The translations under genes were made by a program, and so were the position numbers. From assembly GCF_002105155.1 (NCBI RefSeq), contig NW_019029069.1:1-64000 (forward strand): 64,000 nucleotides of DNA, read 5' to 3'. Of this stretch, positions 1-64,000 are shown piece after piece. Source of the DNA: Lobosporangium transversale (taxonomy: Eukaryota > Mortierellomycota > Mortierellomycetes > Mortierellales > Mortierellaceae). Position 1 is the stretch's first letter, and each line of letters opens with the position of its first letter. The notes below the pieces were generated by a model that saw nothing but the letters and a program-made list of their open reading frames with translations, did no database searches and had not been told where the DNA came from.

Positions 1-3000
1 GATGACAAATGTAACATTCACAGACACTGTATTCCCTTGGCCATCGAACGTAGGGCGTAGAGACCAGCCCGAAAGCTCAAGCATAGCACGAATACGCCCG
101 GGGTCCTCTGGGATAGTTGGATCGAGAACTGATGTCGAGACATTGTAAAGAGCGCATGTCTGAGGATCTCTGTCAATGATGGTCACCCCGGCTAGATCAC
201 GGCCACTATTATTTGTATTGGTTGCATGGATAACAAGGTTAGGTCATCATTTGATTAGTGCTCCAGTAAATAGAAACAGTGGGAAGGGAGCAAGAACTCA
301 TGAACATGTCGAAATGAGATGCTTGAAAGCCAACTAAGATTTGGTTAAAGAACTTACGTCAAGGAGCCAATACCCCGAAGAGTGATATGGAATAGGTATT
401 CATTATGGTTAAATGTCTCTGCAATCGACATGTTTTCGAATCGCTCATCCCAGACTTGCCTGCAGCCTGCAGACTCAATCACAGCGTTGATCTGCTCAAC
501 AGTCCAACCACCAGTGATGGTACCTTCCCCTCGAAGCATGGGCAAGCCAGCTCCAGAAATGATTCTGGAATAACTTTTGAAGCCGTTCTCACTCGAAATG
601 GCTCGCCAACGATCTTCAGGACTTGAGGCTAAGACTTTAAACATGGCAAGAGCCTTTCGGGCAGTTTCGGAGTGTCGGTGAGGCAAGACCATCACAGGTG
701 TGTATGTGACGAAAGAGCGATTCGAGTCGAGACTTGGAGCGGTGGAGTGACGCTTCAGGGCTGTTGGCATGGAGCCGCTAGCCCCGGATGGACGGCACAA
801 GGATTGCAAAGAGACATTAGGATTACCGCGAATAGGCATTGCATTGCTATGTCGGGGTACAAATGCTGAAGGGCGGCTCAACAGCGTACTATGGCGGCGC
901 GTTGTGGCTTCCATCATGGCAGAGGGAGATTTCATTGCCAAAGAGGCCATAGCCAACGAATTGGGCCTTGATGTGTCAACAGGATGGGGTGTGTTCTTAG
1001 GTGCCCGAAGCACAACCTTAACTTCAGGGGATGGCTGTGCAGTGTCAGAGTCCGAGGAGCCGTCCTTGCCGTCGACAGACGCAGGGGGGGTCAGTGGCGG
1101 AGTATTCGGTGTGATCAGTCCGATTGATCCTGACTCTGGGACCGCAAGTTGGTTAGTGCTGTTACTGTGATTGTTTCCAGAATATGCTTTCATCCTTGCC
1201 TCGGACTTTGGAGCCACAACAGGAATTGAGATGCGCTTCGAAGCCGTAGCTCTACGGCTATCGGTTGTCTCTGAAGCAGTGGTCTTGGCTAGGTTCAGCG
1301 GGGGGCGAGATTTCTCCTGCAGTCTCTCAGGCAACTTCTCTCGTGAACCCAGCTTCTTTGAGTGCATTGGCTGGGGACGAGGTGTCGTGGGCAAAGCTGG
1401 TGGCTCCTCCTTCTTCTTATGAGTGCCCTCAATGATGCCGCTTTTTCCAAATGCCGAAGAATCTCTAAAGAGGTCAGAATCGCTCATGAAAGAATTGCTT
1501 CCCGTGTACTCCTGACCGAAAGTAGAGTTTGGAACCATTAACGAATTACGTGTTGTTGGTGATCTTGCTGCTCCTGGACCATTCTGTTTCACACGTCTTT
1601 TTACAACCGGCTCCTCAATGGTTGAGTCTCCACTTTCATCCATGAAGCGTAGCTCGCGTCTAGCCTTGATAGGTTCAAGGAATGAATCATTTTGCTCTTC
1701 ATCATCAGAGTCTGGGGGTAGAAGGAGACGATCCACTTTGACCGGCTCGCTGAGGCTGCGGTGTCGATTCGCAGTCTTAACGGCCGCAGCAACAGTTAAT
1801 GTTGGTGGGCCATTCTTCCTGAGGTATGTCTCAACAGTGGTGATGGCCATAGCCCGCTTAATCAATGAACGCTTCGCAATGAACTTTGGAAGCCGGCTCA
1901 ACAAGTCTGTTTGGATCACATATGTGATCTTAGTGATTGGAGGGTTAGAAGGAAGTGGCTGGATGACCCAACCAGCGAGAAAGATAATTGCCCTCACTTT
2001 TCCTGTCACCGCTGGGATTTTTGAAGACTCGACAGAGCAGGAAGCAGCATAAATCGTTCCATCCTTTGCAAACTCTATCCGCTCTACCATGGCGATATCA
2101 CGAGTTCTGAAAACAATAATAAAAATTCGACACGTTAATATTGTTAATATTTAACACAGGCATGCAAATAAAATAAAGCACAAAAGACCAAAAGTCCAAA
2201 GAGCTAGAAATGAGCTTACTTTGCAGATAGTGTGCCCTTCATGACCATATACATAAGCGTTGTCGTATCGTTATACGTATCTATACAGCTAAGCTCATCA
2301 TACCAATCGCTGCAGATGACAATAGAATAACAATAGTAATAAATAGATATATCAGTAAACTAGAATTATAAACATTGGTATACTGGTTTCCCGAACCAAT
2401 CACATCAATTTTATATGCAGAGCGCGTTTAGAATCTACTTACTCCCATAGTTTTCTGACACTGACAATTGAAAATATATCTTGAGCTTTGAATCCACGGA
2501 TGACATGTTCTCCTTTGAAGGCGGGATATTTGTGTTCACCATGACCCGGTATCGTTGCTGCACTCGTGGACTGATAGACAACACATCCAGACTTGTGCTT
2601 ATCAACTTTTTTCCAGCCATCCGGCTTGGCTGCCATTTTGAGAAGCTCTATTGCTTGTGTGGATTGCTCAAGATGGTACTCTTTTGTTCGTTTCTGGGGA
2701 TCCGGTGTATAGAATTGAGAGCGCAAATGCTCCATCTGATTATGGTAGTTGTCGGATTCATCACCACTTTGAGCACAGTCGAATTGATGCATAGGTGGAC
2801 TGAGATCATTGAGGTGAATATTTGTTGCACTTTTAGCCAAGTTTGCGCTGCTTTTCCCCAAATTTGTGTTGCCTTTAGAAGGGATACTAACGCTTATAGG
2901 AGTGACATTGGTGGAGGGCATCTGAATATGTGCTTGGCTATGCAGAGTTTTTTTATGATGTTGCTCCAGGTATTCAAATGGTGGTTCAACTAGCTCTTCT

Positions 3001-3074
3001 GTTGGGAGTGGCTCTGATACCGGGAATGCACCACCCTGAATGCCCTTGGTCTTCTTCTTCTTGAGTGAGAACAT
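1..3074 (-). CDS. Double START-domain protein, 3' end cut by window edge
   Basis: Four exons were rebuilt on the minus strand: 3074-2443, 2309-2220, 2106-358 and 205-1 (continuing out of the window). All junctions are GT-AG and phases match, giving 892 residues so far. The start MFSLKKKK at 3074 is the first Met of the open frame. Residues about 135-330 form a first START (StAR-related lipid transfer) domain: the stretch RKLWDDWYDEL is created by the exon 1-2 junction, followed by GTLSAKTRDIAMVERIEF and a GKVRA...GWVIQP segment. A Ser/Pro/Lys-rich linker of about 370 residues follows. A second START domain begins near residue 720 (EDRWRAIS, GWTVEQINAVI, VWDERFE) and continues through exon 4 (GRDLAGVTIIDRD, LELSGWSLRP) to the edge. 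START domains bind sterols or other lipids in a hydrophobic pocket; the ligand here is unknown. No signal peptide or membrane segment is visible. The exon 3-4 acceptor at 206-207 was chosen because it alone restores the START frame. Confidence 0.8.
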
Positions 3075-4937
3075 CTTTTTTGTTGAGATATATAATTAGG
3101 CCCCAGTGGGAAACTCTGTGTAACTTTCACTCTCTTCCGGAGACCAGATAATGGTGTGAATGGAATAGGAGAGGTGAAACAGTAAAAGCCAGACAAGAGC
3201 AAAAAGCCAAGATAACTGGGAGAGGGCAGTGAGAGCAATTATGAACAGGGTGTGAGCAAAAAAGAAGACACCAGATGGTTGGAGCAGAGCGAATGGCTGA
3301 TGGATGTGCTCAATTATTAAAACAAGCGGAAGCTGTTTGAGGATATTATTTATAACCGGCAACTAATAAAGCCGTCCAGAGAATTAAAAGAACACAGCTC
3401 TGAAGTGAAATAAATCCAGAAAAATATTAGCGATGGAAATTAAGAAAAGTATAATGAGGGGAGGGTATATGGACAGGACAAGAGCTGAAGAGGGAGAGCG
3501 AAAGAGAGAGGGAGACAAAGGGGGGCAATAAACGAGTTGCTTTGCTAATGCTGGTTGACGTTAAAAATGGACAGAGAAAAATAAAATGGACAACGCTGGT
3601 TGGGTGTTCCTGAAATGATGATTGTATGTCCTCGGCTGTGGTTGGTTGAAGGCAGGATGAAACTGAAACCAGATGTCTATACTAGTAATATGATGTATGA
3701 AGGAATGTATGAGGAAGAGAAATAAGGAGTCGAAATAAGGAATGGAATGGGACGTTAGAAGATGGGGAGAGGATGAGGATGGAGAAGAAAATGGGTGGTG
3801 TGAGTAAATAAAAGAGAGAGGAGAAGGAAAGAAAGTAGGGTTGTCGAAGGAACAAAGAAGCCCGTGCAAAGAGAAAGGAAGCAAAAAAGAAAGATGGAAG
3901 GTGCGGACAGCGAGGGAAGGAGGCGCGTGGGCAAGAGAAAGAGAGAAGAAAAGAAAGAAAAAAAAAAAAAAAAAAAAAGGTCGTTTACAACTACGAAGAA
4001 AACAGTAATAAAACACTTTTTTTTTCTAACGAATAAATGTCCGTTTCCGGAAAATAAAATAAATATATATATTATGCAGCACATTAAAACTAAGCTAAAA
4101 CTATACTATAAACATGAACACAAGCACAAACACAAAACTAACAATAACCGTTGTTGGGTCCAGCTCTTTTTTTTACTTTTGATTGTCTGGCAACAATGAT
4201 TTAGAGTATATATCATTGGTCATCAAGGAATGACCGGTTGATCTGCTTCTGCCTTGTCGATCGCCTCTTTTCCATGTCCAACGGACGCCTTTTCCTCCTA
4301 CTTCCCTTCCCCCTGCTTGTCTACCCAATCCAGAGCTGCCATTGCTAACGACACAATCATGTCAGCAAGGTACTTTCCGTTGTTCTCATACATATCTTAC
4401 ATATACTAAAATATACGCCAAAAAGGAGACGTTGTGTAATGTGCATGAATATACAAGATGCTCAAATTGTTGCTCATCCATGGACGAATTGTTGCCAGCC
4501 ATTTTAGCATTGACTGTTTATGATCGTAAATCCCTAGGAACTGGGCAATTGGTTTATTTGGGAGAATAGGTTTGTGGTCTCTTTCTTTTTTTTTTTTTTT
4601 TTTTTTTTACTTGCATGGGCATATAAACATGGAAAGATTTGAGATCTTTAGGATATGGTTTTATGGATTCTCCTTTTCATACAAATACGCCAAATGGCTA
4701 GGGCATAATCCATGTACTAAAAAAGATATCCAAAATACATTCACTTCCATTCATTCAAAAGAATATCATCTTTTCCTGCATATGAGGCTGTCGAATTAAG
4801 ATCTTTTTTTTTTTTTTTTTTTCCTCAAGTAAAGAAAAAAAGAATCCAATCTGTTAAGTGTGAAAAAGAAGGTGAAAAGAAAGAAGATGAGCAAAAAGAT
4901 ACTGCTTCAGAAGACTGGTACTGGACAAGTTGTAAAG

Positions 4938-4969
<32 letters not shown>

Positions 4970-5650
4970 AGGGGCTAGACTGTAGCAACATGTTCAATTG
5001 AACATTACAGACGTGTGCTTTTAATGTGTTTTGTGAACTGATGAACAAGATCTCGAGAACGATGTTTGACCATCCAAAATCCATTTACATTCAAGTATAT
5101 ACTTGTATACAATAAACAATATTATCCATTTGTGCCATGCTGCTTAGTTGATACAATTGCAGCTCACTCCCCACAACATGCAGTCCTAAATCTTAAATAA
5201 ATGAGATGAGTTGAGAGCTTTTTTCTACTCGCAAATATATTCCAAGTTTGGGTTTGGGGGATTTGGAGGGCTTTGGGGGTGTAGAGGAAGAATTGGGGTG
5301 TAGAGTAAGGATCGGGGTGTAGAGGAAGGTGGGCCCACACAGGATGGTATAATTGCGATTTGTCAAACTTGATGATCCAAAGTAATCGGAAACAAACTGT
5401 CATTAAATATCTATGTATATATATATATACTATATAAACATGAACATGAATGTGTATATTTTTATGCGTACCCTCATTTTGACATGTTATATCCGTGAGC
5501 AAAGTATCCAAGCTTTGCATCATAACTAAAGCTCTTTTCTTTTTTAAAAAAATATCACACATGGCTACTGCTACTATCACTACTAACGTTATATTATTGA
5601 GAACCATTGCGGGAATGAGCAACAATTGACTAGCTCAGTTTAGTCCATTG

Positions 5651-5699
<49 letters not shown>

Positions 5700-6252
5700 A
5701 GACTGGAATGTGTACATGTATAAATATAATATATATCCAGGGCAGAGTAACACGAACAACGTGGGTTTTGTTATTTCGTAAAAACAAGGATAAAGAAAAA
5801 ATTGCAAAGGGAAGAGAAGTACGGCATTATGAAAGATGCTGACCCTTTTTTTTTAAAAAAAAAATATATATATATATATATATACATTTGTCAAAGTGCA
5901 GACGATGACCGAAGTAATAAATATGCATGTCTATGAATATACATGTATAACAATTATGCTGGCGACTTTTTCGACACTTCGCACGTGCATCCTTCATGAT
6001 GCAAGCAGTTCTCAATAAACTCTCCCTTTATTGATACTGTATTTATTTTGTCAACTGATTAATTGTACATGTACGCATTCGCATTCGCTTTTATTAAAAT
6101 ATATGAATGATAATGAGCGTTGACATAATGGGTAAACGATGTTAATGATGGTGGTAACAAATAAATCTAGTATTGTGTGTTTTTTATATATATATATAAA
6201 TGTCAATTGGATAGAAAATAAAAAAAACGATCATCTTACAAAAAAAGATCTT
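3075..6252. other. Intergenic, AT-rich, many homopolymers
   Basis: This 3.2-kb stretch lies between the START gene (its 5' side) and the 3' end of OXA1. It holds a purine-rich strand at 3430-3990, several long A or T tracts (about 3957-3978, 4588-4608, 4805-4822, 4937-4968, 5654-5700) and TA repeats near 5405-5440 and 5864-5885. Open frames here are translations of homopurine or homopyrimidine tracts. I see no domain, no consistent splice structure and no tRNA box B. Confidence 0.7.
5654..5700. repeat. T26A21 homopolymer palindrome
   Basis: A run of 26 T (5654-5679) is followed directly by 21 A (5680-5700), giving a perfect hairpin-capable inverted repeat. The length is likely to vary by slippage and may be affected by sequencing error. 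Confidence 0.9.
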
Positions 6253-7931
6253 TTAGATCCTCTTTCGGTTTTGGCGTCTTAGTTTTTGAGCAGCCAGTTT
6301 GTTCTCTCGTTCCTTGGCCAACGCGATTTCTTTTTCCTTTGCAGCCAACCCGCCCTCATATGAGGCTTTGAATGACTCCATGAACCCAGGCTGCTTAATT
6401 GGATTCTTAGGCTTAGGATGATTAATCAATTGAGGGATGTTAAAGAAACGACGAACTGCAGGGATCTTGAAAAACGTAATCTGTCCAGCTGTAAAGACGT
6501 TCGAAGTCAGCCAATAGACAAAGATAGCCTATGGAATATTAATAGTAAAAATAAAAAAAGAGTATGCAGTGTTAAGAATATGAAGAAAGTTTCTCATGCA
6601 TATACAGAAATAACCTCAGAAGGGGGTGACTGAACGACTTACAGCTGGAAAATTCATGGTCAAAGGGACCATGGCGACAGCCATAAAACGCATAACATTT
6701 TTAACAGCCTTAGGTTGAGCGACACCACCAGCTTCAGACCCCAGCTCCATGATAGCCAAAAAACCAAGTGATGACATAACCGGTAAGGCATAAGTAGGGT
6801 CTGCAACGGTAAGATCTGTGAACCATCCAATACCTCCTTCCTTGAACTGCGGTACAGGCAAGTGGGCCATGTCCCTAAGAGCCAAGTAAAATGAAATCAT
6901 AATAGGCGCTTGCATCAAAGGAAGCATCAATGACTTGACGGGATTGCAATCGTGTTTAGCAAAGAGCTCCTGAGTCTGAGCTGAGAAGCGAGCCATTGCT
7001 GCAGTATCGTTATTCTCCTTGGCAAGTTTCATGTTCTCGGTCAAACGCTCCAACTGAGGCTTAACATTGTGAAGACGAGCTGTGTTCCCTTGCAACTTGA
7101 CGATAAAAGGTACCAAAGCCGTACGAATCATAACTGTCGTTACAGCGATCGTTCCCCACCAAGGCAATCCAGTTGAAATATGCACAGCCTCCAGGACAGT
7201 TTCCAATCCTCCAACTGGTGTAAAGTGGACTAGGCCCATGGCCTTGAGATCGCCATACTTCATAGCGACCTGACCAATGGTGTCAGCATTCTGAGCAGCG
7301 ACTTCTGAGATTGCAGAAGTAGTGCTGGCTGTAGCTGTAGCGACTGACCCCTCCGTAACGTTCCCAATGACATCGGCTGCTGAAGGGGAAATTGGGTCAA
7401 CAGTAGTGGCACTAATAGCCTCCTGCTTAGAGTCGTTTGATGAGCTGCCGGCTGCAATGGAAGTAGGATCAATAAATGTAGCTTTTGATGTTTCCGTGGA
7501 CATGTGGCGGTTCAGTCCTGCGCCCATAGCTGGGGTAACCATTTGTTTCATAACAGCTGACCTTGCACTCCACTGAGTCCTGATGTTAGCAGAACGGAGA
7601 GCATACTAACGACCGATTGATATTATAAAGAAAATTCCAATCTGCTTAGCTACTCTACTTAATCATCAGCTAAACAAATTTCTGCAGCCGGTCCATGATC
7701 GAAGAAAGGATGTACAAACGAGTTTGTGAGCTATGATTTCATAGTTCATGACTTACTTGTCTAAAAGTGGCCGATCTGAATAAGTATCGAGTCAGGAACA
7801 AAGAACAAAAAATGTGCTTAGACGTCTGCTGCAAGCGTCAGTGACAACTTTTTTTTTTATTTTTATAAAAAAATGTATGACACAAAGTCTGCTTACAGGA
7901 CTGGCTGTGCACGGTTACTGAATCGGAGCAT
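6253..7931 (-). CDS. OXA1: Mitochondrial inner-membrane insertase Oxa1/YidC family
   Basis: Four exons: 7931-7897, 7775-7757 (only 19 nt), 7605-6643 and 6528-6253, totalling 1293 nt and 430 residues with stop TAA at 6253-6255. The first two exons and the start of the third encode an Arg/Ser-rich, acid-free leader (MLRFSNRAQPV...SARSAVMKQ), a typical mitochondrial presequence. The core has the family's hydrophobic segments: GLPWWGTIAVTTVMIRTAL, the SLMLPLMQAPIMISFYLAL hairpin, ALPVMSSLGFLAIMEL, and the last pair split by the 6529-6642 intron (FMAVAMVPLTMNFPA then AIFVYWLTSNVFTAGQ). The basic, helical C-terminal tail (KEKEIALAKERENKLAAQ onward) matches the mitoribosome-binding tail of Oxa1. The family inserts mitochondrially made and some imported proteins into the inner membrane. 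It is divergent from the G-patch gene, with 221 bp between start codons. Choosing the Met at 7551 instead would remove most of the targeting signal. Confidence 0.93.
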
Positions 7932-8152
7932 CGTTGACCTTGTTCTCGAGAGGACGAATGCAAAGGACGAAGAACAAGATCAACTGTACATTCCGAAGCT
8001 ACTTTCTCCAAAATAAGTTCTTGTGACTATTCACTGGCAATGGAGTAAACAAATTCACGTGCTTTTTTTTCTTTTTTTTTTTTTTTTTTTTTTTTCAAAC
8101 TTCATAATTTCAAGGCCCTTCTTTTCGTTCTGCAACCATTCACCTCATTGCC
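7932..8152. promoter_or_regulatory. Bidirectional promoter of OXA1 and the G-patch gene
   Basis: The 221 bp between the two divergent start codons contain a T-tract on the plus strand (T8 at 8063-8070, then T24 at 8072-8095) close to the G-patch start. Poly(dA:dT) tracts of this kind exclude nucleosomes in fungal promoters. No TATA box was assigned. Confidence 0.5.
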
Positions 8153-9317
8153 ATGTCTTTTGCAGAGAAGCAGCTTGCCAAGTTTGGTTGGAAGAATGGT
8201 GAAGGGCTTGGGAAGAACAAGGATGGAATCAAGAAGAGTATTTCCGTCGTCAAGAAAAACGATACCAAGGGTGTAAGTCTAACATAATTTACTTTTTATT
8301 TTTTAGTAAACATATTGTAAAGTGACAGTTCACACTTGGTCCTAATGTTAACCTTTTTTTATCTAGTTAGGTGAAAAGCTAGACAAGTGGGATTTTGCTT
8401 GGTGGGATCATGTTTTTAACAAAGCAGCCTCCAATATTCAGATTAATAAGGATGAAACTGGCGAAGTCAAAGTTGAGAAGCAGACTACATCCGGCATTCA
8501 GCTGTCACGGATGGGCATCATCTCCACCTCTCGGCCTTCAGGACCATCACAGTCTAGCACTTCCTCGACACCGACCATGGGTAGTATGACTCCTCGAGAT
8601 GAATATGCTCAAGATGACGCAGAGAAGCCGGCGCTCGTAGTAAAGCCAGCACCTTCGTGGCTTTTTGGGTTTGTTAAGGCATCCGCAAGCAGTGTAGTGG
8701 CTGAGGACTCTAAGAGGACAAATCAGGAATTCACTACTAGTGCTGATAGTTTTTCTGCTAGAGCTGGCTCCAATTACGAGGTATTGAAGGCTGCTGAGGC
8801 AGATGAGTTTAAGGATTACTCGATCAAGGTCACCGATCAAGAGCTATTTGAGGCCTGTGAAGGACGGACAGCTAGAAAAGGAGCCAGAAGTGAGCAGCCT
8901 GGAAAATTGGGTAGAGTCATGAAAGAATTACTGGTTGACAATGACTTGGAGAGGACTGAAAACTCCAGCAAAAAGGAAGAGAAAGCCAAGGATGAATCCA
9001 AGGATATGAGTGAGAAGGGGAAGTCGCCAAAGAAGGATGAGAAAGAAAAAAAGAAGAAAGAAAAGAAAGAGAGTAAGGGAAAGTCGAAGAAGGAGAAGAA
9101 GGAGAAGAAGGAGAAGAAGGAGAAGAGGGCAAAGGAGAAGAAGGTGAAGGTGAAAAAAGAGAAGAAAGAGGAAAAGGGAAACGACAAGCAGACAGGCGAT
9201 TCTGAAAAGAAAAATCGAAAAAAGGACAAGAGTGACAAAAACCTATCAAAGAAACGCAAAGTGGATGAGTGCGAGCTGCACACATCAAAGAAGGCTAAGA
9301 AGTCCAAGAGCGAGTAG
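8153..9317 (+). CDS. GPATCH4: G-patch domain protein, GPATCH4-like
   Basis: Two exons, 8153-8272 and 8367-9317 (intron GTAAGT...TAG, phase 0), give 356 residues. Residues 1-45 are a G-patch: FGWKNGEGLGKNKDGIKKSI holds the conserved aromatic and glycines. It is followed by GEKLDKWDFAWWDHVFNKAA, the segment that typically follows the G-patch in GPATCH4 proteins. The C-terminal third (from about residue 270) is a very Lys/Glu-rich low-complexity tail ending KKAKKSKSE, a likely nuclear or nucleolar localisation region. G-patch proteins generally activate DEAH-box helicases; GPATCH4 is nucleolar in animals. The function here is inferred from the family. Its 3' end converges with the RFC gene (145 bp apart). 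Confidence 0.85.
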
Positions 9318-9462
9318 AAAATCCATTGCATTTTGATTACACATTTACATAGACTATTTCAATGTTCCTGTACTATATTATCGGCGCACCAAGACATACA
9401 TAAAAGACTAGAGATTCGTCATTTGTAATTTATATCAGCATCATCATTTATACCACTGTTAT

Positions 9463-10950
9463 CTACACTGTGAATGCGGATGAATCCATAGACATTTTGC
9501 AAAGTCTCGAGATCAGCCCTCCAAGTTGAATCAAGGATGTTACTCCTTCCAAAATTTTCATGTGTGTGAGACCAATTTCCTATGTGTTGATTTCCGCAGC
9601 TTTTTGTTAATTGTTTATCCTATGTGCAAAGCGATATCATACCATCTATTCTTTGTCCTGTAAAAGGCAAGTAATCGGAAACCTACCTTAATGTAATCCA
9701 GCTTCATATATTCTGGCATACCGTCATAAAACTTGACGACCCTAAATAATGTAGTGATAATGTCCACAGCACTGTATCCTTGACGCCAGAGTTGATGGAG
9801 CCCTTTGAGAGCATTATCGACATTGACTTGAAGACAGCTTGCAATAATTGCATTTACAACAACGGGATGAGGTTGGTCACAAACTTTAAACACATTCTCA
9901 TCGTTCACAAATCCAAATCCTGACCATGTTGATTGTAAGTTGTTGATAGCCTGACGCATGTCGCCTTCTGCCGTAAAGATAAGAGCCTCTAATCCTTCGG
10001 CGGTGTACTTCACATTCTCCGCTTCACAAACTTCACGCAAACGTTGTAGAACCTGCTTATCTGTCAGCTTCGTATAACGGAGCATGGCGCATCGACTTTG
10101 AATGGGCTCGATAATTTTACTGGACTGATTACAGGCTAATGCGAAGCGTGTCGTGTTGGAATAAATCTCCATTGTACGTCGGAGTGCCTGCTGAGCCCCT
10201 GCTGTCATACTGTCGGCTTCGTCCAAAATAATGATCTTGTGGCGTCCTGGAGGAAGAGTCACCTTTTTTTGTGCAAATGTCTTGATCTTGTTACGAACCA
10301 CATCAATACCACTATGAGAGAATAAAATAGATACAATAGTTGGTAAGAGACCTTCGCCTAGATGGTTTAATGAATCGTGTAAAAAGAAGCTCTTGGGGGC
10401 TATTACGGAGTTATTACCGATCATCAGAGGCATTAAGCTCCAACACACCTTCCTTAAAGGCAGGTCCAAGTAATTCATGCGCAAGACACAGTACACTTGT
10501 CGTTTTTCCAATACCAGGTGATCCCTGAAATTTCAATGGATTCATTGATTTGTTAACTGCCATGAATTCTATCCTCGCTAATCATTCCATTCATAGGCAA
10601 CTTACTGAAATAATCATATGCGGCATATTTCCCTTATTTGCAATCAATTGCAAGCGCTCAACAGTTTCCTCATTACCAACAATGTCTTTGAGCAACTGTG
10701 GTCTATACTTCTCAACCCTACAAAATAATAGAATAGGAACCCAAAGGTAAGCTCTTAATTTAACAGCTCTTATTATTTTTTTTTCTTTTTTTCATGTTTT
10801 GAATGATTCAAGTTCAAGGTTTGTGCTGTATGTACTTTTATACTTCTATTACCATGGCAATTCAAAAGAGTCAATGTTTCCTTTGAATTGTGCATTGTTG
10901 TTAACGACCTGGGCTGCAGTGGATGACGATGCAATACTATTACTTGTCAT
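9463..10950 (-). CDS. RFC4: Replication factor C small subunit (yeast Rfc4 / human RFC2 type)
   Basis: Five exons: 10950-10853, 10717-10606, 10524-10418, 10311-9687 and 9579-9463, totalling 1059 nt and 352 residues with every junction GT-AG and in phase. After a 30-residue leader the protein begins [20 protein letters not shown], as expected for clamp-loader AAA+ subunits. Visible motifs are Walker [11 protein letters not shown], Walker [11 protein letters not shown], sensor 1 [12 protein letters not shown] with the SRC arginine-finger motif in [13 protein letters not shown], and sensor 2 [19 protein letters not shown]. The C-terminal collar ends [20 protein letters not shown]. The protein should act in the RFC pentamer that loads PCNA at primer-template junctions, and in the alternative loaders that share the small subunits. 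Naming is confusing between species: this is the Rfc4/RFC2 orthology group, judged from [15 protein letters not shown] and the C-terminus. Confidence 0.95.
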
Positions 10951-10997
10951 GACTTTCGTAATTTTTTATTGCCTTGGAGTTGAATTGGGCGTTACTG

Positions 10998-11033
<36 letters not shown>

Positions 11034-11246
11034 AATTAAAAACACATAGCGCGACGTGGTTAAAAGAACGCCGCCATTTTAATAGTCGGATCTATTAAGG
11101 GTCCGATCCCAAAGCCAAATCGAACATTGCCCAATCGATCACTCCCACACCACACACCAACACATACAAAAAGTGAGCCAGTGTTCTCTTCCATCATCAC
11201 TTTACAAGTCTCAACCACTTTCAACCAGCTTAATCATTCATTTAGC
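10951..11246. promoter_or_regulatory. Bidirectional promoter of RFC4 and the Sec72-like gene
   Basis: The 296 bp between two divergent start codons contain a 31-nt A run (11002-11032). A pyrimidine/CAC-rich leader lies before the Sec72-like start. The A-tract is a plausible nucleosome-depleting element. Confidence 0.45.
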
Positions 11247-11843
11247 ATGTCTACTCTTGTCAACCTCCAAATCGTCAATGACAAGGTCGTTTGCGGCCAG
11301 CATAAAAAAGAGGTATGCTCAGAATGTCATCAATCCTTTGCCGAGATCAACGACCTTACTCGCCATCTCAAGTCAACCAACGGTCAGGTTCCACCCCCTG
11401 GGACTATACTTCCCCTGCGGTCTCAACAGATTGCCAAGATGCGTGAGGATGGTAATGCGCACTTCCGTGCGCAGCGGCATCAGGAAGCCATCACTGCTTA
11501 CACCAATGCCATCAATATTGCCTTTGATCGTCCTCTATGGGAGCCAACTGGTGTGGCACGTGAGGAGCTTGCTGTCTTGCTTTGCAATCGCTCTGCCTCC
11601 TATATTGCCCGCAAGGAGTGGGTCAATGCCTATGTCGATGCACAGGGCGTCATTGAGCTGAAGCGTCCATGGTCCAAGGGACATTTCCGTCTGGGCAAGG
11701 CTCTCTTCGGCATGGGACGGATCGAGGAAGGCATTGAAGCTCTTAAACTTGGATTGATGTTTGATCCCGAGAGTGCAGAGATCCAGAAGGCACTCAAAGA
11801 AGCAGAGGAATTGCTGTCTGTTGACGATGCGGAAGACAAGTAA
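11247..11843 (+). CDS. sec72: Sec72-like TPR protein of the ER post-translational translocon
   Basis: A single exon of 198 residues; ATG at 11247 follows a pyrimidine-rich leader. The N-terminus carries a small Cys/His cluster (CGQHKKEVCSECHQSF). From about residue 60 there are TPR repeats: KMREDGNAHFRAQRHQEAI, then LWEPTGVAREELAVLLCNRS with SYIARKEWVNAYVDAQGVI, then KGHFRLGKALFGMGRIEEG. The segments RPLWEPxGxxREELAxLxxNRS and ELKRxWSKGHFR are characteristic of fungal Sec72. In yeasts this cytosolic subunit sits with Sec62/63/71 on the Sec61 channel and its TPR groove receives chaperone tails. No membrane helix is visible, as expected. A general TPR cochaperone is the alternative. Confidence 0.8.
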   Translation: MSTLVNLQIVNDKVVCGQHKKEVCSECHQSFAEINDLTRHLKSTNGQVPPPGTILPLRSQQIAKMREDGNAHFRAQRHQEAITAYTNAINIAFDRPLWEPTGVAREELAVLLCNRSASYIARKEWVNAYVDAQGVIELKRPWSKGHFRLGKALFGMGRIEEGIEALKLGLMFDPESAEIQKALKEAEELLSVDDAEDK

Positions 11844-12517
11844 AGTAGAGGAGAAAGTGAGGAAAATAGAAGATGAGGAAGAAGAATAGGAAGGATCAAG
11901 CCTAACTTGTAAGATAGTACGATATGAAGGGTTTGAATAACATTTATATACCCATTACTGGCTACGAAAGCAATGGAAACATTATGAAAACGAAAAAACG
12001 ACGAGAGGAAGATAGAAAGTCGGCAAATATAAGCACAAATACTACATTACTCTTGACTGGCAGGTTCTGGAATAGAGAATAAAGACGAACAAGCACCCTT
12101 TTCGTGCCAAAGAGATAATGTTGTTTTTCCTTTTTACTGTTCCTTGGGACAAAGTGAACCACCCTTTTCCTTTATTGCCTATTCTGACTATGTGCGTTGA
12201 AAGAAGTGATTAGATTAGTGTATGAAACGGTCTGTGATGGAACAAATACATACGAATGTGCACGACCACTCATTCCTGTCTGCACAGATCAAAAAAAAAC
12301 ATTCAGGGTCAGTGAAATTAATAGACAAAAAACAATAAAAGTGCATGTCTCGAACGACTTCTGGTCACCTTTTCTTTCCTTCCCTTTCTCCCTTTTAGTT
12401 CAATCATTTACGCGGCCTGTGCTACTGAATTTGCATCCTACTCTCCTGTACACCTGCAGAATAATATACTCGACTCGACTGCTATATGAGTTAGTAAAGC
12501 GATCAAACAACAAAAGG
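11844..12517. other. Intergenic / UTRs between two head-to-tail genes
   Basis: This holds the 3' UTR of the Sec72-like gene and the leader of the RCC1 gene. The downstream open frame extends upstream to 12197, but the extra residues are unremarkable and the Met at 12518 starts a compact, Gln-rich sequence. No other feature was seen. Confidence 0.5.
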
Positions 12518-13377
12518 ATGCCTAAAAACAATCAATACCCAGGAATAGTCGAAGTGCTCAATCAGAGACAAACACAAACACAAGAACAGGCACAAACAAC
12601 ATATACCTTTTCGCTAGGGAAGCCCGGGTCGTTTAAAGCCTCTTGGGATCCGAGCTATACTCCCGAGCAGCAGACTCTTTTACCATTAACAGCTCAGTAC
12701 TCTTCTCAGGAGCTGACTGGCAAATGTCACATAGGATTAGGTCAGAGCCAAGCTGCAGTCGTATCTAGCAATCCACCAACGTTTACTTCCCCGCGGTCAT
12801 CAGCAAGAATCTCATACTCACGCCATACTCGCGTTAAGAGTATTGAATCTCAACAGACAAGTGCAATGAAGGAACATAATAGATTGCAGTCACTCTTTCA
12901 AAAGGCAAGATCTCAAGCTTCAGGCCATATTCACTTTGAGCAACAGTATCAGCAACCAGTCGAACCTCCGTTAACTGATTTTGAACCGACCACACATGCC
13001 TCTTCCAAACTGAATTCACCTCAATCACCGCTATCATGGCCAGTGAAATTCTCTGAAACACGAGGACGGATATTAAGTGAGTCAAATCAAGCTTTCGAAG
13101 GTAACACAGCGTCAAGCCGTCAATCGCGTCAAAACCTTGTCCGGTATCTCAGAGCTAAAGCTGAGGAAGCCCGACTCGAGCTGCTGGTATTGGAGCAGAT
13201 GGAGAGAGATGTCCTTGCAGAGGGGAACGAAATAGGAGACTTGGATAGGATCTACAATGGATCTATTGGCAACCGTAAACAGTTAAACCCAATGCCACAT
13301 TCGCCTAAGCTAGGTGTCTTTCCCCCCAACTCCAATAGGCGCGGAAGCCTAATACCCTCAGTACATCAGCAAACAGC

Positions 13378-13453
<76 letters not shown>

Positions 13454-16400
13454 CGACAACAACGACAACAACGACAACAACGACAACAACGACAACAACG
13501 ACAACAGCTCAAGAGCCTATCTTCAATGGCGTCATTTAATCGTATCCTAGCCACAACACATTCTACTCAGATACACCCCACTGTTACAGAACGAGTATTC
13601 ATCCCTAGGTCACCATCACTACCGGCCAGAATAGAAACAAGACCAGAATTATTCGTTACGTCAGATATGGCCTCACCTGCATTTAACCATGAAGGAAGGC
13701 AGCACTTTGTCCAATCTTTGTCTTCATCAAACCCGTCACTATCATCATCTCCAATCACCCCAGTCTCGCCATTCGACCGTGCACCTGGGTCCATTCTCGG
13801 GCATATTCAACAGCCTGCTCAATCCGGAAACCCGAAGTCAAGAAACTATACGGTGAATGCTGAGGCTTTTGAGAGAAGCTATAGCCCTGAAGATACTTTG
13901 CTTTACGATCATTTCAACGAAGCTGAAGAAGGTAAAAAGGCCATATTTCACTGCAATGCCAGCCAGACTTCAATAACAATCGAACTCACACTATGTTTGC
14001 TCCTGAATTCCTAGATCTCCGTGATATCACTTTATCAGAGATGATGAGCAAACACTTGGCACTGTTCAGTGATGATAGCGATGATCACAACATAAATATA
14101 TCCCCTTGTAATAGTGCTTTAGATGGCCCTACTGAAGTGTACGTGCAAGATGAGAACTATGGATGCGAAATGATGGAAACTGCTCCAAATAGAACAGTCG
14201 ATACAGCATTTGCGGACCAGACGTTCAATTTCATGTCTGAATTAGAGCGAGATTTTGATGAGCACGTGGAAGATATGATTCTCCCGCCCTCAGCAGAGAC
14301 TGTCGACAGCCTGTCGTTCATGGGCCGCAATGCCCTCGAACATCCACTACAGTATGACTTACCAGACACTCCAGACCCAAAGGAAGTCGAAGGTTCATGT
14401 TGGCACCAACATTCAGTGACGTTCCGAAAGGATTCTATCTTTGTCGAGTCCTTAAAGTCACTACCTCCGCTGCCTCTATCGCCTGAATCTGACCGTACCT
14501 CAAAAGATGACGCATGCTTTATATCTATTAACCTTCCTTCTATCACTACGTATTCTACGGAACAACAGCAGGAACATTCAAAGCCCCAACTTGCCGTTAC
14601 AGTTACTAGTAGAGGCAATCGACCAGTTCTCCTTCCTACGCCTGTCATCACATCACGAAAGTGTGATCCAAAGAAACTAAGGCAACAAGGCGAATTGCGA
14701 GACAACCAATGTCAGCAACAGCGCCAGCACTCATACTCCAAGTCCCCTCGAAGTCCGATCACTCCTATCAAAATATATGGCGCAAATATTGCGACTTGCA
14801 AGAGTATCGATGCAAGCATCAGCACGCCTTGCTCCTCTATTCCATCCCTGACGCCTCGTGAAGGACAGCATCATGATTCATTCTTAGATGTAGCTACTCC
14901 AGCGTCAGCCCACAGCTCCGCCAGGGAAGACTTTACTTTCGACGAGTACGTCCCAGCAAAAGAGATTAGTAATAATGCTTCAAAAGACAATACCTCGCCG
15001 CCCATTTTGCCAGACCACTTGACACGTGGAGGCAGCGCGAGGATCATGAAAGAGAAGAGACATATCATCACTGGGAAGAAGGAAGCCACTAAAAACGCCA
15101 ACATCGTATCAACTGTAACAACTAAAGGATTGTCATCTACTAACCAGCTGCTGGACATGATTATTGTTCACCCTTCAAGTGTTATGACTCTATCCGAAGA
15201 TCCTGACAACCTGGCAGGTAGCTGCGATAACCTATTTTCGCCTAGGCTCCCTCTCTCCCCGGCCTCCAGCTGCTCAACAGCTACTCAAAGTTCACTAGGT
15301 TCTTCTTGGTTCTGTTCCTGGCCATCTTCCTCCAGTCAATCCAGAGCTACCTCCTCTACTTCATCTTATTCGTCGGACCATCTACAACAACAGCAACAAC
15401 CGCAGCAATTAAATCATCCATCCTATAGTAACGGATACCGGTCACGGCTTCCACCGACACTCTTAAATGCTAGAAAACCTACTATGGGAATCAATCTCAA
15501 GTCGCGCAGCATGTCCTCGTTTATCAATCGTCAAGACGGTTGGCTGGGGTTTCAGGCCTTGGATATGGTGATCCTGGCCTCAGGAAGATGTCATATTGTC
15601 GTGGTGACGCGGTCCAACCAAATCTACTCGTGCTGGGAGCCCAACAACAAAAGCGAAGGGATACCTCTACCCGCTGGGGAGGCCGGCGAGAAAGAGATTG
15701 AGGAGACACTGGGGCGGAAAATTAGGACGCAAATTGCTCCTTCTCTTATCGAAAACACTGCTCTTCAGCCTGGTTTGGTTGAAATCCGATTGACTTCAAA
15801 GACTTTTGTCGATACACTACAATATAAAATCACCAAGGTTGTCTGCTCAGATACTGCCACATTCTTTCTGACAGAAAATGGCGACCTATGGGGGTGGGGA
15901 GCATTTGAGGTACCAGAAAAAAAAAAAAAAAAAAAAAAAAAAGCAACTACAAATATATACTGACTGCTATTTGTTTCTCTTCCTTTTTGAAAAAAAAAAA
16001 AAAAAAAAAAAAAAAGGATGCTAATGGCAAGCAGATTGGAATCTTTGGCCGAAGGGATGCTCCATATCCCACCCAGGTTTGCTCACAACATATTAAAGAT
16101 GTCGCTTGTGGACGCAACCATATTATCGCTTTGACTTTCAGTGGCGAGGTTATCTCTTGGGGTTCTAATAGCCATAGCCAACTTGGACGGCGATGCAACT
16201 CTGTAGATAAAAATAACCCGTTTACTTCTGCCCAGTCCTGGAACCGAATTTTGGATCAATCTCAACATTATGGTGAACACGCAAACATCGACTTGTTTCC
16301 GTATTATATTGATAACCTCCCACCAAATATTATCGGTATTGGCTGTGGTAAATTGTCATCATTCGCTTGGGATGAAGAGAAACTTTATGGATGGGGTGAT

Positions 16401-17144
16401 AACACTTATGGCCAATTGGGACGTACCCCTAGTGTTACAGCGGCAGTTCGTTTGAGGTTACAGCACCAGCATCAGTATCAGTATCAACAAAATGGAGCGA
16501 ATGTACCAGATACTTCAGAGTTTGTGAAAGATACTATTCAGGTTCCGCAGGAAATATTCTTGCACTGGAAGGGCAGGTCTCTGAAGCAAGTTCAAGGTGG
16601 AGAGCGCCATACCGTGGTTTTGACTCTTACCGGGTTAATAATAACAATGGGCAATGATGATTACGGTCAACTTGGCGTAAAATCTTCAACAACGTTACCA
16701 TTTTCTTCTGGAGCATCTTCTGAGGCACCATCTGTAGGCATGCCTTCGAATTTGTGCGCAAACTCCGGTGATAGTGACAGTAGTGATAGCCTGCTAGATA
16801 TGGAAGGGAATGTCACGGCAAACTCGACAAACATGGGGATATTTAAGCCCAAGACGCGTTTGTTCCCGACGTTAGTGCGCATCGGTCCAAGGGCCAAAGA
16901 GATTCGCTGTGGCGACTTTCACACAGTGACATGCAGCGAGAACGGGCAAATGTTCATTTGGGGACGTGGCTACGGAGGCATACTTGCGGTCCATAATATG
17001 CCAAATTTCCCTCTTAGTGAGAGTAGCTCCTGCGAAAACATCTCCATTATCAAACCATCTTCTGTCAAGAGGACACGACGGATTGTCGCCGTCTCTACCA
17101 TGCAAGCTGACGCCTCCATTGCACTTTTTTCAAATGACTTTTAA
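12518..17144 (+). CDS. Large RCC1-repeat protein with poly-Gln linker
   Basis: Three exons: 12518-13931, 14015-15909 and 16017-17144, 4437 nt and 1478 residues. Introns are 83 and 107 bp. The first 1000 residues are disordered: Ser/Pro/Gln-rich, with a CAA-coded poly-Gln tract near residues 287-330 that changes to RQQ triplets, and one possible coiled coil (YLRAKAEEARLELLVLEQME). The C-terminus has RCC1-type beta-propeller repeats: VVCSDTATFFLTENGDLWGWG, CGRNHIIALTFSGEVISWGS, KLSSFAWDEEKLYGWGDNTY, GGERHTVVLTLTGLIITMGN and CGDFHTVTCSENGQMFIWGR. RCC1 propellers act as Ran exchange factors or as adaptor domains; with only about five or six recognisable blades and a long disordered N-terminus, a scaffold or regulatory role is more likely than true RCC1. 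A start at 12197 is possible but not favoured. Confidence 0.85.
13378..13506 (+). repeat. (CAA)n / (CGACAACAA)n coding microsatellite
   Basis: About 25 CAA codons are followed by six CGA-CAA-CAA units inside the RCC1 gene, encoding poly-Gln then RQQ repeats. Almost all Gln codons are CAA rather than CAG. Confidence 0.9.
15910..16016 (+). other. Intron with A28 and A26 tracts
   Basis: This is intron 2 of the RCC1 gene. It runs from GTACCAG to AAAG and contains A28 at 15917-15944. A second tract, A26 at 15990-16015, abuts the acceptor G, where a pyrimidine tract is normal; the only pyrimidine-rich stretch lies upstream of it (about 15967-15987). Removing it joins GAG to GAT and restores the RCC1 repeat (WGWGAFE then DANGKQIGIFG), which supports the boundaries. 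Confidence 0.75.
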
Positions 17145-17282
17145 CTTTTCAGAAGAAAAAAAAAAAAAAAACTTCGGCTTTTTTATTATTACTATACAAG
17201 TTTGCTCAAAATATTATAGCTCAGACTTCTCAAAGGGAGAAGTGTTTTTAAGCAACGTGAAGGTTCTGTGGCACATGGCTAT

Positions 17283-20200
17283 TTAGTCCTCATCACAATT
17301 CATATCATCCTCGTCAGAGGCAATATCCATTGACTGAGAGCCAGAGGCAATGTCCACTGACTGAAGGCCAGAGCTGTGGCCTGTAGAGCCATTTTCCTGG
17401 GGTGGTGGAGGCGGTGGGGGTGGAGGAGATGGAGAATAAGATGGTGGTGGGGGAGGCGGTGGTGGTTGTGCATAGAACGGAGGCGAGTGCGCGGGCGGAG
17501 GGGGCTGCATAGAAGGAGACGACCATGGCTGAGGAGGCGATGTCGGTATTGATGCTCTTGCTCCATAGCTGCTTGCGCCACTTACACTTACACCAGGTGG
17601 TCCAATCGGAGACGTTGTAGAGCCACCAGATGAACCCTGAGAGGTACTACTCTGTCGAATCTGCGCTAATATGTCTGGATATGCCGACCGTTTCCGACGT
17701 AGCTCTTCTTCGTGCTTTCGCATCTGATCCTGCATCATTTTCTGGTTCTGTTGCTCAAATTCTTGCATCATGATTGCATGTTCCCACAAAGGACAGCCAC
17801 TATCACGTACTTCACGGTTTCGCTTTAATGCCTCCTGGCGCTTCTGTAGAATCTCCTGAGTTCGCTTCTGTTCTCTCAAATAGGCCTCGCGAGCAATTTC
17901 CTTCTTGCGCTCTTTCTCCGCTTCTAGACGCTTTATCTCTTCTTGGCGTCGACGTTCGTTTTCTTCACGCGCCTCACGCTCTTTGCGAAGCTGCTCATCC
18001 TGAAGTTGTTGTTCCTGGAAATTTAATTTATCAGCGCAAAGTATTAACATTTGTGTAAACAAGACTAGCGACATCATTAAAGTAATGAAAAGTACATAGC
18101 GTAAGCTAGTTCCATTCCCCCCAAAGGTATTACCTTTTCTTTTTTGGCTTTCATATCTTTCTGGAACTGCTCCCAAGCGAGATCCGCTTTTTTACTACCT
18201 CCATCAATTGCAGGCAACGGGTTCGATATATTAGCAGGTAGAGAGTCTGATGTGAATGCTGCCCAATGCTCCATATTTTCTAGCTGTGTTGCCTCATGAA
18301 TTGTTTCCTTAAAAGAAAAAAGAAAAAAAAAATGTGAAAAATGTGAAAAATGTGAAAAATGTGATAAATAAGGTACAGGCACATGCACTTCTCTATGGCG
18401 CAAAGTATTCTCACAACTTACATCGCTTCTCTTACGACTATAGCCTTCAGATTCTCCCGTCGACTTTTTGATTGAAGGCTCTGCCACATCAAGGTCAAGA
18501 GAGGCGACATCAAAGGACATGGTGGCTTTAGAGCTTGTTAGTTGATTGAGCCAGGGCTTGTCTTGCGGAATTCTTTTTGGGTGAGAAATAGGTGGAGGAG
18601 ATACTGGGTGAGATGGAGTTAATGACTCAGCCTTTTTCCGTTTTGTTAAATGACGAGACGCCGATGCGGGTGCGGGTGCGGATGCGGGTGCGGGTGTGGA
18701 TGTGGAAATGGAGGATGATTTTTCTTTAACGGGTGCTGGCGATTTCCGTGCTTGTGGGGATGTTGATACAATCTATAACAACCGAAAGAACCATGGATAA
18801 GCATGCTATACATATCAATAACTATATGTATTATATTCAATCCCGCGAATAATCTACCTGCGGCTCAATATCCGACTCTGTAGGTAGCGAGGACAATGAA
18901 CAAGACCGTGGAGAAGAAGAAAAAAAAATTAGGACCCATAACAGTGAAGTGTTCAGTAAAGAGTTCTGAAAGCATCTCAATTGCAAATGATACTATTTAG
19001 GTTTGTCTTTTAATTGTAGCCGGGCAAAAAAAAAACGTAATCCTGTAAAATGTGTTGTTTCAATACGCCAGTTGATCGATAAACAGTAGATATGGTGAAA
19101 TCCTTGGATTCCAGAGATCTCAGATACAAACTCACAAATAAAAGAATAAGATCAATATGATTTGCGTAAAATTTGTTGCTATTGTTACCTGAATCATCAC
19201 TATCCGATCCTGAGCTGGAGCTGTCAGTTGCACTTGAGAAATTACCATTTTGTGGAGTATAAGTATCTAATAACAACGAATTGCAATATTAATAAAACTT
19301 ACTCGCATAACAAGATGGCAATATCCGTATCCTATGGCTACTGTCATACCTTTGTTATGGGCTTCATGATCTAGTTTTTGGAGAGTGCGCTCAAGCTCTG
19401 TGATTTTCCTCGTAGAGTCTTCCTCCGTGTATTGAACCTTCAATTTCTTAGGGACTGGTTTTTTCTGCTTTGGTGAATTCTTTTTGACATATTGATACAG
19501 TTTAAAAAGCGTGCGAGGATCCAAGGAATCCATGTCCAGCTCTATTTCTTCCTGACCACCATTCTATTTTACAAGGTAAAAATTGAGTTAGCCATTAAAA
19601 TAAGTATACAAATCATCAAGATCCTGTGCATTTTTTTTTCGGGGGGCGGGAAAGAAACATGGAGCGCTTTCAATTACATCACGCAAGTGAGGCATGCTAT
19701 CGTGAATAATCTGCACAATCTTGCCGAGTTTTTCTCCCTCGAAGCTATTGATGCTATCACTGAGCTCTTTCTTTTGCTCGAACGTGATAATTGGGATGTC
19801 GTCTTCGTCTTCGTCTTCATCACTGCTAAAATATACTGGTCGAGACCTCTTTGTACTAGATTTCTTTTCTGGAACTCTTGCTAATGATTTTTGTGCTTTT
19901 GATGTCGACTTGGATTTGGATTTGTCTTGATATGTTTTGGGTTCTGGTTTTCTGTCTCCTTTTTCACCTTTCACCTTTTTCTTCGTTGCCTTCATTGACT
20001 CCAGCTCTTCTGCCAAAGTCCTGAGATGTCTCTCCATTTCTGCAATCTTCTCGTCTATGTCACCGGGAGATGCAAAAGCAAAATACCAAATATCAGCACC
20101 AACAAGTTACTATTTAAATATCGGAACAGCAAAATAAAAAAGAACATTGTTTCCACATTGTATGTGAGATACCTGAAGAGTCCTCATTATTATCTTCATT

Positions 20201-21712
20201 CTCATTTTCATTCTCATCTTCGGAGTCAACAGCAACCTCTTCAACAAGCGGGGGCGATGGCGTTCGGGGTCGCTTTGCCCAGAGCTGTTCAAAGAGCTGC
20301 TGCATCCTGCGACCCATAATATGGACTGGATTATCTGGGGCATTAAACGTAAAACAATTGCTCAAAACGAGTTGGATATCATCCCTGAACTGGCTTGCTC
20401 TGTCATATTCATCTGCCTCAAGTTTTTTGCGAATGGTCCCAACATCCATTGGATGCTTAATGATCTTTGGATAATCTGGGATCATGAGTTTCTCCCAGTC
20501 AACAGGTTCCATGAATGGAAACATGAATTCTGCATGTGTCTTTTTTCCAAGCTCCTTCAAAATATAGTCGTGGCAAAACTTTAGCTGTGGGTCGGATTTC
20601 CACCTTGCTGCACCTTTTGATTTCGTAGAAATCCCTGTTGGAATCTCTTTTGAAGGGGCGTGAATGTCCCGTTTTGGTCGCCGCTCCTCTGATTCCTCTC
20701 GTACTCGTTCCATTTGCGTCAGTGTAGGCACTGCTGTTGAACCAGGGGTAACAAGCTGGACAGGGATAAGCTTGGGCTCCTTTTTCTCTTTCTTGGCCAA
20801 CTCCTTCTTTGACTTTAGCCCTGAAGATGGCTTTTTCGGCGTTTCTTTCGCAGCAATCGAATCCGCAGTATTTTTGACATTCTGCAAATGGAAGTCTCTA
20901 TGAGTGAGCTACCATTATTATCTTTCAGCAGATAACAATGCCCAGATAAGGTTACTTACTTCAGTTGAAAATCGACGCAAAAGCTTGGTGTATGCATTTT
21001 TCAATCCCGTCGCGGCTTGGGAAACAGGTGCATCAATTCCATTATAAAGATAGCAGTTGTCGAAAATCAGTTGAATATCTTTCCCAAAGTCCTCTGTTGT
21101 TTCGTACTCCAAACTGTTTAGCTTACGCTCGACCGTAGATAAATCCATTGGGTTTTTGATAACACTGGGATAGTCGGGAATATTGAGCAAAACAGGATCA
21201 ACGGGAACGAGAAATGGAGCAGCGTCACGATGCTTCTTCAACTCCTTGATTATGTTACCGCAGTTCTTCAGTTCCTCCCGTGTCATTCCAGTTTTCCGAA
21301 CTCCATTTGCAAACTGCAATATAGGATTAGAAAGCTAAAGGATATTACAAAAAGGAGAAGAGAATCATTTAATTTTTAAATAGTCGAGCGGCTGGTAGGC
21401 ATATTGAGCCCACTATAGATTGCATTGCGCGTGCCACAAATGCATGGCCACGCCATCAATAGAGGGTACTGATGAAAACCCAACCTTTGTGGCTGATGGA
21501 AAAGCGCGTTGTGATTGTAAGTCGTTGGGTGGCCGCATATTGATTGTGCCAACTTGAACACCAGCCGTAGTCAGATCAGGATAACTGTTAGAGGAAGGGT
21601 AATTATAGCTCATTGATGTTACAGGATTGCCATTTGATTCAATGGCGGAATGGGTTAGGTGGCTCTGCTCTCCTTTCAATCTGTTTGGCGAATTGTCGTT
21701 CGGGTGGTACAT
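17283..21712 (-). CDS. bdf1: BET family double-bromodomain protein (Bdf1/BRD4-like)
   Basis: Ten exons: 21712-21485 (or -21470, donor uncertain), 21313-20960, 20881-20173, 20054-19678, 19563-19350, 19266-19189, 18877-18858 (20 nt), 18772-18422, 18307-18134 and 18014-17283, about 1078 residues. Bromodomain 1 is at about 85-190 (IPDYPSVIKNPMDLSTVERK, acetyl-lysine Asn in CYLYNG). Bromodomain 2 is at about 285-400 (IPDYPKIIKHPMDVGTIRKK, NCFTFNAPDNPVH). A coiled coil (DEKIAEMERHLRTLAEELES) precedes a basic patch and the ET domain at about 520-598 (KLGKIVQIIHDSMPHLRD / NGGQEEIELDMDSL). An acidic Ser tract (SSSSGSDSDDS) follows. Near residue 780 the LENMEHWAAF and WEQFQKDMKAKKEKE motifs resemble the C-terminal segment of animal BRD proteins, then come a long charged helix, a Pro-rich tail and an acidic end. 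BET proteins read acetylated histone H4 and recruit transcription machinery. The gene converges with RCC1 (138 bp apart). Confidence 0.9.
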
Positions 21713-23315
21713 TTCAACAGCACAGGATCTATAATGATGAGAAGCGACATGCGACGCTGTAGATCATGAAAGAAGGCTGAATGCTGTCATTGGTGTAGCG
21801 TACTGATGATCTTACAAAGCACGCAAGGACAGGTGCTATGCGTGGCTTGTGCTCAACCACGTGATAATAGGAATTCTTTTTTGCGTGAGCAACCTAGAAG
21901 AGCCTATTATCGAAAGCAAAAGAGATTAAGTGAGTCAAAGCTACTTAAGGGAAGGAAAAAGGAGTAACAGAACATAACTCTACTCTTTCTTTTTCATAAA
22001 AACGAGCTGCAAGCCTGTGGCTTCATTACGGCGGCTCTTGCCTTGTTAGAGAATTTAATGCTTTGTCTCGTTAAAAGAAAACAGTAAACAACATGAGATT
22101 TATATTATTACACGGAGACGAGCGCTGAATACATGAGCAGATTTGGCTCAGTATGTAGGAAGCGGTTTGAAACATGAGGTGACTAGACCCTTGTCAAGAA
22201 ACAACAACAAAAAAAGGTATTTTTTGTTCTTCAGATAATGGGTTCGGATGCCGCTCTCTGCTTCAACAGCTCCAGTACATTTGCCTTAAAGTAGAGACAT
22301 TCATTGGCTTACAAGCCCCCGGCATCAATGGGGAGATATGAGGAGCATTGTCAATTGTGCCTATTGCTTGGAGTGAAAGCTATTTAATCACTCTCCTCCT
22401 GCTGGAGCCTTGTTGAGGTCTCGTACAGTACCTTATGGGATGGGGGTACGAGAGTGGAGTGGCCTTGCTAGTCTTTTGGTGTATGTGGATTTAATATTCG
22501 ACATAAGTCTACAAAATGGATGAGTATGCAATAGGATATACTAAACCGCAACAAATAAATAATATGATAGTAATAACAATGAAGTGAGGTACGTAGGGAC
22601 GACCACGGCTGAGAAAGCTAAACACCGACACATTTAAGCGTCTATCCTTGGGATTTGTTATAGTCATGGGGAAGACGGGAATCGGCGTCTTCGGAACAAA
22701 ATTGGAGAAGAGTGTCATAAAAAACAAATCCAGTGCTGTAAGGTGGCATGTGCATAAAACAAATAAGCATCTCCATTGTTTGGTTAGTGGCGCCTTCTCA
22801 TGACAAACCAATAGCTTGCTTCTTTATTCGGCCGGTGGAACATGCTCTTAACCCGCCCTTCACTTCTTTGCATTGGGTTGTTCGGAGAGGGCCAAAGCAT
22901 ATTCTATTTCACCTTGGCCATACCCTCAAAAAAAAAAAAGACCGGTAACATTGTTAGGGATGCGACTCAAAGCGAATTTTCTTGTAGTTACTTGAGGCGC
23001 ACTGTACGGCTGCTTTTCATCCAAGAGTACCCTTTTGTTTTGTCTATCGGTTCATCCAGAGCATATCTCAAAGCGCGATTAAGATCAAGGTTTTAATAAC
23101 TATTGATAATACTAAGCGAAGGATGAAAAAGATAAAAGAGAATCAAACGGGGATCGCAATATCACGCATTGCCTGAGTCTTTATTAGCTTTCCTACATTC
23201 TATATTAAGGCTGTTGCATGGACTACAGTACCAAGTCTAGGACGCTAGTATACCATTTATTATTACCATTTCACACATGTCCGTGTGTTGTTAATACTCA
23301 ATTAGGCAGGATATG
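21713..23315. other. Intergenic upstream of the BET gene
   Basis: About 1.6 kb without a supported gene. Open frames are short and lack motifs. The first few hundred bases are the likely BET promoter. No tRNA or clear repeat was recognised until the LINE fragment begins near 23316. Confidence 0.6.
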
Positions 23316-23630
23316 CAACATCCAAAGGCAGTATGTACGCCATCTTCGATGACAAAGAAAAATACGCGTATGCCCTCAACACACAAGTAGCAATAGGAAG
23401 TGCTCCCCTAAGCCCTTCCAGGACGCACTGCGCCAGCAAGCTGGGGAAAAAACTAGTTTCTGCTAGTGGGACCGTACATCAACAACCTCGCTGTTCGACT
23501 TCAGCGCCGTCTTCACCTGGGAGGCAGCTGGCAAATTCTGTTACAACTGTGGCAACCTTACCCAGCTGTCTGCAAAGTGTAGGACACCACGGTCTTTGTA
23601 CCTAGAGGCGGTCTTAATATCAGATATGAT
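23316..23630 (+). mobile_element. Degenerate LINE-A ORF1 fragment (A3)
   Basis: The sequence is a diverged copy of ORF1 of the LINE found at 25.25 kb. YAIFDDKEKYAYALNTQVAI matches CAIFDDEEKYARALNTKVAI. After an internal deletion the CCHC zinc-knuckle region and the GTCCTACA-complement RTPR segment follow in another frame. It is non-coding now. Confidence 0.75.
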
Positions 23631-23739
23631 AAAATGATAAACTTTGGGGTCAGAACGGATACATATGTTATAGAGCAACGGAAGGCCAGTTGAGAATTAA
23701 ATACACGTATTCCAAGCGATGAGAAACCCTTCGTATTAG

Positions 23740-24362
23740 TTTTTATTTTTTATTTTTTGATAGCGAGGACCCACAAGGCCATGTAGAGTTTGTTATGATG
23801 TCAGCTCTGCAAATGGTGTGCCCCATTGCTGGGATGGCAGATAAAGCGGTATCTAATAATCGACCGAAGCCGCAACTTTGTACTGCTACAGTAACAGTAC
23901 GACATCTTGTTCATAAACCACGTCAGCATTGAGTAAACTTCCTTGGTGCTCTGGAGATCTGCGGCATGGCTCTACCCTACTTAACCTGCTGTGTATGAAG
24001 GTCACCCTTTAGCCGCAGTCCTCAATTATCAAAGATTTACAACTTCCAGGCGCTCCATCACCGCCAATTCCACCTGCTGTCGGCAGCTTGCCGCCATCTG
24101 CTGATCTGCATCGTCTTCACGCCTGCTGCTCATTGTTATCCTTAGTGAAAGCCAAAGAATTCATCTCTGCTACGTCTGTGGCTTCTAATGCAGTCGCGTC
24201 CCCTGGCGTGTTTGCTCGCAGAGGTGATGCCATTGTCTCTTTCACAGTTGACGGTGACTTCGCAACGTCTGTTCCAGATCTCAGTCCTGCCGAGTCCCTC
24301 GATTGACTTGACAAAGCGGTAAACAATGTACCTTGAGATCGGTGCTGTGTCCCTGAAGATAT
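23740..24362 (-). mobile_element. 5'-truncated LINE-B fragment (B1)
   Basis: On the minus strand this matches the 3' part of the LINE at 32.2-34.2 kb: a T-rich (poly-A tail) boundary near 23740, the 3' UTR, then the 3' end of the coding region. Stop codons and indels break the frame. Homology to the other copy ends near 24362. Confidence 0.7.
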
Positions 24363-24405
24363 TGTACCGTACCCTTTGACGTTGGATTTCCTCCTGCTTT
24401 TTTTT

Positions 24406-24626
24406 ATAACAATTTGTGGTACTTAGCATAAGACTTTTTTTTTTTTTTATAAAAAAAATACTTAACATAAGACATCGTCCACGTGATCGACTACTCATAT
24501 GTGATTCTCGTTTAGAGTATATAGAGGTGATAATCCTAAAGCTGTCATCAACCTCGAGCGAATCGGGGATCTAGCTGCTTACATGGGTTTAGCACGCTAT
24601 AGGGGATCTAGCTCAAATGGTAGAGC
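24406..24626 (+). repeat. 221-bp block, copy 1, ending in tRNA-Ala nt 1-25
   Basis: Nearly identical to 34223-34443 and of equal length. It begins ATAACAATTTGTGG and includes a T run followed by an A run. It ends with the first 25 nt of the tRNA-Ala gene seen complete at 40056 (24602-24626). A shorter partial copy of the tRNA start (GGGGATCTAGCT) lies 38 bp earlier. It is probably the 5' flank of a tRNA-Ala locus. The alternative is that it is 5' UTR of the LINE that follows. Confidence 0.8.
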
Positions 24627-25250
24627 ACCTTTTCCTTCCGCAATTTTCTCAAACTCTAAATCCCTGAAATAGAGTTCCCCTTCCCCTGTTCTTATATCAC
24701 ACCCCTTCAGTATATACCCCCCTACCCCTTTATATTCACTTCCCAATGACTGCACCCCCAGTGCAGCCGGATCCAGGAAAGGATCAGGCCCAGTGTCAAG
24801 GGCTGGCAAGATAATTGTCAAGGTAAGCGTTTAGGAAACAAGGTAGGGATCAGATATGGATTTATTGCAGACTGAGGTTTGCTATGTTACAAGTCTATGA
24901 TATTTATACTTGTTTGACTGGAGCGGAGACGTGTTTCAAGAACTCTAAATAAAGCTTACTCAAATACTTCCTAATGACTTTTACCATATGCAGAACTCCA
25001 AGTATTGAGTTAACTTAATACACAGGATCCGAGGAAGATATCTGGTGCAATCTTATATCAAGGTTCCTTGGCGCCATGAGCCTTGGTCATTGGTCTATAG
25101 CTCTTCTAGAATTCTTGGAGCTATTCACGGAGCTAGAAAACTAGAAGACGCGACTTGGCTTGACAGACAAAACTATGCATGAGGAAATGAGTGAATGAGG
25201 AGGGAACAAATTAATCAAGCACACGTGATCTTTTTCTGATTCATCAATTC
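24627..25250 (+). other. Probable 5' UTR of LINE A1
   Basis: This 624-bp stretch between the tRNA-Ala fragment and the first Met of LINE ORF1 has no homologue elsewhere in the window, because copy A2 is 5'-truncated. An unrelated open frame of about 65 codons runs on the minus strand (24821 down to 24627) with no recognisable domain. Confidence 0.45.
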
Positions 25251-27021
25251 ATGAGCTCAACATTGCTTGCTGTTCGTGACACCCAGCTGGAGATGGGTAG
25301 CGCTTCTCAAGATCCCCAGGGTGATTTTGAGATGGATGCAGAGGTCGAAAGACCAGCACCGATGGATGTAAATCCATCCGCCCCTCAACAAACCCTAAAA
25401 AAGGCTCTTAAAAAAACAAAAAAAACAACAACAACAAGGAGGCTCAAACTCCGGCAACCCCTGCCCCAGCCACACCACGCATGCTCTCCTACACGGACAG
25501 AGCAAAGGGCAAAAGTCTCCTCAAGGTAGTCTCGTTCGACGAGACCCAACACCTCCCACCGACGGGATTCGGGGGACTTGTGGTTGCCTACCCAATGGCG
25601 CGCCTGGATATGCGCTCTTCGGTCATGCTAGCCATTGGCGATGCAGTGGAGCCGATCCAAATACCTATTTCTAAAGGCAGCATGTGTGCCATCTTCGACG
25701 ACGAAGAGAAGTACGCACGCGCCCTCAACACCAAAGTAGCCATAGGAGACACTCTCCTATGCCCCTCCAGGACGCGCTACACCAACAAGCTGGAGGAAAG
25801 GATCAGGTCTCCAACAGTGGGACCTCACGCCGACGAGTCGGCACTGCAAGCAGCCCTCAACAAGCTGTACGCAGCAATTGGAACAGTACGCGATATTGAA
25901 TATGGCGTCATCCGTCCCGGCTCAAAGATCAAAAACGGAGAGGTCAGCATCACCCTGGCCCTTCACGACACCACTCTGCCGGATACGGAGTTGATCAGAG
26001 CAGCTTCGCTGTTCGGCTTCAACACCGTCTTCACCTGGGAGACAGCTGGAAAATTCTGTTACAACTGTGGCAGTCTTACTCACCTGTCAGCAGAGTGCAG
26101 GACACCACGGACCCTATACCTGGAGGAGATCCGTCCACTATTCTCGCCAATCCTAGCTCCTAGGTACGGCAAGGAGACAACCCAGGCACCACCAAGGGTA
26201 GTAATCAAGTCTCCAACTACTACCACCACGCCCCCCCCCCCCCCCCCCCCCAACCAACCAACAACAACAAAAGGCCACCAAGATCATCGGCAACCACAAC
26301 AACGCAGGCGAATATTTCGTCCGCACCAACAACACGCCTAGATCCAGATGGCTATCAAACGCAGGGAAGGAAGAGACGTATGCCGCCCTCCAAAGCTTCT
26401 AGTAACGCCACCGCTACTTCTAGTTCAAAGCCTGAGTCTAACTCACGCAAGAACAGGAAAAAGCAACGAGCGCAGAAAAAGGCCAAAGAGTCAGGTAAAA
26501 GGCTCGAGAGTAAACAAACGAGCAAGGAAGTAAGCAAAACTGCCCCAGTGGCAGCCAACACTACATCCGGAAGCTTTACGTTCAATCTCCCAAAAGAGCC
26601 GATTTTCACTTCTTGCAGCGCGGAATCCTCTACGAGCAATCAGCGGCAGAAGGGTCAACTATTTAACTCATCTGCGAGGAAGATAGCAACTCCTAGCACT
26701 TCTAACGCCAGACTTCTGAGCTCAAAAGGCAAAGAAAAGGCGACCGCGAAGGAAGCTGATACTCTACCAAAGGATGAAGATGCCCTTGCGGAGCCTCTGG
26801 TGAAAAGGATCAAGCTAACCCCCCAAACCGAGCCATCCACCAAGGACGTATCGGATTGGGACCCCGCGAGCATGGAAGAGGACCCCTCGACCATGGCAAT
26901 CCTCGCGGAACTTGCGAGCAAGGGTGAGGACTCCTCGGCCCTGACGGCAGTCGCGGAACTGGATCCCTCTACCCCGGTAGTGGATGCTCCAGCAGAAGCG
27001 ACCGAGGACATGGTCTTGTAG
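25251..27021 (+). pseudogene. LINE-A copy A1 ORF1 (nucleic-acid-binding), frameshifted
   Basis: The start MSSTLLAVRDTQLE at 25251 opens ORF1. The frame shifts once in the A-rich stretch near 25400-25435 and again in a 21-nt C run (26231-26251) that is only about 7 nt in copy A2. The product has a conserved N-terminal domain (MLSYTDRAKGKSLLKVVSF onward), a CCHC zinc knuckle CYNCGSLTHLSAEC and a basic, Ser/Lys-rich C-terminus (RKNRKKQRAQKKAKESGK). ORF1 proteins of LINEs bind the element's RNA. Both shifts fall in homopolymers, so sequencing error is possible, but they would inactivate this copy. Confidence 0.8.
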
Positions 27022-27103
27022 AGACAAAAAAGAAAAAAAGACAAGAATTTTTTAAGTTTGTCCTTTTTTTCACCGTCTCAGGTCAATACTAAATTTATCC
27101 TCA

Positions 27104-27139
27104 ATGCTGCAAATATCCTTGGCTACATTTAATTGTGAT
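27104..27139 (+). pseudogene. LINE-A copy A1 ORF2, first 12 codons only
   Basis: MLQISLATFNCD is the start of the LINE endonuclease. It matches copy A2 at 35861-35896 exactly in length and is then cut off by Ty3/gypsy sequence. The rest of ORF2 resumes at 30393. Confidence 0.85.
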
Positions 27140-27250
27140 TGAAAAATATTTTAAAGTAAGTGAAAATAATCCATGGGTGTGGTGTGTGGACCCACATCTT
27201 ATTCTCACTTACTTTTCGACTGTCTACTATCTATCTGAAAATATTTTTCA
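27140..27250 (+). repeat. Rearranged LTR remnant of gypsy-2
   Basis: From about 27170 to 27250 this matches the 3' third of the solo LTR at 33449-33775 and ends TATTTTTCA. The first 30 bp (TGAAAAATATTTT...) are the same LTR end inverted, so the segment can fold back on itself (AAAGTAAGTGAAAATAA against TTATTCTCACTTACTTT). The normal LTR start (TGTTG) is missing. Confidence 0.65.
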
Positions 27251-27312
27251 TTTTTTTAAGTGAAGATTTGAACACATTTCCACACCCATTCCATAAAAAA
27301 AACACTCTTACA

Positions 27313-28785
27313 ATGAATCCTAACACTGCATCTAACAGCCCTATAACCGCTGCTGCTTCCGATCTTACTGGTACTCATGCTAATAACGATGTCCCTCCTG
27401 CAACTCCCGCAGACGTGCAAGATATCCTGCCTAATTCGTCCACCATTCCTCAAGGAGAACGTTACCAAGATATGGATATTGATGTCATAACGGAGGATCC
27501 TGTCTCTACGCCCGCGAATCCTCGAAGCAATGAACAGATCTTGACGGACATGAACGAGAAGCGTCGTGAGTTAACTACTCGAAAAGCTCACCTAGCCCGT
27601 CTGATTGCTCAACAAGGTTCCGAAACTGTTGGGGGAAACATCGAAAAGACTCTGGAAAACGTAACTCAAGAACTTAGAGCGCTTGAGAAAAGAGCCGAAG
27701 ATTTCCTGAATTCCGTGCAAGAGATGGAGTCACTGGCAACTCCATTCCAATTCAAGAAATTAAAAAATGAAGCCGTCTCCTTACCATCATCCACCCAAGG
27801 GCATCTGAAAGTGACTGATGACATGCCGAGATACACGCTTGGTTCCAGCCCCCGCAAATTCTTAGATGATGTCCGACATGTGGTATGCACATATGTAGGC
27901 CGAGAAACGTTTGAAAAATCATGCGATCGATACCTACTGTACCTCACTATCAGCGATTATCATCGACGATATCTTGAGCAAGAACTCAAAAAACTTCCTG
28001 AGGATCAAAAGACCTGGGAAAAATGTGAAGCCACTTTCTTGAAAATTGCATTGACTGAACAAGAAAGGACGTCTCAATTCAACAAATTGTTGGAAAAAGG
28101 TCGTGGTGCGCATGAGACGTACCATCAATTCGCTATGCGACTTGACAGGGATGTCCGTGTCTATGGAGTTCGAGATGACAATGACATGGTTATCTCGATG
28201 CTCCAAGCGACCATGAATAATCACACGTTGCATATCATGATAGCAATGTTGCAAAACTACAAGAAGCAATACGTTACATCATTTACCCATATATCGGATT
28301 TCATAAAAATTCTGGGTAACCTCCAGGGCCCAATTAATCTAACAACGCCAGTGTCCCCTGATGCAACTGAAGAGAAACCTCGTCCAAACGGTCCCATGAG
28401 GCATACCCGGAATAAACCAAGGCATAATCCTATGAGCAAAACCGCTCCGAATGAAGAATCGAGCAATAAAAGATTCTATGGCTGTCAACAGTGTGGGAAA
28501 AATAATACACACAATACAGAAGGGCATAAACAATGCTCTAAATGCAAAGCAAGAGGTCACGTAGCCTCAGAATGTACACGAAGGATTGGTGAGTATCTCA
28601 ATCAACCTGCAATTAGTTCATTGGCAATTAAAGCCCCTAGCTCACATAATGAACCATGTTGTTCCTTTTCTTCGCAGTTAACATTAGAAACGATAAGTCA
28701 TGAACCATTTAGAATGGAAAACAAAAATAAATGCAATATTAAAAGCATATCTAAATCATTCAATAAATTACCTACGTTATCTTAA
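27313..28785 (+). CDS. gypsy-2 Gag-like protein with zinc knuckle
   Basis: 490 residues from MNPNTASNSPITAA. A predicted coiled segment (ELTTRKAHLARLIAQQ and after) precedes a capsid-like region (TFLKIALTEQERTSQFNKLL). The C-terminus carries zinc-binding motifs CQQCGKNN and CSKCKARGHVASEC (CCHC). The TAA at 28783 is in frame with the protease/RT region that follows, so the original arrangement was either one frame with a stop or a readthrough. Confidence 0.8.
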   Translation: MNPNTASNSPITAAASDLTGTHANNDVPPATPADVQDILPNSSTIPQGERYQDMDIDVITEDPVSTPANPRSNEQILTDMNEKRRELTTRKAHLARLIAQQGSETVGGNIEKTLENVTQELRALEKRAEDFLNSVQEMESLATPFQFKKLKNEAVSLPSSTQGHLKVTDDMPRYTLGSSPRKFLDDVRHVVCTYVGRETFEKSCDRYLLYLTISDYHRRYLEQELKKLPEDQKTWEKCEATFLKIALTEQERTSQFNKLLEKGRGAHETYHQFAMRLDRDVRVYGVRDDNDMVISMLQATMNNHTLHIMIAMLQNYKKQYVTSFTHISDFIKILGNLQGPINLTTPVSPDATEEKPRPNGPMRHTRNKPRHNPMSKTAPNEESSNKRFYGCQQCGKNNTHNTEGHKQCSKCKARGHVASECTRRIGEYLNQPAISSLAIKAPSSHNEPCCSFSSQLTLETISHEPFRMENKNKCNIKSISKSFNKLPTLS

Positions 28786-30392
28786 TGTATAAACACCTAC
28801 ACCAAATCGTCATGTTATCCTAAGATGTTGTTTGGTACTCAACCGAGAATCGCTATGGAAATGATAGACGCAAAAGAGCTACTATTGCATGATCAATGTA
28901 TCACTGTTGAAATGGAATCTACGCCGGTCACTGTACCTTATCACATCACGACTTCATCTTTATCAATGTCGAATGCCACTTTGGATAACGATACCCATAC
29001 CTTGGCCAAACTTCATCTCAATCATGAGAAGGCTGACAAAAGGATTGTTGTTTATGTCAATTTCGAAGGAGAAAAATATGAAGCGCTGATTGATACAGGA
29101 GCAAGTGTCACCTGCATCCGTAAAAATATTGCGCTCAAACATAGTAAATCTATTACCCCGGTACAAGGCAACATTACTTTAGCTGATGAAAGCTTAACTA
29201 TTCCCCGTATAGGCTTAGTTGAAAATGTAGAACTCGCCTATGGTAATAGAGTAATATCTGCGACACTTGAAGTAATCAATAGGTCGTACCCCTTCATTAT
29301 AGGAATGGATCTATTTTACCAATTTGGATTTGGACTTTCTGGATGTCATAACCCGGGACAGGATGCCATTCTGCTACCTGAACCTGAAGAAGAGCAGATT
29401 AAGTCCTTTATCAAAGAAAAAAAGGTGTTTATGGCAAAAATTGGGCCAGAACTAGCCAAGAATGCGCGAGTACCTAAGCAAAGCTATTGTACAATACCCG
29501 AAATGAAAGTGTTCCTCCCTATTCCGGAAGGTACTGTTTTATATAGACGTTCAAGTCCTTTTGCTGAAAAACAAATGTCCATTCTTAATGAAGCCATAGA
29601 AAAATGGTTGATAGATGACGTTATCACACTTGCCCCTGTAGGCAATGTGCACAGTAATACTCTTATGCTTACAGCAAAGAAAGACCAAAATGGCAATAAA
29701 ACGTTATGGCGAGTATGTCTTGATCCTTGACCCCTAAATAAACATCTACCAGACGATAACTACCCATTATCCCTTATCAATGATATTGTTATTCGTCTCG
29801 CTGGTCATGCCATATTTACAACTATTGATCTCTCACAAGCGTATCATCGCATGCCAATTAATGAAGCAGATCAACCCTTAACAGCATTTATGCATCAGGG
29901 TAAACAATACATGTTTAAGAAGGCACCTTTTGGCTTAAAACCATTGTCAAGTTTATTCCAACGAGGAATGTCTCACATACTCGGGGATCTTCCTTTTGTC
30001 TACAATTTCATTGATGATATTGTAATTTTTTCAAAGAACAGAGTCGACCATGTCGATCATGTAAACACTGTTATTGCCAGACTTAATGATGCTAAATTAA
30101 TCATCAATAGCGGCAAATGTAACTTCTACAGTACACAGATCTCACTACTTGGATTTATAGTTGGTCTGCATGGTAAGAGTGTCGACCCATCTAAATTCGC
30201 AAATATTGACGAATGGGAGCCTCCAACCACTGCCAAACAAATTCAGTCGTACTTGGGCACGTTCAATTTCTTCCGAGAATTTATACCACTCATTAGTGAA
30301 GTTGCTGCACCTCTGGATGCTCTGAGAAGCTGCACAGACATGTTCACGTTGAATGATGAGCAACTACAATCGTTTAATGCCTTAAAGTCCCT
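28786..30392 (+). pseudogene. gypsy-2 Pol: aspartic protease and truncated reverse transcriptase
   Basis: Same frame as Gag. The protease has EALIDTGASVTCIR (catalytic DTGA) and the later FIIGMDLFYQFG. The RT begins MSILNEAIEKWLIDDVI and contains FTTIDLSQAYHRMPI, KKAPFGLKP and FIDDIVIFS (the F/YxDD active site). An in-frame TGA at 29728 interrupts the conserved DP-PLNKHLP stretch, consistent with a CGA to TGA change. The polymerase is cut off at 30392, before RNase H and integrase, and runs in frame into LINE ORF2. Confidence 0.85.
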
Positions 30393-31200
30393 GACTTTCC
30401 TACTGGGAGAGTTTACAGTTCGCAAAGCTCGGCGAGTAATCCAACCAATCCTACTAAAACAAAGAAACCAGGCGGACCACCTTCATGATGCTAATGTGCA
30501 CACGACAGACAATACGCCATGGGACCTCACAACGGCACAGGCGAGGACAATGTACACTCGCCTACACCACAAACACCGACGCAACAAGGAAAAAGATCTG
30601 CTTTTCCTTCTAGCGCACAAAAGGGTTTTGACCAACAATACCAGACGATTTTGGAATGATAGCAACACACTAGGCTTCTGTCGCCGATGCGACTCTACCC
30701 AGCTTGAAGACAATGTGCATGCATTCCATGATTGCCCTGATTTGAAAGCCTTTTGGAATACAATGCACCAAAAACTCACAGCGCTTTATCCTACTACTCG
30801 TTTTAGCATAACCGCCAAGGACCGAATCCTCTGCTGGCCACGGACAGACATTGAGGAAGAAGCACCTCTGGCGATCCACATCCACTCAGCAGCGGTGTGG
30901 GCGATATACGTGACGTTCTGTCAACTGGGAGACGGACAGACAGTCAAGAAAGGAGACCTTGAGACGATATTCATGCAGAACATCCGACGACGAGCCGCTG
31001 ATGACTGGATACGCGCGTGCCAACGAGACAAGAAATCGAGGAACAACAACCCCCAACAAGCCCAGGGCCAGAACCAGCAAGAGCCAGCCAGGCACCGGCA
31101 AGAGTTCAAGGCAGTGTGGGAACATGCACCAGCCATCCAAGTAACCGATGAAGGAGGACCAACATTTGGTGCACTGTTCCACCCTGTGACGCCCGACTAA
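30393..31200 (+). pseudogene. LINE-A copy A1 ORF2 C-terminal part, fused to gypsy-2 RT
   Basis: Nearly identical to 38883-39693 of copy A2. It starts ACTTTCCTACTGGG after a three-base overlap (GAC) with the gypsy-2 sequence and keeps the ORF2 frame to the same stop. It includes the CCHC motif CRRCDSTQLEDNVHAFHDC and the basic, Gln-rich tail. Relative to A2, 2986 bp of ORF2 (endonuclease after codon 12, and the whole RT) are missing. Confidence 0.9.
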
Positions 31201-31487
31201 AACCTTAAAAGCTTAACTCTAAATCGGCAATATACCCAAATACACACTTCCTTCCGCCCCTGTACATATAGCGTCAAACGGCACACATGCAGCTTATATG
31301 CTTGCTTCACCCCTCCAATATTCTAGTGCTAGCTCGTTTGACGCCAAGGGCGCGAACGGACTATTACCGCTGAAAGACCCGCGTGAATGAACGACGTGGG
31401 GACCAGCAGGGAGCTCCAATATAGGACAGAAGATAGTGAGATAGCTCTTGAGAGCCCGAAATTCGAATAAACCATAAACACACCCAT
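31201..31487 (+). mobile_element. LINE-A copy A1 3' UTR
   Basis: Matches the 3' UTR of A2 (39694-40043) apart from a CA/poly-A insertion in A2. It contains a 10-bp inverted repeat, 31271-31280 and 31335-31344, separated by 54 nt. Homology ends at CACACCCA near 31487; no tRNA follows here, unlike A2. Confidence 0.8.
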
Positions 31488-32198
31488 GAAAAAATCGCTG
31501 CCTTAAGAACCGGGAGGTTATACTGAAATGCCCTTAAAAACCACAGCGAGACGCAAATACATAGAACACACTGAATTTATTTTTTCTTTTTTTCGTGTTA
31601 ACAAGAACCCACAGAGGTGAGGAATTTTATTTCATAATCTCGCTCTAAATTAATGATATCGCCCTCAACTATGAAACAAGCGAAACTCTCAAAGTTCGCA
31701 CGGTATGGTTGTGAAGAGCCAATTCGTATCCATGTTTTTCTCTACCAATGTACACCGTGATCGGTACTCGAAGTCCATCCTTCCGATGTGGCCTGTTGCG
31801 CCCGTGAAAAGCCGCGGAGGCTGGCGTACCGACTCTAGCTAAGGACGACTTTTAATTTTTTTCTATTCGATCAAATCCACTGGCATGTGGACCCAAATCT
31901 TGCGGGATTGTCTGAAATTTCTACTTTGGACTCCGTCAAACTTTTTGTGATCATCGCTGTCCTAGTCAAGTGGGTGGATGGGGGATGCTGCCAGATGTAC
32001 CGCTGGTGCGGCTGGGGGGCGGAATATATAACTAAGACGTGTGGCCAGCCAGGCGGCTTAGGGTAGTGCACCCACGATCTTAGCCTTAGCGGAGAACACT
32101 AGGCTGTCTCGAAGAGAAAGTATAAAAACTCAGACAAATCCCTGACCTGGCACATGTTTGCTTCACTTTATGTGCCTTAACCAGGACTCGAACCCGGT
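31488..32198. other. Non-coding spacer with a box-B-like sequence
   Basis: No protein gene seen. A T-rich stretch near 31572-31592 followed by AACAAGAACCCACAG weakly recalls the LINE-B 3' end. GGACTCGAACC at 32184-32194 is a perfect reverse-strand Pol III box B (GGTTCGAGTCC); its box A partner appears to lie beyond the LINE-B insertion at 34205-34215. Confidence 0.5.
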
Positions 32199-32213
32199 CC
32201 CTGGGCTAGACAG
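32199..32213. repeat. Target-site duplication of LINE B2, left
   Basis: CCCTGGGCTAGACAG here and CCCTGGACTAGACAG at 34169-34183 (one mismatch) flank the LINE-B copy. The left copy abuts the poly-T run. Confidence 0.75.
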
Positions 32214-34168
32214 TTTTTTTTCTTTTTTTTTTTTTTTTTTTTTTGATAACAAGGACCCACGAGGTCATGTAGGATTTATTTAGATGTTAGCTCTATAAAT
32301 GGGTTGCCCCATTACTGGGGTCGCAAATAAAGCGGTATCCAATAATCGACCGAAGCCGCATCGTCATACTGCCACAGTACTACATCCTGTTCATAAACCA
32401 CGTCAGCATTGAGTAGACTTCCTTGGTCCCAGAGGACCTGTGGCACGGCTCTAGTCCCTACTTGGCCTGTTGTGCGCGAAGGTCATCCTTTAGCCGCTGT
32501 CCTCAATCATCAAAAATTTACAGCTTTCCAGGCGCTCCATAATCGCCAATTCCACCTGTTGCCGGTAGCTTGCCGCCACTCGCCGGTCTGCCTCAGTCCT
32601 GATCGCCTTCACATCTGCTGTTCGTCGTTGTCCCTGGTGAGAGCCAAAGAATTCACCTCTGCTACGTCTGTGCCTCCCAACACAGTTGCGTCCCCTGGCG
32701 CGTTTGCTCACAGAGGTGATACCATTGTCTCTTTCCCAGTTGACGGTGACTTTGCAGCGTCTGTTCCAGATCTCAGTCCTGCCGAGTTCCTCGATTGACT
32801 TGACAAAGCGGCAAACAATGTACCTTGAGATCGATGCTGTGGTTCTGAAGATCGTCTTCCATTTTTGTATCAGCTCCTTCGGCACCAAACCGTGGTACAA
32901 GTCTTGGACAGTCCAGTGGGCATCCTCACCCTCGTTCCTCCGCCCCATATCCACATCTTCCTCACCAAACAGAGCGCTTGCATGTCGAATCTCTCTGACG
33001 CCCTTGAACATCGCTTCCAAAGAGCCCCAAATCACGTTGTCGGCTACAGGTGTAAACGAGGGACCTCCTTTATTCAGGTTTGGCTCCTGTGTTTTCCCTT
33101 GTTTGTCTTCCCAGAGCTTCTTCTCCTTCACTAATGCTCTTTTGCCATCCTTCGTGATGAGTTCTATGGCCTGCTTCCAACCTTTCAATTGCTCGTCCAG
33201 TGTCATGGGACATTGCCAGAGGTGTTCTATGTCCTCCTGCTCCTGTTCACACATCCTGCAGATGTCAGTCTCATACAGGTCCGGTCACCACTGCCTCATA
33301 TAAGTGAGTGTAGGAAGCATACCATGGACCTTCTTTATTCTGTGCGCTCTCTTGTGACAATCTGCTGGGCTGGTGAAGAGGCCTCTAGGCGTGTTGCCAT
33401 CGTGAAGAATATGCAGGCTTGCTTTCCATTCTACTTCTCGCCAGTCTGTGTTGTATATTTCAATATACAAGATAATAACGGCCCAGCTATAAGGTTAAGA
33501 AAAATACTAAAAACACACTAGGAACACACTAGGGGAATTCCCAAAATTAATACGCTAAGAAAAATATAATAATAATAATAACGCGTCACTAGAGACGCGA
33601 CAAAACACGACATGGTTCCTGAATAATCCCATGTCGCTTCTAGATAGATATGTAGTTACTTGGTACGAGTCTCTCTACCAGAAAATGAATAAATACCCCA
33701 TGGATGTGGTGTGTGGACCCACATCTTATTCTCACTTATCTTAGCTTCTGATAACTACTGTCTAAATATTTTTCAGTCTGCAATATAATTCCTGACTCTG
33801 TTCTGAGACGCCCACAAGTAATGTGTTCTCACTGCTGATTGGAGTTTTAGCAGGTGTCTAAGATCATCCTCCACCACCTCGTTCTCGAAAATAGCGTGGC
33901 AGCGCAGATCGTTGTGTTCCAGTCCTTTGATTGTCCACATTTCGCTAAAATGAGCATCTTTGGCGGCTTGGTCTGCCCTTATATTGCCTCTATTCCCAGC
34001 ATGGCCCTTGACCCATTTCACAGTTACCTTCCCGCCCTGCTTAAAGAGCGCTCTCGAAATAGCTGCCCACCACACTGCGTACTTGGATCGCAATCGCTGC
34101 CGTTCAGTGCTTGTTTCTCGCTTTTGAGCAAGGTCCTTGAACTGAACCACTACCGTCATGTTGTCTAC
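32214..34168 (-). mobile_element. 5'-truncated LINE-B copy B2, RNase H and zinc tail
   Basis: A minus-strand LINE whose poly-A tail is the T-rich run at 32214-32243. The 5' end at 34168 cuts into an RNase H domain: VTVKWVKGHAGNRGNIRADQ keeps the H...N..AD signature. Further on (33254 down to 32490) lies the C-terminal zinc motif MCEQEQEDIEHLWQCP, followed by a frame-broken tail. A solo LTR splits it at 33449-33775. The family differs from LINE A, which lacks RNase H. The copy is inactive. Confidence 0.85.
33449..33775 (+). mobile_element. Solo LTR of gypsy-2 inside LINE B2
   Basis: 327 bp, TGTTGTATATTTC...TATTTTTCA, with a perfect 5-bp target duplication GTCTG (33444-33448 and 33776-33780). 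The 3' third matches the LTR remnant at 27170-27250, and the whole matches the reversed LTR at 41480-41759. Confidence 0.9.
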
Positions 34169-34183
34169 CCCTGGACTAGACAG

Positions 34184-34222
34184 GGGGGTGGCCTGACGAG
34201 TATACTACTCAGCCATTGGGCG
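34184..34222 (-). other. Box-A-like half of a split tRNA-like sequence
   Basis: CTACTCAGCCA at 34205-34215 reads TGGCTGAGTAG on the minus strand, a perfect box A. With the LINE removed it would lie about 51 nt before the box B at 32184-32194. The acceptor arms do not pair, so this is a decayed tRNA gene or a tRNA-derived SINE. Confidence 0.45.
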
Positions 34223-34443
34223 ATAACAATTTGTGGTACTTAGCATAAGACTTTTTTTTTTTTTTATAAAAAAAATACTTAACATAAGACATCGTCCACG
34301 TGATCGACTACTCATATGTGATTCTCGTTTAGAGTATATATAGGTGATAATCCTAAAGCTGTCATCAACCTCGAGCGAATCGGGGATCTAGCTGCTTACA
34401 TGGGTTTAGCACACTATCGGGGATCTAGCTCAAATGGTAGAGC
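34223..34443 (+). repeat. 221-bp block, copy 2, ending in tRNA-Ala nt 1-25
   Basis: Direct repeat of 24406-24626. The tRNA-Ala 5' portion occupies 34419-34445 if the two bases shared with the LINE are counted (27 nt identical to 40056-40082). Confidence 0.85.
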
Positions 34444-35756
34444 GCATGTGTGCCATCTTCGACGACGAAGAGAAGTACGCACGCGCCCTTAACACCAAAG
34501 TAGCCATAGGAGACACTCTCCTATGCCCCTCCAGGACGCGCTACACCAACAAGCTGGAGGAAAGGATCAGGTCTCCAACAGTGGGACCTCACGCCGACGA
34601 GTCAGCACTGCAAGCAGCCCTCAACAAGCTGTATGCAGCAATCGGAACAGTACGCGATATTGAATATGGCGTCATCCGTCCCGGCTCAAAGATCAAAAAC
34701 GGAGAGGTCAGCTTCACCCTGGCCCTTCACGACACCACTCTGCCGGATACGGAGTTGATCAGAGCAGCCTCGCTGTTCGGCCTCAACACCGTCTTCACCT
34801 GGGAGACAGCTGGAAAATTCTGCTACAACTGTGGCAGTCTTACTCACCTGACAGCAGAGTGCAGGACACCACGGACCCTATACCTGGAGGAGATCCGTCC
34901 ACTATTCACGCCAATCCTAGCTCCTAGGTACGGCAAGGAGACAACCCAGGCACCACCAAGGGTAGTAGTCAAGTCTCCAACCACTACCACCACGGCCCCC
35001 CCAACCAACAACAACAAAAGGCCACCAACTTCAACAACGCAGGCGAATACCTCGTCCGCACCAACAACGCGCCTAGATCCAGATGGCTATCAAACGCAGG
35101 GAAGGAAGAGACGTATGCCGCCCTCCAAAGCTTCTAGTAATGCCACCGCTACTTCTAGTTCAAAGCCTGAGTCTAACTCTCGCAAGAACAGGAAAAAGCA
35201 ACGGGCGCAGAAAAAGGCCAAGGAGTCAGGCAAAAAGCTCGAGAGTAAACAAACGAGCAAGGAAGTAAGCAAAACTGCCCCAGTGGCAGCCAACGCTACA
35301 TCCGGAAGCTTCACGTTTACTCTCCCAAAAGAGCCGATGTTCACTTCTTGCAGCGCGGAATCCTCTACGAGCAACCAGCGGCAGAAGGGGCGGCTATTTA
35401 ACTCACCAGCGAGAAAGATAGCAACCCCTAGCACTTCTAACGCCAGACCTCTGAGCTCAAAAGGCAAAGAAAAGGCGACCACGAAGGAAGCTGATACTCT
35501 ACCAAAGGATGAAGATGCCCTTGCGGAGCCTCTGGTGAAAAGGATCAAGCCAACCCCTCAGACCGAGCCATCCACCTTGGATGTATCGGATTGGGACCCC
35601 GCGAGCATGGAAGAGGACCCCTCGACCATGGCAATCCTCGCAGAACTCGCGAGCAAGGGTGAGGGCCCCTCGGCCCTGGCGGCAGTCGCGGAACTGGATC
35701 CCTCTACCCCGGTAGTGGATGATCCTGCAGAACCGACCGAGGACATGGTCTTGTAG
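34434..35756 (+). CDS. LINE-A A2 ORF1, N-terminally truncated
   Basis: 440 codons stay open, but the first four come from the tRNA-Ala 5' part; genuine ORF1 sequence starts at MCAIFDDEEKYARALNTKV. The zinc knuckle CYNCGSLTHLTAEC and the basic C-terminal half are intact and about 95% like A1 by eye. The short C run (about 7 nt) shows the ancestral state of the frameshifted A1 tract. RNA-binding role by family. Confidence 0.8.
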   Translation: MVERMCAIFDDEEKYARALNTKVAIGDTLLCPSRTRYTNKLEERIRSPTVGPHADESALQAALNKLYAAIGTVRDIEYGVIRPGSKIKNGEVSFTLALHDTTLPDTELIRAASLFGLNTVFTWETAGKFCYNCGSLTHLTAECRTPRTLYLEEIRPLFTPILAPRYGKETTQAPPRVVVKSPTTTTTAPPTNNNKRPPTSTTQANTSSAPTTRLDPDGYQTQGRKRRMPPSKASSNATATSSSKPESNSRKNRKKQRAQKKAKESGKKLESKQTSKEVSKTAPVAANATSGSFTFTLPKEPMFTSCSAESSTSNQRQKGRLFNSPARKIATPSTSNARPLSSKGKEKATTKEADTLPKDEDALAEPLVKRIKPTPQTEPSTLDVSDWDPASMEEDPSTMAILAELASKGEGPSALAAVAELDPSTPVVDDPAEPTEDMVL

Positions 35757-35860
35757 AGACAGAGACAATAAAAAGTCAAGAGATAAAAATTAAATTAAAA
35801 CCTTAATTTTTTAAGTTTGCCTTTTTGTCATTGTCTCATATCAAATCTATTTTATCCTCA

Positions 35861-38800
35861 ATGCTGCAAATATCCCTGGCTACATTTAATTGTGATCGCA
35901 TCCAAAAACAAGACAAACGTACAAATTTGTTCCGTTGGCTAAAAACCCGCAAATATGATCTGATAGCTTTACAAGAATTCAACCCAGTACACTCTACAGG
36001 GAAGGATGACAGTGATGCTTGGATGATCCAGTGGGGCAGAGGTGGCTTTTGCTCAGGCAAATGTGCCATCCTTGTCAACAACAAGTCTATTAAAATCTAC
36101 AATACTACAACCCTCTCACAAGGACGCATTATTTTTGCTGATTTCAAAATGGAAGACGAAGAGTACCGCTTTGCGAGCATCTACGTCCCATCCAACCGAG
36201 AACAGAGAGCAGAGTTTATTGCAAACTTTCCCTCCAACGAACTCAAGCACCCACGTTTGATACTAGCTGGTGACTATAATGCTTATCCAAATGACCAAAC
36301 TGATAGATCTCCTCCTCTTGATCTACTAACCCAAAGAAACCAAACCCTGTGGCCATCACTTGAACAAGCCCTGATCCCTCTGAATCTATATGATCCAGTC
36401 CCGGAACTAGGCGAGGACGAAACTCCGTTAGAGAGCCGATTCACTCATGTTCATAAAAACGGAAATAAAGCGATTCTCACACGTATTGACTTTATTCTGA
36501 TGACCCAACCTCTATTTGATATTTCTAATACACCTAGAGCTATGACATGCCCAGCCATTCGAAGCGATCACAAGGTCCTCCATTGTAAGCTGTCAGCGAT
36601 TGCGCCTTCAACCTCAGGGGAGAAGACCAAGAGCCTCGACACTCGCTTGCTACGAGACCCAGAGTACGATGCTATCATCCGCAACCTGTGGGCCTCTCTC
36701 CTACGCTCACGAGAAGACTCTCCAGAAGAGCCAACTCACGAGTTCTGGGACAGAGCCAAGGTGGCGATGCTAGCAGAGTCGGTGAAGTATGGTGCAAAAA
36801 TTAGAAAACAACAAATTCAAAAGAGACACACAATAGCCAGAAAAATCAGACAAAATGACGAACGCATACTCGCTGACCCCTACAACACCAGACTGGTCGA
36901 AAAACGAGACAGACTCATCGCGGAAAGCGTAGAGCTTGAATCGATTCAACTGGAAAGGACTGCTACGCTCGCTAGAGTAAAGTGGTTAGAGGAAGGAGAG
37001 GTCGCTACGCCATATTTTACAAACATACTCAACCAAAAGAAAAAGAAAAAACTGATTCCAGCAGCCAGACGACCAGACGGCACCACGGCTACCTCGCAAG
37101 AGGATATCCAGGAAGCTGTCAGGACATACTGGGAAGGTATTTACACATCGCAGGTTCGGACACGACCGCTCGAACTACACTCTTGGGCGAACTCACTAGG
37201 AAATTAGAAGACGTGGATGTAAACATGCTCGACTCTGATCTAACAGTGACGGAGGTTGAGAATGCAGTGAAACTGAGTGCGAACAGTAAATCACCAGGCG
37301 AGGATGGCCTACCCTTTGAATTCTACAAAGCATTTCTGGACTTGTTTTCTACGATCCTTACGCAGATCTTCAATGAAGCCACAGCGGAGGGATCCCGACT
37401 GCCTGCATCCCATGGACGCTCAGTTGTCGCTCTCTTTCACAAGAAAGGCGATAGGACACTCCCCCAGAACTACAGACCAATCTCGCTGATCAACTGCGAC
37501 TACAAAATCTTTACCAAAGCACTGACTGAACGCATCAACAGGGTGGCTGTCAAACTCTTGGGAGAATGGCAGACTGGATTCGTCAAAGGTCGACAAGGCC
37601 ATGACAATGTCTTTCAGACACACCTTGCAATGAAGCATGTTCACCACCAAACAACCCCCACGCAACGCGCTGAATACGCCAATTATATTGACCAACAGCA
37701 ACAGTATCCGCCGTCTCGGAGGAGAAAACCAGACCTGCCAGCTTATGCGATTCTTAGTCTTGACCAGGAAAAAGCATATGATAGAGTGGAATGGAAGTAC
37801 CTCAGAGCGGCCCTACAGGCCTTTGGCTTCGGACCAAGGATACGACGCTGGATCGGGCGCTGCTACCTCAAACCAACTAGTCGGCTTATTGTCAACGGAG
37901 AGCTATCACAGCCATTCTCGATCACTCGAGGCCTAAGACAAGGAGATCCACTAGCACCACTCTTGTTCAACTTTGCTATTGAACCTTTCCTCAACTTTTA
38001 TGTGCTCAAAGCCCAAGGCATCCCAACACCAGATGGTTATGCAATCGCATGCGCTTTCGCAGACGATACAAATCTGATGGTGGCCAAAGGTGACGAAGCC
38101 ATAGTACAAAGGGCGCTATCTCTTCATGAGAAGGCATCTGGAGCCAAGGTCAACAAAGACAAGACAGTATTAATCCCACTCAACACCTGGTCACACGACT
38201 ACATCCGCCTACCAGACTACAGCTGGGAGGAATACGGAAAGCCATTCAAGCATCTAGGGATCTACATTTCTGCGGAAGGCTATAATATGCCAACCATAGA
38301 GACCCAGATCCTGGCAGATCTTCGAAGAGCGACAGCCACATGGCGACTGCGAGGGCTTTCTCTACAAGGACGGGTGACTATAATCAATACATACCTTCTT
38401 TCAAAAATATGGCACTGCGCACCATTCTACCCATTTTCTTCTCCTTTTTATACTGCACTAGACAGGATACTAAAAGAGATTCTATGGAGCGGAAGGCGCA
38501 GCCGCATCAAACTCGAGGAATTTTTCAAACCAAAGTCAGAGGGAGGATGGGGGATGATCCACCCACGGTCTCAGGTGCAGGCGCTGAAAGCAAAGTGGAT
38601 GGCTAGATGGCTGCTAGAAGAGACCAAGTGGGCGGACGTGTTTGAAGATTGTGCAGAGTATACTCTACCAGAGAGGATAGCGGAACCGAAACTGATTCAG
38701 TGTGCCACTAACCACATCATACTACAACCGAGCACAGCAGCTCGCTCAGTCACATACAAAGGAGCAGACGCAAGTGTGCACCAAACACTGTATGCATGGT

Positions 38801-39693
38801 CATTACTACAGCCCACACGGGATGAAACTAAAGACTTTGACAGGGAGCGAAAAGAAGCATTGACGCTAGGACTGGCAGACACGACTTTCCTACTGGGAGA
38901 GTTTACAGTTCGCAAAGCTCGGCGAGTTATCCAACCAATCCTACTAAAACAAAGAAACCAGGCGGACCACCTTCGTGATGCTAATGAGCACACGACAGAC
39001 AATACGCCATGGGACCTCACAACGGCACAGGCGAGGACAATGTACACTCGCCTACACCACAAACACCGACGCAACAAGGAAAAAGATCTGCTTTTCCTTC
39101 TAGCGCACAAAAGGGTTTTGACCAACAATATCAGACGATTTTGGAATGATAGCAACACACTAGGCTTCTGTCGCCGATGCGACTCTACCCAGCTTGAAGA
39201 CAATGTGCATGCATTCCATGATTGTTCTGATTTGAAAGCCTTTTGGGATACAGTGCACCAAAAACTCACAGCGCTTTATCCTACTACTCGTTTTAGCATA
39301 ACCGCCAAGGACCGAATCCTCTGCTGGCCACGGACAGACATTGAGGAAGAAGCACCTCTGGCGATCCACATCCACTCGGCAGCGGTGTGGGCGATATACG
39401 TGACGTTCTGTCAGCTGGGAGACGGACAGACAGTCAAGAAAGGAGACCTCGAGACGATATTCATGCAGAACATCCGACGACGAGCCGCTGATGACTGGAT
39501 ACGCGCGTGCCAACGAGACAAGAAATCGAGGAACAATAACAACCGCCAACAAGCCCAGGGCCAGAACCAGCAAGAGCGAGACAAGCACCGGCAAGAGTTC
39601 AAGGCAGAGTGGGAACATGCACCATTTATCCAAGTGACCGATGGAGGAGGACCAAAATTTGACGCACTGTTCCACCCTGTGACGCCCGACTAA
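35861..39693 (+). pseudogene. LINE-A A2 ORF2: endonuclease and reverse transcriptase, one frameshift
   Basis: Starts MLQISLATFNCD. An APE-type endonuclease occupies the first 240 residues (LIALQEFN, ILAGDYNAYPN, RIDFILM, IRSDHKVLHCKL). The RT follows: NSKSPGEDGLPFEFYKAF, LPQNYRPISLINCDYKIF, SLDQEKAYDRVEW, GLRQGDPLAPLLFNFAIEP and the active site CAFADDTNLMV. The C-terminus has CRRCDSTQLEDNVHAFHDC and no RNase H. One frame change near 37150 separates the endonuclease frame (stop at 37207) from the RT frame; otherwise no stops are seen. The element nicks DNA and reverse-transcribes its own RNA at the nick (TPRT), by family. Confidence 0.9.
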
Positions 39694-39759
39694 AACCTTA
39701 AAAGCTTAACCTTAAAAATCGGCAATATACCCTAATACACACATACACACATACACACA

Positions 39760-39792
<33 letters not shown>

Positions 39793-39828
39793 CCCCGAGC
39801 TACCCTTCCTTCCGCCCCTGTACATATA

Positions 39829-39902
39829 GCGTCAAACGGCACACATGCAGCTTATATGCTTGCTTCACCCCTCCAATATTCTAGTGCTAGCTCGTTTGAC
39901 GC
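39829..39902 (+). repeat. Stem-loop in LINE-A 3' UTR
   Basis: GCGTCAAACG (39829-39838) and CGTTTGACGC (39893-39902) are perfect inverted repeats with a 54-nt loop. They are identical in position and sequence in A1 (31271-31344). Confidence 0.75.
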
Positions 39903-40055
39903 CAAGGGCGCGAACGGACTATTACCGCTGAAAGACCCGCGTGAACGAACGACGTGGGGACCAGCAGGGAGCTCCAATATAGGACAGAAGATAGTGAGAT
40001 AGCTCTTGAGAGCCCGAAATTCGAATAAACCATAAACACACCCACCACAACGAGT

Positions 40056-40128
40056 GGGGATCTAGCTCAAATGGTAGAGCGCTCGCTTAGCATGCGAGAG
40101 GCACTGGGATCGATGCCCAGGTTCTCCA
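40056..40128 (+). tRNA. tRNA-Ala (AGC)
   Basis: 73 nt including discriminator A. The D stem GCTC/GAGC, anticodon stem CTCGC/GCGAG with loop TTAGCAT (anticodon AGC) and T stem CTGGG/CCCAG all pair. The acceptor stem GGGGATC/GTTCTCC contains the G3:U70 wobble pair that identifies alanine tRNAs and has one T:T mismatch at 6:67. No intron. A T-run terminator follows. It lies directly at the 3' side of LINE A2. Confidence 0.92.
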
Positions 40129-40131
40129 ATC

Positions 40132-40142
40132 TTTTGTCTTTT
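40132..40142 (+). terminator. Pol III T-run terminator
   Basis: TTTT runs at about 40133-40136 and 40138-40142 lie a few bases past the tRNA-Ala gene. Confidence 0.6.
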
Positions 40143-41474
40143 GCACTCGGAGTTTATCTCACGCATTTTGTCCTTTAACAATGGAAAAAGATATTTTGCA
40201 CGGGGGTCTTTTTTTTTTTTTTTTTATTTATTTGTACGGGATCTTTATTTCAGTCTTAAATACCACTACAAAGAAGCCTTCGACGACACAAGTTCAGATC
40301 CAGAGCCGATACTCAAGCATCAAATACTGGCCAGAATATTTATCTTATCAAGGCCGTACGTAGCTCAGAGTAGATGTTGATACTCTTTTTGCGGCTCTGG
40401 GACTAAATAAAGAACTACAAATGATTTATCTATAATTGAAATATACTATGCCGCTCTACTTTGCACTTTTGTTGGTCCTGTTGTTATAGATTGTGGATGG
40501 TTCCCCGATGCTTTCTTTCATTTAGCGCGTGCATACATCTCTAGTATTTCCGTACACTATTAAGCACACAACGATGAGTTCAGTAATTAGGAACCTCTAA
40601 TGTGTAGTTTGTTTCGGTAGATATACAAACAATCATACTACCATAATCATTGCTACAATGCATAGCGTGCCGTGTTACTACTCTCTTTCTTTTCTCTTTC
40701 TTATATGTCCTTATCTCTGTCCTTCTTTATTAAGAGCTCAAGCGCCCTCAGTACTAAATCCTGTTTATCAAATTCACCAAAATACAATGGGTAGACCTCA
40801 GTTTATTTTGTGGAATGTCTATCCCCTCACCCGTTTGTAACCCGAGAGATTACTTATCTTTTGATAGTTGGTGGCAGTTCGCACTCAAAGTCGATCGTGC
40901 CACAATTACCTATACCCTTATATCTAAATAGCTAAAATATTTTAATAGCACAACCGTGACTTATAGTGATAGAAAAGAGACATAAATACTCTTTTCTGTT
41001 ACGTCGATAAAGATCCTTATTTTTGTCTCATTACATTCCAAGTTTGTTATCATGTTCAACAGGGTTGATTTTTCACCACTAATAGCCAGAACTTGCCTTA
41101 GGTCGTCTTTAGCACGCAATGTCGCATACTCAGCAGCACATGTATATGCTCGCTGCGTCTAGGGACTAGCTTCATATTGTACAATCATCTAAAAGAAAGT
41201 TTGGTCAAAAAAATAAAATTTTGAAATGGCTATGAAGAGAAGCACTGTCTTCAATCCTATTTCTTGTCGTTTTCCCTCAGCATGTACTGCCCAAAAACTT
41301 CAGTGATTATCTACATTGGTCTCGTTAATAAAAGCGTAAATTTCCATCTTGGTTGGTGAAGTATTTTTGTATGTCGCAAATGAGCTGTTTGTCAGAGATT
41401 CAAAATAAAAAAAAAATAATAATAAATAACCCACTTTGACCTGACTTTATTTCGGGTGACTGTAGAGCGGAATA
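40143..41474. other. Intergenic, nothing recognised
   Basis: About 1.3 kb, AT-rich, with a T run at 40209-40225. Short open frames only, without motifs. Confidence 0.6.
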
Positions 41475-41479
41475 GAGCG

Positions 41480-41759
41480 TGAAAAATATTTTGTAGATAG
41501 ATAGTAAGCAGTAGAAAAGTAAGTGAGAATAAGATGTGGGTCCACACACCACACCCATGGGTATTTATTCACTTTCTGATAGAGGGACTTGTACCAGGTA
41601 ACTACGTATCTATCTATAAGATGACATAGGTTCGTTCTAAAAACTTCATATCAAAGATTTATCGCGTTCATGTGTGGCGCGTTATTGCCGCTAATTTCTA
41701 CTGCTAACCTTTTTAGCGCATTGGCCATTATAATTTTGCATACTGTGAAATATGCAACG
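41480..41759 (-). mobile_element. Solo LTR of gypsy-2, reverse orientation
   Basis: 280 bp from TGAAAAATATTTT to ATATGCAACG. It matches the LTR at 33449-33775 in reverse. A perfect 5-bp target duplication GAGCG lies at 41475-41479 and 41760-41764. Confidence 0.88.
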
Positions 41760-41764
41760 GAGCG

Positions 41765-44700
41765 CGATGAGTATCACAGCTCCCACGGCGCTGCAACTTC
41801 TAGCAGTAATAAATCCAGACTCTTTCCTACTCTAGACTCATCTCCGCTTATTTCCGTCGAAATAAAAATCTAGAATCATCTAGTCTGTAGGATACATGTT
41901 GCCGTTTGTAGATGAAATAAAGACCCCGTGCAAATAAAAAAAGACCCCTGTGCAAATAAGGTGTGTACAGGGCAGTGCAAATAATTTTTTTTATAAGTGA
42001 ATATTTATTTGCACGGGGGCCGTACAAATAACTTCATCCTTAACAATTGTACAGCGGATTTCTGTCCGTCAAAGTTTTTTTTTTGAAAGGATTAATCTAT
42101 TTAGCAGCCCATTACCAAATATAGTCAACTTTGAAAACTCTATTTGGCAGCTGGGCTGCCAAATAGCATTACCTTCAGAGCCTTCAACACCTTTACATGC
42201 ACTACATGAGTCCTAGGCTCGAATCCAGTCAGAGAGGGAAGCTTGCATCTAACATGCGAGCCAAATTTTGTTGCCTTTTATGGGCAACGACATTTTGCTT
42301 TCCTCTCCGCTCAATTCAGGGTCTGGTGGAATGAATATAAACAGTGTATTGTACTGATGTACTAAGCATACCAACATGAGTTTTCTTTTTTTTTTTCTGA
42401 AATAGAGAAATGAAAATGTTGACATGATAGCAAAAAACTATATCAGTCCCATATATATCACTGCAAGGGATATCTTGCCTCAAACGAAGACGCTCACCAT
42501 ACAATGGACCACTTCATCACTTGTAAGAGAAAAATACAGCTTTGGTTGTTTCCGTGTTTCACATATTTTATTGTCGTTCACACTTTCTGAACATAGATGT
42601 TAAGTAATTTAAGGTTGTTATATGGATACTTCACAAACCATAACAGTTGCCATCCCTTCTAATACAACAAGAGTGTTTACATTCCGAACATTTCCTGTTG
42701 AACAAGAGGAGACCCAAGTCAAAAGATTCGTGTTATGGGGATGACAACTTGATGATCTTAGAGCCATAAAGGCCCCCATTTCAAAAACAATCAGCGCCGA
42801 GAATCTAGAACTATTGAACTATTGAAAAAGAGCATTTGCCAACAATCTTCTATTAAAGAACTGCATGAAGATCGTACCCATTATGGCCAATAAAAGATCT
42901 AAAATAATAAATTTTACTTTTTCTCATGATACCACACTGAGCGGAAAGTCATTTCAGCGGAAGAGGGATTGGTAATGTTGTAACTTCGTCGTAGGCGAAG
43001 GTTTGCCTTTCTTGTATGTCCTCTCATCAAAGACGCCTTTCTTCGGGTATAATAATATTCATCTAAGAGATACCTCGTTCACAAGATAAAAGAAAACAAG
43101 AATAAACATCAGGCACCAAAAGCAAAAGTCTGCAAGAAATGAGGCCTGAATCAAGAATACTTCATTATAGTAGAAACATTAAATCTCTATTTATGATACC
43201 ATTAATTATACGGTAGCGGCAGGTCTTGTTTACATTCTCATTGTTATAAAGATAATAGTAGTAAAAGATATGAAAGAATAATTAGTGCAAGTGCTGGATT
43301 GCTCCGATGAAGCAACATGTAAATCAGGTATCAATCAAATAATAATAGCACATTCATAGATATAATTATACTCTTGCCTTTTTTTCACGAGTGTTCGAAA
43401 GCGAGGGTGTCCAAATATTCTGGAGATGTGCCTTTGATATAGGGTCGAACATCTAATGGTGTAATCTTTCTTGCTTCCTTGTCCTGTTCCTCACTTTTAT
43501 TAACCTTTTCTGCTACTTCTCTTCTTCGTTAGTACTTTCGTTTACTTTTTTATTTTGCGTTTTGTTGTTTGGTGTTTTCTTTTCTTACTTTTACTTTCAT
43601 TGACTTCTTGGTACTTACCTTACTTACCTGAGACTGTCCACCCTACCACCCTATACAGTCCCTTACCCTTGAAGAAGAAAAAAATATAAAAAAAAAACTT
43701 CTTTCCGGAATTTGCTTTCTTTCCTGTACTTTCATTTGCTTTCACTTTCTTGCTATGTTTCCGTTTGTTTTTCTTTCTACTTTCTTGTCATGCTTTCGTT
43801 TGTATTCCTTTAACACTTGTTATATTTTTTCACTCATTCTCCTTTACTGGTTCTCTTTCTTGTTATCTTTTGATGGTTTACTTTCTTGCTATCCTTTGAT
43901 GGTTTACTTTCTTATTATCCTTTGATGCTTCACTATCTTGTACTTTCATTTACTTCTTGATAGCTACCTTGTTTACTTGAGACTGTCCACCCTACCACCC
44001 TATACAGCCCCTTACCCTTGAAGAAAAAAATATATAAAAAAAACTTCTTCCCGGTATTCGCTTTCTTTTCTGTACTTTCATTTGCTTTCACTTTTTTGCT
44101 ATGCTTCCGTTTGTTTCGCTTTCTATTTTCTTGTCATGCTTTCGTTTGTATTTCTTTAACGCTTGTTATCTTTTGACTCATTCTCCTTTGCTGGTTCTCT
44201 TTCTTACTATCCTTTACTAGTTCATTTCCTTGTTATCCTATGATGGTTTACTTTCTTGCTATCCTTTGTTAGTTCATATCCTTGCTACCCTTTGATGGTT
44301 CACTTTCTTACTATCCTTTGCTAGTTCATTTCCTTGCTATTCTTTGCTGGTTCGCTTTCTTGCTATCCTTTGATGGTTCGCTTTCTTGCTATCCTTTGAT
44401 GGTCTACTTTCTTGCTATCCTTTGATACTTCCTTTCTTATTATTCTTTGCTGCTTCACTTTCTTGCTGTGCTTTGATGGTTCATTTCCTTGTTATCCTCT
44501 GATGATTCATTTCCTTGTTGTCCTTTGGTGCTTCACTTGTTATTCTTTGCTAGTTCATTTCCTTGTTATCCTTTGATGGTTACTTTTTGTTATCCTTTGG
44601 TGCTTCACTTTCTTGTTAGCCTTTGATGGTTCAATTCCTTATTACGCTTCCATACTTTATCCTTCAATGCCTCACTTGGTTGCTACGCTTCCATTTCTTT

Positions 44701-44999
44701 CTTCCATGCTTGACTTTCCTGTTATGCCTTCATCTCTTTTTCGGTACTCCACTTTTGTTATCCTTTTCTATGTTTTCCTGGGCGCATCTCTTCCGTGTTA
44801 TGTTCTATTACGCTTTCCTTCATTGCTTCGCTGTCTTGTTATTTTTTCATTTGCTTTTCTCGACGCTTCACCTTTTTACTATGCTATCCTTTGTTTTCTT
44901 CGATGCTTCACTTCCTTGTTATGCTTTCTTTCTTGCTGCTTCACTTCCTTGTTATGCTTTCTTTCTTGCTGCTTCACTTCCTCATTTGTTTTCCTTGGC
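41765..44999. other. Repeat-rich spacer without genes
   Basis: Contains a 12-bp-arm hairpin (42140-42166, CTATTTGGCAGC and its complement) and a TGCAAATAA...TTATTTGCA palindrome near 41978-42017. From 43.5 kb onwards it is strongly pyrimidine-biased. No coding signal was found. Confidence 0.6.
43620..44640 (+). repeat. 347-bp tandem duplication and pyrimidine minisatellite
   Basis: The segment starting GAGACTGTCCACCCTACCAC (about 43631) recurs at about 43978, giving two diverged copies with a period near 347 bp. Both also contain many imperfect units of TTTACTTTCTTGCTATCCTT with TGATGG endings, which continue to about 44640. Confidence 0.75.
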
Positions 45000-45930
45000 T
45001 CTTCACTTTTTAAATATACTTTCATGTGCTTCTCTTCGACGCTTCACTTTCGAGTTATCCTTTCCTTTGTTTCCCTTCGATGCTTCGCTTTCTTACGTTG
45101 TTTTCATTTGTTTTCTCCCTTTTCTTATTATAGCTTCCTTTTCTTATTATAACCTCCTTTGTTTCTCTTTGTGTGTGCGTGTATGTGTGTGTTTTGTTTT
45201 ACTTATTATACTTTCGTTTGTTTCCCTTCTGTGCTTCTCTTTCTTATTATGCTTTCATTGTGTGCTTCCATTTTTTTTTTTTTTTGTTTTCTTTTTTTTT
45301 TTCTTTTCTTTTCTTCAGTGCTTCCTTTCCTTGCCATATCTTACATTTGTTTCCCTTTTGCTTTTCTTTCTTATCATATTTTCATTTATAGGCGCCGGCA
45401 TTTCTTACATATCTTTTTGTTTGTTCTTCCCCTCGCTTTACTTCTTTGCTATGCTTCCGTTTGTTCTTTCTCGACTTTCCCTCCTCCTTTCTCTCTCTCT
45501 CTCTCTCTCTTTTTTTTCTCACTTGCTTTCACTTACTCCTCCTATGTGCTTCTCTTCCTTAGTTTATTTTCATTCGCTCTTTCTCAGTGCTCCTTTCTCT
45601 TTCTTATTTCTCTTTCTTTTGTTGGTTACTTGCCGCTTCCCTTCCTTACCTTACTTTCTCTTACATCGTTTCCTCGTTGCTTACCGCTCTTGGGGGCTAT
45701 TTTGCCTTTGGTATAGTATGGAGACAAAAAGTATGTAGGTTAGTATAAAGTAGTGACGGCAAGAGAAGGCAACGGTCGTAGTTGAGCGAGAGTTAGGGAT
45801 GACATAAAGAGTCACAGGGAGAGACGGAAAAAGTGTGTGCGTGCGTGCTTGTGTGTGAATGTATTTGGCAAAGGACTGCGATCGAGACTTACTTTTCAAG
45901 AGGTGGGGAGGTGGAGAGGTGGAAAGATAA

Positions 45931-46338
45931 AGAGGTGGAGAAGTGAAGAAGCGGAGAGGTGGAGAAGTGAAGAAGCGGAGAGGTGGAGAAGTGAAGAAGC
46001 GGAGAGGTGGAGAAGTGAAGAAGCGGAGAGGTGGAGAAGTGAAGAAGCGGAGAGGTGGAGAAGTGAAGAAGCGGAGAGGTGGAGAAGTGAAGAAGCGGAG
46101 AGGTGGAGAAGTGAAGAAGCGGAGAGGTGGAGAAGTGAAGAAGCGGAGAGGTGGAGAAGTGAAGAAGCGGAGAGGTGGAGAAGTGAAGAAGCGGAGAGGT
46201 GGAGAAGTGAAGAAGCGGAGAGGTGGAGAAGTGAAGAAGCGGAGAGGTGGAGAAGTGAAGAAGCGGAGAGGTGGAGAAGTGAAGAAGCGGAGAGGTGGAG
46301 AAGTGAAGAAGCGGAGAGGTGGAGAAGTGAAGAAGCGG
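45931..46338 (+). repeat. 24-bp tandem array, 17 copies
   Basis: Unit AGAGGTGGAGAAGTGAAGAAGC plus GG. It spans exactly 408 bp, 17 near-perfect units. Because 24 is a multiple of 3, several frames on both strands stay open (e.g. RWRSEEAE), which is not evidence of coding. Confidence 0.95.
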
Positions 46339-46449
46339 AGAGGTAAGAAGGTGGAGAAGTGAAGAGGTGGAGAAGTGAGGAGAAAGGAAGAGGAAAAAAA
46401 AACAAAAGAAAGAGCGAGCTTAAAAATGAGAGAAAAGCGTCATTCTCCC

Positions 46450-47443
46450 AATCTCACTCGTCGCCACCATTTCTCCTTATCTTTGTTGAAAGCGGACATA
46501 ATTATCCGAATATAGGCGAAATGAAAGTGATTGGACGCCATTTTGAAACAGCATGAAATTCAAAGAAAGGGTGGATGGAAAACTGTCGGCTTGGACAGCC
46601 CGGAAGCGATCCCGTTGCCTTTCATTGCGACAATTTTCGCATTTGTTGACGTAATAAGCGAAAGTGATACGACACTGAGAAGAACGAAGCAAAAAGCATC
46701 GAAGGTATTAAACTTAATGACTATGAGTAGACACTACTCACACCACGACTTTTGACCCCAGACTTACACATTGTATGCTTTTTTTGCGGTCGCATTTTCT
46801 TAAGGAACAAAAAAAAAATTGATAGAGAAAGATGCATTAATTTTTCATGCATCTTTGGGTGTAGCCACACTTTTCATTACATCTCGCTCTTCTCTCTTTT
46901 TTATCGCTTCTAAAAGTATAATAGACAAGGATCCAGGCTTGTCATAGACTCTAGTGCCTTCTAGTTTCTGATTGAAAGTAATACAGTGTGTTCAGGTCTG
47001 CTACAGTATCTGGTAGATGCTTTTCATGGAGCCCATCACCTTTCTAGCCCATGTCCCAAAGGTAAGCCTGCCTTATTTTTTGTTATGACCATCTTGTTGA
47101 GCGAGCAACAACAAGCAACACGTAAAAAGTATGTAACGTGTGTGTCGAGGAAAATATTATATCCAAGCTCTGCAGGGCCTTCAGGGCCTTCAATACTTTT
47201 GATTCAACACCTTCATTACTATTGTATTTAATTCTTCGCATTAAATTTATTTATCCCTCTTTCAATGCTTTCCCTACCTTCACGTACATTATTCCTTTTG
47301 CTTCATGTGACAATGTAATGACATCAACCCTCCCTGTGGAAGGAAGATGCTTTTGCTTTTAAAGCAACCGACTATTGCCATATTCGGATAATTATGTCCG
47401 CTTTCAACAAAGATAAGGAGAAATGGTGGCGACGAGTGAGATT
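46450..47443 (+). mobile_element. ~1-kb unit with perfect 64-bp inverted ends (possible MITE)
   Basis: AATCTCACTCGTCGCCACCA begins a 64-bp segment (46450-46513) repeated in perfect inverse at 47380-47443. The interior (about 870 bp) has no transposase. No convincing target duplication is visible next to the ends. A mirrored copy lies at 61330-62322. Confidence 0.6.
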
Positions 47444-48394
47444 ACCCAAGAAATCATGCATGGATATTCAGCGAATAAACAAGAATGCAAGAATAGCAAA
47501 ATGGTGTCTGTTGGACAATGTAAACACTTTAAGGTTTGGTGGTAAATGAGGTGCAAACATTTTGATGATGACTGACATAAGGATTGGAGCTGTGTGTCAC
47601 CAAGGAGTACCCACCATCCCGCCTAGTGCAGGTTGCCGGTTCACACAGCAAGATAGTGCTTACTTTGAGTATTGCTCCATGGGTGCTCCTTATTTATACT
47701 TGTGCAGGAGACAATAGAAGTGCTTCCATGGTGAAGAGTCCAAGGAAGTGCTTCTCAATATATATATATATATTGAAGCCTCTCTTCCAAAGCCAGTTGT
47801 TCATAACATAACAATAGGCACCAGAACCCCTCATTTTCGGAGCAGTACATTAATAAGTTCACCCTCCTATCATCTAAGCAATGCCGCCTCTACTAAATTT
47901 TCAATTTTCGGAGACTGCATTTTAAAGCTTTTTTTTTTTTTTTTGTGTGAATACTTTTTATTAAGAGATTGCTTGCTATCTAGCTATCTAGCTTACCTGG
48001 TTACTATCCTAAGCTACAAGAAGCCAGACTCTTAGCCACCTTGGAAAGCGCTTTTCTTTGTCACCATCGAAAAGACTCTCCAAGATGTTGTCCGGAGCAC
48101 ACCACGTGGAGGTGGTCTGGCATATCGTGCTCCGTTGGTCAGGCCCCATGGCCTTGCAAACGCCCGCACACACACACATTTATTTACCCATTCCCATCCC
48201 CATTCCCTTTCCCATCCCCATTCCATTTCCCTTTCCCTTTCCCATTCTGGACCGAAGGGGCTCCGCCATCGCAAGGCTCGTTAAAGAACCAGCTCAGGCT
48301 CATGCCCGTTCGGACCTACCTTAGATATGCATTGGTTATTGCACCTTGGATGTGCATTGTTGCTATGCTAAAAAGTGCTTTGTGTTGTGTTAGT

Positions 48395-48730
48395 AAGGGT
48401 TTTTTTTTTTTTTTTTTTTTTTTTTTTGGCTTTCTTATGTTTTTAATTGGCTTTTTTTTTTCTTTTTTCTGATATGAGATCTTTTTTTTGCTTCTTTTTT
48501 TAGGCTTTTATTTAGTCTTTTTTTTTTGGTTTTTTTTTTTCTTTGGTTAATTTTTTTTTAATTGTTTTTTTTCTTTGGGTTATTTTTTTTTCTTTGGTTT
48601 TTTTTGGTTTATTTTTTTTTCTTTTTTCTTTTTTCTTTTTTTTCTTTGGTTTATTTTTTTTTCTTTTTTTCTTTGGATTTTTTTTTTTTTTTTTTTTTGG
48701 TTTCTTTTTTTCTTTAGTTTTTTTTTTTGA
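48395..48730 (+). repeat. T-rich simple sequence with GG interruptions
   Basis: Long T runs broken by GG, C or A. Mirrored as an A-rich stretch at about 60080-60385. Predicted Phe-rich frames are low-complexity artefacts. Confidence 0.85.
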
Positions 48731-49934
48731 GGTATTTGATTCCGGAGGCGCTTGTTTTTGCCTGGATGGACTGTTCGACCTTTCTTTGGTTTAGTCCTTT
48801 TGCTGGTGGCGCCGAGCTTTCGTTACCAGTGCCTTCCAGACCACACGATGAGAAGTGGCCTGGTCGCTATGATTTGGTGTTGTTCGTGAAGCCTTGGCCA
48901 TCATACCCGAGATGGGATGGGCTGGCTATTTGGCCGCGGAGAAGGCCGTCGTTCGACTGCGGTAGACTATGAGGCCGTTTAGAGCGTGGCTGTTTAGAGC
49001 GTGGCCATCTGGAGCGTGGCCAGTTGAATACGGCTTTTCGTTGGAGTGCAGCCGTTCGAGTATGGGCGCCTGAGTGTGGCAGCCTGGCTGTGCGTTATGA
49101 AGCCCCAGTTGCTTTAGGCAGCTTCATGTCGTTGCAGTCTAATCGTGGAATGAAAAGAGAGACACAAGCAGAAAAAGAATAATCAGAACAAGGACAGTGA
49201 AGCACAGAGTGACAGTGTTGAGAACTTCAGTGAGAGTGATTGTTTAGGGAGTGTTGCTTACCTTTTGTCTTGGTTGAGGAGGCCGATGGTCGAGGAGACC
49301 GAGGAGAAAGAGAAGAGAAAAGAAGAAAAAAGAAGAGTCAAATGGGTCCTTTTTATATTGGTTTCTTATTATTATTATTAACGTTCGCGCAAGAGGAGAA
49401 GGGCGAGGAGTGATTGGTTTCAAAAAGGCGGCTATACTAAGTACCTTGCTTGCTGTACGCTCAAGAGCGACAATAAAATATCAAACAAAATAAAAATAAA
49501 ATAATATACGTGTCTTTGATGTCATCTGTCATATTTCATATGATAAAGAAGAGACTCTCACGATTGAAAGTGGGAATAATGCTCTGTCCTCAAGACTCAT
49601 AAGGAAAACTGTCTATAAACAACAGAGCATGAACTGTATTGCTCTCGAGCTTGTTTACTCTTATTGATAAAGGGGATCATCTTCTTTTCCTCTTCTTCTA
49701 TTTCATTTCTTCACTCCTAAAAGAGATGGGATAGACTGTCGTTGGGCCTGTACTTTGGCAGCTTGCGTTTTTCCAGAGTGTGGTGGAAATAACACATGAC
49801 ATTCGTCAGAATACCTCTCCGCCTTTTTTTATTTTATTTTTTATTTTCATGCATACAATGTAGAATACATTAAGATTTGAAGGTGAAACAAAGTATCAAC
49901 GTTTATATATCGACCAGTAAAAGGCACACGATCG

Positions 49935-50126
49935 TTTGATGATAATATATGTATATGGAGTTTTTTTTTTTTTTTTTTTTTTTTTAATCAGCTTCAATCA
50001 CTTTGATCAGTTTCAGTCAAAGTCTCCATTCCACCAGATAGACTTTCCCCTCCTTTTACTCATTCAAGCATAAGTTTCCACATACAGCACTTTCTGTCTT
50101 TCCCACTCACCTCTTTTTTCTATTGA
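49935..50126. other. Start of the central loop, no feature
   Basis: Contains a T run (49962-49985) and a pyrimidine-rich leader before the coding fragment at 50127. Confidence 0.4.
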
Positions 50127-50353
50127 ATGGTCTACGAAGGATGGCCTATTCACATTGTCATAGGTGCCATGGATGTATGTCCCACCCGCACCACCCTATT
50201 AGCTCGAAAGGTAGGTGCAAGTCGGCTGAATATGATGGATTATTTCGAGAAAGAATCAGAGCTGTTATGCCTTCCTGGGGTCTTTGGCAATGCCAACGGG
50301 CTGAACATGTCCACGACCACTCAAATCATGACCTCTGACGGCGATAACGAGAC
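50127..50353 (+). pseudogene. 5' coding fragment cut by an LTR
   Basis: An open frame begins MVYEGWPIHIVIGAMDVCPT after a pyrimidine-rich leader. It runs for about 75 codons with balanced composition (ARKVGASRLNMMDYFEKES) until LTR sequence begins at 50354. The family was not recognised. It may be the first exon of a host gene destroyed by the insertion. Confidence 0.4.
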
Positions 50354-50560
50354 TGAAATATATTTTGTAGATAGATCGTGAGCAGTAGAAAAAGTAAGTA
50401 AGAATTAGATGTGGGCCCACACCCATGGAGGTATTTATTCATTCCCTGGTAGAGGAGCCTGTAGCGGGTAACTACATATCTATCTATAAGATGGCATTGA
50501 TTTGTTCTAGAACCTCATATCGAAAATTTATCTCGTCAAGGTGTGTGGCGCGTTATTGCC
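50354..50560 (-). mobile_element. Truncated gypsy-2 LTR, reverse orientation
   Basis: TGAAATATATTTTGTAGATA onward matches the LTR at 41480-41685. It stops at CGTTATTGCC, losing the LTR start. No second target-site copy. Confidence 0.8.
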
Positions 50561-50567
50561 ACATAAG

Positions 50568-51193
50568 TCACATAGACTTACCAAACACTTGCAGACAAGG
50601 GATCTCCATCACAACCCGTTCATTACGTAGGTTCTCGTCAATCGTGTCCTTGGCAAACCTCATTAGGCTCCATTGGTCTTCGACAAATAAATGTAGGCTT
50701 CGCTTGTCCTTAGACGACTTGGTCTCAGCATAAGCCGCCTCAAAAATGTACTTTCGAATCGTCACATCTGGTTTCAGCGGATCCCCTTGCCGTACGCCGT
50801 ACTCCAGCGAGGATCGGTTAGCCAATCAAGCGCAAAAGCCTAGTCATCCGCTGGGAAGAAATAAGTCATCAATGGATCCAAAGCTCCGCGCGCAAATGAG
50901 TCTTCAAGCTTGTTTGAGAAGGGATAGCTCTTTTCTGCCAACTCCTTAGAGCTATGTTCAATCCACAAAGATTGAGGAAAATAAAATGTTTGCGCTTGAT
51001 AGTTTCCCATCATAACCAAGTACCTGTTGTTTGCTGTGAGTGATATGGGTGAGCGTAAGTACAGTGGTAGGAAGAGGATAAAGACATTTTCCTTCTCATT
51101 ATCTTTGAAATCGCAGCCTTGGACTCGGATGCGTCCTGTGTGGGTCATCTCTCGGCTGAGCTGTGTACAGAGAGCGGCCACTGAGTTAAGCAA
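50568..51193 (-). pseudogene. Broken unknown protein fragment
   Basis: On the minus strand MLNSVAALCTQLSREMTHTG runs to ALDPLMTYFFPADD and a TAG at 50840. About 10 codons later a second frame continues (ANRSSLEYGVRQGDPLKPDV to CLQVFGKSM). Composition and continuity suggest one protein with a stop and a frameshift. The family was not recognised. It is truncated by the LTR on one side and by simple sequence on the other. Confidence 0.5.
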
Positions 51194-51415
51194 AAAAAAA
51201 TAAAATAAAATAAAATAAAATATATTAAAATAAAATAAAATATATTAAAATAAAATAAAATATATTAAAATAAAATAAAATATATTAAAATAAAATAAAA
51301 TATATTAAAATAAAATAAAATATATTAAAATAAAATAAAATATATTAAAATAAATAAAATAAAATAAAATAAAACAAAATAAGTAAATAAAATAAAATAA
51401 AATAAAATACAATAA
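51190..51415. repeat. 20-bp AT microsatellite/minisatellite
   Basis: Repeats of TATATTAAAATAAAATAAAA with AAAAT-only ends. No coding content. Confidence 0.9.
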
Positions 51416-51470
51416 AAAAGAAAGCGGCGTAGCGGGAATTGAAAATGGGTAATCTGCGCGCTTGTGATAT

Positions 51471-51833
51471 TGTTGGTTTTAGTTTTAGTCACGTGTAGAG
51501 GGTTCGCCACCAACTATTTAACGAGCAACAGCTCAGGAAAATCTGGCTCCTTGTTCCTTATTTTTACACAAGAGCCATTTGAGTACTGACTGTTCTCGTC
51601 CAGGTAAAGAGCCCTCACAACGTTCGTCGTTAGTAGCCATAGATCATTAAAGGTTCCTTATTTTTACACAAGAGCCATTTGAGTACTGACTGTTCTCGTC
51701 CAGTCTTCGAGTAGTGTGTGTGTGTTCTTTTATTGTGTTAGAATTATTTATCTATCAGCTGGAAGTGACCGGCTTCATAATCCACCAAAACGACCTAAAT
51801 CTCCTACCACATCTGCCCCTAAATTTTGCAACA
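51471..51833 (+). repeat. 5' LTR of gypsy-1
   Basis: 363 bp, TGTTGGTTTTAG...TTTTGCAACA, ending in the inverse of its start (TGTTG/CAACA). It contains a roughly 50-bp internal tandem duplication (around CCTTATTTTTACACAAGAGC). It is near-identical to 58043-58404. The flanking base pattern ATAT on both outer sides fits a 4-bp target duplication. Confidence 0.92.
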
Positions 51834-51858
51834 ATATTTCTGGTGATCTACGCAGGGG
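51834..51858 (+). promoter_or_regulatory. Probable primer-binding site region of gypsy-1
   Basis: The TGG-starting stretch TGGTGATCTACGCAGGGG lies just after the 5' LTR, where tRNA primers anneal. The tRNA was not identified. Confidence 0.4.
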
Positions 51859-53955
51859 GTGGCAGCTACAATGTCTTCCAATTTATCGATTCTTCTTACC
51901 ATGATCCCGAAGTGGCCGTCGGCAGAGGCTGAGGGTCTAACCGCCGCGACATGGATCAGCGATTTTGGAGGTGTTATCGAAGGAGAAACCCTGAGCAACA
52001 AGTTGATGTTCGTCGAGAGGCAGGCGACAGGCAAGATCCAACGCTGGATCAGGCGCTGGAGGATGACAAACAAGACGAATGGTGCCTGGAGCCAGTTCGT
52101 CAGCGATTTCATCATGGAGGCCTCTACCCCTAGAAGCCAGGATGTCACCCTGGACGAGTTGCATTCTATTAAGCAAGGAGAAGATGAGACGACAGCCAAC
52201 TATGTACAACGAATGAAACTTACCATGGAACTCCTCGACCCAGAGTCTGGTTGCGACGCACAGCCGTACAAGATCCCAACAGCCACCGAGCGTCTACTGG
52301 CGTACAGATTTTGCAAGGGTTTGAGGCAAGACCATCCTTTCAAGGTCAAGAACAAAGAAGCGCCTGCGACCTTGAAGGAAACCTTCGAATCAGTGACACA
52401 ATTGGTTGAAGGAAATCGTTGGGGCATTGACACCACTGAGAGCCGTGTCATAGCTCGCAGCAACGCTGAGCATGCTGCACCAATCGAGACGAATGTTCTG
52501 CTTGGATCGACCCTAGTGCCGAGGACGCACTACTCTGGCTTCCTAGCGGACTTCAAAGACGACAAAGAGAAAGTTAATCAATTAAGCGTAGACGAATTAA
52601 CAGACATGTTCGGAGCCTGGACCCTTGCTGCCGAGGAGCGAACTCCGGAGGCGCGAATCGCTCAGACTATCTCAAGAATGAGCCCGGCTGTAGCGAGGCG
52701 AGTGTTTGGTTCCTCTGAATTGGCCAAGCATATTAGAGTGGAGGCTAGACCTAATGCCGTGCTCCAACCCGCCGAAGTTCGAAGTCAGCAGGCTATCCCT
52801 ATGGCCCGTAGAACCTGCCATAAATGTAATCAAGAGGGGCACCTCTTGTCGTTCTGCCCATTGGTGGAATGCTTCCGATGTGGCGAGCGAGGCCATACTT
52901 CGAAGGTTTGCACTAAGGAACAAGGAAGCCCCGCCACAGGCGCCAATAGCGTCCCATTGGCCACTCAAACTAACTCCTCGCTAAGAGTGCAAAGTTTAGA
53001 AATCTCCGCCACTAATGTCGCCCAATCATTTATCACGACTAAGCCACAGCGATTAAATTCGACAGGTGCCCAGCGACGTCGCAGTGAGAGGACAGGCACT
53101 CCTGCAGGTCCATCGTCTCAACGAAGAGAGGAAACGAGAGGCACTACTCCACCTGTCCGAGGAATGCAGTGGGAGGCTGAGGCATCCACTAGTAGTGCGC
53201 AACCTTCTGGGGACCCCCACTTCCAGACAGTGACTTTTGATGACAGAGCGGTCGACGGGCGAGAGAATAATGTTGCAGAAGCTCCAAATGCGACGCCAAA
53301 GCGTACCAGGAAGCGCGTCATTCCTGATCCAGTGTTCGTTGATGCGGTCGAAGGATTGAATTTTGATTTGGCCACTCACTCCAAGTACCGTGGAAAGATG
53401 GCAGTGCAACTCAAGGCAGCTGTTACCGAGGCCTGGGCCCGCCATGCCCCTCCAAGAAGAAGCAAGCCTAAGAGGAGTCAGTCAGCAATAGCTATGGCCA
53501 GGAACGTTCAAGGTGGCAAGGGTGATGTCACGACCGTCACCGCCTTGGGACGAGACTTCAACAACGCCGTTATTGATCCAGGCAATGACCATACTATGAT
53601 GGGCCTACATGTGGCAAACGCACTCGGACTGAAGTTAGAGCCTGCTACTCGTGCGGTGCTATTAGCCCATGGGTCCTTCCAGAAGCTTGCGGGCCGCACA
53701 AGACCTATCGATATTTATGTGTCCGGGATCCCCTTGAGAATGTCGATGGGAGTGATCGACTGTAAGGGCACATATGACTTCCTCCTTGGCGATGACTGGC
53801 TCAAGGCGCTGAAAGCCAAGGCTGATTGGAGCAACGGTATCGTGTACTACGTGGAGAGTGAGGGAAGGACTATCACCCTTGGTGGCGGTCTAAATGTTCG
53901 CGCCTCAACCCCTCAGCCTACGACATCAACGTACTTGTCTGATGAGAAGCGATGA
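51859..53955 (+). CDS. gypsy-1 Gag-protease polyprotein
   Basis: 698 residues from MAATMSSNLSILLTMIPKWP. A capsid-type region occupies about 10-190 (DFIMEASTPRSQDVTLDELH, then KQGEDETTANYVQRMKLTM). Two CCHC knuckles are visible: CHKCNQEGHLLSFC and CFRCGERGHTSKVC. A protease-like domain near residue 570 has NAVIDPGNDHTMMGLHVANA followed by FLLGDDWLKALKAKA; the active-site Asp is kept but the usual D-S/T-G is DPG. ATG lies 26 bp past the 5' LTR. The stop at 53953 precedes the pol frame. Confidence 0.88.
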   Translation: MAATMSSNLSILLTMIPKWPSAEAEGLTAATWISDFGGVIEGETLSNKLMFVERQATGKIQRWIRRWRMTNKTNGAWSQFVSDFIMEASTPRSQDVTLDELHSIKQGEDETTANYVQRMKLTMELLDPESGCDAQPYKIPTATERLLAYRFCKGLRQDHPFKVKNKEAPATLKETFESVTQLVEGNRWGIDTTESRVIARSNAEHAAPIETNVLLGSTLVPRTHYSGFLADFKDDKEKVNQLSVDELTDMFGAWTLAAEERTPEARIAQTISRMSPAVARRVFGSSELAKHIRVEARPNAVLQPAEVRSQQAIPMARRTCHKCNQEGHLLSFCPLVECFRCGERGHTSKVCTKEQGSPATGANSVPLATQTNSSLRVQSLEISATNVAQSFITTKPQRLNSTGAQRRRSERTGTPAGPSSQRREETRGTTPPVRGMQWEAEASTSSAQPSGDPHFQTVTFDDRAVDGRENNVAEAPNATPKRTRKRVIPDPVFVDAVEGLNFDLATHSKYRGKMAVQLKAAVTEAWARHAPPRRSKPKRSQSAIAMARNVQGGKGDVTTVTALGRDFNNAVIDPGNDHTMMGLHVANALGLKLEPATRAVLLAHGSFQKLAGRTRPIDIYVSGIPLRMSMGVIDCKGTYDFLLGDDWLKALKAKADWSNGIVYYVESEGRTITLGGGLNVRASTPQPTTSTYLSDEKR

Positions 53956-54275
53956 GTATGATGATGAGTACGACGACTATGAGGATGACGAATCAATCTA
54001 CGAGACGGAAGAATCCGATGCTGATGCAGGGTACAGAGCCTTGAGAGTGAAGACAATAGAGGTGGTGACCCGGATCTGCAGGCGATGACCGCAAGAGTGT
54101 TCTCTAGCAAGATACAGTGCGAGAATGACGATGCTCGCGTAAAAAGGCAGCCGTTCGCGGTTGACGGAGTCAACGTGGACATCAACCCAAATTTGTCCAA
54201 TGAGCAATACGGACAGATTGTGGAGTTACTTGAAAGAATAAGGACAGGCTGACTACCAACCTTGAGGACCTCGAA
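53956..54275 (+). other. gypsy-1 Gag-Pol junction with frame changes
   Basis: Coding homology seems to continue (an acidic DEYDDEYDDYEDDESIYETE stretch, then NPNLSNEQYGQIVELLE, typical of the pre-RT linker), but in changing frames. Apparent shifts lie near 53940, 54055 and 54235. Either Gag and Pol are joined by recoding plus two mutations, or this copy is disabled. Confidence 0.6.
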
Positions 54276-57200
54276 GTGACGTCTATTTTAGAACATGAGA
54301 TCAACATTCAACCAGGCGCCAAGCCAGTGTACGTAGGATGGTGCAAACGGTACTCGCCGAAGGAGCTTGACTTCCTTAAGAAGAGTGTTGATGATGAGCT
54401 TAAGGCAGGAAAAATCATAGAGATGGAGAGCGAGTGGTGCGCGCCGCTGAGTCTTGCTCCTAAGAAAGACGGATCCTTGCGCAAGTGCGTCGCATACATA
54501 GGCCTAAATAAGGTTACCGAAAGGGAGAGCTGGCCACTGCCAAACATCGAGGAAATACTTGACAACTTAGGCGGATTCGAGTACTACAGTAGCCTGGACG
54601 GATTTCAAGGTTATTACGTGATTGGCATCAAAAAAGAGCATGTCAAGTATCTTGGCTTCCGTACGCCTTTTGGGACGTTTGCATACAAGGTAATGCCATT
54701 TGGGCTCAAGAACGCGCCACATACCTTCAGTCGCTTCGTTAGAAAAGTGTACTCAGACCTTATCGGAAGAGTGCTTGAGGCGTACATGGACGATGTGTGC
54801 GTGCGCACGATGACCTGGGGAGAGCATTTGAGAGCCCTCGATCATACGTTTGCGGCAGCTCGCGCAGGAGGAGTCAAGTACAAGACTAGTAAGCTCCATT
54901 TCGGGTATGACAAGGTGAAGTTTACTGGCCACGTGGTCGGCAAAGATGGAATTGAGGTCATGCCAGACAAAGTTGACAAGGTCAAGAATTTCACCCCATT
55001 ACGTAGCAAGGAAGATGTACGTGCATTCTTGGGCTTGACGGGCTACTATCGAAGGTTCGTCGAAAGCTACGCTCAGATTGCAGAGCCGCTGACGAGGCTC
55101 CTCAAGAAAGGTGCAAGCTTCACCATGGGTCCTGAACAGGTGGCCGCAGTAAAGGGTCTCAAAGCCAAGTTAATTCAAGCTCCGGTACTTAAGGCTCCAG
55201 ATTTCGAGAAGGATTGGGTGGTCTCGTGTGACGCCTGCAAATACGCTATGGGCGCAGTGCTAGAACAAGAAGATGAGGAGGGTAAGTTGAGACCGGTCTA
55301 CTTTTACTCGAAGACCTTTCAAGGAGCCGAACGCAACTACTCTACCTTTGAGCAAGAGTGCCTCGCCGTTGTCATAGCCGTCAAGAAGTTTCGGCCTTAC
55401 ATCCTGGGTAGGTCCGTTGTCGTTTACACAGACCATGCGCCACTCAAATGGTTGTTTTCCAAGACTGATCTGACTGGTCGACCTGCGCGGTGGCAGATGA
55501 TTCTGTCGGAATTCGAGCTGGTCATTAAGACCAAACCAGGTACGAAGAACGGCAATGCAGACGGGATGAGTCGCATTATGTCGGAAGGAATAGCCACGGA
55601 TGACATCGATGACGAGGTGCCAGAGTGTCTGAGCCGAAGGGCAGAATCCACAGGAGAAAAGTGGCTGGCGAGCCAATGGTACGCGAACTTCTACATGTAC
55701 CTAGCCGAGATGAGACTGGAGTTAGAAGACAAAGTTGAAATGAGGAGGATCAAGAGACAGGCATACAGGTTTCGACTGACGAAGGAAGGTGACCTACTGT
55801 ATAGAGATGCCGACAACAGAGAGAAGAGGTGCGTAGTTGAGGATGAAGTCGAGGGTGTGCTGAAGGAGGCACACGACAAGGGCGGTCACTATGGAGCAGA
55901 GTCTACCCTAGCAACAGTTCGTGACGTGTGTTGGTGGCCAACGATGAGACGGGATGTATTCCACTGGGTCAAGTCTTGCGGCCGTTGCCAGCAATTTGGA
56001 AGTCGAGTGAAACATAACAGGTTGCATCCTACGGTCTCCGAGTTCCCATTTGAAGTTCTCTTCGTTGACTTGATTGAGAACTTAGTCGAAACGCCTAGGG
56101 GGATGACCACCATAGTCGTCTTCACAGATTCCTTCACCAAGTGGACTGAAGCACATGCAGTGGCCAACAAAGGCGCGCAAGGCGTCCTAGCTGTTCTATT
56201 TATGAAGATTATCTGTCGGTTCGGGCTCCCTGTTATGATTAGATCGGATGGAGGCCCCGCATTTCGTAACGAATTCAAGACTTTCTGTGACCTCTGGGGG
56301 ATCAAGCACGTCACTGGTTCGACAAGGCATCCGCAAAGTCAGGGACAGGTCGAGGCGACAAATAAGCTTATCGAGGAGCGACTGAGGAGAGTACTGCCAG
56401 CTGGATCTAAGGATTGGGATGCATTCCTACCGAAAGCAGTATTCGACGTGAATTGTCGAGTCGTTAGGAGCACAGGAGTGTCGCCAATGGAAGCACTTAT
56501 GGGCTACACAGGACAGTCAGCGTTACGGCGACTGTTCGCGGACGACAAGTTCCTCGTTTCAGCAGAGGCACCGGAAGAGAACGATGTAGTCCTAGAAGAA
56601 AGCATGGCGAGATTTATCGTAAGAAGAGAGGGAATCCGTGAGTATGCATACTCATGCAAGCTTAATGCCAATGACAGGATGAAACGTTACTATGATCGAC
56701 GTGTTCGCCCACAATCGTTCGAAGTAGGATCAAGGGTTTACATGTTCAATTTGGATTTCGTCACAGGCTTTGGACGCAAGCTGGAGCCGCGTTGGTTAGG
56801 TCCATTTGAAGTAGTCTGGGCGAATGAAAAGGGATCATATGGGATCAAGACGGGTCGAACGCATTATGGCACAAAGGATGGGGTAGAAACAATTAATGGA
56901 GACTTCCTCAAGCTCGCAACTCAAAGGCAACGATTATGGGAAGATGATTTTATTGAGAACCTACAGAGAGCTACTGAGAAGAATCCCCACTACGCCGACA
57001 CCGAACAACCTCTCGCGCCAGATCAATTACACCAGCCAAGTCTGGGTCGGGGGCGGGAGGACACAGCAAACGAAGGCACTCCAATCCAATCTCCACATCC
57101 CTTGTCGCCAAGGACAGGTCAAGCTCAATCTCGTGACGCTCCTCAGGCGCAAGTTGCACCTTCCGTGAACGAAGCCTCTCGCGAAGACGCGACTGGTCAG

Positions 57201-57593
57201 CCAAGCCTCTGGAGAATGCCACCTCGCCGTGAAGAAGATACTTCGCCCGTACGCGTTTCTCAATTGGCTCGTCTATGTCTTGAAAGGCCTCAGCTGACCG
57301 CTTATTTAGCTCTCGAGCGGGGGGGGAACTGTCTGGGACTGAGGAGATTCTGGAGAAGACTTCTCCGCTGCAAATGGCGAAACAGAGGAAGGGCCAACCT
57401 CGTGGTCAGTAAGGGCAACCACCTCAGGAGAAGCAGAAGAAGGGGGAGTGACAACGACGGCAGGAGCAGGAACAACGGCAGGAGTAGAAGAAGAAGCAGA
57501 AGCAGGAGGAGTGGTAGGGGTCGAAGGAGTGATAGGAGAGTGAGAAGTGACAGCAGGACGCGACTCTGGAGACGTGCCCAAAGACAGACTTAA
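54276..57593 (+). CDS. gypsy-1 Pol: reverse transcriptase, RNase H, integrase
   Basis: The RT starts ILEHEINIQPGAKPV and has YSSLDGFQGYYVIGI, MPFGLKNAPHTFSRFV and the active site AYMDDVCV. RNase H follows (VVSCDACKYAMGAVLEQ, YSTFEQECLAVV, VVYTDHAPLKWLF). The integrase has an HHCC zinc region (HDKGGHYGAEST, CGRCQQFG) and a DDE core: VLFVDLIENL, RSDGGPAFRNEF and PQSQGQVEATNKLIEERL. This is Ty3/gypsy order (RT-RH-IN). The last 90 or so residues are Arg/Ser-rich and begin after a G run at 57317, so the true C-terminus is uncertain. The full-length catalytic motifs suggest a young element. Confidence 0.9.
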   Translation: MTSILEHEINIQPGAKPVYVGWCKRYSPKELDFLKKSVDDELKAGKIIEMESEWCAPLSLAPKKDGSLRKCVAYIGLNKVTERESWPLPNIEEILDNLGGFEYYSSLDGFQGYYVIGIKKEHVKYLGFRTPFGTFAYKVMPFGLKNAPHTFSRFVRKVYSDLIGRVLEAYMDDVCVRTMTWGEHLRALDHTFAAARAGGVKYKTSKLHFGYDKVKFTGHVVGKDGIEVMPDKVDKVKNFTPLRSKEDVRAFLGLTGYYRRFVESYAQIAEPLTRLLKKGASFTMGPEQVAAVKGLKAKLIQAPVLKAPDFEKDWVVSCDACKYAMGAVLEQEDEEGKLRPVYFYSKTFQGAERNYSTFEQECLAVVIAVKKFRPYILGRSVVVYTDHAPLKWLFSKTDLTGRPARWQMILSEFELVIKTKPGTKNGNADGMSRIMSEGIATDDIDDEVPECLSRRAESTGEKWLASQWYANFYMYLAEMRLELEDKVEMRRIKRQAYRFRLTKEGDLLYRDADNREKRCVVEDEVEGVLKEAHDKGGHYGAESTLATVRDVCWWPTMRRDVFHWVKSCGRCQQFGSRVKHNRLHPTVSEFPFEVLFVDLIENLVETPRGMTTIVVFTDSFTKWTEAHAVANKGAQGVLAVLFMKIICRFGLPVMIRSDGGPAFRNEFKTFCDLWGIKHVTGSTRHPQSQGQVEATNKLIEERLRRVLPAGSKDWDAFLPKAVFDVNCRVVRSTGVSPMEALMGYTGQSALRRLFADDKFLVSAEAPEENDVVLEESMARFIVRREGIREYAYSCKLNANDRMKRYYDRRVRPQSFEVGSRVYMFNLDFVTGFGRKLEPRWLGPFEVVWANEKGSYGIKTGRTHYGTKDGVETINGDFLKLATQRQRLWEDDFIENLQRATEKNPHYADTEQPLAPDQLHQPSLGRGREDTANEGTPIQSPHPLSPRTGQAQSRDAPQAQVAPSVNEASREDATGQPSLWRMPPRREEDTSPVRVSQLARLCLERPQLTAYLALERGGNCLGLRRFWRRLLRCKWRNRGRANLVVSKGNHLRRSRRRGSDNDGRSRNNGRSRRRSRSRRSGRGRRSDRRVRSDSRTRLWRRAQRQT

Positions 57594-57686
57594 GCTCTTG
57601 TCTGAAGAGGGAAGCATTGTCTTGGTGGAAGTGGTTGGTCTTGGGCAAGGAGGAACCTCGTCTTTCTTAATAACAGTGCGGGCCAT
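57306..57686 (-). CDS. Antisense ORF between pol and the 3' LTR
   Basis: 126 codons from MARTVIKKDEVPPCPRPTTS, rich in Ser, Thr and Pro, on the strand opposite to pol and overlapping its doubtful C-terminal tail. ATG sits in a good context (CATCATGGCC). It has no recognisable domain. It could be an element-borne accessory gene, a captured host exon or chance. Confidence 0.35.
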   Translation of the reverse strand: MARTVIKKDEVPPCPRPTTSTKTMLPSSDKSLSLSLGTSPESRPAVTSHSPITPSTPTTPPASASSSTPAVVPAPAVVVTPPSSASPEVVALTDHEVGPSSVSPFAAEKSSPESPQSQTVPPPLES

Positions 57687-58042
57687 GATGACGATGAAGT
57701 AGTTCAAGCAGGGCAAGGAGGAAGGAGTTGCGAATGAAAAAAAAAAAAGAAAAAAAAAAAAAAAAAAAAAAAAAAGGGAATGGAGGAATGAACCAACATT
57801 TATGTCCATGGCAACATCATCATGTGGAAGTAATGGCGTGATCACGGATCAAAATGATTGGCCGAAGAAAGAAAATTTTCCTTGGTCGATGCCAAGGCGA
57901 ACCAAAGGGTGACAAGAACAATGATGCAATGACCAAAATGCGGGGTAGCAAGAGTCAAGGTGGTAGAAGCGCAAACAGCACAATGAGTTTCTTTCTTTTT
58001 GAGCTGCGGCTTGGCGGAGCCGAACTTCGCAGCTGGTGGGGG

Positions 58043-58404
58043 TGTTGGTTTTAGTTTTAGTCACGTGTAGAGGGTTCGCCACCAACTATTTAACGAGCAA
58101 CAGCTCAGGAAAATCTGGCTCCTTGTTCCTTATTTTTACACAAGAGCCATTTGAGTACTGACTGTTCTCGTCCAGGTAAAGAGCCCTCACAACGTTCGTC
58201 GTTAGTAGCCATAGATCATTAAAGGTTCCTTATTTTTCACAAGAGCCATTTGAGTACTGACTGTTCTCGTCCAGTCTTCGGTGAGTGTGTGTGTGTTCTT
58301 TTATTGTGTTAGAATTATTTATCTATCAGCTGGAAGTGACCGGCTTCATAATCCACCAAAACGACCTAAATCTCCTACCACATCTGCCCCTAAATTTTGC
58401 AACA
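58043..58404 (+). repeat. 3' LTR of gypsy-1
   Basis: 362 bp, differing from the 5' LTR by one base deletion and a few changes, so insertion was recent. It is preceded by a short G-rich tract (GGTGGGGG) in the polypurine-tract position. Confidence 0.92.
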
Positions 58405-58861
58405 ATATCATCCGTCAATTTTCATATGCTCGCAAGGTGGAGAAAGAGAAAACTCTTACGGGTGGAGGGATAACCATCCTCAAAGATATGCAGGGTCATA
58501 TATCATACAACAACAAGAGCACGAGCCACAATGCAACAAAGAGAGAAAGGGTGTGACGCGACTAAAGTAAAAGGACAGGATTCAGAGCACAAGCTTATCA
58601 ACACTCGCATACCCTTTTTCGCCAGCAATTAAGCTCGAGTACCTTTTTTTCTTTAGCAATGGGGTTCATCAGGCACTGTCAGTAGAGTTTGCTATTTGAC
58701 TCTCTTCTCCCATTCTTTCTCTTCATCCTTAACAAAGAATAGGATCATTGTCGTGGGAACTGTGCTGCGGCAGTTTTTGTTCAAACAGACATTTTTCCTT
58801 TTTTTCTTTTCCTTATTTTCCTTTTCAAAGGCCAAGAGATACGACACGTCATTCCTCGATA
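58405..58861. other. Right part of the central loop, no gene
   Basis: 457 bp between the 3' LTR and the right arm. It is the pre-insertion flank of gypsy-1 (ATATC...). No motif seen. Confidence 0.5.
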
Positions 58862-61329
58862 CGATCGTGTGCCTTTTACTGGTCGATATATAAACGTTGA
58901 TATTTGTTTCACTTCAAATCTTAATGTATTCTACATTGTATTGCATGAAAATAAAAAATAAAATAAAAAAAGGCGGAGAGGTATTCTGAACGAATTCATG
59001 TGTTATTTTCCACCACACCTGGAAAAACGGCAAGCTGCCAAAGTACAGGCCCAACGACAGTCTATCCCATCTCTTGTTAGGAGTGAAGAAATGAAATAGA
59101 AGAAGAGGATAAAGAAGATGATCCCCTTTATCAATAAGAGTAAACAAGCTCGAGAGCAATACAGTTCATGCTCTGGTTGTTTATAGACAGGTTTTCCTTA
59201 TGAGTCTTGAGGACAGAGCATTATTCCCACTTTCAATCGTGAGAGTCTCTTCTTTATCATATGAAATATGACAGATGACATCAAAGACACGTATATTATT
59301 TTATTTTTTATTTTGTTGTTGATATTTTATTGGTCGCTCTTGAGCGTACAGCAAGCAAGGTACTTAGTATAGCGCGCTTTTAAAACCAATCACTCCTCGG
59401 CCCTTCTCCTCTTGCGCGAACGTTAATAATAATAATAAGAAACCAATATAAAAAGGACCCATTTGACTCTTCTTTTTCTTCTTTTCTCTTCTCTTTCTCC
59501 TCGGTCTTCCTCGACCATCGGCCTCCTCAACCAAGACAAAAGGTAAGCAACACTCCCTCTAAACAATCACTCTCACTGAAGTTCTCAACACTGTCACTCT
59601 GTGCTTCACTGTCCTTGTTCTGATTATTCTTTTTCTGCTTGTGTCTCTCTTTTCATTCCACGATTAGACTGCAACGACATGAAGCTGCCTAAAGCAACTG
59701 GGGCTTCATAACGCACAGCCAGGCTGCCACACTCAGGCGCCCATACTCGAACGGCTGCACTCCAACGAAAAGCCGTATTCAACTGGCCACGCTCCGAATG
59801 CCACGCTCTAAACAGCCACGCTCTAAACGGCCTCATAGTCTACCGCAGTCGAACGACGGCCTTCTCCGCGGCCAAATAGCCAGCCCATCCCATCTCGGGT
59901 ATGATGGCCAAGGCTTCACGAAACAACACCAAATACATAGCGACCAGGCCACTTCTCATCGTGTGGTCTGGAAGGCACTGGTAACGAAAGCTCGGCGCCA
60001 CCAGCAAAAGGACTAAACCAAAGAAAGGTCGAACAGTCCATCCAGGCAAAAACAAGCGCCTCCGGAATCAAATCCTCAAAAAAAAAAACTAAGAAAAAAG
60101 AAACCAAAAAAAAAAAAAAAAAAAATCCAAAGAAAAAAAGAAAAAAAAAAACCAAAGAAAAAAGAAAAAAGAAAAAGAAAAAAAAATAAACCAAAAACCA
60201 GAAAAAAAAATACCAAGAAAAAACAATTAAAAAAAAATTAACCAAAGAAAAAAAAAAACCAAAAAAAAAAGACTAAATAAAAGCCAAAAAGAAGCAAAAA
60301 AAGATCTCATATCAGAAAAAAAGAAAAAAAAAGCCAATTAAAAAATCAAGAAAGCCAAAAAAAAAAAAAAAAAAAAAAAAAACCCTTACTAACACAACAC
60401 AAAGCACTTTTTAAGCATAGCAACAATGCACATCCAAGGTGCAATAACCAATGCATATCTAAGGTAGGTCCGAACGGGCATGAGCCTGAGCTGGTTCTTT
60501 AACGAGCCTTGCGATGGCGGAGCCCCTTCGGTCCAGAATGGGAAAGGGAAAGGGAATGGAATGGGATGGGAAGATGGGGATGGAATGGGTAAATAAATGT
60601 GTGTGTGTGCGGGCGTTTGCAAGGCCATGGGGCCTGACCAACGGAGCACGATATGCCAGACCACCTCCACGTGGTGTGTCCGGACAACATCTTGGAGAGT
60701 CTTTTCGATGGTGACAAAGAAAAGCGCTTTCCAAGGTGGCTAAGAGTCTGGCTTCTTGTAGCTTAGGATAGTAACCAGGTAAGCTAGATAGCTAGATAGC
60801 AAGCAATCTCTTAATAAAAAGTATTCACACAAAAAAAAAAAAAAAAGCTTTAAAATGCAGTCTCCGAAAATTGAAAATTTAGTAGAGGCGGCATTGCTTA
60901 GATGATAGGAGGGTGAATTATTAATGTACTGCTCCGAAAATGAGGGGTTCTGGTGCCTATTGTTATGTTATGAACAACTGGCTTTGGAAGAGAGGCTTCA
61001 ATATATATATATATATTGAGAAGCACTTCCTTGGACTCTTCACCATGGAAGCACTTCTATTGTCTCCTGCACAAGTATAAATAAGGAGCACCATGGAGCA
61101 ATACTCAAAGTAAGCACTATCTTGCTGTGTGAACCGGCAACCTGCACTAGGCGGGATGGTGGGTACTCCTTGGTGACACACAGCTCCAATCCTTATGTCA
61201 GTCATCATCAAAATGTTTGCACCTCATTTACCACCAAACCTTAAAGTGTTTACATTGTCCAACAGACACCATTTTGCTATTCTTGCATTCTTGTTTATTC
61301 GCTGAATATCCATGCATGATTTCTTGGGT

Positions 61330-62322
61330 AATCTCACTCGTCGCCACCATTTCTCCTTATCTTGTTTGAAAGCGGACATAATTATCCGAATATGGCAATA
61401 GTCGGTTGCTTTAAAAGCAAAAGCATCTTCCTCCACAGGGAGGGTTGATGTCATTACATTGTCACATGAAGCAAAAGGAATAATGTACGTGAAGGTAGGG
61501 AAAGCATTGAAAGAGGGATAAATAAATTTAATGCGAAGAATTAAATACAATAGTAATGAAGGTGTTGAATCAAAAGTATTGAAGGCCCTGAAGGCCCTGC
61601 AGAGCTTGGATATAATATTTTCCTCGACACACACGTTACATACTTTTTACGTGTTGCTTGTTGTTGCTCGCTCAACAAGATGGTCATAACAAAAAATAAG
61701 GCAGGCTTACCTTTGGGACATGGGCTAGAAAGGTGATGGGCTCCATGAAAAGCATCTACCAGATACTGTAGCAGACCTGAACACACTGTATTACTTTCAA
61801 TCAGAAACTAGAAGGCACTAGAGTCTATGACAAGCCTGGATCCTTGTCTATTATACTTTTAGAAGCGATAAAAAGAGAGAAGAGCGAGATGTAATGAAAA
61901 GTGTGGCTACACCCAAAGATGCATGAAAAATTAATGCATCTTTCTCTATCAATTTTTTTTTTGTTCCTTAAGAAAAATGCGACCGCAAAAAAAGCATACA
62001 ATGTGTAAGTCTGGGGTCAAAAGTCTGGTGTGAGTAGTGTCTACTCATAGTCATTAAGTTTAAATACCTTCGATGCTTTTTGCTTCGTTCTTCTCAGTGT
62101 CGTATCACTTTCGCTTATTACGTCAACAAATGCGAAAATTGTCGCAATGAAAGGCAACGGGATCGCTTCCGGGCTGTCCAAGCCGACAGTTTTCCATCCA
62201 CCCTTTCTTTGAATTTCATGCTGTTTCAAAATGGCGTCCAATCACTTTCATTTCGCCTATATTCGGATAATTATGTCCGCTTTCAACAAAGATAAGGAGA
62301 AATGGTGGCGACGAGTGAGATT
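61330..62322 (-). mobile_element. Mirrored ~1-kb unit with 64-bp inverted ends
   Basis: Same unit as 46450-47443 in the opposite arm. The ends lie at 61330-61393 (with a two-base change, CTTGTTTG for CTTTGTTG) and 62259-62322. Confidence 0.6.
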
Positions 62323-62431
62323 GGGAGAATGACGCTTTTCTCTCATTTTTAAGCTCGCTCTTTCTTTTGTTTTTTTTCCTCTTCCTTTCTCTCACTTCTC
62401 CACCTCTTCACTTCTCCACCTTCTTACCTCT

Positions 62432-63077
62432 CCGCTTCTTCACTTCTCCACCTCTCCGCTTCTTCACTTCTCCACCTCTCCGCTTCTTCACTTCTCCACC
62501 TCTCCGCTTCTTCACTTCTCCACCTCTCCGCTTCTTCACTTCTCCACCTCTCCGCTTCTTCACTTCTCCACCTCTCCGCTTCTTCACTTCTCCACCTCTC
62601 CGCTTCTTCACTTCTCCACCTCTCCGCTTCTTCACTTCTCCACCTCTCCGCTTCTTCACTCTCCACCTCTCGCTTCTTCACTTCTCCACCTCTCCGCTTC
62701 TTCACTTCTCCACCTCTCCGCTTCTTCACTTCTCCACCTCTCCGCTTCTTCACTTCTCCACCTCTCCGCTTCTTCACTTCTCCACCTCTCCGCTTCTTCA
62801 CTTCTCCACCTCTCCGCTTCTTCACTTCTCCACCTCTCCGCTTCTTCACTTCTCCACCTCTCCGCTTCTTCACTTCTCCACCTCTCCGCTTCTTCACTTC
62901 TCCACCTCTCCGCTTCTTCACTTCTCCACCTCTCCGCTTCTTCACTTCTCCACCTCTCCGCTTCTTCACTTCTCCACCTCTCCGCTTCTTCACTTCTCCA
63001 CCTCTCCGCTTCTTCACTTCTCCACCTCTCCGCTTCTTCACTTCTCCACCTCTCCGCTTCTTCACTTCTCCACCTCT
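62432..63077 (-). repeat. 24-bp tandem array, 27 copies
   Basis: 646 bp, 27 units of the same 24-mer as the left arm. One unit near 62657-62675 carries two single-base deletions, which shifts the open frames across the array. Confidence 0.95.
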
Positions 63078-64000
63078 TTATCTTTCCACCTCTCCACCTC
63101 CCCACCTCTTGAAAAGTAAGTCTCGATCGCAGTCCTTTGCCAAATACATTCACACACAAGCACGCACGCACACACTTTTTCCGTCTCTCCCTGTGACTCT
63201 TTATGTCCATCCCTAACTCTCGCTCAACTACGACCGTTGCCTTCTCTTGCCGTCACTACTTTATACTAACCTACATACTTTTTGTCTCCATACTATACCA
63301 AAGGCAAAATAGCCCCAAGAGCGGTAAGCAACGAGGAAACGATGTAAGAGAAAGTAAGGTAAGGAAGGGAAGCGGCAAGTAACCAACAAAAGAAAGAGAA
63401 AATAAGAAAGAGAAAGGAGCACTGAGAAAGAGCGAATGAAAATAAACTAAGGAAGAGAAGCACATAGGAGGAGTAAGTGAAAGCAAGTGAGAAAAAAAAG
63501 AGAGAGAGAGAGAGAGAGAAAGGAGGAGGGAAAGTCGAGAAAGAACAAACGGAAGCATAGCAAAGAAGTAAAGCGAGGGGAAGAACAAACAAAAGATATG
63601 TAAGAAATGCCGGCGCCTATAAATGAAAATATGATAAGAAAGAAAAGCAAAAGGGAAACAAATGTAAGATATGGCAAGGAAAGGAAGCACTGAAGAAAAG
63701 AAAGAAAAAAAAAAAAGAAAACAAAAAAAAAAAAAAATGGAAGCACACAATGAAAGCAAATAGAAAGAGAAGCACAGAAGGGAAACAAACGAAAGTATAA
63801 AAGTAAACAAAACACACACATACACGCACACAACAGAGAAACAAAGGAGGTTATAATAAAAAAGGACTATAATAAGAAAAGGGAGAAAACAAATGAAAAA
63901 CAACGTAAGAAAGCGAAGCATCGAAGGGAACAAAGGAAAGGATAACTCGAAAGTGAAGCGTCGAAGAGAAGCACATGAAAGTATATTTAAAAAGTGAAGA

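Follow-up and report, generated by a model that had tools for sequence, protein, structure and literature searches.

LINE-A in the window

The window, i.e., the whole 64,000-nt stretch of Lobosporangium transversale DNA analyzed in this study, contains two forward-strand copies (A1 and A2) of a LINE designated LINE-A, both preceded by nt 1-25 of tRNA-Ala (the tRNA head). Copy A2 (34444..40055) is 5'-truncated by approximately 0.6 kb and shares 99.6% identity with a full-length copy on contig C11. It contains the remainder of ORF1 (34434..35756), whose listed frame opens within the tRNA head, with element sequence following from 34444, and whose CCHC knuckle scored below the Pfam cut-off, and ORF2 (35864..39693), which encodes an APE endonuclease and a reverse transcriptase (RT) in two overlapping frames meeting near 37150. 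The left flank (34223..34418) and the head (34419..34443) precede A2, and a complete tRNA-Ala(AGC) follows it (40056..40128), all on the forward strand. As stated in a preliminary description of this DNA, 34419-34445 and 40056-40082 are identical 27-mers, and the right repeat does regenerate a complete tRNA. The 25-mer of tRNA-Ala occurred three times in the window and in none of 100 shuffles. The final GC of the A2 repeat is ambiguous because the full-length element carries GC before ATGTG at this point; at other loci the head was 25 nt or slightly shorter. The 11 bp previously proposed as the LINE-A 3' end (CCACAACGAGT) recurred exactly in six of the seven listed 3' ends, the seventh having a final C, and the true 3' end of A2 (CACCCACCACAACGAGT, 40039..40055, forward strand) consists of the same 17 nt as an abortive insertion on C35.

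Copy A1 (24627..31486) has a full-length 5' end and, as had been noticed before, starts right after nt 25 of a tRNA-Ala head (24602..24626, forward strand). It contains extra DNA (about 24794-25281), and part of its interior (about 27140-30392) has been replaced by LTR-element-like DNA. Its last 11 bp and the tRNA are missing, because from 31487 onward the DNA is of another kind, homologous to LTR ends that were seen next to other tRNAs. This 89-bp stretch (31487..31575, reverse strand) is 92-93% identical to DNA just upstream of tRNA genes or heads on C117, C65, C44 and C47. LTR elements of this genome also sit a few bp upstream of tRNAs.

The left flank and head of A2 are 98.6% identical to 24406-24626 over 221 bp, so that A1 and A2 lie in duplicated versions of one locus. 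The argument for specificity, earlier drawn from two copies meeting the tRNA at the same nucleotide, is therefore better founded on the loci on C11, C35 and C75 and on the LINE-free sites on C4 and C88.

Pfam assigned PF03372 (APE) and PF00078 (RT) to ORF2, and the closest solved structure was human L1 ORF2p (E value 1.7e-54, compared with 5.2e-12 for R2). On the basis of these domains and the best solved relative, LINE-A and a second family, LINE-B, are APE-type, L1-like LINEs. Pfam, the only tool used for this purpose, reported no restriction-like endonuclease in the LINE, and no transposase either; RT and APE domains together with 5'-truncated and abortive copies set these elements apart from the Dada DNA transposons. 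Within 23000-41000, tRNA was the only Rfam family above the gathering score, and hence no known self-cleaving ribozyme was found at the LINE 5' end. When the 3' ends of LINE-A and LINE-B were aligned and folded, no convincing common structure emerged.

Genome-wide distribution of LINE-A

Copies were sought across one 42.7-Mb assembly of L. transversale, and all copy counts are lower bounds. They are small and partly limited by the assembly, as contig C11 stops within an array and at least four intact tRNA-Ala(AGC) genes were found; the number of tRNA genes is likewise a minimum, with 63 of 1628 candidates scored. A search with the last 176 bp of the 6.2-kb LINE-A, which encodes the APE endonuclease and RT, revealed at least six places. 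Five were complete, and all five abutted nt 1 of tRNA-Ala(AGC); the sixth was A1, which ends 11 bp short. Two short 3'-end pieces of 17 nt (C35) and 24 nt (C75), located between tRNA heads, also joined tRNA-Ala nt 1, and they are what aborted target-primed reverse transcription (TPRT) would be expected to leave behind. Such pieces were recognized by lying between heads, an approach that equivalents elsewhere would escape. At the other end of the element, all LINE-A 5' ends that were read (9/9) followed a tRNA head of 23-27 nt. This copy-by-copy examination, which the preliminary description had called for, therefore placed every complete end at the tRNA, and no LINE-A copy with preserved ends at an unrelated site was found in the genome searches, two decayed relatives on C35 aside.

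The empty tRNA-Ala locus that had also been sought is present in the same assembly: C4:14436 carries an intact tRNA, with 258 bp matching the A2 left flank at 100% and 24 kb matching the right flank at 99.7%. C119 and C4 are near-duplicates. Loci differ in their flanks (C119/C4/C88 type versus C35/C75 type), in 5' truncation points and in extra junction bases. Head-to-tail arrays were also observed, and the units on C11 are 99-100% identical.

Several LINE-A ends were left out of these counts: the lost 3' end of A1; the 5' end of C11-a, where element position 1763 adjoins other DNA; the 3' end of C11-c, at which the contig stops; the 3' end of the second C75 copy, which is cut off at element position 1768; and C35:729733 (78%) and C35:138012 (75%), where both ends had decayed. 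The start at C75:281772 was paired with the copy continuing at 287283 by element position (241), not by reading across. Some 5' ends in the two families (C41, the truncated C117 copy, the first C75 copy and the exact place on C106) were retrieved via the tRNA head or a pattern requiring AGAGC. Matches to the 5'-end pattern on C39 and C57 were away from tRNA heads and were dropped as chance.

LINE-B and other relatives

A genome search with 218 bp of the LINE-B 3' end identified at least seven places, five of them complete, and all five joined nt 1 of either tRNA-Ile(AAT) (four) or tRNA-Lys(CTT) (one). The tRNA-Lys case is on C85; of the other tRNA-Lys genes with the exact head that were read, six of six were free of LINE-B ends over the 80 bp displayed. 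Thus, the tRNA-Ala target proposed previously is right for LINE-A, but the habit is wider. Eight LINE-B 5' ends were read: six had a head of 24-25 nt, one had a 12-nt head and one had none. The two exceptions are both on C95, the copy with no head having been found by its 3' end; among the five copies found by ORF2, four followed a 24-25-nt head and one the 12-nt head. We considered whether CCTCCATCGGAG was a native tRNA leader, but it is absent from the C106 5' flank and is therefore LINE-B's own end. Short LINE-B-like leaders before tRNA-Ile heads on C117 (two), C41, C44 and C65, whose origin is unsure, were not counted. A partial 3' match at C44:494337 was likewise set aside, as were the LINE-B end at C117:388595 that is cut by an LTR and the 3' end that the plus-strand C95 copy has lost. 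For the two families together, 10 of 10 complete long 3' ends and the two abortive pieces lay at one tRNA position, as did 15 of the 17 5' ends read (some located via the tRNA head itself).

In a third relative, a tRNA-Lys is located 570 bp behind ORF2. The search for relatives gave one match in genome contigs (L047) and none in viral contigs. In a quick tree of 36 rows, LINE-A, LINE-B and L047 (present twice, also as P0014) fell into one 19-row group with support of 100, and the three rows with a known tRNA clustered no more than shuffled labels.

Insertion and restoration of the tRNA gene

Fixed junctions, a complete downstream tRNA, an empty site, arrays, abortive pieces and several tRNA types can all be read directly from the DNA. 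Based on these features, LINE-A and LINE-B almost certainly insert site-specifically inside tRNA genes and restore them, and very probably do so by TPRT. The fixed junctions of LINE-A and the empty site thus favor the site-specific TPRT that had been suggested from the window, and we assign a probability of about 0.85 to site-specific TPRT with restoration as a whole, whichever way the head is restored. The elements lie in sense orientation, the insertion point being where the D arm ends (after tRNA nt 25), so that nt 1-25 precede the element and the whole tRNA gene follows it. Since the target is regenerated, the same gene can receive further copies, which build head-to-tail arrays whose units are separated by the tRNA head.

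On C85, the tRNA-Lys behind the element is a hybrid, with the bases of tRNA-Ile at nt 3 and 6 but those of tRNA-Lys at nt 13 and 15, whereas the upstream head is native, pure tRNA-Lys. These hybrid bases suggest that the RNA of the element may bring along about 12 nt of its tRNA, from which the gene is rebuilt. Among 10 full-length 5' junctions, the head led directly to ACC in six, and extra AGAGCA, AGAGC, CAGAGC or TGGGTAGAGCAGAGC intervened in four. The element RNA might accordingly begin within the upstream head (AGAGC...), so that the cut top strand of the target could pair with the cDNA end, and might extend about 12 nt into the downstream tRNA before it ends, which would place the bottom-strand nick near nt 12/13; the RNA-carried head would then restore the acceptor strand. 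We regard the chances of an RNA-carried head as evenly balanced, the support being two bases at a single locus and gene conversion from a LINE-B copy before tRNA-Ile being the alternative. The earlier proposal that a duplication lets the element use tRNA genes without destroying them agrees with the complete downstream tRNA, but the restored head may come partly from element RNA.

The same site-specific TPRT with only a classical target duplication, which differs from our best explanation solely in the source of the downstream head, is a serious possibility that falls a little short of even odds. The bottom strand would be nicked exactly before nt 1 and the top strand cut after nt 25, the RNA would end in GAGT or CGGAG, and the 25-bp duplication would regenerate the tRNA, with the C85 hybrid arising by later gene conversion. 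All other 3' junctions, lying at nt 1 with a nearly constant head of 25 nt, fit without extra assumptions, and fixed duplications of this size have been reported in other site-specific LINEs, such as the 20-bp target site duplications of reptilian Utopia described in PMC4640811. However, a second event is required at C85, the bases before nt 1 vary among sites, so that recognition would have to be wholly on one side of the nick, and the lone 12-nt head on C95 and the AGAGC repeats are left unexplained.

It is unlikely that the elements find their targets through bound Pol III factors, the mechanism proposed for TRE5-A, instead of through DNA sequence. The targets are indeed Pol III genes, the LTR elements mentioned above also have tRNAs a few bp downstream of them, and ORF1 of TRE5-A binds TFIIIB according to PMC5911963. 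On the other hand, the tRNA-associated dictyostelid LINEs listed there insert outside the gene, at distances from 2 to about 150 bp, whereas the site here is base-fixed inside it; moreover, all seven LINE-A 3' ends sit at the AGC isoacceptor, and the 150 bp displayed around each of five other tRNA-Ala-like genes, all with GGTAGAGC, contained no LINE-A end. Finally, recombination, duplication or assembly error acting on an element without target specificity is very improbable: although A1 and A2 share a flank, the C11 units are nearly identical and C119 and C4 are near-duplicates, the flanks, truncation points and extra junction bases all differ between loci, a distant family inserts at the equivalent position of another tRNA, and an unoccupied site is present.

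Implications and comparison with known systems

Rebuilding of the target at each insertion would explain how a LINE can survive in an essential, low-copy gene, as one tRNA gene could take many copies, and offers an answer to the persistence problem of low-copy targets raised in PMC4640811. The C85 hybrid suggests a route for changes of tRNA target and for altered tRNA acceptor stems. More tentatively, and with somewhat less than even confidence, we propose that an entire L1-like LINE lineage of early-diverging fungi and their relatives may use tRNA genes much as integrating phages do: its RNA would carry one tRNA piece at the 5' end (AGAGC) and a second at the 3' end (about nt 1-12), rebuild the gene, leaving it open to unlimited insertions, and switch tRNA type at a short match (TTAGCT), the product being a hybrid tRNA that can still fold. 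The short fixed site may also be of interest for the study of site-specific, APE-type LINEs.

Each known system shares part of this behavior. According to PMC4640811, Keno and Utopia each occupy one fixed position within a gene for a small RNA, the endonuclease of Keno is of the APE type, and Utopia can be tandem and gives 20-bp duplications in reptiles; their target, however, is U2 snRNA, and the persistence of Utopia is explained by unfixed insertions, not by regenerated targets. The same text lists NeSL-1_TV (tRNA-Pro), LIN15_SM (tRNA-Arg) and LIN25_SM (tRNA-Glu), which, like LINE-A and LINE-B, are non-LTR retrotransposons specific for tRNA genes, but it groups them with the restriction-like-endonuclease NeSL lineage, whereas the endonuclease of our families is an APE and their closest match is L1. 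As described in PMC3706591 and PMC8869645, Dada elements also insert at fixed points inside tRNA genes, including the A box, with one group named Dada-tA, but they are DNA transposons; Dewa (PMC3706591) is target-specific and tRNA-linked, but lies in the tRNA-Leu spacer, not in the tRNA body. The dictyostelid TRE5, TRE3, NLTR-A and NLTR-B, as presented in PMC5911963 and PMC5006619, are likewise APE-type, L1-type and tRNA-associated, and the tRNA gene survives. Their insertions fall within a range of distances outside the gene, 2-6 bp upstream for NLTR-A, 40-54 bp upstream and in opposite orientation for TRE5, and 40-150 bp downstream for TRE3, whereas LINE-A and LINE-B lie in sense orientation at a site after nt 25 inside the tRNA itself.

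Insertion of LINE-A at tRNA-Ala genes

In the window, the 27-bp direct repeats around copy A2 (34444..40055), the complete tRNA-Ala(AGC) and the junction of copy A1 (24627..31486) were all confirmed on re-reading. The preliminary description had argued from these two copies that LINE-A targets tRNA-Ala at a fixed site; the junctions stood, but the pair alone is weaker evidence than that description assumed, because both copies share 221 bp of left flank. Stronger evidence comes from the whole genome (42.7 Mb, 127 contigs, the window being contig C119), in which all counts are lower bounds. We take the host to be the Mortierellomycete Lobosporangium transversale, since an Oxa1-like host protein encoded in the window matches that species at 100% identity over 96% of its length, against about 84% for the next relatives. 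A full-length LINE-A on C11 is 6198 bp long and has two intact ORFs (592 and 1277 aa). A2 matches it at 99.6% identity, is missing some 0.6 kb at the 5' end and has its ORF2 spread over two frames. A1, an interrupted copy with approximately 91.6% identity over two long stretches, is older than A2; its 3' end is broken off at 31486. Beyond this point the sequence corresponds to LTR ends that lie immediately in front of tRNA genes or heads elsewhere (a head being the first ~25 nt of the tRNA, left at the 5' junction).

The 25-nt tRNA-Ala head occurred exactly at 8 places. All nine LINE-A 5' ends that were read (A1, A2, two on C11, the C35 copy and short piece, and three on C75) were preceded by a head. 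The 3' end was found in six places, and all five complete ends joined tRNA nt 1 (seven with two abortive pieces included). LINE-A lay directly upstream of two of the four intact tRNA-Ala(AGC) genes found. C11 carries an array of three copies, arranged head to tail and separated by nothing but the 25-nt head; the end of the contig falls inside this array. The order on C35 is LINE-A copy, head, 17 nt of the LINE-A 3' end, complete tRNA; two copies and a 24-nt piece are arranged likewise on C75, where the heads have decayed. C4:14436 is an empty site with an intact tRNA, which matches the A2 flanks at 100% over 258 bp (left) and 99.7% over 24 kb (right). C4 either duplicates the window region or represents another allele of it: C4:14436-38416 repeats window 40056-64000 at 99.7%, through a recent duplication or because two alleles were left unmerged. 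At a second tRNA, on C88, LINE-A was absent from the 10 kb read.

In addition, GGGGATCTAGCT, identical to tRNA-Ala nt 1-12, starts 37 nt upstream of the head and gives way to other sequence (window 34382-34412 and 24565-24595). It is also present at C4 and, with one change, at C88, and may be what an older insertion left behind. A decayed LINE-A relative (78%; locus L045, C35:729733-730827) has two unreadable ends; its left border, CAGGGATCTAGGCCCT, faintly resembles the tRNA-Ala head.

A second family at tRNA-Ile and tRNA-Lys genes

A protein search of the genome detected LINE-B in five places, four of them with a tRNA, among the tRNAs listed, some 1.7 kb downstream. Its ORF2 shares 41-42% identity with that of LINE-A over residues 627-1259 and 34-38% over the remainder, and ACCTTT(T)CCTTCC is the 5' start common to both families. 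The LINE-B 3' end, CCTCCATCGGAG, was found in seven places, and all five complete ends lay at tRNA nt 1: tRNA-Ile(AAT) on C44, C106, C117 and C95 (minus strand), and tRNA-Lys(CTT) on C85. A 24-25-nt head precedes four of the five copies found by ORF2 (C44, C85, C106 and C117), and the fifth (C95, plus strand) has nt 1-12 only. Among three further 5' ends, a head was present at C41 and at a truncated C117 copy, both of which were found via the tRNA head itself, and absent at C95 (minus strand).

On C85, the head in front of the element consists purely of tRNA-Lys sequence. The downstream tRNA carries the tRNA-Ile base at nt 3 and 6, the only positions within nt 1-12 where the two tRNAs differ, and continues as tRNA-Lys from nt 13. 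LINE-B RNA may have brought a tRNA-Ile head into this site, with priming near nt 12/13. We give a probability of about 0.5 to the element RNA carrying the tRNA head; either this or a later gene conversion would account for the hybrid. The hybrid is still predicted to fold into a cloverleaf (Rfam score 65.2, versus 68.7 for tRNA-Lys genes such as those on C24 and C91).

Proposed insertion mechanism

Target-primed reverse transcription, begun at the tRNA side, is indicated by the abortive pieces, the truncated 5' ends and the constant position of the 3' ends. In four of ten full-length 5' junctions (C11, C41, C44 and C106), head and element are separated by an additional AGAGC-like piece. The simplest reading of these pieces would be an element RNA that starts within the tRNA head upstream, together with a cleaved target strand whose AGAGC end normally pairs with the cDNA end.

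LTR elements and other repeats

The LTR elements of this genome also seem to favor tRNA genes, since their ends lie a few to approximately 20 bp upstream of tRNA-Ile or tRNA-Lys genes or heads on C117, C65, C44 and C47 (loci L053, L055, L057, L059, L072 and L073). The window itself contains an LTR element at 51471-58408, whose 367-bp terminal repeats (51471-51837 and 58043-58408; 98.9% identity) enclose ORFs for gag/protease and RT-RNase H-integrase. It is flanked on both sides by a 4-kb inverted repeat (45898-49935 and 58861-62870; 97.6% identity).

Relationship to other tRNA-associated LINEs

A third relative with an intact ORF2 was found on L047, a 6660-bp contig from an Iodobacter MAG (NZ_JANXSO010000066.1), which is presumably eukaryotic and was mis-binned. 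In this single copy, a tRNA-Lys begins 570 bp past the ORF2 stop codon on the same strand. In a quick tree, LINE-A, LINE-B and L047 formed separate branches inside one group (19 of 36 rows, L047 counted twice, the second time as P0014; support 100). These three, the rows with a known tRNA, did not form a group of their own (three label changes, which is no improvement on shuffled labels). The largely open-access literature searched yielded neither an APE-type LINE within a fungal tRNA body nor a description of a LINE that regenerates a tRNA. LINEs reported to be specific for tRNA include NeSL-1_TV, LIN15_SM and LIN25_SM (PMC4640811), and insertion close to tRNAs is described for TRE and NLTR elements (PMC5911963, PMC5006619).
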